Positions 1 to 64,000 of a DNA stretch of 64,000 nucleotides are shown here, in pieces. The notes under the pieces were generated by a model, which saw only the letters and a list, made by a program, of their open reading frames with translations, searched no databases and had not been told where the DNA came from. The DNA is from Alphaproteobacteria bacterium. GTDB lineage: Bacteria > Pseudomonadota > Alphaproteobacteria > Rs-D84. The position numbers and the translations under genes are program-made. The stretch covers positions 161,069 through 225,068 of the forward strand of contig SUUN01000001.1 in NCBI GenBank assembly GCA_015062495.1. Direction: 5' to 3'. The first letter of the stretch is position 1. Each line of letters begins with the position of its first letter.

Positions 1-754
1 CGGTGTTGGTTTCAACCGCCAAGCGCATGCGCGTTAATGGCGCTTTTAAATCGTGGCTGACCGCGTTCAGCATGTCGGTACGGGTGCGGTTGTATCTGTC
101 CAGACGTTCCTTCATTGTAATCATGGATGCGGCGGCTTCGCGGATTTCTTTGGAACCGGTTGGAACAAACCCAGGTGCGTCCAGGCCACGGCCAAATCGG
201 CCGGCGGCACGGGCAATGCGACGAATGCTGCGCGTGTGCATGATGATAAATGGCGCAATCAGGATTGATACAATTAAAATAGACCCCAACAGCCAGATGA
301 TAAAGACCTCGGTACTGGTGGAATAAATGCGATACAGCGATGTGCCAAATGTTGCAATTTGGTTGTCGCGGGTCGGCACATCAACATATACCAGTCGTTT
401 GCCACGGTCCATATAGATGTTGGCGCGACGTTGCAGACGTTTGGACAGTTCGGATGCCAAGCGTCCTGTTTCGTGGGCGTGATTGTCGTTATGACGTGGA
501 CGGTTTAGTTTTTCGTGGAATGTGACATTGATGCCAATATCGCGTGCCATTTTTTGGACTGCGTCTGTGTTGCCTTCGTCAATAAAGTTGGTCATTGTTG
601 CGATTTCACCGGCCAATGTTCGTGCCAATGTGTCGTGTACGCGCGACCAGTGGTTGCCAAAAAATGCATTGGCAACAATTACCTGGGCGATAATCAGGGG
701 AATTAAAATCATTAAAATAGTGCGCCATAAAAAACTGCGTGGAATCAATCTCAT
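1..754 (-). CDS. Sensor histidine kinase, EnvZ-like, 3' end outside the window
   Basis: Reading the minus strand from an ATG at 754 gives an open frame to the window edge (251 codons). It starts with a hydrophobic segment (about residues 11-31), followed by a periplasmic stretch of about 120 residues, a second membrane segment (about 157-178, rich in I and L), a HAMP-like linker and a DHp helix containing NAVSHDLKAPLTRMRLAVE, the H-box with the phospho-accepting His. The ATPase domain lies beyond the window. It would autophosphorylate and pass the phosphate to the regulator encoded 14 nt upstream in the same operon. The HDLKAPLTR signature is typical of the EnvZ/OmpR group. The signal sensed cannot be read from the sequence. 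Confidence 0.88.
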   Translation of the reverse strand, partial: MRLIPRSFLWRTILMILIPLIIAQVIVANAFFGNHWSRVHDTLARTLAGEIATMTNFIDEGNTDAVQKMARDIGINVTFHEKLNRPRHNDNHAHETGRLASELSKRLQRRANIYMDRGKRLVYVDVPTRDNQIATFGTSLYRIYSTSTEVFIIWLLGSILIVSILIAPFIIMHTRSIRRIARAAGRFGRGLDAPGFVPTGSKEIREAAASMITMKERLDRYNRTRTDMLNAVSHDLKAPLTRMRLAVETNT

Positions 755-768
755 ATTATTTATCCCAT

Positions 769-1416
769 TTATGTTGTTGGGGTTGCGGATTTGTCGATTA
801 ATTTATATCCACGTCCCCGGATTGTTATTATATCCAAGTGTGATAATACTAAATTTAATTTATTGCGCAAGCGTTTTGCAACCATTGGAGCCGCGGGGGC
901 AATGTTGCCCAGCGGGCTGGTCAGGTGCTGTAATAACTTCTTTTCTTCGCCGGACAAGGCCAGTAACTGTGGTTCTTGGGTTAAAGCAGTTGATACAAAA
1001 AATTCGTTGTCTGTAAATATCAGCCCCTGGGGCATCTTTTTGCCAACAGATGCGGATTGGCGAATAATGTTGTTTAGGCGCAACACCAGTTCACGCATTT
1101 GAAATGGTTTGGCCAGGTAATCATTCGCGCCGTCGGAAAGCCCCGCAATTGCATTTTCAGGGCCACTGAGTGCAGTTAGCATTAATACCGGTGTTGTGTT
1201 TCCCGTCCCGCGAAGCGTGCGCAAAAATGTCAGGCCATCCATGCCGGTCATCATGCGATCCAGGATAATCGCGTCAACTGATATGCGGGTCAGTATGTCT
1301 TGGGCGTTTTCTGCGGAATTAGCCGAGAGAACATTAAAACCGTCGCTGCGCAGACCTGATGTAAGTGATCTGCGCAGCATATCATCGTCGTCAACAATAA
1401 GAATAGTTTTGTTCAT
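769..1416 (-). CDS. OmpR-family response regulator
   Basis: A 215-residue two-component regulator. The receiver domain (1-120) has the acidic cluster D9-D12, the phosphorylation site D53 in ILDRMMTGMDG, a T/S switch at T81 and the conserved K103 in LAKPF. The C-terminal half carries a short winged-helix domain ending in the classic RGRGYKL wing motif. It is sandwiched between an exported protein, whose stop abuts this ATG, and the histidine kinase 14 nt downstream, so kinase and regulator are almost certainly partners. The winged-helix region is somewhat shorter than in OmpR and its recognition helix is poorly conserved, so the target DNA cannot be guessed. Confidence 0.93.
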   Translation of the reverse strand: MNKTILIVDDDDMLRRSLTSGLRSDGFNVLSANSAENAQDILTRISVDAIILDRMMTGMDGLTFLRTLRGTGNTTPVLMLTALSGPENAIAGLSDGANDYLAKPFQMRELVLRLNNIIRQSASVGKKMPQGLIFTDNEFFVSTALTQEPQLLALSGEEKKLLQHLTSPLGNIAPAAPMVAKRLRNKLNLVLSHLDIITIRGRGYKLIDKSATPTT

Positions 1417-2334
1417 TTACTTGTTTAATGGTTCAACTGCGTATTCGCCGGGTTGTATTGTGCGCATGGCATTGTTCGCGCCCATCATATCTGGGTCAAA
1501 TGTGGCGGCACGAAATTGCATGTTGCCGGTGGCGAATTCTGTTTTAAACAGTGCATAGCCTGTACCACCGCCGGTGGTTGGTCCCTGCATTCCCAATGAA
1601 TAATAACCACCCAAGATGCCATAGTCCAGGTCGATGTAATCCAGGCTGACAATTAATGAAACACTGCTGATGCCGTCACTGGTCATATTGCAGGCAAATT
1701 CACGATTGGACAGGATTGCTTCGGAATTTACAGGCACAACAATATCCATAACGGTTGGTTCGCATACACGACTGATGCCATTGACCAGAAATTCATATGT
1801 CATACCGACGGTTGCCTTGGACAGGCCGGTTGACATGCTGACCTGGGATATTGTGCCCTTGGGGATTTTAACCATGGCGTTGGCGATACCGCTGCGTACC
1901 GGAAAGGAAATGCCAGATTGCAGGCAATCGCGTGAAAATGGGTCGGCCTCGCATATATAAACACGGGAATGGGCGTTCATCATGAACATATTTGCCAAAC
2001 TGTTGAACAAGAATGAACGCGTAATACGGTCGTTCAGGCGTGTACAACCAAAATTGCGACATATTACCATTGGACGATCCGCAAACATTACGCCGGGATG
2101 CGCGTTTGATTCGGTGGTGCGGGCGTCAATTATGTTCTGGTCATAGTCCAGGCTGTCCGCACGTTCCATAAATTCAGTTTCTGGGATAAAGTTTGGGTCG
2201 TCGGGATATGCATAGTAAGATTGCACCGGTGTTTCGGTGTAAATAGTCTGAAAATTGTCATATACAATATCATCTGCCTGGGCAGAAAAAGCGCATAATC
2301 CAACAAAAACAGCAGTCAAAATAGGTCTTAACAT
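1417..2334 (-). CDS. Exported protein of unknown function, first gene of the two-component operon
   Basis: A 305-residue protein opening with a cleavable signal peptide (MLRPILTAVFVGLCAFSAQA, cut likely after AQA). The mature part has five cysteines, mostly in the middle third, and a Gly-rich stretch near residue 260. I recognise no family. The stop codon directly abuts the ATG of the response regulator, so the three genes are co-transcribed from a promoter at 2363-2392. It could be a periplasmic or surface accessory protein of the kinase, or simply a protein regulated with it. Confidence 0.75.
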   Translation of the reverse strand: MLRPILTAVFVGLCAFSAQADDIVYDNFQTIYTETPVQSYYAYPDDPNFIPETEFMERADSLDYDQNIIDARTTESNAHPGVMFADRPMVICRNFGCTRLNDRITRSFLFNSLANMFMMNAHSRVYICEADPFSRDCLQSGISFPVRSGIANAMVKIPKGTISQVSMSTGLSKATVGMTYEFLVNGISRVCEPTVMDIVVPVNSEAILSNREFACNMTSDGISSVSLIVSLDYIDLDYGILGGYYSLGMQGPTTGGGTGYALFKTEFATGNMQFRAATFDPDMMGANNAMRTIQPGEYAVEPLNK

Positions 2335-2362
2335 TGTGTTGCCTTTGGTTCTCTCTGGCTGA

Positions 2363-2392
2363 ATCTTAGAACATTTTAGATAATTGTGTCAA
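2363..2392 (-). promoter_or_regulatory. Promoter of the two-component operon
   Basis: On the minus strand a perfect -35 box TTGACA (2392-2387) is followed after 18 nt by TAAGAT (2368-2363). Transcription would begin about 20 nt before the ATG at 2334. Confidence 0.65.
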
Positions 2393-2410
2393 AACAAAAA
2401 AATATTTTTA

Positions 2411-2438
2411 TTGAAATTTATGCACGCTTTGGTCTAAT
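2411..2438 (+). promoter_or_regulatory. Putative promoter for the hydrolase-ruvB-tol gene run
   Basis: TTGAAA (2411-2416), a 16-nt spacer and TCTAAT (2433-2438) lie about 33 nt before the first ATG, which has a good ribosome site AAAGGTGGA. The boxes are imperfect, so this is a moderate call. Confidence 0.4.
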
Positions 2439-2471
2439 TTAGGGTTAAATAATAAAATTAAAGGTGGAATA

Positions 2472-3131
2472 ATGGTCGATTTGATTATTACAGGGGAATC
2501 TGGAAAATTACATGCCGTGTATCATAAATCTGCAAACGAGGCCGCGCCACTGGCCGTGGTTTTGTCGGGTAATCCACGAAATAAGTGTCATATGAACGAT
2601 CGTATTTCGTATGCAATGTTTCGCGCATTTATGGATATTGGTTTTTCAGTTGTGCGTTTTAATTATCGTGGCGTCGGTGATTCCGAAGGCACAATTGGAA
2701 CAACGGCGGAAAATATGCTGGATATCGCGACCGTAATTGATTGGATTCAAAATCATAATGAAGACAGCGATAAAATCTGGTTGGCGGGGCATCAGTTGGG
2801 GGCATGGTATGTGTTGCAGGCGATGATGCGGCGGCCGGAAATATCGGGCTTTGCGTTAGTGTCGCCGGATGCAGCGGTGTCTGATTTTGCATTCTTATCG
2901 CCCCGCCCCAATCGCGGATTGTTATTACAGGGTGCAGCGGAATCAGATGATGCACGCGCGTTTGCGTCGCATATGACCCAGGTCTTGAAAAAACAGGCGC
3001 AAATTGATTTGGAAACAATTCGTGTGCGCGGTGCAGATGCTTTGTACAGCCAGCCGGCAGATTTGCGCCAGATGTATAATGATTTAAAGGCGTATGTCGG
3101 GCGTGAAAATGCAGAGGATAAACTGTTATGA
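2472..3131 (+). CDS. Alpha/beta-hydrolase-fold protein (COG2945-like) lacking the nucleophile serine
   Basis: A 219-residue protein with the layout of short cytosolic alpha/beta hydrolases: an N-terminal strand region, [16 protein letters not shown] (about 58-73), and a nucleophile elbow at 106-110. In the family the elbow reads G-x-S-x-G; here it is GHQLG, so the catalytic serine position holds Gln108. The HPHP-type loop near residue 33 is also altered ([13 protein letters not shown]). It is therefore probably a non-catalytic member or one with changed chemistry. Its ATG has a strong ribosome site and its stop overlaps the ruvB start by 4 nt, implying translational coupling. Confidence 0.75.
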
Positions 3132-4114
3132 ACAAAGAACGGTTTTTGGACGCAAATATCCCAGATGATATGGCGGCGACCATTCGTCCGCGATCGCTGG
3201 GGGATTTTATTGGACATGATAGTCTGAAACAAAATTTGTCGGTGTTTATTTCGGGGGCGCGCAGTCGTGGCGAAGCCATGGATCACGTGTTGCTGTATGG
3301 ACCGCCGGGGCTGGGAAAAACGACGTTGGCACATATTGTGGCAAATGAATTGGGAACGAATTTTCGTGCGACAGCCGCGCCTATGTTGACCAAGCAAGGC
3401 GATTTGGCGGCGATATTGACCGCGCTAGAACCAATGGATGTGTTGTTCATTGATGAAATTCATCGTCTGCCAACCGCAATCGAAGAAGTTCTGTATTCCG
3501 CGATGGAGGATTTTAAATTAGACATTATGTTGGGCGAAGGGCCCAGCGCGAAAAGTGTGCGTATCGACCTGCCTCCGTTTACGTTGGTGGGGGCAACGAC
3601 GCGGACGGGATTGCTGTCGAATCCGTTGCGCGACCGTTTTGGGATTGATTTACGGTTGACGTTCTATTCGCCGGCGGATTTGGCGAAAATTATTATGCGC
3701 AGTGCGAATATTTTGGGAACGCCGATTGACCCAGACGGGGCATTGATGTTGGCGCGGTCGGCGCGCGGGACACCACGTATTGCGAACAGATTGTTAAAGC
3801 GTGCGCGCGATTTTGCATGTGCGTTGGGAAAAAATCAAATAACCGCCGATACGATTAAAACTACCCTGTTCCAATTACATATTGACGAATGTGGGCTGGA
3901 TGAAATCGACCGCGAATATATGAATATGATTATCAAGTTCTATGCCGGTGGACCGGTTGGGGTTGAAAACCTGGCGGCGGCATTGTCAGAACCCAGCGAT
4001 ACGATTGAAGATGTTATTGAGCCATATCTGATGCAGTTGGGGTTTGTTCAACGTACGCCCCGCGGACGTGTGATTACAGAGGCCGGGTATAAGCATCTGG
4101 GACTGGAAAAGTAA
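3128..4114 (+). CDS. ruvB: Holliday junction branch migration helicase RuvB
   Basis: At 328 residues it is close to the usual RuvB length. It drives branch migration of Holliday junctions as a hexameric AAA+ motor loaded by RuvA. Visible signatures are the N-terminal [11 protein letters not shown], Walker A GPPGLGKT (58-65), Walker B FIDEIHR, sensor 1 GATTRTG, the arginine-finger region NPLRDRFG, and a C-terminal winged helix ending in [16 protein letters not shown]. The start overlaps the previous stop (ATGA). RuvA and RuvC are not adjacent, unlike in many proteobacteria. Confidence 0.98.
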
Positions 4115-4728
4115 TGTCAGTTGATAGGATTGTTGACTTTTTTCAAATCGCAGAAAAGTTAGAGTGCGAATATCGCCTGACACGGATGAGTGATGGCGCG
4201 CCCCAGGCGGTTGCGTCGCATTCGTGGAATATGGCGATGATGGCAATGGTGTTGAAACCATATTTGAAAGTGCCAGTAAATATAGAGCGCGTGTATGAAT
4301 TATGCTTGCTGCATGATTTGCCAGAGGCAATTGCGCATGATGTGCCGCTGCACGAACAGACAGATGAAGTGCGCGCAAAAAAACACATGGACGAAATAGC
4401 CGCGGTAAATCAGATTGTACGGTTGCTGGGCAGTGACGAAATTCGGGCGCGATTTGATGAATATGATATGCGGGCAAGTGCAGAATCAAGACTGGTCAAG
4501 GCGTTAGATGTTCTGGATACGGCAGTCCAACACATGTGCGCCCAGGATTTGGCATACATTGGCAGTTTTGCAGACAATTTTTATTGGAAAATGTTTTTTA
4601 GCCCCGATTTCGCCGCATTTTTTGATTTCGAGCCTGTGATACGTGGCGTCTTTGATGAAGTAAAGCAACGGGTTGCGCGACGGTTGAAAGACGAACTGAA
4701 TATAGACGCAGGTGATTTTGTAAAATGA
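4114..4728 (+). CDS. HD-domain 5'-nucleotidase-like protein (YfbR/HDDC2-like)
   Basis: A 204-residue metal-dependent phosphohydrolase of the HD superfamily. The metal and substrate motifs are H36-S-W38, H67-D68 in LLHDLPEA with E71, and D131 in KALDVLD, in the order and spacing of YfbR-type deoxynucleoside 5'-monophosphatases. It would act in the cytosol on nucleotides; the exact substrate is inferred from the family. It overlaps the ruvB stop by one base and the next gene by 4 nt, so it is translationally coupled to both. Confidence 0.8.
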   Translation: MSVDRIVDFFQIAEKLECEYRLTRMSDGAPQAVASHSWNMAMMAMVLKPYLKVPVNIERVYELCLLHDLPEAIAHDVPLHEQTDEVRAKKHMDEIAAVNQIVRLLGSDEIRARFDEYDMRASAESRLVKALDVLDTAVQHMCAQDLAYIGSFADNFYWKMFFSPDFAAFFDFEPVIRGVFDEVKQRVARRLKDELNIDAGDFVK

Positions 4729-5099
4729 AGACTCATATTTTTCCATTTACAATTGCGTACGCGGATACAGATGCCGAAGGGATTGTTTATCATGCACGAT
4801 ATCTGGAAATCGCAGAACGGGCGCGTATGAATTGGTTGCGCGGGCATGTTGTGGCGGGCGACGACATTGGATTTGTGATTCGCGAATTAAATATTAAGTA
4901 TATTCAACCACTGCGTGCCGCAGATGAATTTGTTGTTGAAACGCAAATGGTGGATGTTGGGGCGGCAACTGTAAAAATTGAACAAAAGTTCGTGAAAGAT
5001 GGGAACATTTGTGCTATAATAAACCTTAAGGTTGCGTATTTGGGGGCGGATATGCGCCCAAAACGAATACCAGCAGAATTTATTGATGGGTTGATATAA
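4725..5099 (+). CDS. ybgC: Acyl-CoA thioesterase YbgC, Tol-cluster type
   Basis: A 124-residue hot-dog-fold thioesterase. The diagnostic YADTDAEGIVYHARYLEIAERAR block at residues 12-34 is the active-site signature of YbgC. In proteobacteria ybgC is the first gene of the tol-pal cluster, and tolQ follows here after 15 nt, supporting the assignment. YbgC hydrolyses acyl-CoA thioesters, short-chain or ACP-linked depending on species. It is slightly short but complete at both ends. Confidence 0.9.
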   Translation: MKTHIFPFTIAYADTDAEGIVYHARYLEIAERARMNWLRGHVVAGDDIGFVIRELNIKYIQPLRAADEFVVETQMVDVGAATVKIEQKFVKDGNICAIINLKVAYLGADMRPKRIPAEFIDGLI

Positions 5100-5114
5100 A
5101 AAAGGACGAGGGAA

Positions 5115-5594
5115 ATGGGAAATAATTTTTCATTATTAAGTTTATTCACAGGCGATATTATGACAGTTGTGGTGTCGGTCGTACTGGTTGTGTTTAGTGT
5201 GATGTCGTGGGCGGTGATTGTTGAAAAGTTTCGCCTGTGGCGTAATCAGAAAAGGAATCCAGTCAAAATGAAGCCGAACGAAAACTTGGATGTCTTTATT
5301 CGTCCGTTTGATAAGAATCTGTGGTTTTTGTCGATGGTGTCTTATATTTCGCCATTTATTGGTTTGTTCGGTACAGTTTGGGGGGTTATGGATTCGTTTG
5401 CGTCCATTGGCGTGAATCAGTCGGTCAGCATCGGTGTTATCGCCCCAGGTTTGGCGGTGGCGTTGGGGACAACTGCGTTGGGGTTAATTGCGGCGATTCC
5501 GGCGGCGATTGCATATCAGGTGTATTCCAAAAAATCTGACGATTTGTATGAACGCCTGGAATGTGCATGTCGGGAAGTAAAAAACCAAAAATAA
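5115..5594 (+). CDS. tolQ: TolQ/ExbB-family proton channel subunit, short form
   Basis: Belongs to the MotA/TolQ/ExbB family of inner-membrane subunits that convert proton flow into work on TolA. Three membrane segments can be read: about 13-38, 76-96 (SPFIGLFGTVWGVMDSF) and 112-138 (PGLAVALGTTALGLIAAIPA), the last two carrying the family signatures. At 159 residues it is well below the usual 220-240; the missing part is mostly the cytosolic loop after the first helix. The ribosome site is GGACGAGGGAA. tolR starts inside its stop codon. TolQ is chosen over ExbB because of the neighbouring ybgC. Confidence 0.87.
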   Translation: MGNNFSLLSLFTGDIMTVVVSVVLVVFSVMSWAVIVEKFRLWRNQKRNPVKMKPNENLDVFIRPFDKNLWFLSMVSYISPFIGLFGTVWGVMDSFASIGVNQSVSIGVIAPGLAVALGTTALGLIAAIPAAIAYQVYSKKSDDLYERLECACREVKNQK

Positions 5595-6004
5595 TGGTGG
5601 CGCAGATGTCTAGATTAAGACGTAATAAGTCAGATTTGTCAATTCAATTAACGCCAATGATTGACGTTATGACGGTGTTGTTGGCGGTGTTTATGGTGAC
5701 AACGCCTATGATGACAACGGGGATTGATTTAGAATTGCCGCGTGCGGGTGCGTCTGCGATGACGGGTAATGACCATGCAATTCAAATCAGCGTTGATTCA
5801 AATGGACGGTATTTCCTGGCAGAAATGGAATTGCCACGCGACGAAATTGTAAAGCGCGCGATTGCCATGCGTGGGGAAAATCCGAACCTGACCATTATGA
5901 TTAGCGGGGATACACATGCGGACTATGGCGCAGTGATGAGTATGATGGGCAAATTAAAAGATTCAGGTTTTCAAAAAGTTGGACTGCGTACACAACCAGA
6001 ATAA
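5594..6004 (+). CDS. tolR: TolR/ExbD-family protein
   Basis: A 136-residue partner of TolQ. It has a short cytosolic N-terminus, one membrane helix containing the functional Asp in PMIDVMTVLLAVFMV, and a periplasmic domain with a GDTHADYGAVMSMM segment typical of TolR/ExbD. I place the start at the ATG that overlaps the tolQ stop (TAATG); a further in-frame ATG at 5606 is possible, and the frame stays open upstream within tolQ. With TolQ it forms the proton-driven motor complex of the cell envelope. Confidence 0.9.
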   Translation: MVAQMSRLRRNKSDLSIQLTPMIDVMTVLLAVFMVTTPMMTTGIDLELPRAGASAMTGNDHAIQISVDSNGRYFLAEMELPRDEIVKRAIAMRGENPNLTIMISGDTHADYGAVMSMMGKLKDSGFQKVGLRTQPE

Positions 6005-6010
6005 AAACAA

Positions 6011-6820
6011 ATGGCAAAATTTAATCAATTTTCAACGGAAAATATGCTGATTTCCATTGGGGGACATTTGGCATTGGTGGCGATTATGGTTACGTCGTTC
6101 GCGATAGTGATTAATCGTGCGCAATTGGTTGCACCCGACAGGATTGAAATTGTCGAAATTGATTTGAATGACGTTGTGGTAAGTGGCGACGAAACAAAAT
6201 TGTATAATGTTGGTCAGGTTGTCGAATCTAAACCCGAAGATCCAACCCCTGCCCCAGTTGCACAGCCGGACACAAAAGAAGTTCAGGCCGAAGAACCAGA
6301 AAAAATCGAGATAGAGACGCCAACACTGGTCGAAGAGCCAAAGCCAGAACCACAGCCAGAAAATAAAGAGCCTGAGCCAGAGAAAGAACCAGAAAAGAAA
6401 CCTGAACCACAGAAATCGGAATCAAAACCGGTTGAGCCAGCACCCGCCGCACCACGGAAAAAGAAAGTTGTACGTGTTAATCGAGAGGTGTTGTCACTGG
6501 AACGTACGTTGACGGTGTCGGTTGTGGATGCGTTGCGTGTTGCAATGACGCGGTGTTGGGTTGTGGATACTAAACGGCCAGATATATCAGACATTCGTGC
6601 GGTGGCACATTTAACAATGCGAAAAAATGGAACTGTGCGCGATGTATGGTTTGAATCGGCCGCGCGGGCGGAAAATGATCCGGCATTTGCGTATGTGTTG
6701 GAAACCATTCGTAATGCGATTAATACATGTCAGCCGTTCCGGATGTTGCCGGCGAACGAATTTATCAAGTGGGAAAAAATTCAGTTAACTTTTTATCCAA
6801 CACAAGGTAAAGTAATGTAG
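6011..6820 (+). CDS. TolA-like periplasm-spanning energy transducer
   Basis: A 269-residue protein with a single N-terminal membrane anchor (about 14-37), an acidic then Pro/Glu/Lys-rich rod (about 75-155, many EPEP/KPEP units) and a C-terminal globular domain of about 110 residues resembling TolA/TonB C-termini (NGTVRDVWFESAA, then a conserved C at NTCQPFR). The position after tolQ and tolR makes TolA the best assignment, although the PE-rich linker is more TonB-like than the Ala/Lys helix of enterobacterial TolA. tolB and pal are not in the window. Confidence 0.8.
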   Translation: MAKFNQFSTENMLISIGGHLALVAIMVTSFAIVINRAQLVAPDRIEIVEIDLNDVVVSGDETKLYNVGQVVESKPEDPTPAPVAQPDTKEVQAEEPEKIEIETPTLVEEPKPEPQPENKEPEPEKEPEKKPEPQKSESKPVEPAPAAPRKKKVVRVNREVLSLERTLTVSVVDALRVAMTRCWVVDTKRPDISDIRAVAHLTMRKNGTVRDVWFESAARAENDPAFAYVLETIRNAINTCQPFRMLPANEFIKWEKIQLTFYPTQGKVM

Positions 6821-6861
6821 GGCGTGCCGGCGGAGAGAGGAAAAAACCAAAGGCAAAAAAC

Positions 6862-7968
6862 ATGCAAAAGTATTATTCTGAAAATTGGAATCAGGCAACT
6901 GAAAAGTTTTATAGAAATGCGTCACAATACGGTGAATTGCGTTGGTGCGTGGCGGACGGGCATAAGTTTGATATTCCATATGTTTTAATCGGTAATGGCC
7001 CGCACAAGGTTGTGATTAATTCGGGCATTCATGGTATCGAAGGATACTTTGGCAGTGCCGCGCAGAATATGTTCCTGGACCAGTTTGCAAAGAATTTGAA
7101 ACCAGATTTCCTGCAAAAATATACAATTGTTTTAATTCATGTTATTAATGGTTGGGGTATGCAAAATCGCATGCGCGAAGTTGTGGATACTAAACATGGT
7201 GGCTTGGTAGATTTAAATCGTAATTTTGGTGTTGATTTTAGTCGGCCGGGTGCACTGCCCCAGAATCCAAAGTATGATTTGGCGCATGATATGTTGTTGG
7301 CCCGACCAGATGCGGTTCAGAAAAAGAACGCAATCAAAAATTTTTATCATAAACATAAAAAAGATGGCGCGTGGGATGCAATCAGTCGTGGGCAATATAA
7401 ACATCCATATGGCTTGTTTTATGGTGGCGCAGCACCAATGACAGAAAACAAAATGACAATGCGTATCTATGACGAAGTGATGGATGGTGCGAAGTCACTG
7501 ACATCAATTGGTTTGCACACGGGGTTGGGACGTTTTGACAGAAAGCGCGGTCGCGTTACCCGACAGTTGATGGTGTCGCATCCGGCGGAACATAAAACCA
7601 GTAATTATTTTACAGATTTATTGGTTGCGACCGCTGTGACCCCAGATGAACGCGCCAAAAATGGACCTGTGTTATTGGGTGATTTGGTTGATTGTTTAGA
7701 GGCGCGCTATGCCATGCCAGATTTGCCAGTTTATACCGCGGATTTTGAAATTGGCACAGGGGAATTTCCCATTATGTCGCCAATCTATAAACGTATGGAT
7801 ATGGGGGATGCGCGGTATGATTTGCTGAACTGTGGGCGAATTAATGAACAGACGTGGAAAAATCTGACCGAAAGTTGGTATCCGTCGGACGCGCGTTGGC
7901 GCAATGCCGCATTAGACGGCGCACGGATTTTGTTTGTGGAATTGATTGAAAATCTGAAACAACGATAA
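6862..7968 (+). CDS. DUF2817-family M14-like zinc carboxypeptidase
   Basis: A 368-residue cytosolic protein without signal peptide. SGIHGIEGYFGSAAQ (54-68) gives the H57-x-x-E60 zinc ligands, GLHTGLG supplies H219, and E296 in DFEIGTGE is a plausible catalytic glutamate, matching DUF2817 proteins that share the M14 carboxypeptidase fold. It would cleave peptides or amide bonds; the substrate is unknown. It starts 41 nt after tolA and ends at a strong terminator, so it may be the last gene of the tol transcript. Confidence 0.8.
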   Translation: MQKYYSENWNQATEKFYRNASQYGELRWCVADGHKFDIPYVLIGNGPHKVVINSGIHGIEGYFGSAAQNMFLDQFAKNLKPDFLQKYTIVLIHVINGWGMQNRMREVVDTKHGGLVDLNRNFGVDFSRPGALPQNPKYDLAHDMLLARPDAVQKKNAIKNFYHKHKKDGAWDAISRGQYKHPYGLFYGGAAPMTENKMTMRIYDEVMDGAKSLTSIGLHTGLGRFDRKRGRVTRQLMVSHPAEHKTSNYFTDLLVATAVTPDERAKNGPVLLGDLVDCLEARYAMPDLPVYTADFEIGTGEFPIMSPIYKRMDMGDARYDLLNCGRINEQTWKNLTESWYPSDARWRNAALDGARILFVELIENLKQR

Positions 7969-7973
7969 AAAAG

Positions 7974-7997
7974 AACCGCCGAATGGCGGTTTTTATT
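7974..7997. terminator. Bidirectional terminator between convergent genes
   Basis: Hairpin AACCGCC-gaat-GGCGGTT with T runs on both sides. It serves the DUF2817 gene and the small minus-strand gene, whose stop codon lies inside it. Confidence 0.85.
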
Positions 7998-8208
7998 TGG
8001 ATTCGCCCATGGTTTTGGCAGAATTTAATGCGTGGCGCAGGGCCTGTTCTGCGATTTGACGGATTTTTGGTGCAAATGTGCGCATATTCATTGTGTCGGC
8101 GACTGTGTTACCAAACAGGCGTGATATATATTCGATTTGGGTCGGGGCAATAATGTAAACGTCACTGGTAATATCTGATGGATTTAGTTTCTTAATCGGC
8201 TGTTGCAT
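7993..8208 (-). CDS. Small conserved-looking protein of unknown function
   Basis: A 71-residue basic protein starting MQQPIKKLNPSDITSDVYII. The frame is open 18 codons further upstream, but a strong ribosome site AGGGGGG sits 8 nt before the ATG at 8208, which fixes this start. No membrane segment or signal peptide is visible; the C-terminal half is predicted helical (PKIRQIAEQALRHALNSAK). I do not recognise it. It is transcribed divergently from secA. Confidence 0.65.
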   Translation of the reverse strand: MQQPIKKLNPSDITSDVYIIAPTQIEYISRLFGNTVADTMNMRTFAPKIRQIAEQALRHALNSAKTMGESK

Positions 8209-8301
8209 GAATTTATCCCCCCTGTCGTGCCCTATTCTATCATAATTTTTTGTGTTTCGCACTTGTTAATTTTAGATAAAGTTATTATATCATAAAGTAT
8301 C

Positions 8302-8330
8302 TTGACCGAAAGGCGCAAAATTGCTATATA
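8302..8330 (+). promoter_or_regulatory. secA promoter
   Basis: TTGACC (8302-8307), 17-nt spacer, TATATA (8325-8330). Transcription would start near 8337, about 22 nt before the ATG at 8359, which rules out the longer reading frame from 8302. Confidence 0.7.
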
Positions 8331-8358
8331 TTTCGTGATAAAAGTAAGGAAAAAGGTT

Positions 8359-10971
8359 ATGAAAAATATATTAGGTATGTTATTGGGGTCGGCAAATGAT
8401 CGATTGGTAAAAAGTTACGACAAGACTGTATCCCTGATTAATGATTTAGAACCAAAATATCATGCAATGTCGGATGAAGAGTTGCGTGGACAAACCGATG
8501 TGTTGCGGGCGCGATTGGCCGCCGGGGACAAGGAAAAAGATATACTGCCCGATGCATTTGCGTTGGTGCGCGAAGCGTCGGTGCGTACGATTGGGTTGCG
8601 TCACTTTAATGTTCAGATGATTGGCGGTATGGTTTTGACCAATGGTCAAATCGCAGAAATGAAAACTGGTGAAGGAAAAACATTGGTCGCGACATTGGCA
8701 ATGTATCTGAAAGCATTACATGGCAAGGGCGCACACCTGATTACGGTCAATGATTATTTGGCATCGCGCGACGCGTCGTGGATGGGTGAAATTTATCGTT
8801 TCTTGGGGTTGACGGTTGGAATTATTCAGCATGATATGACCGACGAAGAAAGACGCGCGGCATACGCATGTGATATTACATATGTGACGAATTCAGAATT
8901 GGGATTTGATTACCTGCGTGATAATATGAAGTTTAGCAAAAAACAGCAGGTTTTGCGTCCGTTCTTTTATGCAATCGTTGACGAAGTGGACAGTATTTTA
9001 ATCGACGAAGCGCGTACACCATTGATTATATCTGGGCCGGCCGAAGATACCAGTGAACTGTATGCCAAGGTTGATGCGGTTGTTGCCCAATTTGGCGAAA
9101 ATGATTTCAAAAAAGATGAAAAAGACAGACATGTGACCCTGACGGAAAGTGGGGTCGATACAGCAACGCGTTTGTTAAAAGATGCAGGGCTGTTGGTTGG
9201 TGAGAATTTGTACGCTTCGGAAAACGCTGCGTTGGTTATGCATATTCAACAGTCGCTGTTGGCACATCATTTATACCAAAAAAATGTGAACTATGTTGTG
9301 CGGGCTGGTGAAATCTTAATCGTTGATGAATTTACCGGTCGCGTAATGAGTGGCCGTCGCTTTGGCAAAGGATTACATCAGGCGATTGAAGCCAAAGAAC
9401 ACGTTAAGGTTCAGCCGGAAAATCAGACTGTGTCCAGTATTTCATATCAAAATTTGTTCCGTCTGTATCCGACTTTGTCAGGTATGACCGGAACAGCCAT
9501 GACCGAGGCTGCAGAATTTGAAGAAATCTATAAACTGCGTGTGGTGTCGATTCCGACAAATCGCCCAGTTGCACGTAATGATCATCATGACGAAATCTAT
9601 CGCAACAAAGATGAAAAATATGACGCGATTTTAAAGCAGATTTCGGATTGTATGGCCCGTCGTCAGCCGGTTCTGGTTGGTACAGTATCGATTGAAAAAT
9701 CCGAAGAACTGGCGGCAATTGTGCGTAAAAAATTGGGGGTTGAGCCGGCAGTTCTGAATGCAAAACATCACGAATCCGAAGCCAAGATTGTTGCCCAGGC
9801 CGGTGCACCGGGGGCGTTGACAATTGCAACAAACATGGCGGGGCGCGGTACTGATATTAAATTGGGTGGTAATGCCGAAGAACTGATTGCGGCATTGGAT
9901 GCGACCGCCCCAGATTTCGAGGATAAAAAGAAAGAAATCTATGCAACGATTGAAGCCAACAAAAAATTAGTCTTGGATGCGGGAGGTCTGTATGTAATTG
10001 GTACAGAACGTCATGAATCGCGCCGTATTGATAATCAGTTGCGTGGACGTTCGGGACGTCAGGGTGACCCAGGCGATTCTAAGTTCTTTTTAGCATTGGA
10101 TGATGATTTGATGCGTATATTTGGGGCGGCGCGTTTGCAGGGGATGTTGACAACGCTGGGGTTAAAAACAGGCGAGGCAATTACCCACCCATGGATTACC
10201 AAGGCCTTGGAAAAGGCGCAGAAACGTGTTGAAGCCAGATATTTCGAAGCGCGTAAAGAATTGCTGAAATACGACGATGTTGCAAATGAACAGCGTACGG
10301 TTATCTATAAACAGCGTGACGATTTGATGACAGCGGATGATTTAAAACCGTTGGCAACCGAAATGATTGGCGATGTGGTTGAAGTTATCTGTGAAAACAG
10401 TATCCCGGAAAAGGCAATGCCGGCGGATTGGAATCTGAATGCAATTCACAATGCGATGATGCGTGTGTTTGCGTTGGATATTACAGATATTGAAAAATGG
10501 AAAACCGATGAACAGATTACAGAACGCAAAGCGTATGAAACACTGTATAATCTGGCAATGCGCAGATATGAACAACAGGCGCAAAAATATGGACCTGAAT
10601 TGATGCAGATGGCGTCGCGCCAGATGATGTTGGGGGCGTTGGATGCGGTGTGGAAAAAACATCTGCAACAGATGGATTATCTGCAAAGTGCAATTGGATT
10701 GCGTGGATATGCCCAAAAGAATCCGCTGTACGAATACAAGCGCGAAGCATTGGATTTGTTCAAGAATACTGTGAATAACTTTAAAATTATGTCAATTTCG
10801 TATATTTGTCGTATGGAATTGACGCGTGATGATGTTGCCGCGACCGAGGCCGAACGCGCCAAGCATGATGCAGGGTTGAACCAGGCCACCGGCAGTGACA
10901 GTCGTCGTAATGCCCCATGTCCATGTGGATCGGGTCTGAAATTCAAACATTGTTGTGGTAAATTGCACTAA
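8359..10971 (+). CDS. secA: Preprotein translocase ATPase SecA
   Basis: An 870-residue motor that pushes unfolded proteins through SecYEG. Walker A is MKTGEGKT (101-108); DEVDSILIDEARTPLIISGP is the DEAD-box and cross-linking region; GRGTDIKLGGNAEE and GRSGRQGDPG mark the second motor domain. The C-terminus carries the zinc-binding SecB/ribosome-contact motif NAPCPCGSGLKFKHCCG. The start at 8359 is preceded by AAGGAAAAAGG and lies downstream of the promoter. It stands as its own transcription unit and exports, among others, the very large secreted proteins in this window. Confidence 0.98.
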   Translation: MKNILGMLLGSANDRLVKSYDKTVSLINDLEPKYHAMSDEELRGQTDVLRARLAAGDKEKDILPDAFALVREASVRTIGLRHFNVQMIGGMVLTNGQIAEMKTGEGKTLVATLAMYLKALHGKGAHLITVNDYLASRDASWMGEIYRFLGLTVGIIQHDMTDEERRAAYACDITYVTNSELGFDYLRDNMKFSKKQQVLRPFFYAIVDEVDSILIDEARTPLIISGPAEDTSELYAKVDAVVAQFGENDFKKDEKDRHVTLTESGVDTATRLLKDAGLLVGENLYASENAALVMHIQQSLLAHHLYQKNVNYVVRAGEILIVDEFTGRVMSGRRFGKGLHQAIEAKEHVKVQPENQTVSSISYQNLFRLYPTLSGMTGTAMTEAAEFEEIYKLRVVSIPTNRPVARNDHHDEIYRNKDEKYDAILKQISDCMARRQPVLVGTVSIEKSEELAAIVRKKLGVEPAVLNAKHHESEAKIVAQAGAPGALTIATNMAGRGTDIKLGGNAEELIAALDATAPDFEDKKKEIYATIEANKKLVLDAGGLYVIGTERHESRRIDNQLRGRSGRQGDPGDSKFFLALDDDLMRIFGAARLQGMLTTLGLKTGEAITHPWITKALEKAQKRVEARYFEARKELLKYDDVANEQRTVIYKQRDDLMTADDLKPLATEMIGDVVEVICENSIPEKAMPADWNLNAIHNAMMRVFALDITDIEKWKTDEQITERKAYETLYNLAMRRYEQQAQKYGPELMQMASRQMMLGALDAVWKKHLQQMDYLQSAIGLRGYAQKNPLYEYKREALDLFKNTVNNFKIMSISYICRMELTRDDVAATEAERAKHDAGLNQATGSDSRRNAPCPCGSGLKFKHCCGKLH

Positions 10972-11037
10972 TATATTTGGTGCAATTTATCCTGTTTTTG
11001 TTGGTTTGCATAAAAAGGTATAAAAGGGAAAGGGGTT

Positions 11038-14000
11038 ATGCAGCAGTTTGTTCATCTTCGTACACATTCACGTTTTTCAGTGGGGGCCAGTACACTGACC
11101 ATCAAACAAATACCAAAGTTGTGTGCGGCAGCGGGGATGACGGCATGCGCGCTAACAGATACCAACCTGATGTCGGGGTGTGCGGAATTTTCAGATGTTA
11201 TGCCATCGAATAAGTTGCAACCGATTATTGGGGTTGAAATTTCATTGAATCACCATACCGCAGATCCAAAAATACTGCGTGCTAGTTCATTGTCTAAAAT
11301 AGTATTATTGGCGCAAAATCATACGGGGTATTTAAACATGTGTGAACTGAACCGAATTATGTATATGCGGGGTGAAAATCATCATCTGGGGGCGCATATT
11401 TCATTTGAAGAACTGGCGGGGCACAGTGATGGATTGATTTGTTTGTCGGGGGCACATCTGGGGCCGTTGGGAATGGCAATTTTGAACGGCCAGGACGGTC
11501 AGGCACGCGAATATGCCCAAAAGTTCCTGGGGATATTTGGTGACAGATTCTATATCGAAATTCAACGTCATGGATTGGACGATGAAATCAAAACAGAGCC
11601 TGGATTTTTGAACATCGCGCACGAATTAAATATTCCGATTGTTGCGACAAATGATGTTTGCTTTGCGGCGGATACAGATTATGAATCCGCGGACGCGTTG
11701 GGGTGTGTGCTGGGCCAGACCAAGGTTATTGACCCAGAACGGCCGCGCAAATCATCAGAACAGTATTTCAAGTCATATGAACAGATGGCGGAAATTTTTT
11801 CCGACCTGCCCGAAGCGATTGAAAATACCGTGCAGATTTCACAGCGTTGTGGATTTATGGTAAATGTTCATGAAAAGCCATTATTGCCACGATTTGGCGA
11901 TGATTTGGAAACCGAGTGCCAGATGCTGCGTGATAATACTATGAGTGGGCTAAAACGCAGACTGGAACAGCATGGCATTACAGATACACAACCATATTAC
12001 GACCAGGCCGAATTTGAATTAGGCGTTATTATCGGGATGGGATTCCCGGGGTATTTCTTAATCGTTGCCGACTATATCGACTGGTGTCGCAATAATGACG
12101 TTTTGACTGGGCCGGGGCGTGGTTCGGGGGCTGGTTCGATTGTGGCGTGGGCGTTGGGAATTACCAATGTCGACCCGCTGAAATACGGGTTGCTGTTTGA
12201 ACGTTTTTTGAATCCAGACCGTATTTCTATGCCGGACTTTGACGTGGACTTTGAACCGACAGGTATTGAACGCGTATTGGCGTATGTGTGTGATAAATAT
12301 GGACATGATTCTGTGTGCCGCATTATTACATTTGGTTCGTTACAGGCACGTGGCGCAATTCGTGATATTGGGCGCGTGTATGGTATGCCCTATTCCAAAT
12401 CAGACAGATTGTCCAAATTAATTCCCCAGGATGCCAAGACACTGAAAGATGTGGTTGGGATGTCCACAGAAATTCAAGATATCTTGAACAATGACGAAGA
12501 TTTAAACAAGGTCGTGACCGTCGCCGAAGAATTAGAAGGCAGTCTGCGAAACCTGGGGCAACATGCGTGCGGGGTTGTTATTGGCGACCGCCCAACGACC
12601 AAGATTGCACCAGTATATCGCGATCCGGCCAACCCGTTGCCATCATGCCAATTTGATGGAAAATACCTGGAAAAATCCGGTTTGATTAAGTTTGACTTTC
12701 TGGGGCTGGAAACACTGGTGGTGCTGAAATACGCGACACGACTGATTCAACAGACGCGTGGTATTAACATTGACCTGGACCAGATTCCAACCGATGATGC
12801 AAAAACTATGCGGTTGTGGCAACAGGGATTGACCGAAGGCATATTCCAGTTTGATGCCCCGTTTGTGCAACAGACATTGCGTAAAATGCATCCGACCAGT
12901 TTCTTGGAAATATCGGCGTTGAATGCGTTAAATCGTCCCGGCCCAATTCAGTTTATTCCACAATTTATTGCGCGTATGCATGGCGAAGAAGAAATTGAAT
13001 ATGTTCACCCCAAGGCCGAACCGATTTTAAAAGAAACGTACGGGATTATCGTGTACCAGGAACAGGTGATGCAGCTGACACGCGCGTTGGCCGGATTTAC
13101 CCGTGGACAGTCAGACAACGTGCGCAAGGCGATGGGTAAAAAGATTATTGCCATGTTGGATGAATTAGAAGGCAAGTTCTATGAGGGATGCGAAAAAGAA
13201 GGTACGCTGGATCGCGCAACGGCAAAAGATCTGTGGGAAAAGTTCAAGGATTTTGCCAAGTATGCATTTAACAAATCGCACGCAATCGCATATTCCATTG
13301 TGGCAAATCAGTGCGCGTATCTGAAAGCAAACTATACGCCAGAATTCCTGGCGGCGTCTATGTCCAGTAATCTGAATGATACGGATCAGTTGGCAATCTT
13401 TGTAGATGATGCCAAGTCAAACTTTGGCATCCAAATTGTCGCGCCAGATATTAACGAAAGTGATTCATTATTCACGGTGCGTGATGGCAAGATTATTTAT
13501 GGTCTGGCGGCATTAAAGGGCGTTGGAACAGTTGCAACCGACGCAATTGTTGCAGAACGCAACGCAAATGGAAGGTTCAAGAACTTAACAGATTTTGCCA
13601 AGCGATGTGCGCCGATTATGAACAAACGCATTTTAGAAGCGTTCGCCAAGACAGGTGTTCTGGATTCGTTAGAACCAAATCGCGCATTGATTTATATGAA
13701 TGCAGATGCAATTTTGTCATATGCAGCAAAATCCAAAGATGGGGCGAATATGTTGTCGCTGTTTGCAAATACGGTCGAAGACGATGTGTCCGAAGACAGA
13801 CTGCGCAAGAATTTGCCCAAGACCGAACCGTGGACATTTGGGCAGAAGTTGGAAAATGAATTGTCGGCATTGGGATTCTATATTTCGGCACACCCGTTGG
13901 ATCAGTACAAGCATCTGATTGCGCGTGCCAATTTGGCGACAAGTGCAACATTGGAATCGCTGGGTGACAGAAAACCGGTACAAATTGCCGCAAATGTAAA

Positions 14001-14445
14001 TTCATTTAGTCGTCGCCGGACGAAAACTGGCAAAGAAATGATTACGATTAACGCGTCTGACAGTGCGGGCAATATTGATGCGGTGGCGTTTGGGGATTCT
14101 GCGATTGAGTTTTCACAAATTCTGGCAAATGATACGGTTGTTTTGATTTCAGGCAAGACGTCCAATCGTGATGACCGGGTGTCTATATTCGTGGATTCTA
14201 TTACACCGCTGAATCAATGGGTGGCAAAAATTGCCAAGAAAGTCACCCTGGACATTCGTGATGGCGCAGTGTTGCAAGATGTTAAGAAAGCGATTGTGGC
14301 CCTGCCCCGTGGATATACACGCGTTGAAATGGTATTGCACGGCGCGGAAAAGACCGCAACAGTTGCATTGCCGGGTGGCGTTGAACTGGGGGCGACAACA
14401 GTGGCGGATTTGACCGCACTGGGAATCAAGGTAGAGGTGGAATAG
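11038..14445 (+). CDS. dnaE: DNA polymerase III alpha subunit
   Basis: An 1135-residue replicative polymerase of the DnaE1 type. The PHP domain is at the N-terminus; its first motif reads HLRTHS and the second TDTNLM, so the metal-binding histidines are degraded as in E. coli DnaE and proofreading would need a separate DnaQ. The catalytic aspartates are in MPDFDVDFE (about 398-406). GRGSGAGSIVAWALGI, the finger domain AFNKSHAIAYSIVANQCAYLKA, and a late OB fold (about 975-1030) follow. The ribosome site AAAGGGAAAGGGG precedes the ATG. rsmH follows after two bases. Confidence 0.97.
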   Translation: MQQFVHLRTHSRFSVGASTLTIKQIPKLCAAAGMTACALTDTNLMSGCAEFSDVMPSNKLQPIIGVEISLNHHTADPKILRASSLSKIVLLAQNHTGYLNMCELNRIMYMRGENHHLGAHISFEELAGHSDGLICLSGAHLGPLGMAILNGQDGQAREYAQKFLGIFGDRFYIEIQRHGLDDEIKTEPGFLNIAHELNIPIVATNDVCFAADTDYESADALGCVLGQTKVIDPERPRKSSEQYFKSYEQMAEIFSDLPEAIENTVQISQRCGFMVNVHEKPLLPRFGDDLETECQMLRDNTMSGLKRRLEQHGITDTQPYYDQAEFELGVIIGMGFPGYFLIVADYIDWCRNNDVLTGPGRGSGAGSIVAWALGITNVDPLKYGLLFERFLNPDRISMPDFDVDFEPTGIERVLAYVCDKYGHDSVCRIITFGSLQARGAIRDIGRVYGMPYSKSDRLSKLIPQDAKTLKDVVGMSTEIQDILNNDEDLNKVVTVAEELEGSLRNLGQHACGVVIGDRPTTKIAPVYRDPANPLPSCQFDGKYLEKSGLIKFDFLGLETLVVLKYATRLIQQTRGINIDLDQIPTDDAKTMRLWQQGLTEGIFQFDAPFVQQTLRKMHPTSFLEISALNALNRPGPIQFIPQFIARMHGEEEIEYVHPKAEPILKETYGIIVYQEQVMQLTRALAGFTRGQSDNVRKAMGKKIIAMLDELEGKFYEGCEKEGTLDRATAKDLWEKFKDFAKYAFNKSHAIAYSIVANQCAYLKANYTPEFLAASMSSNLNDTDQLAIFVDDAKSNFGIQIVAPDINESDSLFTVRDGKIIYGLAALKGVGTVATDAIVAERNANGRFKNLTDFAKRCAPIMNKRILEAFAKTGVLDSLEPNRALIYMNADAILSYAAKSKDGANMLSLFANTVEDDVSEDRLRKNLPKTEPWTFGQKLENELSALGFYISAHPLDQYKHLIARANLATSATLESLGDRKPVQIAANVNSFSRRRTKTGKEMITINASDSAGNIDAVAFGDSAIEFSQILANDTVVLISGKTSNRDDRVSIFVDSITPLNQWVAKIAKKVTLDIRDGAVLQDVKKAIVALPRGYTRVEMVLHGAEKTATVALPGGVELGATTVADLTALGIKVEVE

Positions 14446-14447
14446 CC

Positions 14448-15314
14448 ATGGCAACAACGCAGAAACATATTCCGGTTTTGTTGGGTGCGGTTCTGGATGC
14501 ACTGGGGGATATTCAGGGCAAGACGATTGTAGACTGTACATTTGGTGCGGGTGGATACAGTCGGGCGTTTTTAGAACGCGGTGCAAATGTTATTGCATTT
14601 GATCGTGATCCGAATGTGGTGGTGGATGCAAATGTGCTGTGGGGTGAGTTTGGCAATCGATTTAAATTTATTCCACAACCGTTTTCAAATATTGGGGACT
14701 TAGAGCAATCGGTTGACGCAATCGTCTTGGATTTGGGGATTTCGTCGATGCAGATTGATATCCCAGAACGTGGTTTTTCGTTCCGGGCGGACGCACCGCT
14801 GGATATGCGGATGGAACAAAAAGGATTGACTGCGGCACAGTTGATTGAACAGATATCTGTGGCTGAATTGGCAGATGTGTTACGCAACTATGGAGATGTT
14901 AAAAAGGCAAATATATTAGCGCGCGCGATTAAGGATGCATGCCCCCAGACCACGTTTGAATTACGCGATTTAATCCACAATCCCAAAGATGTCGCGCCGG
15001 TTTTCCAGGCGTTACGAATTGCGGTGAATGATGAAATGGGCGAACTGGAACGTGCGTTGGTGCATGTGCCAGATTTATTGGTATCGGGTGGTAAATGCAT
15101 TTGTGTGACATTCCATTCGTTGGAAGACCGAATTGTTAAGAATACTTTTCGAACATGGACGACTGCGCCGGGTGATCCACGATTGCCGGTGGTGGGGGCT
15201 GCGCCATTTATACAAATAAAAACCGCCGTGCCGACTGAATCAGAACTGGAACATAATCCGCGTGCACGTTCAGCACACATGCGTGGTGTGATAAAAAATG
15301 GGGGTGACGCATGA
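14448..15314 (+). CDS. rsmH: 16S rRNA (cytosine-1402-N4)-methyltransferase RsmH
   Basis: A 288-residue SAM-dependent methyltransferase modifying C1402 in the ribosomal decoding site. HIPVLLGAVLDAL, the SAM loop DCTFGAGGYS (29-38), DLGISSMQID and FHSLEDRIVKN are all RsmH (MraW) signatures, and the C-terminus NPRARSAHMRGV is typical. rsmH normally heads the division and cell wall cluster with ftsL and ftsI; here it follows dnaE and is followed by an unrelated small gene. It begins two bases after the dnaE stop and overlaps the next gene (ATGA). Confidence 0.97.
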   Translation: MATTQKHIPVLLGAVLDALGDIQGKTIVDCTFGAGGYSRAFLERGANVIAFDRDPNVVVDANVLWGEFGNRFKFIPQPFSNIGDLEQSVDAIVLDLGISSMQIDIPERGFSFRADAPLDMRMEQKGLTAAQLIEQISVAELADVLRNYGDVKKANILARAIKDACPQTTFELRDLIHNPKDVAPVFQALRIAVNDEMGELERALVHVPDLLVSGGKCICVTFHSLEDRIVKNTFRTWTTAPGDPRLPVVGAAPFIQIKTAVPTESELEHNPRARSAHMRGVIKNGGDA

Positions 15315-15679
15315 AAAAGAATCTGAAACATATGGTGGAATATACAGATGCATCCAAAAAGGTTAATCCATTGGATTTGTCGTCCGACCAGGATTTGACG
15401 ATTGCGCTGATGAATTTGGTCGCAATTGAAGAAATTGCCCCAAATGGCCAGATTGGACAAATTATTGGCGAAATGCGTGAACATCTGATGGGGCGAATGA
15501 CCCAGGATACAGAAATAATGGTCCGTGGTCGTGATTTATTGGCCCAGGCAGTGCGCGCCATGGAAGATGCCGCACGCGCCCAGCAAGATGGGAATAACGT
15601 TACGGCATATAAACTGTATGATGCGTCATATGAAGCGTATGTTTTATATTTGGCCAGTGTTTATGGAATAAGTGCTTGA
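15311..15679 (+). CDS. Small soluble protein of unknown function, coupled to rsmH
   Basis: A 122-residue protein overlapping the rsmH stop by 4 nt. The sequence is mostly helical, without membrane segment, signal peptide or cysteine; the C-terminal part (RDLLAQAVRAMEDAARAQQDGNNV, about 75-100) resembles a helical-hairpin or TPR-like element. It occupies the position where ftsL usually sits but lacks the membrane anchor of FtsL. Function unknown. Its stop overlaps the promoter of the next gene. Confidence 0.75.
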   Translation: MKKNLKHMVEYTDASKKVNPLDLSSDQDLTIALMNLVAIEEIAPNGQIGQIIGEMREHLMGRMTQDTEIMVRGRDLLAQAVRAMEDAARAQQDGNNVTAYKLYDASYEAYVLYLASVYGISA

Positions 15680-15705
15680 TTCAAATATGCGAAAAATGAT
15701 AAAAT
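15676..15705 (+). promoter_or_regulatory. Promoter of the exported-protein pair
   Basis: TTGATT (15676-15681), 18-nt spacer, TAAAAT (15700-15705), partly inside the end of the previous gene. The predicted start near 15712 favours a downstream TTG start codon at 15726. Confidence 0.5.
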
Positions 15706-15725
15706 GTGAAAAAGAGAGAATTAAA

Positions 15726-18113
15726 TTGAAACGTTCATTTGTTGATTTTGTCCGTTTTTCTGCGCTGTTGATGGCGATGGCTGGTGTGTCAGTGGCCGAT
15801 GCCGCACAAGCGCCAAATCCACGTAATGCCGTTGCGGTTGGTGCGACTGGGCATCGTATGGCGGGGAATGTTGTTTCGCGTGGCGATGGGGATAACGCAC
15901 AAACGGTGATGGGGGCTGGGCGTACGTCGGCGCGCAGTGCGGTAAATAATGCACGAAATGGGTCGGCAGTCGCACGTTCGGCAACGGTGGCGCGATCGGC
16001 CGCAAATAATGCGCGCAGTGCGGTAAATGCCCGCAACGCTACAAATATATCGCGGGCGGCAACGGTGGCGCGTTCTGCGACCGGGAATGCGCGAATGGGT
16101 GCAAATGTTTCGAATTTGGGACTGGCGCGGGCGGGCGCACAGGCGCGTGCGACGGCGGTCTTTACCGACATTTCCAAGATTGGTGGTGGCTATGCTGCGT
16201 GTCGTGATGCATATGCGACATGTATGGACCAGTTCTGCGCCAATGCAAATGATACATATCGTCGCTGTTATTGCAGCGAGCGCTTTACCGAATTTCGTGA
16301 TACAGAATTAGCATTGGACGAGGCTAAGACCCTGTTAATGCAGTTTGAAGATAATAACCTGAATGCGGTGGATAAAACCGCAGCCGAAGTTGACGCAATG
16401 TACAGCGCAACAATTGGCGAAGCGGCAATAAAAAAAGATACCAGTGGCGCACAAAAAACACTGGATGCGATTGGTGATTTATTGTCTGGCAAGCGCAAGG
16501 CCAGCAGTGGCAACAGTAATTCGACATCCCTGGGGATTATGTCGTTGGATTTTTCAACAGGTGTTGATGATATCTGGGGTGGCGGTGGCGCGTCGTCCAT
16601 ATTTGATACAAATACGGGTGTCGATTTAACCTCGCTTGAGGGCAAGGCGTTATTTGATGCGTCGAACAAGCAATGCTTGCAGTTGATTACAGACAGTTGT
16701 GAAAACAGTGCAACACTGAATATGGCGACCAGTGCATATGGTATTATGATTACCCAGGATTGTAATGCGTATGAAAAGAAAATTGATTCCCAACGCGAGG
16801 CGGTTAAACAAACCGTGCGTCAGGCGGAAAAGATTCTGCGCGAAGCACGTCTGGAAGAATATCGTGCGCATAATTCCCAAGATGTTAATGAATGCCTGGA
16901 CAAGGTGCGGACATCAATGCTGGCGGATACCGCGTGTGGTGTGAACTATAAACGTTGTTTGGATTATAGTGGTGCATACGTCAATCAAACCACAGGCGAA
17001 GCAATTTACAGCGCACGTTTGTTTGAACTGGAAAATCTTATCACGTTAAGTAGCGCGGATGGTGATTTTGATTTGCTGGGGCAGAATGCTAATTTTGATC
17101 AGTTCCTGGACACCAAAAAGATGTTTGCAACGTCTGCGTTGGATACATGTCGTGATTTGTCAGATATTGTGTGGTCGGAATTCAAACGCAGTGCGTTGAT
17201 TGAAATTTCCCAGGCCCAGGATGAATTGATTGAAGCAACCAAGATGTCCTGTGTCAGTACAATGAAAGAATGTTACGACACACAATCTGGTGCGTTAAAG
17301 GATTTTGACGACACCACAGCCAAGGCCGCGGGCGCATTGTCGGCATACGCAGCAAAGGCAATGTGCGAAGAAAAGGTTGTTGCATGCGCCGCGTTGCACG
17401 GCGGACGCGAGAGTTGTAAATTTGACGTCAATGGTCACTTGACAGCAGGATCAAAGAATTGCGGACTGGCGGCGTTGTTATCGTTCGTGAATTCAGTTGA
17501 TAATGTTCGTGTGGCCGAAGGGTGCGCAACCGCAATTGATAATTATGTTCAAGAATTGTGCACGCCAACCACAGGCAACATGAAATTCCCATGGAATTGT
17601 CGTCGGATGAGCATGGGTGCGAATGATGACGCCGCAAGCAGTGCCGCCAACGCCAGTGTTGCAGCACATATTAAACAGTTCGCTGTGGACAATTGCAGTG
17701 ATCCGACGGCCACGGACAAGACCTATGACGCATTGCCACTGCAAACGCGTACCCAGGTTGAAAAGGCGATTGATGATATTCGTGAACAATTGGATTATCA
17801 ATTGATGGAACAGTGCGAAGATTTGGATGGTTATTGGTTAGAGGCAGACACAACCGATGGCACACTGTTAAAGGCGTTCTATTCCACGGCGTTCGGTGGA
17901 ACGGATACGGGATATGCGGTGTCAGTTGGGCGTTGCGTGGAAAATTCAACACGGATTCAGTGCCTGAATTATAACGATGGCGAAGAAACACCAATGGCGT
18001 CGTATGATCTGGCCAAGGATGAATGTACATTTACAGAGGCCTGGTATGAACAGCAGTGTGCGACAATTGGCGGATACTATGATAACGGCATGTGCTATGT
18101 AGGGAAAGAATAA
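15726..18113 (+). CDS. Large exported Cys-containing protein with Ala/Arg/Asn-rich N-terminal repeats
   Basis: About 795 residues. I choose the TTG at 15726 (ribosome site GAGAG, just after a promoter); the frame stays open to an ATG at 15672. The signal peptide is KRSFVDFVRFSALLMAMAG followed by SVADA. Residues 35-125 are low complexity, built from short ARSANNARS-type units. A Cys cluster follows (CRDAYATCMDQFC, then CYC), then helical regions with spaced CxxxxxxC pairs in the style of disulfide-bonded helical bundles, and a C-terminal Cys-rich part. I know no named family. The next exported gene overlaps its stop by one base, so they form a pair. Confidence 0.75.
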   Translation: MKRSFVDFVRFSALLMAMAGVSVADAAQAPNPRNAVAVGATGHRMAGNVVSRGDGDNAQTVMGAGRTSARSAVNNARNGSAVARSATVARSAANNARSAVNARNATNISRAATVARSATGNARMGANVSNLGLARAGAQARATAVFTDISKIGGGYAACRDAYATCMDQFCANANDTYRRCYCSERFTEFRDTELALDEAKTLLMQFEDNNLNAVDKTAAEVDAMYSATIGEAAIKKDTSGAQKTLDAIGDLLSGKRKASSGNSNSTSLGIMSLDFSTGVDDIWGGGGASSIFDTNTGVDLTSLEGKALFDASNKQCLQLITDSCENSATLNMATSAYGIMITQDCNAYEKKIDSQREAVKQTVRQAEKILREARLEEYRAHNSQDVNECLDKVRTSMLADTACGVNYKRCLDYSGAYVNQTTGEAIYSARLFELENLITLSSADGDFDLLGQNANFDQFLDTKKMFATSALDTCRDLSDIVWSEFKRSALIEISQAQDELIEATKMSCVSTMKECYDTQSGALKDFDDTTAKAAGALSAYAAKAMCEEKVVACAALHGGRESCKFDVNGHLTAGSKNCGLAALLSFVNSVDNVRVAEGCATAIDNYVQELCTPTTGNMKFPWNCRRMSMGANDDAASSAANASVAAHIKQFAVDNCSDPTATDKTYDALPLQTRTQVEKAIDDIREQLDYQLMEQCEDLDGYWLEADTTDGTLLKAFYSTAFGGTDTGYAVSVGRCVENSTRIQCLNYNDGEETPMASYDLAKDECTFTEAWYEQQCATIGGYYDNGMCYVGKE

Positions 18114-19306
18114 TGAAAAGAAATTTATTAGTATCTTTGATGGCTGTTTTGGTGGCAACGCCTGCGCTAGCAGCAACAGGCAAGTCAATCGCGGTGGCAA
18201 AGTTGTTGACCAACTGGGGTGGTGGTAATTGGGATTCGTGTGGTGCACATGCGTTGGTTGGCTCGGCCGAGTGTATTGGCGCAACAAAGGACTGTACAAC
18301 AAAAAAAATGTACGCGCGTAATTATACCGATGAATATGCGGTTCAGATGATGGTTGCGGTTAATATCACGGAACACGGCGCATATTTTTGCCCAATACAG
18401 ATTGAAGGAAAAAATAAAAACAAGAAAAACGCGTGGACTGAATACGCGATGATTGGTGGTACGACGGGATGTCGTTGGCTGTGCAAGGATGGATACAGCG
18501 GTGATGACTGTTCTGTTGCGCCAGGCAGCACCGCTAAATGTGACGCAGTGGAATTTCGTCGGGCGAATTATGATGGTTTGAAACGTGTTACATCGGGTGC
18601 GAATATCGAAGATGATATCGCCATGTTCAACTGGAATCGTTATTATGGTTGCGGTTTGAACAAGGGCCAGGAACACGATAGTGTTTTGGCAATTACGCGT
18701 TGGGCGCCGGGTGGACACGGTGCATTTGTGCAGCCCTTAATTGTGCGTGCACAGCGCGAAGGTTGGGAGAATATGATTTCATGGCCGTCAATATTTTACC
18801 GTGTTGGCGCGACCGAGATTTTGGCATGCATCAGTGGATATAAGCCAAATGCAGGTGGTACAGATTGCGTCGCGATAAGTGAAAATCTGTGCGCCGAGGC
18901 GAAATCATGCCCAGGCTGGACGGGGTTTGATGAAAGTCAGCATACATTTGTTATGCCAACCGGCAAGGATTGCTTTGAATTCAGATGCAAAGGCGAAAAT
19001 ATGGCGTTTGCATCCGCAACGGATCGTTCGTGTGTGGAATGCACAACCAGTTTACGTGGTGGCGTGTCGCCTGTGGATGGAACGTGCGTAAAATGTGACA
19101 GTGGCAAGGTGTTTAATAACAAAGCGACCACTGCTGCAGTGCACTGCGGGGATGCGACTGCGTACACAAAAACAGATATGCAATATGGCAAAGGAAAAAC
19201 AAAAAATAACAATCCAGAGCCAGAGAATCAGTGTTGGACCAAGACCGAAACAGATGTATATCGTGAATGTGTGACGTCGGGCGCGACAAGTGCATCAGAA
19301 TCTTGA
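18113..19306 (+). CDS. Exported Cys-rich protein of unknown function
   Basis: A 397-residue protein with a clear signal peptide (MKRNLLVSLMAVLVATPALA, cut before ATGK). The mature chain contains many cysteines in EGF-like or growth-factor-receptor-like spacing, such as CRWLCKDGYSGDDC and CVECTTSLRGGVSPVDGTCVKC, which resemble the modules of the giant proteins further downstream. The ATG overlaps the previous stop (TAATG). The unit ends in a hairpin terminator. It is probably a periplasmic or cell-surface, disulfide-bonded protein. Confidence 0.75.
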   Translation: MKRNLLVSLMAVLVATPALAATGKSIAVAKLLTNWGGGNWDSCGAHALVGSAECIGATKDCTTKKMYARNYTDEYAVQMMVAVNITEHGAYFCPIQIEGKNKNKKNAWTEYAMIGGTTGCRWLCKDGYSGDDCSVAPGSTAKCDAVEFRRANYDGLKRVTSGANIEDDIAMFNWNRYYGCGLNKGQEHDSVLAITRWAPGGHGAFVQPLIVRAQREGWENMISWPSIFYRVGATEILACISGYKPNAGGTDCVAISENLCAEAKSCPGWTGFDESQHTFVMPTGKDCFEFRCKGENMAFASATDRSCVECTTSLRGGVSPVDGTCVKCDSGKVFNNKATTAAVHCGDATAYTKTDMQYGKGKTKNNNPEPENQCWTKTETDVYRECVTSGATSASES

Positions 19307-19319
19307 ACATGGAATTATT

Positions 19320-19342
19320 ACCCCGCCGAATGGCGGGGTTTT
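19320..19342 (+). terminator. Terminator after the exported-protein pair
   Basis: Hairpin CCCCGCC-gaat-GGCGGGG followed by TTTT. Confidence 0.8.
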
Positions 19343-19355
19343 AGCATATGTAATA

Positions 19356-19374
19356 CTGCGCTAAACTTTTATTT
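19356..19374 (+). repeat. Copy of an intergenic 19-bp motif
   Basis: CTGCGCTAAACTTTTATTT occurs here and, inverted and identical over 19 bp, at 39393-39411, where it forms one arm of an inverted-repeat element. A degenerate copy sits at 33285-33300. Confidence 0.6.
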
Positions 19375-19417
19375 GGTGATGCAATCTTACGCTGATTATA
19401 TTTCGTTGATAAATAAA

Positions 19418-19443
19418 AACGCCCCGGATGGGGCGTTGTTTTT
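19418..19443. terminator. Terminator for tig
   Basis: Stem AACGCCCC / GGGGCGTT with A and T runs on either side; on the minus strand it follows the tig stop by about 14 nt. It can also back up the plus-strand terminator at 19320. Confidence 0.75.
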
Positions 19444-19456
19444 AAGCTTGGTCGAA

Positions 19457-20764
19457 TTAACGAACGGGTGCCTGTTGGAACAGTTCGTCTGATTTAACCT
19501 TTTTTTCCTTGGTCTTGACATGTGTCAACATGGCATCCAGGGCCTTGCGTTCGAACAGCATGCCGCGCAACATAGCCAGGGCGTTTTGATTCTTGTTATA
19601 GAATTCAAATACCTGTTTTGGATCTGGATAGCGTGCTGCTTCGGACCAGATTGCCTGTTGCAGATCTTCGCGGGAAACTTCTACTTTGTTTTGAGTGCCC
19701 CATTCCGCCAAGATTAAGCCCAATTTAACGCGACGTTCGGCGTCTTTGCGTTCCTGTTTTTCGTCCCATTTATGGTCACATTTTTCATCGTGGCAATGCG
19801 CATGTGAACGTTCAAATTCATTTTTCGCCATTTCCAATTCCTGGGACACCAATGTTTCAGGCAAATCTAACTTCACCTTGTCCGCCAAGATGTCCAACAA
19901 TTCGTTACGCATTTCACGCTGGGCTGCGTCATTGTATTGTTCGGTCAGGATGTTACGAATGTGCGCTTTTAATGCGTCCACGGATTCCTGGCCAACCTGT
20001 TTTGCCAATTCGTCGTTTAATTCCGGCAAGATGTGTTTGCGGATTTCATGGATTTCAACCGCAAAACGCGCATCAGCCCCCGCCAGGTTTTCTGCGTGAT
20101 AATCGGCAGGGAATTTAACATTGACGTCGAATTTATCACCAACCTTGTGACCGATAATCTGGTCTTCGAAGCCAGGGATAAATGCGCCAGAACCCAAAAT
20201 CAGGTGATGTTTTTTCGCTGCGCCACCTTCGAATGCGGTATCGCCAACAAAGCCTGTGAAGTCGATAACAGCGACGTCACCATTGGCGGCCTTGTACTTG
20301 GCATCCTGTTTTTCGGCAACGCTGCGTGACTTGCGGATGTTTTCCAGGGCGGTTTCAACCTCTTTTTCATCCAGGTCGGCTGTCTTTTTCGTTACGGTGA
20401 ATTTTTCTAAATCAATCGCCGGCAACGTTGGCAAAATATCGAATTCCAGGGAATATTCGGCATCTTTGCCAATTTCCCAACCCGCCAAATCTGCGCGTGG
20501 TGCGCCCGCCAGACGGATTTTCTTGTCTGCAACGTATTTGTTCAGATCATTGTTCATGATTTTATCAATCGCTTCGCCGTATGCGGATGCGTTGTATTTT
20601 TGACGCAGGATTGACAATGGAATCTTACCTGTGCGGAAACCTGGCATTTTAGCCTTTTTCCCGTATTCCAACAGGATTTCATCCGCCGCCGCCTGTAATT
20701 CGGCCGCAGGGATTGACCCAGTTACAGAATAATGTAAATCTTTGATTTTTTCTTTTGTAAACAT
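19457..20764 (-). CDS. tig: Trigger factor, ribosome-bound chaperone
   Basis: A 435-residue folding helper bound at the ribosomal exit tunnel. The N-terminal domain holds the ribosome-binding signature GFRTGKIPLSILRQKY (about 42-57). The middle FKBP-type peptidyl-prolyl isomerase domain (about 150-240) shows GDVAVIDFTGFVGDTAFEGG and IPGFEDQIIGHKVGD. The long helical C-terminal domain contains an unusual His/Cys stretch, RSHAHCHDEKCDHKW (about 315-330), that could bind metal. The ribosome site AGGGGAAAG fixes the start. In many bacteria tig is followed by clpP and clpX; not here. Confidence 0.96.
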   Translation of the reverse strand: MFTKEKIKDLHYSVTGSIPAAELQAAADEILLEYGKKAKMPGFRTGKIPLSILRQKYNASAYGEAIDKIMNNDLNKYVADKKIRLAGAPRADLAGWEIGKDAEYSLEFDILPTLPAIDLEKFTVTKKTADLDEKEVETALENIRKSRSVAEKQDAKYKAANGDVAVIDFTGFVGDTAFEGGAAKKHHLILGSGAFIPGFEDQIIGHKVGDKFDVNVKFPADYHAENLAGADARFAVEIHEIRKHILPELNDELAKQVGQESVDALKAHIRNILTEQYNDAAQREMRNELLDILADKVKLDLPETLVSQELEMAKNEFERSHAHCHDEKCDHKWDEKQERKDAERRVKLGLILAEWGTQNKVEVSREDLQQAIWSEAARYPDPKQVFEFYNKNQNALAMLRGMLFERKALDAMLTHVKTKEKKVKSDELFQQAPVR

Positions 20765-20798
20765 ATGCTTTCCCCTATTAAAAGTAAATTGCCGTGTG

Positions 20799-20826
20799 AT
20801 TATACACGCTTTTTCAATGAAAGCAA
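20799..20826 (-). promoter_or_regulatory. tig promoter
   Basis: On the minus strand TTGCTT (20826-20821), 16-nt spacer, TATAAT (20804-20799), about 34 nt before the start codon. Confidence 0.65.
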
Positions 20827-20832
20827 TAATAA

Positions 20833-20858
20833 AAAAACCGCCAGGGCGGTTTTGGTTT
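20833..20858 (-). terminator. Terminator of the XRE regulator gene
   Basis: Hairpin AAACCGCC-ag-GGCGGTTT located just past the stop of the minus-strand regulator, with a run of A on the plus strand (T in the transcript). Confidence 0.75.
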
Positions 20859-20861
20859 TAT

Positions 20862-21281
20862 TTATTCTTGACCATTTAGGGTTTTTAGCATTTTCATGAT
20901 GATTTCACGCTGGGAATCAGTGGGCAGTTTCCAATATAAATTTATTAACTGCAATGATTCATTCTTGGCCAATGGGTCAAATGCAGTCTGGTCAGATACA
21001 CATGATTTTGGCAGGCGACCATTGCGTGGTTCGCGCTCAATATACCCCGGCAGGCCCGAGAAAAAGAATGACACAGGGGTTTCCAACGCTGCACTTAGTT
21101 CAAACAGGCGCGATGCTGCGATACGGTTGCCCGCGCTTTCATATTTCTGAATCTGCTGAAATGTGACGCCACATATTTTGGCCAAATCTTTCTGGGACAG
21201 GCCCATCATCACGCGGCGCAGTTGCATACGCTGGCCAATGTGTTCATCAATTGCGTTTGGTACAAATGCTTTTCCACTCAT
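20862..21281 (-). CDS. XRE-family helix-turn-helix regulator
   Basis: A 139-residue DNA-binding protein. The HTH spans about 13-68: IGQRMQLRRVMMGLSQKDLA, then GVTFQQIQKYESAGNRIAASRLFELSAALE. This form, with FQQIQKYE, is common in short alphaproteobacterial XRE regulators. The C-terminal 60 residues are helical and probably dimerise. Its promoter overlaps that of gpmI in the opposite direction, so it may control gpmI or itself. The ribosome site GGGGAGG lies upstream of the ATG. Confidence 0.9.
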   Translation of the reverse strand: MSGKAFVPNAIDEHIGQRMQLRRVMMGLSQKDLAKICGVTFQQIQKYESAGNRIAASRLFELSAALETPVSFFFSGLPGYIEREPRNGRLPKSCVSDQTAFDPLAKNESLQLINLYWKLPTDSQREIIMKMLKTLNGQE

Positions 21282-21319
21282 GATTTATTAACCTCCCCGT
21301 AAGATAAAGTTCCTGATAA

Positions 21320-21348
21320 TTTATACAATTTTTCTTTTGCTTTTGCAA
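21320..21348 (-). promoter_or_regulatory. Promoter of the XRE regulator, overlapping the gpmI promoter
   Basis: Minus strand TTGCAA (21348-21343), 17-nt spacer, TATAAA (21325-21320). The -35 box lies in the spacer of the divergent gpmI promoter. Confidence 0.55.
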
Positions 21349-21366
21349 TCAAAAAACAGTTATGAT
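21337..21366 (+). promoter_or_regulatory. gpmI promoter
   Basis: TTGCTT (21337-21342), 18-nt spacer, TATGAT (21361-21366). Transcription should begin near 21373. Confidence 0.6.
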
Positions 21367-21398
21367 ACCCTGAATTTGTAAAGGCATAAGGGGATATG

Positions 21399-22871
21399 AT
21401 GAAAAAGCCACTTGTTTTATGTATTATGGACGGCGTTGGTATTAATAACGCCACAGAATATAACGCTGTTGCCCAGGCAAAAATGCCATTTTGGAATTCT
21501 TTGCTGGAAAAATATCCGCACGCACAGTTGGACGCCAGTGGGCCGGCGGTGGGCCTGCCACAGGGGACAATGGGAAATTCTGAGGTTGGACACATTACAA
21601 TCGGTGCAGGACGCGTGGTAAACCAATTCCTGCGACGGTTTCAACTGGAAGATTGGGACCAGAATACATATTTGGCGGATTTTATTACATCGGTTCGTCG
21701 TGACGGGGGAATTGTGCATGTGGCGGGACTGATGTCTGATGGGCGTGTGCATTCCGATGTAAATGATATTTTAACAATTGTGGAACGAATCTTGGCGGCG
21801 GGATTGCGTGTGTGCATTCACTTTATTGCAGACGGCCGTGATACACCGCCACAATCTGCGAAAAAATATATCGATTTGATTAAGGAAAAACTGGCAACCG
21901 CGTTAGCAGATAATCGTGCGTTCTTTGGGACAATATCTGGGCGGTATTACGCGATGGATCGTAATCAGAATATGGACAGAACGTACCTGGCAATTGATGC
22001 GATTGCAAACGCAAACGCAAAATATCGGGCCACAACAATCGATGACGCGTTGGCGGATGCATATGCACGGGGCGAAACAGATGAATTTATCCAACCAACC
22101 GTTATTGATGGCGATGTGGCAATTCGACCAGTGGATGGATTCCTGTTCGGGAATTATCGCAGCGACCGTGCGCGTCAGATTATGCGCGAAATTCTGAAAA
22201 CGGGCGTGCATGTGGTGTGCTTTTCCCAGTACGGTGAAGGTCTGAATGAATTGTGCCCTGCCCTGATGCCGGATGTCGCGGTGGAAAATACGCTGGGCGA
22301 TGTGTTGGCGGAAAATGGATTAAGTCAGTTGCGTATCGCAGAAACAGAAAAATATAATCATGTGACATATTTTATGGACGCAGAAAGAAATATTGACTTT
22401 CCAATGGGGAAAAAAGTTCTGATTCCGTCGCCAGATGTTGCGACGTTTGATATGAAGCCAGAAATGGCCGCAATAGAGATTACAGATGCCCTGTTGCCAG
22501 AATTAGGCAAATATGATGTTGTGATTTTGAATTGGGCAAATGGTGACATGGTTGGACATACCGGCAATATGGATGCCGCGGTGCAGGCGATGGAGACACT
22601 GGATGCGCAGTTGGCGCGACTGGTGCCGGCGGTGCTGAAAATTGGCGGTACAATGTTGATAACCGCAGACCACGGTAATGCAGAACAAATGTGGGATGTG
22701 GCAAATTCACTGCCATGGACGGCACACACAACAAATCCGGTGAATTTGGTGTTGGTTGCAGAAAATGCCCCAGCCGTGCGGGATGGCGGGTTGGCCGACA
22801 TTGCGCCAACAATGCTGAAAATTTTGGGCATTCCACAACCGCCCCAGATGACTGGACGGTCATTGATATAA
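21399..22871 (+). CDS. gpmI: Cofactor-independent phosphoglycerate mutase
   Basis: A 490-residue glycolytic enzyme interconverting 3- and 2-phosphoglycerate with two metal ions and a phosphoserine. The first metal Asp is D11 in CIMDGVGIN, the catalytic serine S61 is in MGNSEVGH, HFIADGRDTPP contacts substrate, and the C-terminal metal sites are NWANGDMVGHTG and TADHGNAE. Two ATGs lie in tandem (21396 and 21399); the second has the better spacing to AAGGGG. Cofactor-independent PGM shows the cell runs at least the lower half of glycolysis or gluconeogenesis. Confidence 0.97.
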   Translation: MKKPLVLCIMDGVGINNATEYNAVAQAKMPFWNSLLEKYPHAQLDASGPAVGLPQGTMGNSEVGHITIGAGRVVNQFLRRFQLEDWDQNTYLADFITSVRRDGGIVHVAGLMSDGRVHSDVNDILTIVERILAAGLRVCIHFIADGRDTPPQSAKKYIDLIKEKLATALADNRAFFGTISGRYYAMDRNQNMDRTYLAIDAIANANAKYRATTIDDALADAYARGETDEFIQPTVIDGDVAIRPVDGFLFGNYRSDRARQIMREILKTGVHVVCFSQYGEGLNELCPALMPDVAVENTLGDVLAENGLSQLRIAETEKYNHVTYFMDAERNIDFPMGKKVLIPSPDVATFDMKPEMAAIEITDALLPELGKYDVVILNWANGDMVGHTGNMDAAVQAMETLDAQLARLVPAVLKIGGTMLITADHGNAEQMWDVANSLPWTAHTTNPVNLVLVAENAPAVRDGGLADIAPTMLKILGIPQPPQMTGRSLI

Positions 22872-22872
22872 A

Positions 22873-22899
22873 AACACCCCCATTTGGGGGATTTTTTTT
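22873..22899 (+). terminator. gpmI terminator
   Basis: Stem ACCCCC / GGGGG with a loop of ATTT, followed by a run of eight T. Confidence 0.8.
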
Positions 22900-22961
22900 G
22901 CCATTAGGCACACAGTATAGAGTGCGAGCATATATTTTTATAGTGGGGTTTATTTTTTCCC

Positions 22962-22991
22962 TTGCGCGTGTGGGGGTAAATTGTCTACCAT
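22962..22991 (+). promoter_or_regulatory. Promoter of the 3413-residue protein
   Basis: TTGCGC (22962-22967), 18-nt spacer, TACCAT (22986-22991); start codon 22 nt after the -10. The same arrangement occurs before the 1968-residue gene at 33366-33395. Confidence 0.5.
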
Positions 22992-23013
22992 GAAACATAA
23001 AAGAGAGGAAGAA

Positions 23014-26000
23014 ATGGGAAGAAAGCGCTGTTTCCTGGGATTTTTCGCAACTTTATTTTTGGCATTATTTACCGTCAATGCGTTCGCAGATGGGTATTCG
23101 TGTCCGTCGTATAAGAAATATACGTCGTGTAATGCCGGATATTATCTGGATGGCGAGGATGTTGGAAACACGTGCGCGTCGTGCGCCGATGTGTGGTCGG
23201 GTTCAACATCGGATGGTGGTGAAAGCGTTGGGGCAACGGCATGCTATAAGACAATTACACTGAATAAGAATGGCGGTTCGGGGACTTTGAATGGAACAAG
23301 CGGTTCAGCAAACGCGACCCAAAAGTGTTATTATGGGGCGAACTGTGCCCTGCCGTCGGCGTCGGGGTTGACACAGAACACATACACATTTACAGGCGGA
23401 TGGGGAACAAGCGCATCATGTACCGCGACAACACAAAGTTTTGCATATACCGCCTTGTCTGGGACGTATTATGCTTGTAAAACCCAGAATAAAATCACAG
23501 CAACCGCAACCAACAAAAGCAAAGGATATGATGGAACGGCATTGACATGTAATGGCGTGTCGGTCAGTGTGCCAAGTAGTGGTGCAACTGTTATGTATGG
23601 TACAACCAGCGGTACGTATAATCTGACATCTGCGCCAACCATCACAAACGTTAAGGACAGCAAAACGATTTATTATCAGGTAACCGCGGATAATTATGTT
23701 TCGACAACAGGCAGTTTTGAATGTTCGATTACACCTGCGGCGGGCAGCACAGTAATTAAGGACAACGGTACAACTGTATCACAGGGCAGCACCGCATTCC
23801 CAGGTACAAAGGCACTGACTGTGACCTGTGCGGGGGGTGCAACAATTTCATCACCAACAAGCGGGACTGCAACCGTTGCCAGTGTATCAAACAGCGGCAA
23901 CACTGTAACGTTGACACCTTTAAAGACAGGCAGTTCTGTTATAACGATTAAATGTCCTGCAACAGACAATTATCAAGCGTCGAGCGCAACGTATACATGG
24001 ACGGTTAATCCAGGCACAATTACAGCAACTGTGTCGAATCCAAACAAGACATATGATGGCAGCGCGTTAAGTTGCAGTGGTATCAGTAATGTCAAACCAA
24101 CAAATGCCACGGTTACATATGCAGAAAAAAGCGGTACGGCGTGTAGTACATACAGTTCGACAATCCCAAGTCGTACAAATACGGGCACAACAAATGTGTG
24201 CTATAAGATTGCATTGGCGAATTATAGCGACAAGACTGGTGAATTTACATGCACGGTCAATTCTACGACAGGCAGTGTAGTCATAAAAGATGGCAGTACC
24301 GTTGTGACCAATGGTTCGGGCAGCACGACATACCCAAACAATAAAACATTGACGGCCACATGCCCCGGCAATGAAGCGACGCCAAAGGTCAGCAGTGGTA
24401 CAACATCTGTGGCAACGGCAAGCATTAGCAATAGCACAATCACATTAAAACCAGTTGCCGCTGGTAAATCTGTGATAACCGTCAATTGTGATGCGTCGAC
24501 GAATTATGCCGCATCCAGTGCGACATATACCCTGACTGTAAATCCTGGCACATGCAGTATAAGTGTCAATCCAACCAGCGGTAAAATTACATATCCCACA
24601 ACAACCAGTACGTTTACTGTTGACAAGGGTTCTTGTAATGGCAATTTAAGCGCAAAATCCAGCAACGACAGTGTCGCAACAGCAACAGTAAGTGGCACAA
24701 CCGGAACGGTAACTTATAAGTCTGCGGGTGAAGCGACGATTACTGTGACCGCGGCACAATCGGGGCAATATGCAGCCGCAACCGCAACGTACACGGTACA
24801 AACAATACCAGGAACAATTACAGCAACCAGTTCGAATGATTCCAAGACATATGATGGCAGCGCCCTGACCTGTGATGGTAACATCAAGGTAACAGCGCCA
24901 ACGTCTGGATATACAATTACATATGGTATAAAGGACGGCGTCTATGATTTAGATTCTGCGCCAACAATCACAAATGCTGGTTCACAGGAAGTATTTTATA
25001 AAATTACTGCGAACAACTATGCGGCAAAAACAGGGTCGTTTAACTGTACGGTTGCCCAGGCGGATAATACATTGACGCTGAGTGCATCAGGTGGCACGAT
25101 GGCGTATAATGCAAAATCAACATTCACCGTTACCAAAAACGTCAGCGGTGGCACATTAAGTGTAAAATCCAGCAACGAAAGTGTTGCAACGGCCAGTCTG
25201 AGTGGTACAACAGTCACATTGACCAGTGGGGCAAACTATGGTTCGTCCACGATTACGGTCAGCAGTGCGGCGACCACAAATTATAAAGCGGCAAGTGCGA
25301 CATATACACTGGTCGCCAACAAAGGTATAATTACACTGAACAACCAAAGTGCAGACAGCGCAGGCACGGCAAAAATCTATCAGATATATAATGATAATGT
25401 CTATTTGACCACATGGGGTCAGGATGCGATGACGACGTCTGCGAACGCAATTATTAAGCCAACAAAAACAGGACATACATTTGCAGGGTATTATAAGAGC
25501 ACCAGTTATGCATCCAACGAACAGTATATTGGTGCAAATGGCAACATAACAGCAACTGGTTTGACCGCGGGCAAGGCTTTGCAGTCCAATGGTACATGGT
25601 ACGCAAAATGGGATGCAAATAAATATACTGTTACATATGCGTGTGGTGATGGCGCAACGGGTACACCACCGGCGAATGGTACACCCACATATAACCAGAA
25701 CTTTACACCGGCGGCAAATACCGGTTGCGTGCGCGATGGATATACGTTTAATGGATGGAATGACGGAACGACAAACCGCGCAGCGGGCACGGCGTTCAAG
25801 TGGACATACACATCCAACAAGACCTTTACCGCACGGTGGAAACTGAATGGTGCAACCGATATTAAATATAACGAAAACGGCGGAACAATTAACGATTATG
25901 GCAATGCGATTGCGTGTAATGCAGAAAGTGCGGCGTTCGCCCTGCCGACAAATGTGACACGACCGGGTTATACGTTCCAGGGATGGTATAACAATTCCGG

Positions 26001-29000
26001 TTTAACGGGCACAGCGGTTAAGACGGTTTCAGCAGGGGCATGTACAGGACAATTAGAATACTGGGCCGACTGGGATGCGTGTAATGAAACAACGGCCAAG
26101 GCATGTAATTGCGGCGAAAATAAATATCCATTGAATGGAACGTGTACAAGTTGTTCTGTGTCATGTTCGAACGTTTCGGGGTATACAGAAGGAAACTATA
26201 ATGTATGTAATGCCCAGACGGACAGTGTGTGTTATCGCGCATGTGTTGTGTCTGATATCAAAGGCGCAACGGCCGTGTCGGGTACTGTGACCAAGGGTGG
26301 CGTTAACACCTGTGTGGCGACAACATGTGGCGACGAATATTATAAGTCTGGTAATGGGTGCGAAAAATGTCCAGAAAACGCCCAGGAATGTGGCGGTGGT
26401 GACGCGTCGTGGGAATGTGATACGGGGTATGAAAAAACCGCCACTGGCGCGGGGTGCAAGCCCAAGACGTATACAGTAACACTGAACGACCAGGGCGCAA
26501 CGACGACCGGCACAACATCTGTGACGGCGACATATAATCAGCCAATGCCGGCAATTACAGTGCCTGCGAAAACAGACTATGTGTTTGGTGGATATTGCAC
26601 AGAAAAAGAAGGTGCAGGTGATTGCTATTATAACGACAGTGGGACAAGTGCACTGAACTGGAATATAGATGATGCAAACGAAACACTGTATGCATATTGG
26701 ATTGTTGACTTCTTTGACTGTGAAGCCGGCAAAGCCGCCGATGGCACGACATGTAGCGAAGGATCGTTCTGTCCAGGTGGTAAGGTAAGCGCAAGTCAAA
26801 CACATTTGTGTGAACAGGCGTGTCCGCCCGCGACCGGCAAAACTGTGACGTCGCCAGCGGGTGCAACGGCATCAACCCAATGTACAGCCAGTGGCGCGGT
26901 TAATATTACCGCCGAAGATACGACAAAATATCCAGACGCCACAGGAACAGGTACGGAAACCTGTGCTTGGAACGGCGAAACCTATGCTGCTTCGTGTAAT
27001 ACTGTGCCAGAGACGTGTATTGGTGGATTCTGGCGACCAACAGATAACAGTCCGTTCTGTAACCCTGTTGGGTATGGATACTATCGTGGTGGCAGTATCG
27101 GAATCCGTACACGGAATGCGTGTACAGATTTGAATGGTGCGAACAGCACGGTAACGACATCAACGGAAACATCTTCGGCGGCAACGGCATGCTATAACGT
27201 ATGTTCCGAGGTTAAAACAACCGATGGGAATGGTGTTCGAACACCAGAAAATGCCACAGAAAACTTTAACGGGACGACAATTCCGGCCTGTTCGTACACA
27301 ACGCAGTGTACAGATGGCTATGAACCAAGTGGCGATGTATGTGTGGCAAAAACTATAAAAGTCACATTGAATCACAATGGCGGAACATCGGGCGTAGATG
27401 CGATTTACCTGAAATATGGTGTTGCATGGTTGGATGCAAATGGCAATACGATTACAACGATTGAAACGCCGAAAAAAACAGGTGAAACATTTGGTGGATA
27501 TCTGTCGGGGAATACTCAGGTTGTGAATAATGCAGGCGCGATTGTTGCATCAACAATGCTGTTTAGCACACCAACAACAATTACGGCATCTTGGTCAGAT
27601 AACCCAACAAAAGTCTGCAAAGCAGGAACATACTATCCGGGCACAGGCGCAGAATGTGCAACATGTCCGGCCGGCAGTTATTGCGGGGGTGTGTCTGCAG
27701 TCCAAGAGACGGGCGAAGCAGGACGTAAAAAATGCGTTGACCTGAATGTAAATTATACTGCGGCGACCGATGCAAATGGGAATACACTGACGGTGTCAAT
27801 TGGCTCGGCCACGGGTTCGGACAGTGCCGATGATTGTTTCGCAACAAATATTGTTTATACCCCAAATCTGTATACAGCAGGTGGCCAGACATGTATGTAT
27901 GACGCGACCACAAAATCCTATTCCGCAGATTGTACAGATCGTGTTGTGTACACCTGTGCGGGCGGGTACGCATTGGCAAGCGATGATGCGGTTGCATGTA
28001 CGCCGGTTGGATATGGTTATTACAGCCCGGACAAGTCGTTAAGCGCAACACAGTGTCCGTTAAATACAGAAACAAACACGCGTGGAACAACGCAAAACAA
28101 AACAACCGCATCGGCCGAGGGGTGCGTTATGGATAACCTGTGGTTCGAAAATGATACCAGTGGGCAACGTCGTCAGTGTTTCTGGTCAGACACGTCCAAG
28201 GCATACGACAGACAGTGTCAACAATCGACAGTTGTGTCGTGTATAGCAGGTTATTGGTATGATGCGTCACTGTTTGCAAGTGATTCAACTGCCGAGAAGT
28301 ATTGTGTGCCGGTTGGCGCGGGCGCGTGGAGTCCAGCACAATCCGCATGTAATGGCGAAGATGCCCAACCAACATCCGCAGGGTGTTCAACAGTGAAAAA
28401 CACCTGTCCGGGCGCAAATCCGCAGACCAAGATAGATGATGCAACAGGCGAACAGAAGACCACTGCATCGTCGATATCAGATTGCGTTCTGGCGTGCGAA
28501 GATCCAGGATTATACTGCGATAATAACGAAGCCAAAGAGTGCGAAGCCGGTTCATACTGTACAGGCGGGGTTAAGTATTCATGTGCGGATGCGACAGATG
28601 GCGAATATACATTATCTGCCGCAGGCAGTGATGAAATTGGCGATTGTTATAAGGAACAGACAGGATGCGCGTGTCGTGACATTTGTACAGATTCGTCTGT
28701 AGTTAAAGAGTTATATCCGAATGCTAATTCTTGCCAATTAGGAGCATTAACTACATTTGCTGGTGTTGTTTACTACAACGCACCAGAATCGTGTGTGGTT
28801 TTGGCAACTGGTGAGGCAGAGTTGTGTCCTTTGGCACAAGCTAGGTGTAAGAACACATACTATTTTGATGGTGATTTGAACGGCGATTGGTCTTGCAAAA
28901 CCTGTTCTGCCTTAGGTGGTGGGTATTCTAAATCTAATAGCACGCTGGGGGCCGTGCCGGCAACATCACAAAATGGTGCTAAGGCATGTTATAAGGTTGT

Positions 29001-32000
29001 ACCGTTGAATTGTACAGCACCAATCTGTCCGACTGCTGATACAGGTGCTTTTTGTGAATATGATTCTTCGGACACGCTTGGTGCAGCAGGATGGTTACAT
29101 TACGGGACGGAATCCGCAATACCTGCTGTTGGCAAGTCTAACTTCGTATGTCCGGCGACGGGGGATAATGGTTCGTACTTTGAATGCTTGACGGGATATG
29201 ACAAGAATGAAAGTGCGGATATCGATCCGACCGATGGGTCTGCGTCTGATCCGTCTGAATTGTGTACGCCACATGTTTATACCATAACACTGGATGCGAA
29301 TTATGATGATGGGGTGGATAATGTTATCTATCAAAAGTACAAGGATGGTTGGTATTCCGACCAGGCGGCAGATGCAACAGATAAAATTACCAAAGCACCT
29401 GTACACACACGCGATAATTATACATTGCAGGGATACTATACCGCACCTGCATTTGGTGGGAATATGGTGATTGATGCGACAGGTGACTTTATCGTCAGTG
29501 ATGCAATCAATGCAAAGTACACCGCAGATCAAACATTCTATGCAATATGGTCGCAGAATATGTATAAATGTCAGGCAGGCAAATATTATGAAGCCAATGC
29601 AGATGGTTCAGACAGCGTTTTGAAAGACTGTGTCGCGCCATATTATTGCCCAGGCGTTAGAGAGGTTGCGGTTGGTGAGACCGGTTGTCGCAGCGATTGC
29701 CCGACACCACAGGTAACCCCAATTAAAACACCGGGTACGATTGCGGGTAGTCAGTCCAGCGCAACCAGTTGCTATGCAAACTTTGCAACGAATCCGTTGA
29801 CAGGTGCAGAGTTGGCAAATGGTGATGGCACATGGGTTTGTCAGTACAGTGGCTCATCAGATCAGGGCAGATATGCGAACTGTAATATCATTGTCAATGC
29901 ATGTGACGCAGGATATTATAATCAGTCTGGGACGGTGACATGTACAACGCCAGATAGCGGTTATTATAGCCCAGCGGATGATTTGATTCAAACAAAGTGT
30001 CCGCCAAAGCAAAATACAAACTATACGATTGGCACGGATGTGTTGCGCGATTCCAAGGATGACTGTTATGTTGTCTGCAAATCCGACATACCGACAGTGG
30101 AACACAGTACCAGTGTGGATGTGACCGCAGGTGAAGCATTCAGCAAGATGTTCTGGTCTGAAAAAGATAATGCGTATCCGGCATGTCATTATACGGTTGA
30201 GTGCGAAACAGGTTACGAGGCTGTATCGGGTGTCGATCCAAAGTGTAAGGCCAAGAGCTATGATATTACGCTGAATCTGAACGGCGGTTCGGGCGATATA
30301 GCGGATACAGTACGTTGTACATTTGATGGTGGGGATTGTGCCCTGCCCGCAACAAGTGTGTTGAAGCGTGACGGATACAACACTGCCAACAAGTGGTGCG
30401 TAAATGCAAATGGCACAGGTGCGTGCTATACAGCGGGTGCGATTGCCAATGGTAATGTTTCCGCAAATGGGACAAACACCGTACTGTATGCGATTTGGGA
30501 ACCAGCGGTGTTCAAAATCACCCTGAGTGCACCAGACGCAGAAACAAACGCAGAGCAAGGGCCAGTATACCTGAAATATGCGACAGGTTGGTTCAGTGAT
30601 GCAGCAGCGACCAAGCCCATTACATCGATTGGGACAAACCTGCCAGGCAGAGGTACGTCGTACATGTTTGCAGGGTACAAATTGAACGATCAACCGATTA
30701 TCGATGCAAATGGTACGCTGTCGGGGTCAAGCAATGCACTGACGGCGACGACCAAGGACGCAACCGCCACAGCATGGTGGACACTGGGCAGTACATATTG
30801 CGAACCGGGTTATTACTATTCAGGTAATGGCAGCGAGTGCAAGATATGTTTGGCAAACCACTGGTGTCCAGGTGGTAGGTTTGGCACAACCGAAAATGGT
30901 GAGGTTGCTGGCCTGAATCGATGCGAATTAGACGGTTTATCCACAGGTGGGACAAGCGCAACAAATGTTGGGGTTTGCTATAAAGAAGGTATGGCGTACA
31001 CCACATATATTGATGCCGATAAAACATATCCACGCGCGACAGGTACATGGACATGTAATTTTGAAACCATTGGATATACAAACTGTCATGAAGATACAGT
31101 GGATATTACATGGTGCGCGGGCGGACACTGGTATGACGAAAGCCAGAACGCAATAGACTGTGTAGTGGTTGGTGCGGACAATTGGAGCGAAGAAGCCGAA
31201 TTGAAAAAGCACGCATGTCCAGACGGTGGTAATACCAACGGTGCGACGATGTCTGATTCGTTGACAGACTGTCAAAAACGTGTTGAAACATATGTGTCTG
31301 ACACTAATAACGCCAAGGGCACGCATGTGTGCAGTGCGCGTTCAGATGGCGCGTCGGTAATATACGACCAAAAATGTCAGGCAGATACTATTGAAATCAC
31401 ATGGTGTGCGGGTGGTTATTGGTATGACGAGTCTCAGACAAATACTGATTGTGTGTTGGTGGGCGTTGGACATTACAGTCCAGAATCAGACAAAGCCCTG
31501 TACGATTGTCCAGCGGGCGGAACAACGACAATCAATAATGCGTCCACACCGCATGGTGTATGTCAAAAGACAAAGGTATATCCGGGTATTGAATACACTG
31601 GTCCGGCGGTGTACGGAACGGGTGTACATGGATGTCTGTATGACCAGGCGGCAGATGGCATGATGTTTGGCGACGAAAAGTCCGACGGATATGTGTCGTG
31701 TGGCCAGATTACCATGACAGAATGTAATCCAGGGTATTGGTGGAAAAATGGCGACACCGTATGTAAAGAAGTTGGATATAACAACTTTGGTCCAGTGGCC
31801 GACGCAAACAACAGTGGCCATCCAACAGGCCTGGGGACATGTCCAGACGGCGGGTTGACCCAGGGCACAAAGAGCGTTGATGCAACGGCATGCTATCTGG
31901 AAAAACTGGCGTGTGATATCACGAATGGAACGGGTGAACAAACACGTTTCTATGACAGCGCAGTGGTATCAGATACTGCTGGTTACAATGTGTGTCGCGC

Positions 32001-33255
32001 AAATGGTCAGGTGGCAGAATGTGATATGATGTGCGCAATCACTGGATGCGATACAGGATTCTCGTTGGTAGAGGGGGCATGTATAAACTGTCCTGTGGAT
32101 AATGTATGTACCACCGAAGAAGGTCAGCGTTCGTGCGCCGTTGCGACCAATGGCACACATGCCAAGGCGGATGCCGGCACAACAGATGTTGCGTATTGCT
32201 ATGCGGAATGTGCGCTGGGTAAAAACGCGTATCAGATGGGTGGACGCGATTACTATGGTGCGAATGTCCCGGACACCTGTGAAATCACAGTCTGTGCGGC
32301 GGGGTATACACTAAGCAATGGCGTATGCGTAGAATGTCCAGCAGGCATGATATGCAATCCGTCATCAGGGGATGATGCGCCAAAGTCTTGTGAAACGCTG
32401 ACGGGCGGCGAATATCCAGAATCAGAATTGAATTCTGACAGCATTAACGACTGTTACAAGGTTTGTGAACCATATGCGGTTGTTAATGGAACGGCCGTAC
32501 CGGTGGCGGATCGGGCGTACTATCCAGCGGATTGCGAATTCGCAGGCAAATCATCAAGTGGTAATCCATGCGAGATTGTAGATGGTGTATGTATCGAATC
32601 GTCGTGCAATTATAACTTTGAAATGGACAATGGTATCTGCAAGCCATGCGCACGCGAACATGCGATTTCATATAAACCAAATGGAAACTGTATCGTAGAA
32701 TCGTGTGCGAGCGGATATCATCCAAATGGCCAGCAATGTGAAAGCAACGTTGTTGAATGCAGTGCACCAAATGCGATATCTGCGACACAAACATGGGATG
32801 CATCACGCAATGCGTTTGGCGCATGCATGATAACCGAATGTGCAGATGGGTATCACTTGGGTGCGAATGCGTGTCAGGTTGATGAACAGGTATGTGAACT
32901 GGAACACGGGGTTGGTGTGCGTGAATGGAATCACAAGACCAACACATGGGGCGAATGTATTGCAACCAAGTGCGATCCAGGATATACAAACGAACCAGGA
33001 CAGACAAACGAACTGTGGAAACAATGTGGCCGTTGCAACAACATGTACAGTGCAAATGGCGAGTTGGCCGCCAGCAGTTATGTCCAGGGCTGTGAAATCG
33101 CGGCATGTATGTATCAGGGTGAATTGTATACGCTGGAAAACAACGAATGTCGTCTGATTTGTGATACATATTCGGACGAAACCGGTTCAAGACGCTGGAA
33201 TGCGTCACGCAAGAAATGTGAACGCACATGCGCGCCTGGATATACATCGTGGTAA
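23014..33255 (+). CDS. Giant exported Cys-rich repeat protein (3413 aa)
   Basis: The start at 23014 follows GAGAGGAAGAA and a promoter; the frame is open from 22981. Signal peptide about 1-25, then a motif shared with the next gene (GYSCPSYKKYTSCNAGYY). About 150-760: repeated MBG/bacterial-Ig-like units with YDGxALxC and SATYTxTVNPG motifs. About 765-1020: InlB-B-repeat-like units (GYTFNGWNDG, GYTFQGWYNN). About 1020 to the end: hundreds of residues of Cys-rich receptor-like modules (CPAGSYC, CDxGY) with further isolated InlB-like units near 1152, 1449, 2090 and 2417. No C-terminal anchor, sorting signal or autotransporter barrel is visible. Likely a surface or secreted structural or adhesive protein, stabilised by disulfides; role inferred. 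A segment at about 28690-29150 has different codon use. Confidence 0.85.
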   Translation: MGRKRCFLGFFATLFLALFTVNAFADGYSCPSYKKYTSCNAGYYLDGEDVGNTCASCADVWSGSTSDGGESVGATACYKTITLNKNGGSGTLNGTSGSANATQKCYYGANCALPSASGLTQNTYTFTGGWGTSASCTATTQSFAYTALSGTYYACKTQNKITATATNKSKGYDGTALTCNGVSVSVPSSGATVMYGTTSGTYNLTSAPTITNVKDSKTIYYQVTADNYVSTTGSFECSITPAAGSTVIKDNGTTVSQGSTAFPGTKALTVTCAGGATISSPTSGTATVASVSNSGNTVTLTPLKTGSSVITIKCPATDNYQASSATYTWTVNPGTITATVSNPNKTYDGSALSCSGISNVKPTNATVTYAEKSGTACSTYSSTIPSRTNTGTTNVCYKIALANYSDKTGEFTCTVNSTTGSVVIKDGSTVVTNGSGSTTYPNNKTLTATCPGNEATPKVSSGTTSVATASISNSTITLKPVAAGKSVITVNCDASTNYAASSATYTLTVNPGTCSISVNPTSGKITYPTTTSTFTVDKGSCNGNLSAKSSNDSVATATVSGTTGTVTYKSAGEATITVTAAQSGQYAAATATYTVQTIPGTITATSSNDSKTYDGSALTCDGNIKVTAPTSGYTITYGIKDGVYDLDSAPTITNAGSQEVFYKITANNYAAKTGSFNCTVAQADNTLTLSASGGTMAYNAKSTFTVTKNVSGGTLSVKSSNESVATASLSGTTVTLTSGANYGSSTITVSSAATTNYKAASATYTLVANKGIITLNNQSADSAGTAKIYQIYNDNVYLTTWGQDAMTTSANAIIKPTKTGHTFAGYYKSTSYASNEQYIGANGNITATGLTAGKALQSNGTWYAKWDANKYTVTYACGDGATGTPPANGTPTYNQNFTPAANTGCVRDGYTFNGWNDGTTNRAAGTAFKWTYTSNKTFTARWKLNGATDIKYNENGGTINDYGNAIACNAESAAFALPTNVTRPGYTFQGWYNNSGLTGTAVKTVSAGACTGQLEYWADWDACNETTAKACNCGENKYPLNGTCTSCSVSCSNVSGYTEGNYNVCNAQTDSVCYRACVVSDIKGATAVSGTVTKGGVNTCVATTCGDEYYKSGNGCEKCPENAQECGGGDASWECDTGYEKTATGAGCKPKTYTVTLNDQGATTTGTTSVTATYNQPMPAITVPAKTDYVFGGYCTEKEGAGDCYYNDSGTSALNWNIDDANETLYAYWIVDFFDCEAGKAADGTTCSEGSFCPGGKVSASQTHLCEQACPPATGKTVTSPAGATASTQCTASGAVNITAEDTTKYPDATGTGTETCAWNGETYAASCNTVPETCIGGFWRPTDNSPFCNPVGYGYYRGGSIGIRTRNACTDLNGANSTVTTSTETSSAATACYNVCSEVKTTDGNGVRTPENATENFNGTTIPACSYTTQCTDGYEPSGDVCVAKTIKVTLNHNGGTSGVDAIYLKYGVAWLDANGNTITTIETPKKTGETFGGYLSGNTQVVNNAGAIVASTMLFSTPTTITASWSDNPTKVCKAGTYYPGTGAECATCPAGSYCGGVSAVQETGEAGRKKCVDLNVNYTAATDANGNTLTVSIGSATGSDSADDCFATNIVYTPNLYTAGGQTCMYDATTKSYSADCTDRVVYTCAGGYALASDDAVACTPVGYGYYSPDKSLSATQCPLNTETNTRGTTQNKTTASAEGCVMDNLWFENDTSGQRRQCFWSDTSKAYDRQCQQSTVVSCIAGYWYDASLFASDSTAEKYCVPVGAGAWSPAQSACNGEDAQPTSAGCSTVKNTCPGANPQTKIDDATGEQKTTASSISDCVLACEDPGLYCDNNEAKECEAGSYCTGGVKYSCADATDGEYTLSAAGSDEIGDCYKEQTGCACRDICTDSSVVKELYPNANSCQLGALTTFAGVVYYNAPESCVVLATGEAELCPLAQARCKNTYYFDGDLNGDWSCKTCSALGGGYSKSNSTLGAVPATSQNGAKACYKVVPLNCTAPICPTADTGAFCEYDSSDTLGAAGWLHYGTESAIPAVGKSNFVCPATGDNGSYFECLTGYDKNESADIDPTDGSASDPSELCTPHVYTITLDANYDDGVDNVIYQKYKDGWYSDQAADATDKITKAPVHTRDNYTLQGYYTAPAFGGNMVIDATGDFIVSDAINAKYTADQTFYAIWSQNMYKCQAGKYYEANADGSDSVLKDCVAPYYCPGVREVAVGETGCRSDCPTPQVTPIKTPGTIAGSQSSATSCYANFATNPLTGAELANGDGTWVCQYSGSSDQGRYANCNIIVNACDAGYYNQSGTVTCTTPDSGYYSPADDLIQTKCPPKQNTNYTIGTDVLRDSKDDCYVVCKSDIPTVEHSTSVDVTAGEAFSKMFWSEKDNAYPACHYTVECETGYEAVSGVDPKCKAKSYDITLNLNGGSGDIADTVRCTFDGGDCALPATSVLKRDGYNTANKWCVNANGTGACYTAGAIANGNVSANGTNTVLYAIWEPAVFKITLSAPDAETNAEQGPVYLKYATGWFSDAAATKPITSIGTNLPGRGTSYMFAGYKLNDQPIIDANGTLSGSSNALTATTKDATATAWWTLGSTYCEPGYYYSGNGSECKICLANHWCPGGRFGTTENGEVAGLNRCELDGLSTGGTSATNVGVCYKEGMAYTTYIDADKTYPRATGTWTCNFETIGYTNCHEDTVDITWCAGGHWYDESQNAIDCVVVGADNWSEEAELKKHACPDGGNTNGATMSDSLTDCQKRVETYVSDTNNAKGTHVCSARSDGASVIYDQKCQADTIEITWCAGGYWYDESQTNTDCVLVGVGHYSPESDKALYDCPAGGTTTINNASTPHGVCQKTKVYPGIEYTGPAVYGTGVHGCLYDQAADGMMFGDEKSDGYVSCGQITMTECNPGYWWKNGDTVCKEVGYNNFGPVADANNSGHPTGLGTCPDGGLTQGTKSVDATACYLEKLACDITNGTGEQTRFYDSAVVSDTAGYNVCRANGQVAECDMMCAITGCDTGFSLVEGACINCPVDNVCTTEEGQRSCAVATNGTHAKADAGTTDVAYCYAECALGKNAYQMGGRDYYGANVPDTCEITVCAAGYTLSNGVCVECPAGMICNPSSGDDAPKSCETLTGGEYPESELNSDSINDCYKVCEPYAVVNGTAVPVADRAYYPADCEFAGKSSSGNPCEIVDGVCIESSCNYNFEMDNGICKPCAREHAISYKPNGNCIVESCASGYHPNGQQCESNVVECSAPNAISATQTWDASRNAFGACMITECADGYHLGANACQVDEQVCELEHGVGVREWNHKTNTWGECIATKCDPGYTNEPGQTNELWKQCGRCNNMYSANGELAASSYVQGCEIAACMYQGELYTLENNECRLICDTYSDETGSRRWNASRKKCERTCAPGYTSW

Positions 33256-33256
33256 G

Positions 33257-33281
33257 AATCCCCCGTTTGGGGGATTTTTTA
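33257..33281 (+). terminator. Terminator after the 3413-residue gene
   Basis: Hairpin ATCCCCC-gttt-GGGGGAT followed by TTTTT. Confidence 0.85.
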
Positions 33282-33365
33282 TCCCGCTAAATTTTTATTT
33301 GTATTCAGATTTGCGTATCGAATCGTGGTCAAATTAAAAAAAATATATGTTTGGGTATTTTTTAC

Positions 33366-33395
33366 TTGTGCTATCCCCTATGTTTTTTCTATGAT
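33366..33395 (+). promoter_or_regulatory. Promoter of the 1968-residue protein
   Basis: TTGTGC (33366-33371), 18-nt spacer, TATGAT (33390-33395); the GTG start lies 23 nt past the -10, nearly identical to the layout at 22962-23014. Confidence 0.6.
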
Positions 33396-33418
33396 GACAG
33401 AGTAAAGAGAAAAAGAAA

Positions 33419-36400
33419 GTGGGAAGAATGTCTAGATTTCTGCGTTTTTGCGCGTTTTTATCCGTATTGTTTTTCACAACAAATGTGTTTGCCGCGGGGT
33501 ACTCATGCCCGACGTATAAGAAATATACGTCGTGTAATGCCGGGTATTATATGACCGTAAATGGTACATATAACGGCACACCTGCGGTTGGTAATGCGTG
33601 TACCATTTGTCCGGCTGGGTCGTATTGTACAGGTGGCACGGCGAATAAAGTCGCGTGTGCACGTGGCTCATACACAAACGCAACAGGAAAAAGTGCCTGT
33701 ACGGCGTGTAGCGCAGGAACGACCACAAGCGGCACAGGACAAACCAGCTGTAATGCAACATGTTCAAACAATAATAGCTATGATAATTCATGGGCGACGC
33801 CATCATGGTCGGCAAATACTGTTACCAACTTATGTAAAATTAGTAATTGTAAGGCTGGTTCAAAGTACAGCTCAACGGCTTATACATATTATACGGGCAC
33901 TTGTACAGCTTGTGGCAGTGGCACATATATGGCCAGCAGCGCCCATACCAATACAAGTTGTACGTCATGTACGACAACGTCGGGGTGGACAACAACGACC
34001 AACAGTACAGGTTCGACCGCCTATACCGCATGTTATCAGACACAAACACCGGCAAATTGCGCAAGTGGTACAATTAAACGTACCGCCAGCAGCATAAGCG
34101 GAACAACAATTACGTATGGTACAGCATCTGTAACCAGTGCACTGTCATCCAGTCCGGGTTATTATGTAAATGGTACATCATGTAAGGTCTGTGCCAATGG
34201 TAAGTTCTATGGTGGTGGTACGGCGACATCATGTACATCGTGTCCGTCGTTGACCAGTGGGTACAGTTATGTATCAGGGACTGGTTGGACGTCGTACAGC
34301 AGTTGTAAAGAAACCAAAGCCTATAGCAGTGTCAGCGGTAATTGTTATAGTGGTGCATTGACCAAGACCGCAACCAGTGCAACAGCATGGGGTACGGCGG
34401 TAAGTACACTGACCGCAAAGGGTGGTTACAAGGTTAGTGGCAGTGGAGACAGCACAACGTGTTCTGCATGTGGTTATGGTAGTTATAGCTCGAATGGTAA
34501 TGATACCACATGTGATGCGTGTCCGACAGCAGATAGTGGTTGGACTATGACCACAACAAGCAATGTTGCAACTGGCTACAGCGCATGTTATCAGTATCAA
34601 ACACCAACTAACTGTGCGAGCGGTAGTGTTAAGAAAGTTGCATCCAGTGCGACGGCATGGGGAAGTACTGTATCTGTTCATAGTGCCCTGTCCTCTAAAC
34701 CTGGGTATTATGTAAGTGGCACATCATGTACAGTATGTGGCAATGGTACGTTCTATGGTGGTGGTACGGCGACATCATGTACATCTTGTCCAACGTTAAC
34801 CAGTGGATATAGCTATGTGTCTGGCACAGGTTGGGATGCGTACGGCGATTGCAAAGAAACCAAAGCCTATAGCAGCGTCAGCAGTAATTGTTATAGTGGT
34901 GCATTGACCAAGACCGCAACCAGTGCAACAGCATGGGGTACGGCGGTAAGTACACTGACCGCAAAGGGTGGTTACAAGGTTAGTGGCAGTGGAGACAGCA
35001 CAACGTGTTCTGCATGTGGTTATGGTAGTTATAGCTCGAATGGTAATGATACCACATGTGATGCGTGTCCGACGGCGGACAGTGGATGGACAGCGTATTC
35101 AACCAGTAATGTTTCGACAACATACAGCGCGTGCTATGAATATAAGTCTGGGACAAACATCAGTTCATATTGTTCTGCGGGTCAGTTGCGTCGTGCCGCG
35201 TCAAGTGCAAGCGCGTATAGCACCACGGTTACAATATCCACCGCATTGCAGGCCAAGGCTGGTGCGTATGTAAATGGTCAGACCTGTACACAGTGTAGTG
35301 GTGCGGTGTTTAGTGCCGGTGGTGCTGCAACAAGTTGTACAGCCTGCCCTGCACAGACAGATGGATGGACACGTGCAAGCGGTACAGGTTGGGATAGTTA
35401 TACAGATTGCTATCAGACCAAGGCGGCAACAAGCGTAAGTAGCTATTGTTATAGCGGTCAATTAAAGCAGATTGGCGCAAGTGCTACAACATGGGCAACG
35501 GCAACTGTATCTACAGCATTTACTGCAGACAAAGGTTCGTATGTAACAGGTAGTGGCGCAAATACGACCTGTAGTCAGTGCGCAGCGGGTACGTATCAGG
35601 GTACAGACGGCAGTACAACGACAAGTTGTAGCGCATGTACAGGTCGTACAAAGTACAGTGCAAAAGGTGCTGCGGCATGTTCGGATGTTGGAACTGGGTA
35701 TTTTACAACTGGGTGTAATAGTAGTGGCAATAACTGTACAGGCCGTACACAGTGTAGTGGTTCTACGTACTGCGTAAGCGGTGTTCAGAATAACTGTCCA
35801 TCAGCAGAAACAAACTGGACATTGGGTACTGGCACAGGTTGGAGTGCGGTAACAAGTTGCTTTGAAACACGTGCTGCAACAAACGTGAGCTCGTATTGTT
35901 CTGCGGGGCAGTTGAAGAAAAACGCAACAAGCAGTGCAACATGGCCAACAAGTGCGACGATATCAACTGCGTTCCAGGCCAAGGCTGGTGCGTATGTTAA
36001 TGGTCAGACATGTACACAGTGCGCGGGGGGGGAATACAGTGCCGGTGGTACTGCAACAAGTTGTGGCACGATTAAGGCCAACTGTTATGGCGGTGCGGGT
36101 TCGTCAACCGAATGTCCAAACAGTTGTACTGCAAATTCGTCCAGTCCGGCAGGTTCAGATGCAATCAGCGATTGTTCGTGTAATGCTGGTTATTCTGGAA
36201 ATGCCGCAACATCTGGTGGTACATGTACCGCCTGTGCCAAGGGAACGTATAAAAGTGCGTCTGGCAATACAACATGTTCGTCGGCTGGTTCTGGGTACTA
36301 TGTTGATACAACGGCTGCAACATCACGCAAGGCGTGCAGTGCATTGGATTCAACCAAGACAGACGGAACGTATTCTTCGGTCAGTCCGTATGATGCCAAT

Positions 36401-39325
36401 ACGACCTGTCGATTTAAGCAGAACGCCCAAACAGTTCCAACATACTGTGCGACCAAGACCAGCAATACAATGTCGTATTCTGGTACTGCATGGCCAGCGA
36501 ACACCTATGCCGTGACGGCCAAAGCTGGTTCGATTATCAGTGGCAACAACAGTGCGTCTGCAACGTGCAGTCAGTGTGGCGCGGGTAAATATAGTGCCGG
36601 CGGTACTGCAACAAGTTGCGGAACGTGTGCAAACTGGACCTACTCCTCTGCAGGTGCGACAACATGTACGGCGTGTTTAGATGTTGAATCTGGTTGGACC
36701 AAGGCAAGTGGTACAGGTTGGACATCGTACAGTAGCTGTAAAGAAACCAAGACAAGTACTGCGATAAGTTCGTACTGTTCGGCTGGTGTTTTGACCAAAG
36801 CCCAGAGCAGCGCAACTGCGTGGGGTAGCGCATCTATTACGACTGCGTTAAAGGCGGCGGCAGGTGCGTATGTTAATGGTCAAACGTGCAGTCAGTGTAG
36901 TGCCGGTACGTATCAGGCGACCAGTGGCAGTACAGCGACGAGCTGTAGCACCATTACAGATGGTTGCTATGGTTCGGCGGGTGCGACTAGCGCGTGTCCG
37001 AATAACTGTAATGCATTGACTGCGCCAGCGGTAACAGGTGGTACGTTCAGCTCGGTCACACCACGTAGCGCAAATACAGCATGCCGCTATGTTGCACCAA
37101 GCAAGACAGCAACAGGATGTTCAAGTATTACAGCGAACACTGTATCGTATAGTGGAACTGCATGGGGTACTAACTTCTATACGACTAAGGCATCAAAGGG
37201 TTATCGTGTAAGTGCGACCGGTAATACCTCTGCCCCGGCGTGTACTGCTTGTGCGTGCGGTACGTATCAAGGAACAGACGGCAGTACAGCGACAAGTTGT
37301 ACAACAACGACGGCTGGTTACTATGCGAATGGTACTGGTAATAGTAGTCAGACACAGGCAGACGCTGGTTACTATGCAGCAGCAGGTGCATGCGATCAGA
37401 CGGTCTTAAATAATGGTTGTTGGGGTGCTGCTGGTGCAAGTACTGCGTGTCCGAACAACTGTAATGCATTGACTGCACCAGCGGTAACAGGTGGTACGTT
37501 CAGCTCGGTCACACCGCGTAGCGCAAATACATCATGCCGCTATGTTGCACCAGACAAGACAGCAACAGGATGTTCAAGTATTACAGCCAACACTGTATCG
37601 TACAGCGGTAGCGCATGGGGAACTAACTTCTATACGACCAAGGCATCAAAGGGTTATCGTGTAAGTGCGACCGGTAATACCTCTGCCCCGGCGTGTACTG
37701 CTTGTGCGTGCGGTACGTATCAAGGAACAGACGGCAGTACAGCGACAAGTTGTACAACAACGAGTGCGGGGTACTATGCGAATGGTACTGGTAATAGTAG
37801 TCAGACCAAGGCAGACGCTGGTTACTATGCAGCAGCAGGTGCATGCGATCAGACGGTCTTAAATAATGGTTGTTGGGGTTCGGCTGGTGCAAGTACTGCG
37901 TGTCCAAACAACTGTAATGCATTGACTGCGCCAGCGGTAACAGGTGGTACGTTCAGCTCGGTCACACCACGTAGCGCAAATACATCATGCCGCTATGTTG
38001 CACCAGACAAGACAGCAACAGGATGTTCAAGTATTACAGCCAACACTGTATCGTACAGCGGTAGCGCATGGGGAACTAACTTCTATACGACCAAGGCATC
38101 AAAGGGTTATCGTGTAAGTGCGACCGGTAATACCTCTGCCCCGGCGTGTACTGCTTGTGCGTGCGGTACGTATCAAGGAACAGACGGCAGTACAGCGACA
38201 AGTTGTACAACAACGAGTGCGGGGTACTATGCGAAGGGTACTGGTAATAGTAGTCAGACCCAGGCAGACGCTGGTTACTATGCAGCAGCAGGTGCATGTG
38301 ATCAGACAAAGATTCAGGCAGGATGCTTTGGTGGCGAAGGCTCGGCCAGTGCATGCCCGAATTCATGTCCGGCAGCGGAATCTGGGTGGACGTTGGCAAG
38401 CACAACAGGCTTGAAAGTTGTGACAGATTGCGCGGAAATAACAACGCCATCAACCAGTGGCAGTCCGATTGCAACGATCTGTACGGCAGGTACGCTGACC
38501 AAGAAAGCAACCAATGCAACCACATGGGGCAGCGCGACGGCAAGTGGCCTGACCGCCAAGGCAGGACGCTATGTGAACGGAACAACATGTTCGGCATGTG
38601 CAGCGGGTACATATACATCCAGCGCGACAACTGCGACATCTTGTACGCCGGCGGCGACAGGATACTATGTAAGCGGGACAGAAGCCACATCACAGACAGC
38701 GTGCCCAGCGGGAACTTATCAGGGCAGCACAGGTAAAACAAGTTGTTCTGATGCGGTGGCGGGTACATATACCACAGGCTGTAAGGACACAACCAACAAC
38801 AAGGCCTGCACTGGAACATCGGTATGTTCAAACGGTACGTATTCTGATCAGAAAGCCAGTTCTTGTACGGCATGTACGACCGCCAAGGGTTATACCAACA
38901 GCGGCACAACAGCGTCAAGTCACGCAGGCGCAGCAAGCTGTAAAGTGACATGTGGCGCAGGACAATATGTAGCGTCCGCAGGTGCGGGATGCGTGAACGT
39001 TGGTGTTGACACCACAACAAATACTGGATACTGGGGCGCAGGTGGCACGGTTTCCCAGACTGCAACGCTGGGCCGCAACAAGTGCGACACCGGGTTGATT
39101 ACAACTGGTTCGGGCACAGGTGCGAACGAAGCGGCGGACTGTGGACGCAAGTTGCATGCGGGTGATAATGTGATTTACCTGCGCAGCGAGAGCCGCACAA
39201 CACCGGCACTGCGTGTCAAGGTTGGCGATAAAACGTTCTTTGGCGCGTTAAGTACAACTCTGTCGGGTGCGTTAAAGGTCAAGAATGGATCAACCGAGTA
39301 TTCAGTTGTAAATGATTATCAGTAA
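33419..39325 (+). CDS. Giant exported Cys-rich repeat protein (1968 aa)
   Basis: The likely start is the GTG at 33419 because the N-terminus (MGR) and upstream purine tract align with the 3413-residue neighbour; an ATG at 33428 is the alternative. Signal peptide about 4-25, then GYSCPTYKKYTSCNAGYY. The rest is built of GCC2/GCC3-like Cys modules (CPAGSYCTGG, CxxCxxGTY) rich in Ser, Thr, Gly and Ala, organised in 182- and 151-residue repeats, some nearly identical at DNA level. The last 55 residues (GDNVIYLRSESRTTPALRVK onwards) lack cysteine and form a distinct C-terminal domain. Probably surface-exposed or secreted; function unknown. Confidence 0.85.
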   Translation: MGRMSRFLRFCAFLSVLFFTTNVFAAGYSCPTYKKYTSCNAGYYMTVNGTYNGTPAVGNACTICPAGSYCTGGTANKVACARGSYTNATGKSACTACSAGTTTSGTGQTSCNATCSNNNSYDNSWATPSWSANTVTNLCKISNCKAGSKYSSTAYTYYTGTCTACGSGTYMASSAHTNTSCTSCTTTSGWTTTTNSTGSTAYTACYQTQTPANCASGTIKRTASSISGTTITYGTASVTSALSSSPGYYVNGTSCKVCANGKFYGGGTATSCTSCPSLTSGYSYVSGTGWTSYSSCKETKAYSSVSGNCYSGALTKTATSATAWGTAVSTLTAKGGYKVSGSGDSTTCSACGYGSYSSNGNDTTCDACPTADSGWTMTTTSNVATGYSACYQYQTPTNCASGSVKKVASSATAWGSTVSVHSALSSKPGYYVSGTSCTVCGNGTFYGGGTATSCTSCPTLTSGYSYVSGTGWDAYGDCKETKAYSSVSSNCYSGALTKTATSATAWGTAVSTLTAKGGYKVSGSGDSTTCSACGYGSYSSNGNDTTCDACPTADSGWTAYSTSNVSTTYSACYEYKSGTNISSYCSAGQLRRAASSASAYSTTVTISTALQAKAGAYVNGQTCTQCSGAVFSAGGAATSCTACPAQTDGWTRASGTGWDSYTDCYQTKAATSVSSYCYSGQLKQIGASATTWATATVSTAFTADKGSYVTGSGANTTCSQCAAGTYQGTDGSTTTSCSACTGRTKYSAKGAAACSDVGTGYFTTGCNSSGNNCTGRTQCSGSTYCVSGVQNNCPSAETNWTLGTGTGWSAVTSCFETRAATNVSSYCSAGQLKKNATSSATWPTSATISTAFQAKAGAYVNGQTCTQCAGGEYSAGGTATSCGTIKANCYGGAGSSTECPNSCTANSSSPAGSDAISDCSCNAGYSGNAATSGGTCTACAKGTYKSASGNTTCSSAGSGYYVDTTAATSRKACSALDSTKTDGTYSSVSPYDANTTCRFKQNAQTVPTYCATKTSNTMSYSGTAWPANTYAVTAKAGSIISGNNSASATCSQCGAGKYSAGGTATSCGTCANWTYSSAGATTCTACLDVESGWTKASGTGWTSYSSCKETKTSTAISSYCSAGVLTKAQSSATAWGSASITTALKAAAGAYVNGQTCSQCSAGTYQATSGSTATSCSTITDGCYGSAGATSACPNNCNALTAPAVTGGTFSSVTPRSANTACRYVAPSKTATGCSSITANTVSYSGTAWGTNFYTTKASKGYRVSATGNTSAPACTACACGTYQGTDGSTATSCTTTTAGYYANGTGNSSQTQADAGYYAAAGACDQTVLNNGCWGAAGASTACPNNCNALTAPAVTGGTFSSVTPRSANTSCRYVAPDKTATGCSSITANTVSYSGSAWGTNFYTTKASKGYRVSATGNTSAPACTACACGTYQGTDGSTATSCTTTSAGYYANGTGNSSQTKADAGYYAAAGACDQTVLNNGCWGSAGASTACPNNCNALTAPAVTGGTFSSVTPRSANTSCRYVAPDKTATGCSSITANTVSYSGSAWGTNFYTTKASKGYRVSATGNTSAPACTACACGTYQGTDGSTATSCTTTSAGYYAKGTGNSSQTQADAGYYAAAGACDQTKIQAGCFGGEGSASACPNSCPAAESGWTLASTTGLKVVTDCAEITTPSTSGSPIATICTAGTLTKKATNATTWGSATASGLTAKAGRYVNGTTCSACAAGTYTSSATTATSCTPAATGYYVSGTEATSQTACPAGTYQGSTGKTSCSDAVAGTYTTGCKDTTNNKACTGTSVCSNGTYSDQKASSCTACTTAKGYTNSGTTASSHAGAASCKVTCGAGQYVASAGAGCVNVGVDTTTNTGYWGAGGTVSQTATLGRNKCDTGLITTGSGTGANEAADCGRKLHAGDNVIYLRSESRTTPALRVKVGDKTFFGALSTTLSGALKVKNGSTEYSVVNDYQ
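34311..34527 (+). repeat. Near-identical internal repeat, copy 1 (546-bp period)
   Basis: This 217-bp stretch recurs at 34857-35073 with only a few base differences, exactly 546 bp (182 codons) later, inside the 1968-residue gene. Confidence 0.85.
34857..35073 (+). repeat. Near-identical internal repeat, copy 2 (546-bp period)
   Basis: Second copy of the stretch at 34311-34527; the codons flanking it are similar in protein but diverged in DNA. Confidence 0.85.
36961..38319 (+). repeat. Three tandem 453-bp coding repeats
   Basis: Units 36961-37413, 37414-37866 and 37867-38319 each encode 151 residues (GCWGxAGASTACPNNCNALT and onward). Units 2 and 3 are almost identical in DNA, unit 1 slightly diverged. 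A fourth unit starts at 38320 but diverges after about 16 residues. Confidence 0.9.
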
Positions 39326-39328
39326 AAA

Positions 39329-39353
39329 AAATCCCCCGTTTGGGGGATTTTTA
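39329..39353 (+). terminator. Terminator after the 1968-residue gene
   Basis: Hairpin ATCCCCC / GGGGGAT with A run before and T run after; same stem as the terminator at 33257. Confidence 0.85.
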
Positions 39354-39391
39354 GTGGTTAGTGATTAGTGGTGGAATATATAATACAGCGA

Positions 39392-39586
39392 TAAATAAAA
39401 GTTTAGCGCAGTTAATATAAACATACTTTTTGCAAAAAAAGTATGTCATCCCGGTGCTCGATACCGGGACCCAGGTCATAGAAACCTTAGTATTTGTGCG
39501 CGTTTTACGCGCATGACCTGGGTTCTGGGGTCAAGCCCCAGAATGACAAAAACGTAAAACGTTTTTGTTAACTAAACTTTTATTTA
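39392..39586. repeat. Inverted-repeat element in a gene-free stretch, MITE-like
   Basis: The 322 bp between the giant gene and recN hold no credible gene. A 15-bp perfect inverted repeat, TAAATAAAAGTTTAG (39392-39406) and its complement (39572-39586), bounds a 195-bp block. Inside are a hairpin ACATACTTTTT/AAAAAGTATGT (about 39421-39447), a palindromic unit 39445-39547 whose ends read GTCAT and ATGAC with CCCGG-rich and CCCAG-rich stems, and a hairpin about AAAAACGT/ACGTTTTT (39548-39566). It has no coding capacity. It could be a non-autonomous mobile element, a REP-like palindrome or nested terminators for recN. Confidence 0.6.
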
Positions 39587-39647
39587 GCGAAGTGTTTACC
39601 ACTGGTCAGTGGTGGGGGATAGTTTTTTTGCAGTATTGTTATGAAAA

Positions 39648-41300
39648 TTATTTTTTAATCAATGTTTTTGCCATTGTAATGGATTCAGGCGTGATTTCAG
39701 AGCCACTGATTATGCGGGCAACCTCGTTCACGCGTTCGTCACCAGTAATTTCGCAAACCGATGTCGTGGTTTTATCGTTGGCAACAGATTTAGATATCTT
39801 GAAATGACGTGTGGCAAAACCTGCGACCTGGGCAGAATGAGTTATAACCAAGGCCTGGTTCGATTGCGCCAGGCGATTTAGTCGCGCACCAACCGCCGAT
39901 GCGGTTGCGCCACTGATGCCTGTGTCAATTTCATCAAATACAAATGAATGCATGTCATTCGTTCCCGCCAAAACAACACGCATCGCCAACATTAAACGCG
40001 CCAATTCACCGCCAGATGCCGCACGGTGTAGTGGCGCAAATGGCGAGCCTGGATTGGTTTTTATCATGAATACAACATCGTCAATCCCGGTTGCAGACGG
40101 CGTGGTCACTGACACATCAACCATAAAATCCGCCGCCCCCAGTTTTAAATCGGGTAATTCGGCCAATAAACATGTCCGTAATGTGTTCGCAGCATCCACG
40201 CGGGCCGCAGATAATGCCGCCGCCGCCGCATCAAATTCGGCACGACAACGGTTTACAACGCTTGTCATTTTTTTCAGTTCTGCATCTGAATTATCAATCG
40301 CGTTTAACTGATCCGTCATCTGGGCCAACATATTTGGTAATTCATCCGCCGGAACATGATGTTTGCGCGCGGCCGCGCGAATGGCAAACAGGCGTTCTTC
40401 GATTTCATCCAGGTTGTCCATATCCGTTGTTTCAGGGGTCAAAGACTGGGTTATTTGCGCAACAGATTCCGCCAAATCGTACAATTTATCAATCTGGGCA
40501 GAATATGGATTTTCATCGCCACGTATGCGCTGTAAAATATGCGCGACATTAAACAACTGGGCATCCAATGAATTGCCACGTGGCGATAAGGCTTCGAGTG
40601 CTTCGGACAAAATGGCGGCATTCTTTTCCGCGTTCATCATATTAGCACGACGTGTGGCAAATTCTTCTTCTTCGCCGGGCTGTGGATTCAGGGCGCGTAA
40701 TTCGGCCACATTGTGTTCCAAATATTCGCGTTCAGATTCACTGCGTGCCAATAAATCACGCAATTCATTCAGACGTTTTTCCGCCGTATGATATGCCATA
40801 TACGCTTCGCGTGTGCGTGATAGTAACGTTCCAAAGTCCGCAATGTTGTTTTGCGCAAATGTATCCAACGTAGGACGATGTGTCGATGGATTCAGCAATG
40901 TATGATTCGCAAACTGACCATGCATTTCGATTAATGTGTCGCCCACCGCCTTTAACGTTTTGACAGATACAGGTGTGTCATTTATCCATGCGCGCCCGCG
41001 ACCGTCCTGGGACAATGTGCGACGCAGAATAAGACCGCCCGCACAGTCAATGTCATATTCAGATAATATTCCGGCCGCCGCCGATGGCGTCACATCAAAT
41101 TCCGCCACAACGGACGCAGTATCACAACCATGACGGATTAAGCCCACATCAGACCGCGCACCCAATGCCAATGACAGCGCGTCCAGTAAAATACTTTTCC
41201 CGGCGCCGGTTTCGCCCGTTAATATGTTCAAGCCAGAACCGAATTCTAAATTCAGTTTTTCAATTAATACGATATTAGAAATGCTTAATCCAATTAACAT
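39648..41300 (-). CDS. recN: DNA repair ATPase RecN
   Basis: A 550-residue SMC-like protein acting in double-strand break repair. LNILTGETGAGKSILLDALSLALG gives Walker A (29-36); long coiled-coil stretches lie between about 150 and 360; the C-terminal part has the ABC signature ASGGELARLMLA and Walker B SFVFDEIDTGISG, followed by the conserved LVITHSAQVA. Length is typical. The stop is at 39648 near the inverted-repeat element, and the gene sits 7 nt downstream of the AddA-type nuclease gene, suggesting one repair operon. Confidence 0.96.
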   Translation of the reverse strand: MLIGLSISNIVLIEKLNLEFGSGLNILTGETGAGKSILLDALSLALGARSDVGLIRHGCDTASVVAEFDVTPSAAAGILSEYDIDCAGGLILRRTLSQDGRGRAWINDTPVSVKTLKAVGDTLIEMHGQFANHTLLNPSTHRPTLDTFAQNNIADFGTLLSRTREAYMAYHTAEKRLNELRDLLARSESEREYLEHNVAELRALNPQPGEEEEFATRRANMMNAEKNAAILSEALEALSPRGNSLDAQLFNVAHILQRIRGDENPYSAQIDKLYDLAESVAQITQSLTPETTDMDNLDEIEERLFAIRAAARKHHVPADELPNMLAQMTDQLNAIDNSDAELKKMTSVVNRCRAEFDAAAAALSAARVDAANTLRTCLLAELPDLKLGAADFMVDVSVTTPSATGIDDVVFMIKTNPGSPFAPLHRAASGGELARLMLAMRVVLAGTNDMHSFVFDEIDTGISGATASAVGARLNRLAQSNQALVITHSAQVAGFATRHFKISKSVANDKTTTSVCEITGDERVNEVARIISGSEITPESITMAKTLIKK

Positions 41301-41307
41301 GCCCAGA

Positions 41308-41763
41308 TTATAGCGGTTTTACAGGTAATTTTTCCAGTGAAAAATCATGCGTCCATAATATGTATGCGCTGATTTTGTAATCTGGGTAAAGGGCGCGCAA
41401 AAGCGTCATATACTCGCGCAACTGAATTATGTATTTATCACGAAACGTATTATGATTTATGTCGGTTTTATAGTCCAAGATGGAAATCGATTTGGTGTCA
41501 TCGTCAATGCGCAATCGATCGATGCGGCGACTGATGAAACGGTTGTTTATTGTGCCGGCAATCGGGACTTCAACACGCGAATTTGGCGCAAAAAATGGCA
41601 CTAAATCAGGATTGTTTTGTATTAACTGTATCAACACAGCATCACCGCGCGTGTTTTGACCATCAATGACAATATGCTGTAATCGGCCATGCATTTGTGT
41701 GCCATGCGCCGTGGCGTGCATTGCGGAATCGTGCGCAGATAAAATATTATGCAATATCGTCAT
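41308..41763 (-). CDS. PD-(D/E)XK nuclease domain of AddA, encoded as a separate ORF
   Basis: A 151-residue protein matching the C-terminal nuclease domain of AddA: GTQMHGRLQHIV, RVEVPIAG, FISRRIDRLRID, the catalytic SILDYKT motif and a QLREYMTLL helix (QxxxY type). It starts 17 nt inside the end of the helicase ORF in a different frame (41763 versus the stop at 41747). Active-site residues look intact, so it is not an obvious decay product. It may work as a separate subunit, be joined by programmed frameshifting, or reflect an assembly error. Confidence 0.8.
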   Translation of the reverse strand: MTILHNILSAHDSAMHATAHGTQMHGRLQHIVIDGQNTRGDAVLIQLIQNNPDLVPFFAPNSRVEVPIAGTINNRFISRRIDRLRIDDDTKSISILDYKTDINHNTFRDKYIIQLREYMTLLRALYPDYKISAYILWTHDFSLEKLPVKPL

Positions 41764-44362
41764 TTGTTATCCTGATATGTTCATGGGGGGTATCGGCCGC
41801 CAACACGCGCCACAATTGTGTGTGCCATGCGTTCTGGGGGGCGTTTTTATTTGGGGTATATCCGTATATGTACAGTTCATCGCGGGCACGGGTCATTGCA
41901 ACGTACAACAGGCGATAATATTCCGCCGTGCGCACACGCATCAGCGCATCAGACGCATCGCGACGTTCGGCACTGGCGTCGCCACGGGGCGTCCACAACC
42001 ATACGGGCATATCGCCGGATTTAATCGGCAAAATATTTTCGTTTTTTGGGGTGCGTACAGTATCAATTAAAAATACAACTGGGGATTCAAGACCCTTGCT
42101 GCCGTGGACGGTGACAATGCGAACACCATTTGATGCGTCCATGTCGCGTTTAATTTCACTGCCCCCGGTGATGAACCATTTCAGAAAATGATACAGTGTT
42201 CCAGGCTGGGTACGTTCGTATGCCAAACAGATTGTCATAAATTCAGCCAGAGGGTCAATAACCTGAGCGCCCAGGGATGATATAAATTTCTGACGCGTGT
42301 TATCAGAACTTAAAACGGAATCAAAAAATGAATATGGCGCAAGTTTCGATGCCCAGGTTTGATATTCAACCAGGCGCGAATAGATGTCTGGATACTGTTC
42401 TGATATAACTTCGAACACGGTGGTTGGGGACGCGTCTGGGTCGGCGCGCTTTAATTGTTTGTTTTTATCATTTTTGATTTTACAAAAATTAAAAATATCC
42501 AGTTCAGACAAACAGAAAATCGGACTTCTTAACACGCAGCATAAACTAAAATCATCGGCCGGATTCAGACACCAACGCGTCAAATTAAGCAGGTCGCGTA
42601 TTGCCGGAAAGTTTGGCAAAACGATACGATCACTGCCGGCGACATCTATGCCGCGCCGCTTTAACGCAACGGTCAATGGCGACGCCATGGGATTACGCTG
42701 CTGAACCAGAACCATGATGTCGCGCGCCATAAATTTACCGGAATCAATTAATGTTTTTATTTTGTCGGCCACATCATCAATATATTGTTTGAGGGTGGTT
42801 TCGTCCTCTAATTTAGCAACCAGTTTGTGCAATTCAACCGCGCCGGGTGCATCCATGCGAAAACACTTATGTTCATTGTTCACAAAGCCAGAAATATCTA
42901 TGACGCCAGCATCTGCAAAAAAGCGATCGACCGTTTTTAATATCGGGGTGGTGGAACGAAAACTCTGCGCCAATGGGATTTCGGCAATCGTGCGCATATT
43001 TTCAGCGATTTGTTCAGATATTGTATCGCGACTGAGTGCAAAAGCATGCGGATCTGCGCCTTGGAAGCCATAAATAGACTGTTTAGTATCCCCCACAATA
43101 AACAATGACCGCGGCGATTGACTGGTGTCGCCATCGGCAAAAAAATCACCCGCCAGCAAACGTAAAATATCCCACTGGGCGGGTGATGTATCCTGGGCTT
43201 CGTCCACCAGAATGTGAGATAGCGACAAATCAAGTTGCGACAAAACCCAACCCATGGTTGCCGAATTGGAAAATAATTTGCGCGTATATAAAATCAAATC
43301 ATCAAAATCCAAAACATTGCGCATATGCTTTTGGCGTTTATATTCGTCTGCAAATGCCGCCGACAAATCAAATAACGCAACCGTATCGTTGAACAACATC
43401 TGGTTTGCATTAAACTGGTTTTGTATGTAAACACGATCCTGTTCGGCGACCAAATATTCTTTTTTAGAGACAAGTGATTTTTTTTCGCCAGTGGCCGTAA
43501 GATATGCAGTTTTGTATTTTTCAAAATCCGCAGTCGTATCAATATACTGTTTTGTTAAGTTAATAATATCGTCCAGGTACTTTGCCGGCTTTTTTGCGTT
43601 ATTTTGGTCGTTTTGTGCCAATTCGATGATTTTTTTCAGATTTTCTGGGGTAACATCGGTGTTTTTATAGACATCCAAACCAAGAAAATCACGAGTCGTA
43701 TCAATAAAGTATTCGCGATATTTATCAAGTTGTTCAATTTGAAAAAACTGCTTGTACTGGGAACTTAATATACCCAACAGGTCCGTCATATACGTTTCGG
43801 ATATACGCCCCACAATATGCGAAAAAGCATCATAAACACGGGCGTTTTTACCAGGTGAATTAATCAAATTATTAAAGGCATCTTGTAATAACAATCGCTG
43901 GGCAGAATCAGATATCAATGTCCACGATGGGGACAGGCCCGCCTCTATCGGGAAGCGGTGCAAAACCTCTTCACAAAAACCGTGTATGGTTTTTATTTTT
44001 AAAATTTCGGGATTGTCGATAAACTGAAAAAATATTCCACGCGCGTGCGCAATATCAGCCGGTGTTGCTGGACGATTTATCGCAACACCATCCAATAATT
44101 CGATTAATTCATCATCACTGGCAACCGCCCATTCGCGCAGGGATTTTAATATACGATTGCGCATTTCGCCCGCACCCGCATTAGTATACGTCAGACACAA
44201 TATTCCAGACGTGCCACAATCAGACGCACGGAATAAAATTCGCAATAAACGCTGGACCAGGACACTGGTTTTTCCGGTGCCGGCATTCGCTTGAACCCAA
44301 ACGTTTTCCGTTGGATTCGCGGCCATGTCTTGTTCTGGTGAAAGTGTACGTTTTTTTGCCAT
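41747..44362 (-). CDS. addA: AddA-type UvrD-family helicase without its nuclease domain
   Basis: An 871-residue superfamily 1A helicase. Walker A is QANAGTGKTSVLVQRLL (24-40), motif II is LVDEAQDTSPAQWDIL, motif III-like IVGDTKQSIYGFQGADP, and the C-terminal motifs VHGSKGLESPVVFL and YRLLYVAMTRARDELYI complete the motor. Normal AddA has about 1150-1200 residues with a fused nuclease; here the chain stops just past the helicase core and the nuclease continues in another frame. In complex with AddB it would process broken DNA ends for RecA. AddB is not adjacent. No strong ribosome site precedes the ATG. Confidence 0.9.
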   Translation of the reverse strand: MAKKRTLSPEQDMAANPTENVWVQANAGTGKTSVLVQRLLRILFRASDCGTSGILCLTYTNAGAGEMRNRILKSLREWAVASDDELIELLDGVAINRPATPADIAHARGIFFQFIDNPEILKIKTIHGFCEEVLHRFPIEAGLSPSWTLISDSAQRLLLQDAFNNLINSPGKNARVYDAFSHIVGRISETYMTDLLGILSSQYKQFFQIEQLDKYREYFIDTTRDFLGLDVYKNTDVTPENLKKIIELAQNDQNNAKKPAKYLDDIINLTKQYIDTTADFEKYKTAYLTATGEKKSLVSKKEYLVAEQDRVYIQNQFNANQMLFNDTVALFDLSAAFADEYKRQKHMRNVLDFDDLILYTRKLFSNSATMGWVLSQLDLSLSHILVDEAQDTSPAQWDILRLLAGDFFADGDTSQSPRSLFIVGDTKQSIYGFQGADPHAFALSRDTISEQIAENMRTIAEIPLAQSFRSTTPILKTVDRFFADAGVIDISGFVNNEHKCFRMDAPGAVELHKLVAKLEDETTLKQYIDDVADKIKTLIDSGKFMARDIMVLVQQRNPMASPLTVALKRRGIDVAGSDRIVLPNFPAIRDLLNLTRWCLNPADDFSLCCVLRSPIFCLSELDIFNFCKIKNDKNKQLKRADPDASPTTVFEVISEQYPDIYSRLVEYQTWASKLAPYSFFDSVLSSDNTRQKFISSLGAQVIDPLAEFMTICLAYERTQPGTLYHFLKWFITGGSEIKRDMDASNGVRIVTVHGSKGLESPVVFLIDTVRTPKNENILPIKSGDMPVWLWTPRGDASAERRDASDALMRVRTAEYYRLLYVAMTRARDELYIYGYTPNKNAPQNAWHTQLWRVLAADTPHEHIRITNDDIA

Positions 44363-44370
44363 TTATACCC

Positions 44371-44399
44371 TTGCATTGTCGTTTTGATTTTAGTATAAA
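44371..44399 (+). promoter_or_regulatory. Promoter of the coiled-coil membrane protein gene
   Basis: TTGCAT (44371-44376), 17-nt spacer, TATAAA (44394-44399). The start codon at 44454 has the ribosome site GGGGGAAGG. Confidence 0.55.
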
Positions 44400-44453
44400 T
44401 CCAATGGAACTGCAAGTTATATAAAAATCTGCACTTGGATTCAGGGGGAAGGA

Positions 44454-46379
44454 ATGGAAATCACACAAGCATTATTAATTGGTGGAGCAATTTTAGGCGT
44501 ACTGCTGACGATTACGCTGGGGGTATTGTTTTTTGTATCCAGAAAATCACAGAAAATTATGGAATCTTTGTTAATGATTATGACGCGCCCCGAACGCGCC
44601 AAGGTCGCGGACGCTGTACGTGTATTAAACACGTTGTTGGCAGACGAAATTAACAAACTGGAACAAAGTTTTCAAACGATGCGCGATACCCTGAACACAC
44701 AAATCGCGTATGCAGACGAATTAAAAAAAGTACTGACCACACAGAACGAAAAACTGGTTGCCACCGCAGATGATGCAACAAAAAAAATCGCCAATATGTC
44801 AGGACGACTGGACAATACTGTGGCAGGACTGGGACAAATCGTAGATTCAAAATCATGGACAGATGTGGAAAATTCCACAGACAGATTTATGACATCGGTT
44901 AATGGACTGTTGGGACGCATAGACCAAACATCACAAGACACAACCGAACGTACGACACAAATCCAAACACAGATAGACGCATGGATAGAAAGCGGCAAAG
45001 AATTATCAGAAAATCTGAAAAACGAATTTAATAACAACGCCGAACAGATGAAAAACCTGGCCGGTGATACAGAAACAATGCAATCCAGGTTGTCCGAACT
45101 GTCAAAATCGGTGGCAGACGGATTTAGCGAAGTAAAAACATCCGCATCTAATTATGAAGATGTCATGATAAGAAATGACAGATTATTAGACGGCCACCTG
45201 GATAAACTGGCTGAATTTAGCAAACAATCAAAAAAACAATTAACCAGCCAGATGAACACACTGACCAACACTGCCAATGTCGTTGCGGGCCAGGTAAGAT
45301 TGGCAGAATCGTCAATCGACAAACAGACACGCCGCCTGACCGATGCAGTAGAGACGTTAATGACAACCGCCACAGGGACGGAAAATTCAGTGCGTGGCAT
45401 ATCAACCGAACTCGCAACGCTGACCAATCGATTTGATGGCGAAATAAAAGAATTTGCAACCGGCGTCGTATCAGAATTAAAGACAGTATCGGGCGTTGCA
45501 AATGCAACACTTGAAAATACCAAGACGGCGGCAAGCGCATTCAGTGAATCTGTACGCGCGATGGCAACTGGGGTTCGCGAAACACTGATTGAAATGAATA
45601 CAGCGCATACACAATTATCGGGACAATCTGAAAACCTGATTAAGATGTCTGCGGAAACAACCGCACAGTTGCAGCCACTGTCTGCGTTGATTGAAAAATA
45701 CTATTCCGCCCTGCCCGACCTGTCACGTGGCAGTGTCGAAGCCAGCCAAACACTGGAACAGATTGTTGGCAGTCTGAACGAAAAACTAAATCAGATGAAG
45801 ACCACCGTTGCGGAATCAACGACCGCGATTTCAGATTCTGCGATAAAGTTGGAAGATTTGGCCGGCGCATCGCGTCAGCAGATGATCGATTTAATGTCAG
45901 ACTATGCCAAGGCGGTTAACACCATGCAGACATTGAACAAACAAATGATGGTGGCGCGCGCATCCGCGCCAATGGACGCAATTAAATCCGCGCCGACGGA
46001 ATCTTTTGGTCATGTCAGCAGCCAGGATTTTTTGAATCAAAGCGACAAAATGTTTGAAAAACTGCACGAACAGTCAATGGATTTAACACGTGCAGCCGGC
46101 GCAGAAATTCCAGACGTTGTATGGAAAAAATATCACGGTGGCGACAAAACTATATTTTCGAAATGGCTGGCCAAGATGCTGAATGCAGCAGACAAAAAAC
46201 GCATCAAGGAAATGCTAAAAGGCGACGCGGTATTCCGTTCCCAGGCGACACAATTCGTGCGCAGTTTCGACAAAATATTGGCACGAGCGCAGCAAACCGA
46301 TAATGCAGACCGGGTATCGGCAGCACTGATAAAAACCGAACCAGGCCAGATTTATATCGCATTGAAAAACTATGTATAA
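44454..46379 (+). CDS. Membrane-anchored coiled-coil protein of unknown function
   Basis: A 641-residue protein with one N-terminal membrane helix (about 7-28, LLIGGAILGVLLTITLGVLF), then some 450 residues of predicted coiled coil rich in T, S, E, N and L, without cysteine. A separate C-terminal domain (about 520-641) has aromatic and basic residues (VVWKKYHGGDKTIFSKWLAKML, FRSQATQFVRSFDKILARA, GQIYIALKNYV) that I think resembles the tail of large coiled-coil membrane proteins conserved in alphaproteobacteria. It could organise the envelope or chromosome; no enzymatic motif is seen. It is transcribed alone. Confidence 0.7.
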   Translation: MEITQALLIGGAILGVLLTITLGVLFFVSRKSQKIMESLLMIMTRPERAKVADAVRVLNTLLADEINKLEQSFQTMRDTLNTQIAYADELKKVLTTQNEKLVATADDATKKIANMSGRLDNTVAGLGQIVDSKSWTDVENSTDRFMTSVNGLLGRIDQTSQDTTERTTQIQTQIDAWIESGKELSENLKNEFNNNAEQMKNLAGDTETMQSRLSELSKSVADGFSEVKTSASNYEDVMIRNDRLLDGHLDKLAEFSKQSKKQLTSQMNTLTNTANVVAGQVRLAESSIDKQTRRLTDAVETLMTTATGTENSVRGISTELATLTNRFDGEIKEFATGVVSELKTVSGVANATLENTKTAASAFSESVRAMATGVRETLIEMNTAHTQLSGQSENLIKMSAETTAQLQPLSALIEKYYSALPDLSRGSVEASQTLEQIVGSLNEKLNQMKTTVAESTTAISDSAIKLEDLAGASRQQMIDLMSDYAKAVNTMQTLNKQMMVARASAPMDAIKSAPTESFGHVSSQDFLNQSDKMFEKLHEQSMDLTRAAGAEIPDVVWKKYHGGDKTIFSKWLAKMLNAADKKRIKEMLKGDAVFRSQATQFVRSFDKILARAQQTDNADRVSAALIKTEPGQIYIALKNYV

Positions 46380-46431
46380 AAACCCGTTTGACGAGCGCAT
46401 ATAATCCTGATGCGCCTGTGGTAAACCAATT

Positions 46432-46461
46432 AAAAATCCCGCCGAATGGCGGGATTTTTAA
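46432..46461. terminator. Bidirectional terminator between convergent genes
   Basis: Stem AAATCCCGCC-gaat-GGCGGGATTT with A/T runs on both sides, between the coiled-coil gene and rubrerythrin. Confidence 0.85.
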
Positions 46462-47085
46462 TTAGTCATCGATAACACTGTATTCACAGAAGCCTTCGTT
46501 TGTATCACAGCGGGAAATTGTCCCTTCGCTGATGAAATAGCCCTGTTCGTGCAGACATGCTGGGCATACAGATGGCGCTTCGGTCCCGATGTGCCACATG
46601 CCACAGTTTGTGCAACGCCACATAACAATTTTATCTTGCTTAAACAATGTGCCGTTTTCAATTGCATCAATCAATGCGCGGAAACGTGATTCATGATAAC
46701 GTTCCGCATAGCCGATATTTTTCAGGATTTCAGCGATTGCTGGGAAGCCTTCTTGGGCGGCAATTTGTGCAAATTTTGGATACATTTCTGTATTTTCTTC
46801 GTGTTCGCCATAGGCAGCAGCCTGCAAGTTTTCCAATGTAGTGCCGATTTTGCCCGCAGGGAATGACGCGGTTATTTCCAGATCGCCCCCTTCTAGGAAT
46901 TTAAACAGACGGGATGCATGTTCTTTTTCTTGGTCCGCAGTTTCCAGAAAGATTTTGGAAATTGCCTGATAGCCGTCTTTTTTTGCCTGGGACGCGTACA
47001 TTGTGTAACGATTGCGTGCCTGGGATTCGCCGGCGAATGCAATTAATAGATTTTTTTCAGTTTGTGTACCTTTTAATGATACCAT
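46462..47085 (-). CDS. Rubrerythrin
   Basis: A 207-residue non-haem iron peroxidase. The N-terminal four-helix domain carries the diiron ligands in FAGESQARNRY, ADQEKEHA, EHEENTEMY and IGYAERYHESRF. The C-terminal rubredoxin domain binds one iron through CTNCGMWHIG and CPACLH. It reduces hydrogen peroxide using electrons from rubredoxin or NADH-linked partners and is typical of anaerobes and microaerophiles, fitting a gut-like habitat. The tail of about 20 residues after the rubredoxin domain is slightly longer than usual. The ribosome site AAAAGGAG precedes the ATG. Confidence 0.96.
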   Translation of the reverse strand: MVSLKGTQTEKNLLIAFAGESQARNRYTMYASQAKKDGYQAISKIFLETADQEKEHASRLFKFLEGGDLEITASFPAGKIGTTLENLQAAAYGEHEENTEMYPKFAQIAAQEGFPAIAEILKNIGYAERYHESRFRALIDAIENGTLFKQDKIVMWRCTNCGMWHIGTEAPSVCPACLHEQGYFISEGTISRCDTNEGFCEYSVIDD

Positions 47086-47157
47086 AGGTGCTTCTCCTTT
47101 TGCTGTTTTTTTGTTCGTAGATGGATTTTACCAGACGATATATCAAAAATCAAAAAA

Positions 47158-48679
<1,522 letters not shown>

Positions 48680-48687
48680 CTAAAAAC

Positions 48688-48716
48688 TTGCAATTTCCAG
48701 TCTAAAACACTATAAT
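48688..48716 (+). promoter_or_regulatory. tmRNA promoter
   Basis: TTGCAA (48688-48693), 17-nt spacer and a perfect TATAAT (48711-48716), starting transcription near 48722. Confidence 0.75.
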
Positions 48717-48721
48717 AAGTG

Positions 48722-49026
48722 GGCCGAATATGGTGATGATTCTGAATCCGTTGTGAAATAGTCATTTTGGACTGGGGGGCGGTACCCCACAGCTCCACCA
48801 TCTGATACGACTGGGGGTCGTATTTGATTATGGGGCTGACATAGATTCGACAGGTGATGAAAGACAAATTGGGTGAATCCGACATGGCGTCGTTAAAAGC
48901 CAACTAAAAACTGAATGGCGATAGAATCGCTGCGAACGACAATGTTCGCCTTGCAATGGCTGCCTAATATGGCGTTGAATATGGTTGGCAATTGTTGACC
49001 ACATTCGTTTTAGTTATTGCGGGGTC
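48722..49026 (+). ncRNA. ssrA: Permuted two-piece tmRNA (alphaproteobacterial type)
   Basis: Ribosome-rescue RNA. The acceptor piece comes first and ends in CAGCTCCACCA at 48800. A spacer with hairpin ATACGAC/GTCGTAT (48805-48823) follows. The coding piece opens with GGGGCTGACATAGATTCGAC at 48832; its first seven bases pair with CAGCTCC to rebuild the acceptor stem. The tag frame at 48929-48967 encodes AANDNVRLAMAA and a stop, matching the AANDN...AA pattern of alphaproteobacterial tags. Ahead of the acceptor strand, TGGGG/CCCCA forms the T stem with the unusual loop GGCGGTA instead of TTCRANY. The ends of the mature pieces are approximate. Confidence 0.9.
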
Positions 49027-49059
49027 GCCCGATACCTGGCACCAGAAATCGGGCATTTT
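49027..49059 (+). terminator. tmRNA terminator
   Basis: Two-part stem GCCCGAT ... ATCGGGC with an inner CTGG/CCAG hairpin, followed by ATTTTGATTT. Confidence 0.65.
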
Positions 49060-49092
49060 GATTTATTACAATAAATATGGAAAGGACATAAA

Positions 49093-49320
49093 ATGTTTGG
49101 AAAAATTAAAAAGATATTCTTTACAGGCGTATTTGGTGTTTTATACATTTCATTCATTGCACAGTTGGTCTATGTTTTGGGCTGGGTCGCAGGTATTGAA
49201 AATAAATTAATTGGGTTGGGTCTGCTGACACTGGAATGGCTGGTTTTGATTGCGGCACGCTATTTATCAAAGCGTTCCAGCAACAGCGCACAGCACAGTA
49301 ATGGATTCCGCCGTCGCTAA
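49093..49320 (+). CDS. Small membrane protein of unknown function
   Basis: A 75-residue protein with the ribosome site GGAAAGGAC. Two hydrophobic helices (about 9-31 and 38-55) are joined by a short loop, with a basic N-terminus (MFGKIKKIFF) and a basic C-terminal tail (RYLSKRSSNS ... FRRR), so both ends are probably cytosolic. It lies between tmRNA and a lipoprotein gene. No family recognised. Confidence 0.7.
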   Translation: MFGKIKKIFFTGVFGVLYISFIAQLVYVLGWVAGIENKLIGLGLLTLEWLVLIAARYLSKRSSNSAQHSNGFRRR

Positions 49321-49334
49321 GAAAAAAAACTGAA

Positions 49335-49364
49335 AGACCGCCGATTGGCGGTTTTTTCTTTTTT
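49335..49364 (+). terminator. Terminator after the small membrane protein
   Basis: Hairpin ACCGCC-gatt-GGCGGT followed by TTTTTCTTTTTT. Confidence 0.85.
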
Positions 49365-49381
49365 ATCGTCTAAAAATATGA

Positions 49382-49387
49382 TATAAT
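49382..49387 (+). promoter_or_regulatory. -10 box directly before the lipoprotein start
   Basis: A perfect TATAAT ends 7 nt before the ATG at 49395, so the transcript would start at or next to the start codon. No clear -35 box; the T run of the terminator lies where one is expected. Confidence 0.45.
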
Positions 49388-49394
49388 ACCAGGT

Positions 49395-49703
49395 ATGAAA
49401 CGGATTATTTTGCCCCTGATGGGTATGATGGTGATTTTGGCGGGCTGTCAGTCATCATCGAACGAAGTTATTGATCAATCAAATATCGCAGATTCGTGCA
49501 TTGGCGCGAATTGCGCAGTGGTGCGCTATGCATCGCCAAACGGTAATGATTTGGTATTGGAAACAGCCAAACATGTTATTGAAATTCAGGCACCGGCCGA
49601 CGTACCATATTCGTACTATGTGTGGGCGGGCGATAAAAAGGTGTCAGACGATCCGGACTTGATTGTCGAAGATGGAAAATCAATGGTTTTGGTCGAAGAA
49701 TAA
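49395..49703 (+). CDS. Small lipoprotein
   Basis: A 102-residue lipoprotein with signal peptide MKRIILPLMGMMVILAGC; the lipobox is LAGC with Cys18 as the lipidation site. The mature part (about 85 residues, two more cysteines at C36 and C40 in CIGANC) is soluble and acidic at the end. After Cys there is no Asp at +2 (it is Gln), so outer-membrane sorting would be expected under the E. coli rule. Function unknown. The message may be leaderless. Confidence 0.8.
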   Translation: MKRIILPLMGMMVILAGCQSSSNEVIDQSNIADSCIGANCAVVRYASPNGNDLVLETAKHVIEIQAPADVPYSYYVWAGDKKVSDDPDLIVEDGKSMVLVEE

Positions 49704-49716
49704 TTATGCTTTATAC

Positions 49717-49745
49717 AAAAAATCCCCCAAATTGGGGGATTTTTA
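49717..49745. terminator. Terminator between the lipoprotein and tRNA genes
   Basis: Stem AATCCCCC / GGGGGATT with A and T runs on both sides. It can serve the lipoprotein (plus) and the tRNA (minus). Confidence 0.85.
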
Positions 49746-49749
49746 ATTC

Positions 49750-49825
49750 TGGTGGGTTAGGTAGGACTTGAACCCACGACCAAAGCGTTATGAGCGCTCC
49801 GCTCTAACCACTGAGCTACTAACCC
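49750..49825 (-). tRNA. tRNA with CAU anticodon (elongator Met, or Ile2)
   Basis: A 76-nt cloverleaf on the minus strand with encoded CCA. Acceptor GGGTTAG/CTAACCC, D arm GCTC...GAGC, anticodon stem GAGCG/CGCTT with loop CTCATAA, and T stem GTGGG/CCTAC with loop TTCAAGT. The CAU anticodon could be Met elongator or lysidine-modified Ile2; the acceptor stem begins with a full G-C pair, so it is not initiator tRNA. I lean to Met. Confidence 0.93.
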
Positions 49826-49940
49826 ACGGCGCACATTATATATAATTTATAAAATCATGCAAGATAAATTTTTACAATTGCATTATTCTTGACTTAGAAA
49901 ATATTGACGATAAAATATATTTGGCAATAAAATATACAAA

Positions 49941-50729
49941 ATGACCGACAGACAAACATTGAAATTTTATCACCGCGCAATATGCGATACTACCCGGAAC
50001 ATCCGCCACGTAGATGTCCCGGTTATTCGTGGCACAAACAGCCGGATTTTTATTGTCGACACAACCGATATGGGACGCGTTGTATTTCGATTTAATCCGC
50101 GACACGTTGCGCATCGCAATCACGACATTAGCCAGGTTTTACAGGCGCATAACATCCCAGTTCCAACTGTAAAACTGAACCTGTACCAAGGACAGTATTT
50201 TGAAACATATCCATATGCACCGGGACAAACGTTTCAGGAATGTCTGGACGCGGGTATGTCCAGTTCGGAAATCAGGGACGTCTATGAAATGATGGCATAC
50301 CAAGTAAAGAAAATGTCAGAAATCCCGCTGCACAATTTCAGAAATATTGAAAACAAAAACTGTTCAGCCGTCGCACAATCTAATGTGGTAACCAAGAAAG
50401 ATTCTTGGGCACTGGGCCAGTGTGTCAAATACGGCACAAAGTTATTAAACGCCGGCCACCAAAGCATTTGCCATTGCGATTTAACACCACGCAATATCGT
50501 ACTGAATGATGACAAACAAATTTCATCCGTTTTGGATTTAAACGCCGTATCAGTCGCCAACATTAACTTTGCACTGGCAATCACAGGGTTATCATTACGA
50601 CGAAATAAACTGAATCGATATGAATTTTACAGCATTTGCGACGATGTGTTGCCAGGACGGTTGCAACCAGTACGCCTGAGCATAACAGAGCAAATATGTG
50701 GATTATATTTTCGCGGATATTGCAAATAA
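49941..50729 (+). CDS. APH/choline-kinase-fold phosphotransferase, tandem copy 1
   Basis: A 262-residue kinase-like protein. The catalytic loop H178-C-D180-LTPRN185 and the metal site LDLNAV (D199) match aminoglycoside-phosphotransferase/choline-kinase proteins. The N-lobe is short (residues 1-95). It might phosphorylate a small sugar, amino alcohol or lipid head group; nothing shows a specific substrate. The next gene is a paralog beginning one base after its stop, a recent-looking tandem duplication at the fold level but strongly diverged in sequence. No good ribosome site is seen. Confidence 0.75.
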   Translation: MTDRQTLKFYHRAICDTTRNIRHVDVPVIRGTNSRIFIVDTTDMGRVVFRFNPRHVAHRNHDISQVLQAHNIPVPTVKLNLYQGQYFETYPYAPGQTFQECLDAGMSSSEIRDVYEMMAYQVKKMSEIPLHNFRNIENKNCSAVAQSNVVTKKDSWALGQCVKYGTKLLNAGHQSICHCDLTPRNIVLNDDKQISSVLDLNAVSVANINFALAITGLSLRRNKLNRYEFYSICDDVLPGRLQPVRLSITEQICGLYFRGYCK

Positions 50730-50730
50730 T

Positions 50731-51552
50731 ATGAAATTACACAGCGATGCATTTTATCATTCCGCAATCAAAAACGCATTCCCAAATTCGTGGAATCTGC
50801 GCACACCACACGTCCCAGGTGGAGTCAGCCCTGTATTCATGTGCGACACACCATGCGGAACTTATGTATGCCGGTTCAGCGACTATGATATAGTATTTCG
50901 CAACCACCGGGTAAGCAATTTACTGGCACTGCACGACATCCCAACGCCACGCACCACAATACACGCGTATCTGGACAGTTGGTTTGAATCATACGAATAT
51001 TGCCCGTCGCCAACATTCTTTGAACGCGCTGAAAAGTCTATGTCAGACGCAGAAATTTTTGACATCTATAAACAAGCCACAGATATTCAACGCCAGATTT
51101 CCGATATTCCCCCAGCGGATTTTAAACCAGAACGCGGCAAGTATATGCATGAAATATTTACCACAACCCAAAAGATGCGCGTCCATCCAATTTTGGCACA
51201 TACGTACGGGTTTGTGCATCGTATGTTTTCCAACAATGGCACAATGCGAATTTTTCATAATGACCTGAACAGCAAAAACATACTGGTTGACGATAATCTG
51301 CGCGTATCACGATTAATCGATTTAGACGCAATCGCACTGTGCAACGAGAGTTTTTCAGTACTGATGACATTGCGAACATATCCACTGAACAACTATGACG
51401 AGTATATGGATTATTACGAAGACACAATGCAACGTCGGATAAACCGTCGCGCAATTGTGGGTGGCCTTGGATTTTTGAATGCGATACGCGAACCCCAAGT
51501 GGCCCTGAACCGATTGTTGTGGCACGGATACAACACCCCGCCCAGCCGTTAA
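50731..51552 (+). CDS. APH/choline-kinase-fold phosphotransferase, tandem copy 2
   Basis: A 273-residue paralog of the preceding gene. N-termini align (LKFYHRAI with DAFYHSAI; HNIPVPTVKL with HDIPTPRTTI), which supports the ATG at 50731 over the upstream one at 50698. The catalytic loop is FHNDLNSKNILVDD and the metal site LIDLDAIAL. The pair may act on related substrates or form a heterodimer. Substrate unknown. A tRNA-Arg gene follows. Confidence 0.75.
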   Translation: MKLHSDAFYHSAIKNAFPNSWNLRTPHVPGGVSPVFMCDTPCGTYVCRFSDYDIVFRNHRVSNLLALHDIPTPRTTIHAYLDSWFESYEYCPSPTFFERAEKSMSDAEIFDIYKQATDIQRQISDIPPADFKPERGKYMHEIFTTTQKMRVHPILAHTYGFVHRMFSNNGTMRIFHNDLNSKNILVDDNLRVSRLIDLDAIALCNESFSVLMTLRTYPLNNYDEYMDYYEDTMQRRINRRAIVGGLGFLNAIREPQVALNRLLWHGYNTPPSR

Positions 51553-51559
51553 AGACACC

Positions 51560-51587
51560 TTGCATTTCGTTGCAAAACATTTATAAT
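51560..51587 (+). promoter_or_regulatory. tRNA-Arg promoter
   Basis: TTGCAT (51560-51565), 16-nt spacer, TATAAT (51582-51587), 10 nt before the tRNA. Confidence 0.6.
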
Positions 51588-51597
51588 AATCAACACT

Positions 51598-51674
51598 GCA
51601 CCCGTGGCTTAATTGGATAGAGCATCGCCCTCCGAAGGCGGGGATTGCGCGTTCGAATCGCGCCGGGTGCGCCA
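51598..51674 (+). tRNA. tRNA-Arg (CCG)
   Basis: A 77-nt cloverleaf with encoded CCA. Acceptor GCACCCG/CGGGTGC, anticodon stem TCGCC/GGCGG with loop CTCCGAA (anticodon CCG), T arm GCGCG-TTCGAAT-CGCGC. It reads CGG arginine codons. Confidence 0.96.
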
Positions 51675-51680
51675 TAATTG

Positions 51681-51706
51681 CAACCGACCGAATGGTCGGT
51701 TTTAAT
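51681..51706 (+). terminator. tRNA-Arg terminator
   Basis: Hairpin AACCGACC-gaat-GGTCGGTT followed by TT. Confidence 0.75.
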
Positions 51707-51736
51707 GTTTAAAACATATTACTAAGGACATATAGC

Positions 51737-52201
51737 ATGGCAAAGATATTTCTGATATGTGGATTCCTGGGGGCGGGCAAAACAACCATTTCAAAACAAC
51801 TGGCCAAACAGTATGATGCAGAATATATGAATGTTGATAACCACGTAATGCAAATGTTTGCGCGTGACGAATATGAAAGCAACTGGGAAAAATGTTTTAC
51901 CACAGCAGAAGATGATTTATGGCAAAAAATTCAACTGTGCGCACAATCGAATAAAAATGTTGTCTTTGATGTTGGATTTTGGACGCGCAAATCGCGTGAC
52001 GCCGCGCGTGCACGCGCCAGACAAATTGGGATGACACCAATTGTATATTACGTTTATGCACCAGACGAAATCTTAAAGGAACGCATCGCGCAACGGCCGG
52101 GCAAAATCGCAGAAAACAACATCAAAAACTTTGATACAATTAAACAAATGTTCGAAGAACCCCAGGCAGATGAAGATTTTATACGCATTGATAATTATTA
52201 G
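51737..52201 (+). CDS. P-loop small-molecule kinase-like protein (AAA_33 type)
   Basis: A 154-residue protein with Walker A GFLGAGKT (9-16), an early Asp in YMNVDNHV, a second-strand region NVVFDVGFW (Walker B-like), and a basic lid segment ILKERIAQRPGK. The arrangement fits small kinases of the zeta-toxin/chloramphenicol-phosphotransferase-like group that phosphorylate metabolites. No antitoxin-like partner lies next to it, so a toxin role is not supported. Weak ribosome site AAGGACA. Confidence 0.7.
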   Translation: MAKIFLICGFLGAGKTTISKQLAKQYDAEYMNVDNHVMQMFARDEYESNWEKCFTTAEDDLWQKIQLCAQSNKNVVFDVGFWTRKSRDAARARARQIGMTPIVYYVYAPDEILKERIAQRPGKIAENNIKNFDTIKQMFEEPQADEDFIRIDNY

Positions 52202-52202
52202 G

Positions 52203-52446
52203 CAAAACCGCCCGTTGTGGGCGATTTAAGATTTTAATTTCCTGGCGGAGATGAATTCCTGTCCTCGATACGCAATAATAAAAATCAAAAAAATCTCGCC
52301 TGGTCGATTTTTTTAGATTTTTCTAATCGCGCATTATCGTATTCGCCATGCGCTGCGCTCTGGCGCATCCCTTCATCTCTGCTAGGTTAAAATCAAAACC
52401 GCCCGTTGTGGGCGGTTTAAGATTTTAATTTCCTGGCGGAGATGAA
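52203..52446. repeat. 53-bp direct repeat that includes the tRNA-Ser 3' end, flanking 138 bp
   Basis: The stretch 52203-52255 recurs at 52394-52446 with one mismatch, 191 bp apart. It contains a terminator-like hairpin ACCGCCC/GGGCGGT and the last 12-13 bases of tRNA-Ser with its CCA. Between the copies (52256-52393) is no gene; a third, inverted fragment of the tRNA end (CATCCCTTCATCTCTG) lies near 52367-52382. This looks like an attachment-site duplication or the scar of an excised element. Confidence 0.75.
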
Positions 52447-52524
52447 GGGATTCGAACCCTTGATACCCTTGCGGGTATACTACATTTCCAATGTAGCGCA
52501 CTAGACCAACTATGCGACATCTCC
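52434..52524 (-). tRNA. tRNA-Ser (GGA)
   Basis: A 91-nt class II tRNA on the minus strand with encoded CCA. Acceptor GGAGATG/CATCTCC, anticodon stem CTACA/TGTAG with loop TTGGAAA (anticodon GGA), a long variable arm TACCC-gcaa-GGGTA and T arm AAGGG-TTCGAAT-CCCTT. It reads UCC and UCU. Its 3' end is duplicated 191 bp downstream. Confidence 0.96.
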
Positions 52525-52533
52525 GGATCTAAA

Positions 52534-52914
52534 TTATTCTGCGTCTGCGGTGGCGGCTTCAACCGCTTCGTCAACCGTGATTGAGCCAGGTTCATCGTCA
52601 GCCAAGGTCGCTTCTAATTCTGCGTCGATTTCACGCAGCAATGGATCTTCGCTGCCAATTTCCAGGGATTCAGCACCATCAGCGGCAGATGGGGCATCCT
52701 TGTAAGACTGAACAAATTCGTGACGAACCGCGTTCACATCCAGATTTCCACTGGCAATTTCACGCAGGGCAACAACTGTCAATTTATCGTTGTTTTTTGC
52801 GACCACAGGTTCTGCACCACCGTTCAGGTCACGAACGCGCTGGGATGCCAGCATACCCAGTTCATAACGGCTTTCTACGTATGGTAATGTATCAGAATTT
52901 GTTGTGCGTGCCAT
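52534..52914 (-). CDS. rpoZ: RNA polymerase omega subunit
   Basis: A 126-residue protein that helps RNA polymerase assembly. The N-terminal 60 residues carry the omega signature: SRYELGMLASQRVRDLNGG and VALREIASGNLDV. The acidic C-terminal tail (about 80-126, rich in D, E and A) is typical of alphaproteobacterial omega. It lies 9 nt upstream of tRNA-Ser on the same strand, so they may be co-transcribed. The ribosome site is AAAGGAA. rpoZ often neighbours spoT; not here. Confidence 0.93.
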   Translation of the reverse strand: MARTTNSDTLPYVESRYELGMLASQRVRDLNGGAEPVVAKNNDKLTVVALREIASGNLDVNAVRHEFVQSYKDAPSAADGAESLEIGSEDPLLREIDAELEATLADDEPGSITVDEAVEAATADAE

Positions 52915-52927
52915 TTTAATTCCTTTG

Positions 52928-52955
52928 TTGAAATCGTTTTCAGTCAGGCTATAAT
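52928..52955 (+). promoter_or_regulatory. mtaB promoter
   Basis: TTGAAA (52928-52933), 16-nt spacer, TATAAT (52950-52955). The transcript start near 52962 is only 3 nt from the first ATG, so the ATG at 52974 is a serious alternative start. Confidence 0.55.
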
Positions 52956-52964
52956 GCCATTCGG

Positions 52965-54209
52965 ATGGTCAAAATGCAAGCAGAAAATAAAAAAAGTAAT
53001 ATTAAAACACTATCTTTTGGATGTCGGCTGAACGCGCTGGAATCAGAAAAGATTCAAAATATGTTAAGCCCGCACGTAAATACGGCCATTGTTATTAATA
53101 CCTGTGCCGTCACAGCCGAAGCCGAACGCCAATCAGGCCAAGCCGTACGACGCATAGCGCGCGAAAATCCAAACGCACCGCTGTTTGTGACGGGATGTGC
53201 GGCGACACGCAATCCAGAACTGTTTGCGAAAATCCCGAACACAGTTGTGATTTCCAATGCCAACAAAATGAAATTAGACGAATATATCGGGGGTAAAATC
53301 GATATAAAAAAACCGGAAATCACAATATTTAATCAAGTTGACACAAGATTATCCAAGCAGTTTGTTCAGATTCAAAATGGTTGTAATCATAACTGTGCGT
53401 ACTGTATCACGCGTCAGTTACGTGGTGCGGCAGTATCATTTGAATACGCAGATATTTTAGCCGACGCACGGCGCGCCGTGGAAAATGGGTTTGGGGAAAT
53501 CGTGCTGACGGGGGTAGATTTGGCATCCTATGTCAAGAAAGATGGCGACCAGGTTTGTTTGATTTCAGATTTATGCAAACGTCTGTTGGCGGATGTGCCG
53601 GGGATTGAACGGTTGCGTCTGTCATCGGTTGACCCGGCGGTGCCGGACATTGACAATGTCATTGATTTGATTTTAAGCGACAAACGCATGATGCCGCATC
53701 TGCACTTTTCTATGCAGTCGGGGTCGGATACGATATTAAAGTCTATGGGTCGGCGACATACGGCGCAACGGGTGCGTAATTTGGTAAAGCGTGGCATGGG
53801 GAAAATTACATTTAGTTGGGATATTATTTGCGGATTTCCGGGCGAATCAGAGGAATTGTTCCAAGAAACGTTGGATTTAGTGCATGAAACCAAACCGATT
53901 AAGATTCACGCTTTTCCATTTTCCCCCCGACCGGGAACACCAGCCGCCGATATGCCAAATCAGGTAAATCGCGCAATTTCCAAAGAACGCGTACGCACAA
54001 TAAATGACGTTGCGAACGCAAACCGTGCGGAATTTATGCAGGAACAAATTGGCAAGACAGTCCAGGTTTTAATGGAAGAAAACAATATCGCCCGTTGCCC
54101 ACACGACATTGCCGTGAAAATTGATGGGTGTGCAATTGCGCCACGCACAATTTGCGATGTGAAATTAATCGATGTTGCGGATGATTATTTTATTGGCATT
54201 ATGATTTAG
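52965..54209 (+). CDS. mtaB: tRNA t6A37 methylthiotransferase MtaB-like (radical SAM)
   Basis: A 414-residue enzyme that adds a methylthio group to t6A37 of tRNAs reading ANN codons. The N-terminal UPF0004 domain holds three cluster cysteines (GCRLNALESE, NTCAVTAEAERQ, VTGCAATR), the radical SAM core has CNHNCAYC with the CxxxCxxC motif, and a C-terminal TRAM-like domain (about 355-414). The NTCAVT and short N-terminal domain favour MtaB over MiaB or RimO. It leads the run mtaB, dacA, holB, tatD. The start may be nine bases downstream. Confidence 0.9.
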   Translation: MVKMQAENKKSNIKTLSFGCRLNALESEKIQNMLSPHVNTAIVINTCAVTAEAERQSGQAVRRIARENPNAPLFVTGCAATRNPELFAKIPNTVVISNANKMKLDEYIGGKIDIKKPEITIFNQVDTRLSKQFVQIQNGCNHNCAYCITRQLRGAAVSFEYADILADARRAVENGFGEIVLTGVDLASYVKKDGDQVCLISDLCKRLLADVPGIERLRLSSVDPAVPDIDNVIDLILSDKRMMPHLHFSMQSGSDTILKSMGRRHTAQRVRNLVKRGMGKITFSWDIICGFPGESEELFQETLDLVHETKPIKIHAFPFSPRPGTPAADMPNQVNRAISKERVRTINDVANANRAEFMQEQIGKTVQVLMEENNIARCPHDIAVKIDGCAIAPRTICDVKLIDVADDYFIGIMI

Positions 54210-54228
54210 AATTGTTAATATCAAAACC

Positions 54229-55407
54229 ATGAAAAAGAAATTATTTGCTTTATTTTTAATACTGATTATGGGCGCGGCAAATGCCGCAGAATTCAAGACC
54301 AAGGCGAAGTCTGCATTTCTGATTGACTATGATTCAGGGGTGGAAATTGTCGCTAAAAATGCAGACACACTGATGCCGCCATCTTCGATGATTAAATTGA
54401 TGACGCTGGCGGTGTTGTTTGATGAATTAAAGGCAGGCAATATCACAATGGATACGCGATTTCCGGTTGGGGAAAATGCGGACTATAACCGACCAGAGTG
54501 GTATCCAGCCAGTAAGATTTGCCTGGTCGCAGGACAGACGATTAGTGTGCGTGATTTGGTGCTGGGACTGATTGTGCTGTCGGGGGGCGACGCATCGGTT
54601 GTTGTGGCCGAACAATTGGCCGGGTCTGAGATGGCATTCACTGCAAAAATGACCGAAAAAGCACGCAGTATTGGAATGGAACAGTCCACGTTTGGTAATG
54701 CAAGTGGCCTGCCCGATCCGAATAATTTAATGACCAGTCGCGAATTGGCGATATTGGCAGAACATCTGATATCAGATTATCCAGACATTTATCCAATGTT
54801 TGCAACAAAACGGTTTGAATTTAAAGAACACAAAACCGATTGGTGTCGCGAATGGGGGCGAACACACACATTGAACTATAATAAATTATTGTTCAATATG
54901 CGTGGCGCAGACGGCATGAAAACAGGTCACACAAGTGACGGCGGATATGGCATGGTTGCCAGTGCCAAGGTTGGTGGGCGTCGCCTGATTGGTGTTATCA
55001 ACGGATTCCGCGGCAAAGGGCACGATGCATTGGCGGGCGAAATGAAAAAGTTGTTGGAATTTGGATTTGCGAATACAGTCAGCAAGGTATTCTATCAACC
55101 TGATGATGTAGTCACAGAAATTCCAGTTTGGTACGGTCGCAAAAAAACGGTAGAGGCAACCGTAGCAAAACCGTTTGCAATAACAGTAGATAAAGAAGTC
55201 GGGATTAAGAATGTTCGCGTCCTGGCGCGTTTTAACGAGCCAGTGACCGCCCCAATACAGGCAGGCGATGAAATTGGACAACTGATTGCCGAACAAAATG
55301 GACGCGTTATCGCCAGTGCGCCATTGGTTGCAAAAGATAAAGTCAGCAAGACACAATTCTTGGGGCGCGCGTTCAAAAATATCAAGGTAATATTTGGATG
55401 GGAATAA
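54229..55407 (+). CDS. dacA: D-alanyl-D-alanine carboxypeptidase (S11, DacA/PBP5-like) with altered SxN motif
   Basis: A 392-residue periplasmic enzyme trimming stem peptides of peptidoglycan. Signal peptide 1-19 (cut after ANA). The nucleophile motif is S53-M-I-K56 and the third motif K231-T-G233 in MKTGHTSDGGYG. The second motif, normally S-x-N, reads S118-G-G120 (LSGGDASVV), so the conserved Asn is missing, which may weaken activity or change specificity. The C-terminal PBP5-type domain (about 285-370) and a weak amphipathic tail (AFKNIKVIFGWE) for membrane contact follow. Confidence 0.92.
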   Translation: MKKKLFALFLILIMGAANAAEFKTKAKSAFLIDYDSGVEIVAKNADTLMPPSSMIKLMTLAVLFDELKAGNITMDTRFPVGENADYNRPEWYPASKICLVAGQTISVRDLVLGLIVLSGGDASVVVAEQLAGSEMAFTAKMTEKARSIGMEQSTFGNASGLPDPNNLMTSRELAILAEHLISDYPDIYPMFATKRFEFKEHKTDWCREWGRTHTLNYNKLLFNMRGADGMKTGHTSDGGYGMVASAKVGGRRLIGVINGFRGKGHDALAGEMKKLLEFGFANTVSKVFYQPDDVVTEIPVWYGRKKTVEATVAKPFAITVDKEVGIKNVRVLARFNEPVTAPIQAGDEIGQLIAEQNGRVIASAPLVAKDKVSKTQFLGRAFKNIKVIFGWE

Positions 55408-55410
55408 GAT

Positions 55411-56316
55411 ATGGCACCACGAAAAAAACCGGTAAATGAATATAACTTTCCACATCCGATGGATAACGAACACTTGGTCGGGCATGCGGATACACTGCGC
55501 AGTTTTATGAATGCGTGGGAACAACGCGACACACATCCAATTCATCCGGTATGGATGCTGACCGGACCGATGGGTATCGGCAAGGCAACATTGGCATACA
55601 AAATCGCAAAAATGGTTTATGGGAATGTTGGGGATTTCTTTATCGTGGATATCGACCGAAATATCGACAAAGACGGCAAACCCAAACCAGACGGCAAGGT
55701 GATTTCGGTCTATACCGTACGCGCAATGATTGACAAGATGCAGATGTCGTCTATGTCGGGGGATTGGCGCGTGATTTTGATTGACTCGGTCGATCAATTA
55801 AACACCGCGGCATCAAATGCGATATTAAAATTACTGGAAGAGCCACCCGCCAAGACATTGTTTTTGTTGGTGGTGCATCAATTGGCAAATGTGTTGCCGA
55901 CGGTGCGTTCGCGTGCACGTGTTGAAAAGATGCGACCACTGACCATTTCACAGTTGCGTGAATTGTGTGTAAAGTTTATTCCAGATGATGAAATCAGCAC
56001 AGAAACACTGAAACTGAGCAACGGCAGTTTTGGAAAGATTGCAAACTTGAAAAAATCAGGCGGGGATGTAATCTATGCGGAACTGATTGAAAAACTGGGC
56101 GACAAACGCACGACCAGTTCAGATATTATGGCAATATCACGAAAAATTGCGCCATATCCAGAACTGCATGGAATTTTGTTGGATGCAATTGCATACTTTG
56201 GATTGGCAGAGATGTATCCGGTGGCCACACGCGCAATCGCAGATGTCAAGAACGTATATCTGGAACCTGAGGTTGCGATATTTAAAATCATAATGGAAAT
56301 TAGAAAATGTTTATAG
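55411..56316 (+). CDS. holB: DNA polymerase III delta prime subunit
   Basis: A 301-residue clamp-loader subunit. The N-terminal AAA+ region has Walker A-like GPMGIGKAT (52-60), a DSVDQLNTAASNAILKLLEEPP stretch (Walker B region and conserved LLKxLEEPP) and the SRC-type motif reading VRSRARV without the Cys. The zinc-binding cysteines of many delta prime proteins are absent. It starts 4 nt after the dacA stop and overlaps tatD by 10 nt; the holB-tatD pair is common in bacteria. Confidence 0.93.
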   Translation: MAPRKKPVNEYNFPHPMDNEHLVGHADTLRSFMNAWEQRDTHPIHPVWMLTGPMGIGKATLAYKIAKMVYGNVGDFFIVDIDRNIDKDGKPKPDGKVISVYTVRAMIDKMQMSSMSGDWRVILIDSVDQLNTAASNAILKLLEEPPAKTLFLLVVHQLANVLPTVRSRARVEKMRPLTISQLRELCVKFIPDDEISTETLKLSNGSFGKIANLKKSGGDVIYAELIEKLGDKRTTSSDIMAISRKIAPYPELHGILLDAIAYFGLAEMYPVATRAIADVKNVYLEPEVAIFKIIMEIRKCL

Positions 56317-57059
56317 ATACACATTGTCATCTGACGGATAAATATGCGGACGGTACAGATGGCGTTATTGCACATGCAATGGATAATGGCGTTGGTGTGA
56401 TGATTTGTCCCACCGCAGATCCGACCGATATTCCGGCGGCATTAAAACTGGCCGAAACGTACGATAATATATTTTGCACAATTGGAATACATCCAGAATA
56501 CGCAGATGTGGATGCAACAAAATACCTGACGGATTCTGTTATGACCCATTCGCGTGTTGTTGGCGTTGGTGAAATCGGATTGGACTATCACTATAATTCA
56601 GACAATCGCAATCAACAAATTAAATTGTTTGAACAGCAGTTGGAAATTGCAAAAAAATACGCCCTGCCCGTGGCGATACATACGCGCGAAGCCGAAGAAG
56701 ACACAGCCGCAATTTTAACGGGCGATGTAGGTGGCGTTATGCACTGCTTTACCAGTTCGTGGGATTTGGCGAAAAAGATGCTGGACCGTGGTTTTATGTT
56801 TTCCGCCAGTGGAATTTTGACATTCAAAAATGCAGACGAAATTCGCGAAACTTTTTCGAAAATTCCAATTGACCGAATTGTTATTGAAACAGATGCGCCA
56901 TACTGCGCGCCTGTGCCATATCGCGGCAAGGTTTGCGAACCTGCGATGGTAATCGAGACGGCGCGGGTTTTGTCCCAGATACACGGCATATCAATGGACG
57001 AATTGGAAACAACATTGGTGGACAATGTAAAAAAATTATATCCAAAAATTCAAATATAA
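56307..57059 (+). CDS. tatD: TatD-family metal-dependent hydrolase
   Basis: A 250-residue TIM-barrel hydrolase with 3'-5' DNase activity in the family. Metal ligands are visible in IDTHCHL (H6, H8), GEIGLDYHY (E, D), IHTREAEED (H), GVMHCFTSS (H) and IETDAPYCAP (D). The start overlaps holB by 10 nt in another frame. The gene ends the mtaB-dacA-holB-tatD unit with a terminator just downstream. Known roles include DNA repair and oxidative DNA damage response. Confidence 0.95.
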   Translation: MFIDTHCHLTDKYADGTDGVIAHAMDNGVGVMICPTADPTDIPAALKLAETYDNIFCTIGIHPEYADVDATKYLTDSVMTHSRVVGVGEIGLDYHYNSDNRNQQIKLFEQQLEIAKKYALPVAIHTREAEEDTAAILTGDVGGVMHCFTSSWDLAKKMLDRGFMFSASGILTFKNADEIRETFSKIPIDRIVIETDAPYCAPVPYRGKVCEPAMVIETARVLSQIHGISMDELETTLVDNVKKLYPKIQI

Positions 57060-57071
57060 TATACGAATAAA

Positions 57072-57097
57072 AAAATCCCCGGATGGGGGATTTTTTA
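57072..57097. terminator. Terminator after tatD
   Basis: Hairpin AATCCCC-ggatg-GGGGATT with A and T runs; the convergent minus-strand gene also ends here. Confidence 0.85.
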
Positions 57098-57664
57098 TTT
57101 CTTGCGATAGGTTGCAACCTCGACAAACATGATGTGAACCTGGCGTTCCACGTCACGTCTTTTCTGTTGGGCGGCTATGCGTTCACGCTTTTTGCGATCG
57201 GCGACCGTTTTTTGGGTTCGTGGTTGCGCATTCATACGACGTTCAGCCTGGTACAATTCCAGACCACGGATGTATGAATTATTTTCATACAGGGCATCTT
57301 TTAGTATTTTTTGTGCACGATTTTTAGAACGTTTTGGGCCATTCTGGCAATATTCCGACAGATAAACAGCAATACGATTTACAAGCGCTTTGATAAATTG
57401 CAGGTTCGTCGAATTGGAATCATGTGAATCCAACAGGCGAATATATAACTTAGTTTGTTTGATGATGAATTTTTCTTTGTCTTCGTTCCATGGGTGTAAC
57501 GTTTGCCATGCCAATTTCTTGGCCTCGATGGTTGGCAAATTACTGTCGCGTTTGCCCAGACCGAATTCCTTATAAAACTCTTCGGATATCCATGCGATAT
57601 ATTTCTTTAACGCGCGATCCGCCATTGTTTCGCCGTTTTTATCCATACGTGATTTTTTCTGCAT
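57095..57664 (-). CDS. Basic helical protein of unknown function
   Basis: A 189-residue Lys/Arg-rich protein with no membrane segment. The ribosome site AGGGGG lies 8 nt before the ATG, fixing the start. The C-terminal third (about 130-189) is strongly basic and helical (ERRMNAQPRTQKTVADRKK), suggesting binding to nucleic acid or acidic lipids, but no known domain is visible. Its 3' end overlaps a bidirectional terminator. Confidence 0.7.
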   Translation of the reverse strand: MQKKSRMDKNGETMADRALKKYIAWISEEFYKEFGLGKRDSNLPTIEAKKLAWQTLHPWNEDKEKFIIKQTKLYIRLLDSHDSNSTNLQFIKALVNRIAVYLSEYCQNGPKRSKNRAQKILKDALYENNSYIRGLELYQAERRMNAQPRTQKTVADRKKRERIAAQQKRRDVERQVHIMFVEVATYRKK

Positions 57665-57730
57665 ATTTGCCCCCTGGTTTGTTTTACCAGTGTAAATATA
57701 GCCAAAATAAATTGTTTGTCAACAAAAAGA

Positions 57731-58483
57731 TTATTTTCTTTTCGCTTTTCGTTTCTGCATAACGTGGTATTCCAGCTGTATTGCCGTACCAATACCAGAT
57801 TCATGCATTTTTTTGGAAAAAGCGGTACAGTTATGAAATTCTGTTTCCAGTGTGCCCCAGCCCGAATATTCCCAATCAATCAATCCAACAATGTTCATTG
57901 TACGCGGGTCTACTATAATGTTGTTGCAGATGTCATTGTGATTCCAACCGTCGCCATCACCGTTTTTCAAATCAGCCAATTCGACAGGGTCGGCATTATG
58001 CATTGCATTAATAAATTCAGCCAATTGTTTTCCCCAACGCCAGCCATTCTTGGTAATTGTGCGCAGGGACATACGGTTTAGATTCTTGCCTGGGATAAAA
58101 TTATATTTATAAAAGGTATATCCACAGGATTCAATAATATCAATTTTTGGAATACGAATTGGAACAATTGGCCCAAAGGCGTCTGTTATACGCTTTTCCC
58201 GCATGATTTTTTCAATGGGGATATCCTTGTCATAATATTTGCGGATTTTGCAAACATATTTATTGTTCACAATAAAATCAATATTCCACCCACCCTTAAT
58301 CACGCGAATATGCCGGAATTCGTTGTGTGGCAAAGCCGCCCTGAGTGCGCGGAATTTTTTACGATAATCGTACAGTTCTTTGCGTCGGATGGTATTGCGC
58401 CATTTGCGCACTGGAATAAAATGCACCAGGAAATCATAAATCTCAAAATATAAACGCCACAACACTTTACAAACCCTTGCCAA
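57731..58483 (-). CDS. APH-fold phosphotransferase, probably glycan or LPS related
   Basis: A 250-residue kinase-fold protein. The catalytic loop is WNHNDICNNIIVD and the metal site GLIDWEYSGWG, both classic for the aminoglycoside-phosphotransferase/choline-kinase fold. The N-terminal 45 residues (YDFLVHFIPVRKWRNTIRRKELYDYRKK) resemble the basic leader seen on many LPS and capsule sugar-transfer proteins. It is the third such kinase fold in the window, but diverged from the tandem pair at 49941-51552. Substrate unknown. Confidence 0.75.
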   Translation of the reverse strand: MARVCKVLWRLYFEIYDFLVHFIPVRKWRNTIRRKELYDYRKKFRALRAALPHNEFRHIRVIKGGWNIDFIVNNKYVCKIRKYYDKDIPIEKIMREKRITDAFGPIVPIRIPKIDIIESCGYTFYKYNFIPGKNLNRMSLRTITKNGWRWGKQLAEFINAMHNADPVELADLKNGDGDGWNHNDICNNIIVDPRTMNIVGLIDWEYSGWGTLETEFHNCTAFSKKMHESGIGTAIQLEYHVMQKRKAKRK

Positions 58484-58531
58484 ATTTATGCCATAAATGG
58501 TATTGAAAAAAATGAAAAAAACAAGTACTTT

Positions 58532-60730
58532 ATGAATATGTTTAATTCAGGCACGGTTGTAAAGGTTTTAATATCTAATATTCCAAACGGCGGATACGAT
58601 TATCGTTTAACCGCACCGGCGGATATTGGCACTTTTGTATCTGTGCGCGTTATGAACCGGCCATGCGTCGGGGTCGTGTGGGGCATAGGCGACAGTAATT
58701 TGCCAGATGAAAAAATTCGCGACGTGTCCGTTGTTCATGACGCGAAATTGAATATAACTGATTTACAGTGGATCAAGCGGATGGCCGACTGGACACTGAT
58801 TCCGGCTGGGATGGTGTTACGGTTGATTATCAATATACCAGATGCGTTTTCACCCCCACGGATGGAGGCATTGTATTCTTTTAACTTTGACAGTGATACA
58901 CGTATGACACAAAATCGGATGGCGGTAATGGATGCATTTTCGTCGAACGACAACGATCCGATGACCGTGTCTGATATTCAAAATATAGCGCGCGTATCCG
59001 CCGCCGTTGTGCGAACCATGATAAAAAACGGCACATTGATATCCGCCGGGGAACAGGTAAAAGCAAAACAATTTGAACCCTGTGTTTATCAAGATTCTGG
59101 GGATATCGTATTAAATAGCGAACAGCAAAATGCCGCCGATGTAATTGGATGCGCAATCGAAAATGGCGGTTTTTCAGTACACCTGTTGGATGGAATCACA
59201 GGCAGTGGCAAAACCCAGGTATATTTTGACGCCGCGTGGCGCGCGTATAAAAAAGGCAAGTCAGTATTGCTGATGATGCCGGAAATTGCACTGACCGCGC
59301 AGTTTATGTCGCGATTTGAATCACGATTTGGCGCACCGCCTGTTGTTTGGCACAGCAATCTGACCGCAGCGCGACGACGCGATATTTGGCACGGGGTTTT
59401 AAGTGGTAAAATTAAAATGGTGGTGGGAACGCGCAGTGCGTTGTTTTTGCCATGGGGGGATTTAGGCCTGGTCGTTATTGACGAAGAACACGACACGTCG
59501 TACAAACAGGAAGATATGGGGAACTATCATGCGCGCGATATGGCCATACTGCGTGCAAAAATTGCTGGATTTCCCGTTGTACTGGCCAGTGCGACACCTG
59601 CAGCCGAAACAATCGAAAACGTAAACATTGGCAAGTATACGCGCCTGAAATTAACATCACGATTTGGGGGCGCGCAAATGCCCACAATAACAACAATTGA
59701 TTTGCGCGAAAATCGACCGACACCATACACCGTGAACGACGCCGAACAAACTGGATTTTTATCTGCGCTAATGTGCGATGCTATATCAGAAACACTGGCC
59801 GCGGGGCAACAGGTAATGCTGTTTATAAACCGGCGGGGATTTGCACCAATTGTGCAGTGTAAAAAGTGCGGATGGACGGCGACATGTCCAGATTGCAGTG
59901 TTGGAATGACATATCATAAACGCGTTGGCAAATTATTGTGCCACATGTGTGGACGAACCGCGCCATTGGCCAAGGCGTGCCCAGAATGTGGCACAGACGT
60001 ATCGATGCGCGGGGTGGGATTGGAAAAAATCCAAGAAGAAGTTAACATGCGATTTCCAAATGCACGGACAGCGTTGGTTTCCAGCGACATTATTACATCG
60101 CGCCAGGCGTTGGAACGATTGGTGCACAAAATGGAAAATGGGGAAATCGATATTGTTATTGGTACGCAAATACTGGCCAAGGGGCATCATTTCCCCAATC
60201 TGACACTGGTGGGGGTTGTAGATGCGGATATGGGACTGTTTGGGACAGATTTTCGTGCCGCGGAACATACATTCCAACAATTATTCCAGGTTGCGGGACG
60301 TGCAGGACGCGGTTCAACCCCAGGACGCGTTTTAATGCAAACGTATCAACCCGATCATCCGGTTTTAACCGCGATTTGTTCAGGGGCACGCGACGAATTT
60401 ATGGCGGGCGACATGGCGGGGCGGCGGGCGGCAAAAATGCCACCATATGGGCAATTAATTGCGATTATCGTAGAAGGCGAACGTGAAGCCACACTGATGA
60501 AATACTGTAATGATTTAGCAGCGGCGGCACCGACACTGAACGGGGCAAAGATTATGGGGCCGATTGCCGCCCAGATTTATCAGATACGAAATTGGTACCG
60601 TATGCGATTCTTGGTCGCGGGGGGTGCGACGGCGGCATTGCAACCGGCGGTGGCACACTGGCTGGGCAAGGTTAAGCAACCTGCAAATATTCGCGTCAAG
60701 ATTGATGTAAACCCGATTAATTTTATGTGA
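58532..60730 (+). CDS. priA: Primosomal helicase PriA
   Basis: A 732-residue replication restart helicase. The N-terminal 3'-DNA-binding domain is short but present; Walker A is GITGSGKTQVYFDAAW (about 221-236); the DEAH-type box reads VVIDEEHDTSYKQ. The zinc domain has CKKCGWTATCPDC, CHMCG and CPECG, typical of PriA. The motifs TQILAKGHHFPNLTLVGVVDAD and QVAGRAGRG complete the motor. It loads DnaB at stalled forks. An ATG six bases further is an alternative start. No good ribosome site seen. Confidence 0.96.
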   Translation: MNMFNSGTVVKVLISNIPNGGYDYRLTAPADIGTFVSVRVMNRPCVGVVWGIGDSNLPDEKIRDVSVVHDAKLNITDLQWIKRMADWTLIPAGMVLRLIINIPDAFSPPRMEALYSFNFDSDTRMTQNRMAVMDAFSSNDNDPMTVSDIQNIARVSAAVVRTMIKNGTLISAGEQVKAKQFEPCVYQDSGDIVLNSEQQNAADVIGCAIENGGFSVHLLDGITGSGKTQVYFDAAWRAYKKGKSVLLMMPEIALTAQFMSRFESRFGAPPVVWHSNLTAARRRDIWHGVLSGKIKMVVGTRSALFLPWGDLGLVVIDEEHDTSYKQEDMGNYHARDMAILRAKIAGFPVVLASATPAAETIENVNIGKYTRLKLTSRFGGAQMPTITTIDLRENRPTPYTVNDAEQTGFLSALMCDAISETLAAGQQVMLFINRRGFAPIVQCKKCGWTATCPDCSVGMTYHKRVGKLLCHMCGRTAPLAKACPECGTDVSMRGVGLEKIQEEVNMRFPNARTALVSSDIITSRQALERLVHKMENGEIDIVIGTQILAKGHHFPNLTLVGVVDADMGLFGTDFRAAEHTFQQLFQVAGRAGRGSTPGRVLMQTYQPDHPVLTAICSGARDEFMAGDMAGRRAAKMPPYGQLIAIIVEGEREATLMKYCNDLAAAAPTLNGAKIMGPIAAQIYQIRNWYRMRFLVAGGATAALQPAVAHWLGKVKQPANIRVKIDVNPINFM

Positions 60731-60733
60731 ACA

Positions 60734-60762
60734 AAAAAATCCGCAATTATGCGGAATTTTTT
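60734..60762. terminator. Bidirectional terminator between priA and lpxB
   Basis: Hairpin AATCCGCA-att-TGCGGAATT with A/T runs, partly inside the lpxB end. Confidence 0.8.
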
Positions 60763-61886
60763 ATGCCGTCTGCAATCAACATGGCGGCATCACAATCGCC
60801 GGGACACCATAATTTATCGGCAGATTTCAAATCTGCAATCATACGTTCGCGTTTTGATGGGATTGTTAGTTGCTGAACCGCGTCAATGATATTATCGGTT
60901 GTTGCGGCCGGGCCCAAAAATTCAGGATACACCGTGCGCTGTAACAGGATGTTAACCAATGACACCCACTGTGTCTGAATTAACATACGGCCAATCCAGG
61001 TTGTGATTGCATTCATTTTATAAACCACAATTGTTGGCACGTGCAACATCGCCAATTCCGCCGAAACCGTACCGCTGGCCGCGATTGCAATATATGTTTT
61101 CGAATAAATATCATAGCGTTCGGACGCCGGAACAAGTGTTGGACGAACGCGCCAATCGGCGGTTTCATTACGGATGTATTCAGCCGTTGTTTCCACGGTT
61201 GGTATTACAAATTTATACCCCACATAGCCATCCCGCGCCAGACGATCGGCAACATCATGCATAAGTGGTAATAGTTTTTTTACTTCGGACATTCTGCTGC
61301 CTGGGACAAGGGTAATGATTTTTTCGGTCGTTTTTTTTGCGCGTTTATTCGCACCAATCAGCGCACCCGCAATCGGGTGGCCAACCGCAACCGTTTCCAG
61401 GCCGTGTTTGGTGAAATATGGTACTTCGAATTCAAAAAATGCATATAACTTATCAAATATTTTTGCGTATTTCTTGGCACGTCCGGGACGCCATGCCCAT
61501 ACCTGGGGGGCGACAACGTGATGAAATTTCATGCCATCTGCAATCAGTTTTTGACCCGCGGGGGATTTTCGAATCTGCTTAATCACGGACTTGATAAAAC
61601 CAGGGGCATCAATTGACACAACAACATCAGGTTTATTTTCAATAATCGCGTCGGCCGTCTGTTTAATGCGACGCGTCAATGTGCGGGCGTGCGCCAAAAC
61701 TTCGACAATGCCCATAACCGCCAGGTCAGACATCGGAAACAATGACCGCAACCCCGCCGCCGTCATATTTTCGCCACCAATGCCGATAAAATTGGTGTCT
61801 GGCATATTGGACATAATACGACCGCCCAGGACGTCACCTGATACTTCGCCGGCGATAATAAATACAGTCTGTTTTTTATTCTGCAT
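60747..61886 (-). CDS. lpxB: Lipid-A-disaccharide synthase
   Basis: A 379-residue glycosyltransferase that joins UDP-2,3-diacylglucosamine and lipid X during lipid A synthesis. The N-terminus FIIAGEVSGDVLGGRIM and the conserved segments IDAPGFIK, QVWAWRPGRAKK, PGSRMSEVKKLLP and ASGTVSAELAM are LpxB signatures. I choose the ATG at 61886, overlapping the lpxA stop by 11 nt; the frame stays open to a TTG at 61925. With LpxA it shows the cell makes an LPS-type outer membrane. Confidence 0.95.
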   Translation of the reverse strand: MQNKKQTVFIIAGEVSGDVLGGRIMSNMPDTNFIGIGGENMTAAGLRSLFPMSDLAVMGIVEVLAHARTLTRRIKQTADAIIENKPDVVVSIDAPGFIKSVIKQIRKSPAGQKLIADGMKFHHVVAPQVWAWRPGRAKKYAKIFDKLYAFFEFEVPYFTKHGLETVAVGHPIAGALIGANKRAKKTTEKIITLVPGSRMSEVKKLLPLMHDVADRLARDGYVGYKFVIPTVETTAEYIRNETADWRVRPTLVPASERYDIYSKTYIAIAASGTVSAELAMLHVPTIVVYKMNAITTWIGRMLIQTQWVSLVNILLQRTVYPEFLGPAATTDNIIDAVQQLTIPSKRERMIADLKSADKLWCPGDCDAAMLIADGIKNSA

Positions 61887-62676
61887 TTTTGGATGTGCCA
61901 ATTCCGCGCTTTGAACGATTTTCAATAAAGTCGATTGCGTCCATTGCGTATTTGTTATTCTTGACTTCCTTGCGTACTTTGGCCAGGCGTTCAGACACCG
62001 TGCCGTCGCCCCCGTTAAACACAGCGGAATATACGCTGTGGATGGCGTGCATATCTTCGTTTGTAAATCCGTGGCGCATTAATCCAACACGATTAATGGT
62101 TCGGTATACGGCGCGCGGACTGCCGTCATAAATGGCATATGGTAATACATCGTTACCAACGCCCGACATGCCACCAATAAACGCATTACGACCAATGCGT
62201 GCGAACTGCAAAACCATTGCGCCACCACTTATAATTGCGAAATCTTCAACCTCTACATGGCCGGCAAGTTGCACCAAGTTGGACATAACAACACTGTTAC
62301 CAACGCGACAGTCGTGCGCAACGTGCGCGTTAACCATAATCTGGCAATCATCGCCAATCACAGTTCCATCAGACGCAGGTGTGCCCGAATGAATGGTTGC
62401 ATATTCACGAATCTTGCAACGTTTGCCAATGCGGACACCGGTCATGGTGGCTTCGTCCTGCCACTTTAAATCCTGGCTCATTACGCCGACGACGGCAAAT
62501 GGATAGATAATAGAATCATCGCCGATGGACGTTTTCCCTTCGACAACAACATGTGAAACCAATTCGACGCGATCGCCCAAGACCACGTTCGCACCCACAA
62601 TGCAATATGGGCCAATTTTACAATCTGCGCCCAGTTTTGCGTCTGGATGAATAATTGCTGTTGGATGTATAGCCAT
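61876..62676 (-). CDS. lpxA: UDP-N-acetylglucosamine acyltransferase
   Basis: A 266-residue left-handed beta-helix enzyme that performs the first step of lipid A synthesis. Hexapeptide repeats start at IHPTAIIHPDAKLGADCKIG; the catalytic His lies in VNAHVAHDCRVGN and the acyl-chain ruler region follows. The C-terminal helical part (NRVGLMRHGFTNEDMHAIH) is typical. The upstream fabZ and lpxD are not in the window. The leader carries a hairpin and no clear ribosome site. lpxB follows with an overlap. Confidence 0.96.
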   Translation of the reverse strand: MAIHPTAIIHPDAKLGADCKIGPYCIVGANVVLGDRVELVSHVVVEGKTSIGDDSIIYPFAVVGVMSQDLKWQDEATMTGVRIGKRCKIREYATIHSGTPASDGTVIGDDCQIMVNAHVAHDCRVGNSVVMSNLVQLAGHVEVEDFAIISGGAMVLQFARIGRNAFIGGMSGVGNDVLPYAIYDGSPRAVYRTINRVGLMRHGFTNEDMHAIHSVYSAVFNGGDGTVSERLAKVRKEVKNNKYAMDAIDFIENRSKRGIGTSKNAE

Positions 62677-62681
62677 AATAA

Positions 62682-62724
62682 AACCCGTTTTTTTAATTAC
62701 TAACGGGTTGAATAATATATTATA
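62682..62724 (-). promoter_or_regulatory. lpxA -10 box and leader hairpin
   Basis: On the minus strand TATAAT (62724-62719) is followed by a hairpin AACCCGTT / AACGGGTT (62709-62682) that ends six bases before the lpxA ATG, with TTTTATT between. It may be the terminator of the upstream gene or a control element covering the ribosome entry site. Confidence 0.45.
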
Positions 62725-62758
62725 TCAATATAAATTGTTATTAAATAAATATAACCAA

Positions 62759-63745
62759 TTATAACAAACGCTTGCTTTCAGCCCAAATTTTTATATCTGA
62801 CGCGTTCGTCCAATACAAAATACCAATCGACGTTATTACCGGCATAACCGTTATTGCGCCAAACATCATCAGCGCAATCGCAAAATATTTATCGCCCAGA
62901 ACAGGATTTACAACATCTGTGTGCCATACAGACATTGCAATGGACAGGAATACCGCAATCATTGTGCCGATGAATACTGGGACTGCTTCGGTCAAAATAA
63001 ACAAGGCAACGCCCAATGCGCACACAACACGCATCAGCCATTTCAGTTTAATGTATACACTGTGACGGATTTTGCCGCGTGGATTTATATTCTGGACCGC
63101 AATCGTCGTCATGCATGCGCCCCCCAGAATCAACATAGCCAGCAAATGCACCACCGTCAGGTTGCCCAGTTGTCCAAAACGAAAAAATTCAGGCTGCATT
63201 AAAATCGCAATTGCGACCATCATCATAATTAAGACAGAACCACCGAATGGACGCATTTCCCCACGCGCAATGCGCCCCAGCAATACCCCCAGTATTAATG
63301 CGCCAATCTGTAATAGTGGCCCCCACCATGCGTGCGTGTCCGACGCACCAACCACAACCAACAAACCAATAATCAACAGCCAACGCCACCAATTCATATG
63401 TGGTATAATACGTTCATGTAAATGTGATGACACAAACAAAGATGTCAAAAACAAAATTGTCGCCATCATCATTGGCAATACAGATAAACTGTCACGCAGA
63501 ACAGCATAATTGCCACCAAACAAAATAGCCCACACACACGTCAGGCCAGCGACCCACATTGACGCACGGTTTATCAGGTTTTGTTTATTCCACCCAATTC
63601 GGGTCATAATTGTGTCTGCGCACCAATATACAACAACAAACAAAGGCAGTGCCAAAATTGACCACCACAAGAATGCCGGCATCCATAATGCAGCGTTGTT
63701 GAATGCGCTGATGGCACTTTCGACGATGATTATATCATTTAACAT
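62759..63745 (-). CDS. Polytopic membrane protein of unknown function
   Basis: A 328-residue protein with about nine hydrophobic helices (near 22-42, 66-82, 88-106, 121-136, 142-158, 170-186, 200-216, 238-275 as two, 293-312). Trp-rich clusters (MPAFLWWSILAL, MNWWRWLLII, HAWWGPL) stand out. No transporter or enzyme motif is recognised. It lies upstream of lpxA on the same strand but is separated by 82 nt with a promoter-like sequence, so co-transcription is uncertain. Confidence 0.7.
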   Translation of the reverse strand: MLNDIIIVESAISAFNNAALWMPAFLWWSILALPLFVVVYWCADTIMTRIGWNKQNLINRASMWVAGLTCVWAILFGGNYAVLRDSLSVLPMMMATILFLTSLFVSSHLHERIIPHMNWWRWLLIIGLLVVVGASDTHAWWGPLLQIGALILGVLLGRIARGEMRPFGGSVLIMMMVAIAILMQPEFFRFGQLGNLTVVHLLAMLILGGACMTTIAVQNINPRGKIRHSVYIKLKWLMRVVCALGVALFILTEAVPVFIGTMIAVFLSIAMSVWHTDVVNPVLGDKYFAIALMMFGAITVMPVITSIGILYWTNASDIKIWAESKRLL

Positions 63746-63785
63746 ATACTTGCCTTTTGTTTTTGTTGTTTTATTATAAATACAG

Positions 63786-64000
63786 ATGAATATAAAACAA
63801 GAAATTTTTACCCTGATGGGCGGACGCGTTAAAATGCGTCGTGGTTGCTATAATCCGACGTCGGACGCGGTGTGGTTGGCGGCGTTTGCGCCGACGCACG
63901 CAAAAACAGTACTGGATGTTGGGGTTGGAACAGGCGGTGTATCATTGTGTATTTGGGCAAATAATAATGATGCAAAAATTACTGGGATTGATATATCGGA
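63786..64000 (+). CDS. TrmN6-like SAM-dependent methyltransferase, 3' end outside the window
   Basis: An open frame from an ATG at 63786 to the window edge (71 codons). MGGRVKMRRGCYNPTSDAVW at the N-terminus and the SAM loop TVLDVGVGTGGVSLCIW, followed by an acidic ITGIDIS strand end, match COG4123 proteins such as the tRNA1(Val) A37 N6-methyltransferase. Only the N-terminal third is seen, so the catalytic NPPF-type motif cannot be checked. Confidence 0.75.
   Translation, partial: MNIKQEIFTLMGGRVKMRRGCYNPTSDAVWLAAFAPTHAKTVLDVGVGTGGVSLCIWANNNDAKITGIDIS

Follow-up and report, generated by a model that had tools for sequence, protein, structure and literature searches.

Giant genes are found in Omnitrophota and in other suspected predators. 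V. cholerae TcpF and ETEC CofJ are secreted by type IVb pili and have, at the mature N terminus, a signal that a minor pilin binds, and such T4bP-SS motifs have been described as family-specific (PMC9565799). Genomes of the order Rs-D84 are described as reduced, and its members as probable symbionts or parasites with a proposed dependence on hosts; Candidatus Enterousia, in which many pathways of biosynthesis are missing, is believed to live off other cells (PMC12306168). The window analysed here, a stretch of 64,000 nucleotides in a 900-kb, 3-contig genome, comes from this gut bacterium, in whose very small genome two giant genes take up 16 kb. Their products, P1 and P2, fall into two separate families, so far undescribed and restricted to the lineage, of giant exported proteins that are modular and rich in Cys; literature searches returned no description of them.

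The two adjacent genes for products of 3413 and about 1968 residues, reported in an earlier note on this DNA, are both present as intact ORFs, encoding 191 cysteines in P1 and 136 in P2. An RBS-like sequence, GAGGAAGAA, lies just 5' of the P1 ATG at 23014 and makes a good ribosome-binding site, and the start codon of P2 is either the GTG at 33419 or the ATG at 33428. Because the same strong terminator-like hairpin ends each gene, P1 and P2 are probably separate transcription units. In the source genome and in the related genome G029, the P1 gene comes after gpmI. The features of the two genes, in window coordinates, are as follows.

23014..33255, + strand: P1, giant exported Cys-rich repeat protein of 3413 aa (uninterrupted ORF, ATG start)
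23014..23088, + strand: inferred P1 signal peptide, MGRKRCFLGFFATLFLALFTVNAFA (basic N-region, hydrophobic core and A-x-A site, by sequence)
23092..23148, + strand: P1 N-block, GYSCPSYKKYTSCNAGYYL
23263..25530, + strand: P1 Ig-like (Big_2-like) region, low in Cys (sub-threshold Big_2 match)
25861..26007, + strand: P1 List_Bact_rpt (InlB B-repeat-like) unit, residues 950-998 (PF09479)
26470..26646, + strand: second P1 List_Bact_rpt unit (PF09479, 6.4e-07)
30811..33252, + strand: P1 conserved C-terminal Cys-rich region, ending ...CERTCAPGYTSW
33257..33279, + strand: intrinsic terminator-like hairpin 3' of P1, AATCCCCCGTTTGGGGGATTTTT
33419..39325, + strand: P2, giant exported Cys-rich repeat protein of 1968 aa (uninterrupted ORF)
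33419..33493, + strand: inferred P2 signal peptide, MGRMSRFLRFCAFLSVLFFTTNVFA (by sequence)
33497..33553, + strand: P2 N-block, GYSCPTYKKYTSCNAGYYM
36215..36337, + strand: best P2 Ephrin_rec_like (GCC2/GCC3-like) unit, residues 933-973 (PF07699)
36960..38307, + strand: P2 453-bp (151-aa) tandem repeat, 3.0 copies, 95% match
39140..39322, + strand: P2 C-terminal domain, CtD, 61 aa, CGRKLHAGDNVIYLRS...YSVVNDYQ (alignment A3, AlphaFold2 model, C-terminal position)
39330..39352, + strand: intrinsic terminator-like hairpin 3' of P2, identical to that of P1

A palindromic intergenic element (TCATCCCGGTGCTCGATACCGGGACCCAG..., 39446-39560), with one copy in the window, lies 3' of P2. At 41308-44362 a UvrD-type helicase ORF (871 aa) is overlapped by a 151-aa PD-(D/E)XK nuclease ORF, and the two may be a single AddA-like gene broken by a frameshift.

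The mix of repeat modules previously ascribed to the pair is borne out for two kinds of unit. The InlB-B-like units of P1 match List_Bact_rpt (68.4 bits against a curated cut-off of 27, E = 5.8e-19), and GCC2/GCC3-like units of the Ephrin_rec_like type occur in four stretches of P2 (49.8 bits against a curated cut-off of 23.1, E = 2.8e-13). The Ig-like assignment stays sub-threshold, with a single Big_2 match in P1 at 19.3 bits against the Pfam cut-off of 22.8, and the proposed MBG modules have no Pfam match in P1 or P2. The C-terminal 800 residues of P1 are ~35-53% identical in most relatives, with the middle lost and the Ig-like region largely gone; most P1 orthologs are missing this region, there being little or no match over most of its length. 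The P1-type end (...CERTCxPGYxxW; the last 58 aa of P1 were searched) is present in 20 of 39 genus genomes, on open frames spanning about 500-4470 aa. In many relatives the P1 gene is flanked by helicase/ATPase-like and FAD-dependent oxidoreductase-like genes, both named by eye from sequence.

The tandem repeat of P2 was absent from the earlier description. In the P2-like proteins of relatives, stretches of at least 40% identity cover 5-40% of P2; the SecA of G006 is 96% identical to that of the source genome, yet coverage there is 40%, and in the other relatives it is 5-22%. P2-like genes stand at several sites, for instance between tolA and secA in G006, G003 and G020. The corresponding position in the window (6862-7968) holds a DUF2817 gene, where several relatives have a P2-like giant gene. 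In G032, a 1722-aa low-Cys exported protein with no Pfam match (L051 898-6066) adjoins a P2-like gene.

No Pfam or NCBIfam family covers CtD. The diversity of a first alignment (A1) was too high for scanning. A confident AlphaFold2 model, built on a 62-sequence family alignment (A3), shows six strands arranged as three hairpins, and its block means are 93-96 for most of the core; CtD modelled by itself and with no alignment scored poorly (pLDDT 52). A Foldseek search of the PDB gave no match at E<=0.001, a second look aligning only 33 chains, mostly over the Cys-rich part, and a faint resemblance to Cpn10/GroES was dropped at a profile comparison probability of 8% over 32 columns. A CtD-region profile, consisting of CtD and about 57 preceding Cys-rich residues, has matches in 144 of the 149 genomes from the genus and in 14 of 23 from the rest of the family; elsewhere in the order it matches none of 18 genomes, 12 of them represented by summary output only. 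Positions were counted with a core-only profile, the profile that includes the upstream Cys repeats having given a misleading count of internal CtDs. The core-only profile finds 80 ORFs with one copy each, at the extreme C terminus in 70, followed by another module in seven, and near the N terminus in three. A hydrophobic N-terminal segment is present in 67 of the 72 CtD ORFs that are complete at the 5' side, and the median Cys content of CtD proteins is 6.2%, versus 1.1% in other ORFs. Searches with CtD led to relatives in Candidatus Enterousia and among other gut Alphaproteobacteria; no CtD was found in viral contigs.

The two families share a block at the start of the mature protein, and the motif GYSCP[ST]YKKYTSCNAGYY does lie directly after both signal peptides, as the earlier note had it, with 2 occurrences in the window against 0.09 expected. 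The 31-bp identity within it (23108-23138 and 33513-33543) is likewise exact, and is the sole exact match of at least 18 bp between the P1 and P2 genes. A conserved function of this DNA stretch was rejected, as the codons differ in other species. Further exported proteins of the lineage also carry the N-block, the opposite of the complete absence that had been set as a test of the original proposal. In most P1-type proteins the block begins no more than a few residues from the predicted cleavage site; of the CtD proteins examined, about half show this placement and about half lack the block. The idea of an N-terminal shared block thus holds for the mature N terminus of both families and fails as an exclusive placement: an internal copy (about residue 637) is found in an 815-aa protein of the source genome, a type of conserved exported protein whose internal copy is seen in many genus genomes.

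Exported proteins of ~700-850 aa with CMDQFC-type motifs are encoded at 15672-18113 of the window and at L046 3370-11025; this family has several paralogs in the source genome, no Pfam match, and an internal N-block in one member. Other small Cys-rich exported modules recur (L058, L073, L111, L119, L207, L208), often as proteins of ~140-240 aa, with FRxxLYxxxG and GxYxFTxxCxY among the examples of their ends.

Similarity of the N-block between the P1 and CtD families is higher within a genome (0.697) than between genomes (0.616; permutation p about 0.001), in a sample of 16 pairs with families assigned by us and shared ancestry handled by label shuffling alone. The flanks show no such P1-CtD concordance (signal peptides, p=0.56; the 30 aa after the block, p=0.24), and leaving out G000, G011 and G027 weakens that of the block (p=0.03). 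In these three genomes the DNA itself is alike between families, which favours gene conversion. In G021 and G022 the same shortened N-block occurs in two families with different codons, which favours co-variation at the level of protein. The concordance as a whole points either to a partner that both families share or to gene conversion over short tracts. Judged from sequence, the N-block appears to be a module common to unrelated families that co-varies within genomes, a point that goes beyond the earlier note.

In agreement with that note, the window has no gene for an anchor or for secretion next to the pair. Among the type IVb-pilus parts encoded by the source genome are a secretin, preceded by a TcpQ gene, as well as T2SSE, T2SSF, PilO and a prepilin peptidase; VirB4/VirB11-like genes, a DsbA-like oxidase and TolC proteins are also present. 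In this genome P1 and P2 are encoded on contig C1 and the secretin on contig C2, which places the two giant genes outside the pilus operon. The conserved secretion or anchoring gene that the note proposed to look for did not emerge as specific to the family: nearly all genomes have a type IVb-pilus secretin, a prepilin peptidase and TolC, regardless of the N-block; secretin and A24 peptidase are each found in 36 of 39 genus genomes. The N-block is missing in nine of 35 genus genomes, all of which but G009 keep the secretin. A specific secretin/N-block co-occurrence was therefore rejected, since a gene present with or without the block does not discriminate. A dedicated Omp85/TPS exporter was also rejected, most genomes having a single Omp85 protein of BamA size. 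In G010 and G023 the secretin gene is immediately followed by a gene for a protein with both N-block and CtD, and in G027 by one for a CtD-like protein; this adjacency is suggestive only, because the slot after the secretin holds varied exported genes. Between the pilus secretin gene and plsY, different exported genes occur by species (L174 9982-12569; L062, L175-L193).

Signal-type N termini, a high Cys content and the DsbA-like oxidase in the genome argue for export and for disulfides; the repeat modules, conserved ends, fast-diverging and partly tandem-repeated bodies, lineage-wide distribution and proposed host dependence of the lineage fit contact proteins. P1 and P2 are likely to be surface or secreted contact proteins, adhesion or contact being the predicted role. 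The fuller reading, in which they are Sec-exported, disulfide-rich, surface-displayed or released contact proteins (adhesin-like) of Candidatus Enterousia, has about an even chance of being right. One partner, a docking or secretion receptor serving both families, would recognise the N-block where it is exposed, at the start of the mature protein; CtD in P2 and the W-ended cap in P1 would be terminal modules for folding, retention or assembly; and the variable repeat bodies may bind other cells or mucus. For passage across the outer membrane, the near-universal type IVb-pilus secretin is the best candidate, weakly supported by analogy with TcpF and CofJ. As for the undescribed surface system that was first proposed, the families, which no Pfam or NCBIfam entry covers, are indeed undescribed, exported and probably of surface type; they do not form one two-gene system, as the P1 and P2 families have different C-terminal ends and usually different loci.

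How the N-block came to be shared can be read in other ways. P1 and P2 may be ordinary repeat adhesins with generic export, the N-block being the first cysteine repeat (a cap) spread by short-tract gene conversion, which we regard as somewhat unlikely. The block has Cys and runs into GCC2-like repeats, the 31 identical base pairs of P1 and P2 are matched by near-identical DNA in the G027 and G011 pairs, and internal copies exist. Against this reading, the block holds its mature-N-terminal place in two unrelated families, shortened blocks are common to families despite different codons (G021, G022), and signal and post-block segments lack P1-CtD concordance. The internal copy in the 815-aa-type protein of many genus genomes bears on a different possibility, that the N-block is a homotypic assembly module attaching the giants to this exported protein. 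P1 and 815-type blocks do match within genomes (p=0.0095), but CtD and 815-type blocks show no significant concordance (p=0.24), and there are genomes with strong differences (G010, G022); we regard homotypic docking as distinctly improbable.

That the giants are cargo of a type IVb pilus, with the N-block as a T4bP-SS read by a minor pilin and exit through the PilN-like secretin in the manner of TcpF and CofJ, is unlikely, though it would account for an N-terminal block with aromatic residues in genomes where the machinery is near-universal, and for the N-block and CtD gene adjoining the secretin in G010 and G023. Against it, P1 and P2 are encoded on another contig than the secretin, which is also found without the block; the N-block has no literal match to the T4bP-SS motif (FxxxYxSxS, SxGGAFT or YGF); and a cargo of 2000-3000 aa is far above the size of TcpF. 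No pilin or minor pilin was recognised in the stretches read, no prepilin-like ORF being seen in those of the source genome, and weak N_methyl matches occur in nine of 39 genomes. A more specific proposal, which we put forward as rather improbable, is that unrelated giants share the N-block as a short species-specific address tag and that a single co-evolving receptor in the envelope, perhaps the tip of the type IVb pilus, reads it. The position of CtD at the C terminus of large repeat proteins would also fit contact-dependent effectors of the polymorphic kind, in which CtD would be the active part, a reading that is highly improbable, since CtD is conserved across the family where a polymorphic toxin has a variable C-terminal domain, and no toxin family was convincingly matched.

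Under the preferred reading as contact proteins, giant, fast-changing exported proteins with conserved ends, present across the lineage, are concrete candidates for the contact of Enterousia with its partners, and the shared N-block tag offers a testable handle on their export. Were the address tag real and the pilus tip its receptor, the type IVb pilus would serve a symbiont with a reduced genome as an all-purpose route of export for its giant contact proteins.

Among known systems, neither P1 nor P2 matched a Pfam or NCBIfam model for T9SS, PEP-CTERM or LPXTG sorting signals, and P1 matched no anchor signature. The C-terminal beta-barrel translocator of autotransporters (type V) has no Pfam match either, P2 ending in a 61-residue six-strand domain. 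With the giants of Omnitrophota, the likeness lies in very long predicted proteins, an uncultured lineage and a proposed host-dependent lifestyle. TcpF and CofJ resemble P1 and P2 in having a Sec-type signal (in P1 and P2 by hydropathy and an A-x-A site in the sequence) and a short segment with aromatic residues at the start of the mature protein, with type IVb-pilus parts in the genome and a pilus-adjacent gene in some relatives. The differences are that the published motifs are unmatched, P1 and P2 are far larger, and their genes lie away from the pilus operon; the N-block and the TcpF/CofJ signal are alike in place and aromatic content and unlike in motif. P1 shares clear units in an exported repeat protein with List_Bact_rpt/InlB B-repeat surface proteins (PF09479, TIGR02543), whereas these units are a small part of P1, which is mostly Cys-rich with lineage-specific termini. 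Similarly, P2 shares four stretches with Ephrin_rec_like (GCC2/GCC3-type) repeat proteins, but here the units sit in a bacterial exported protein that begins with the N-block and ends with CtD.
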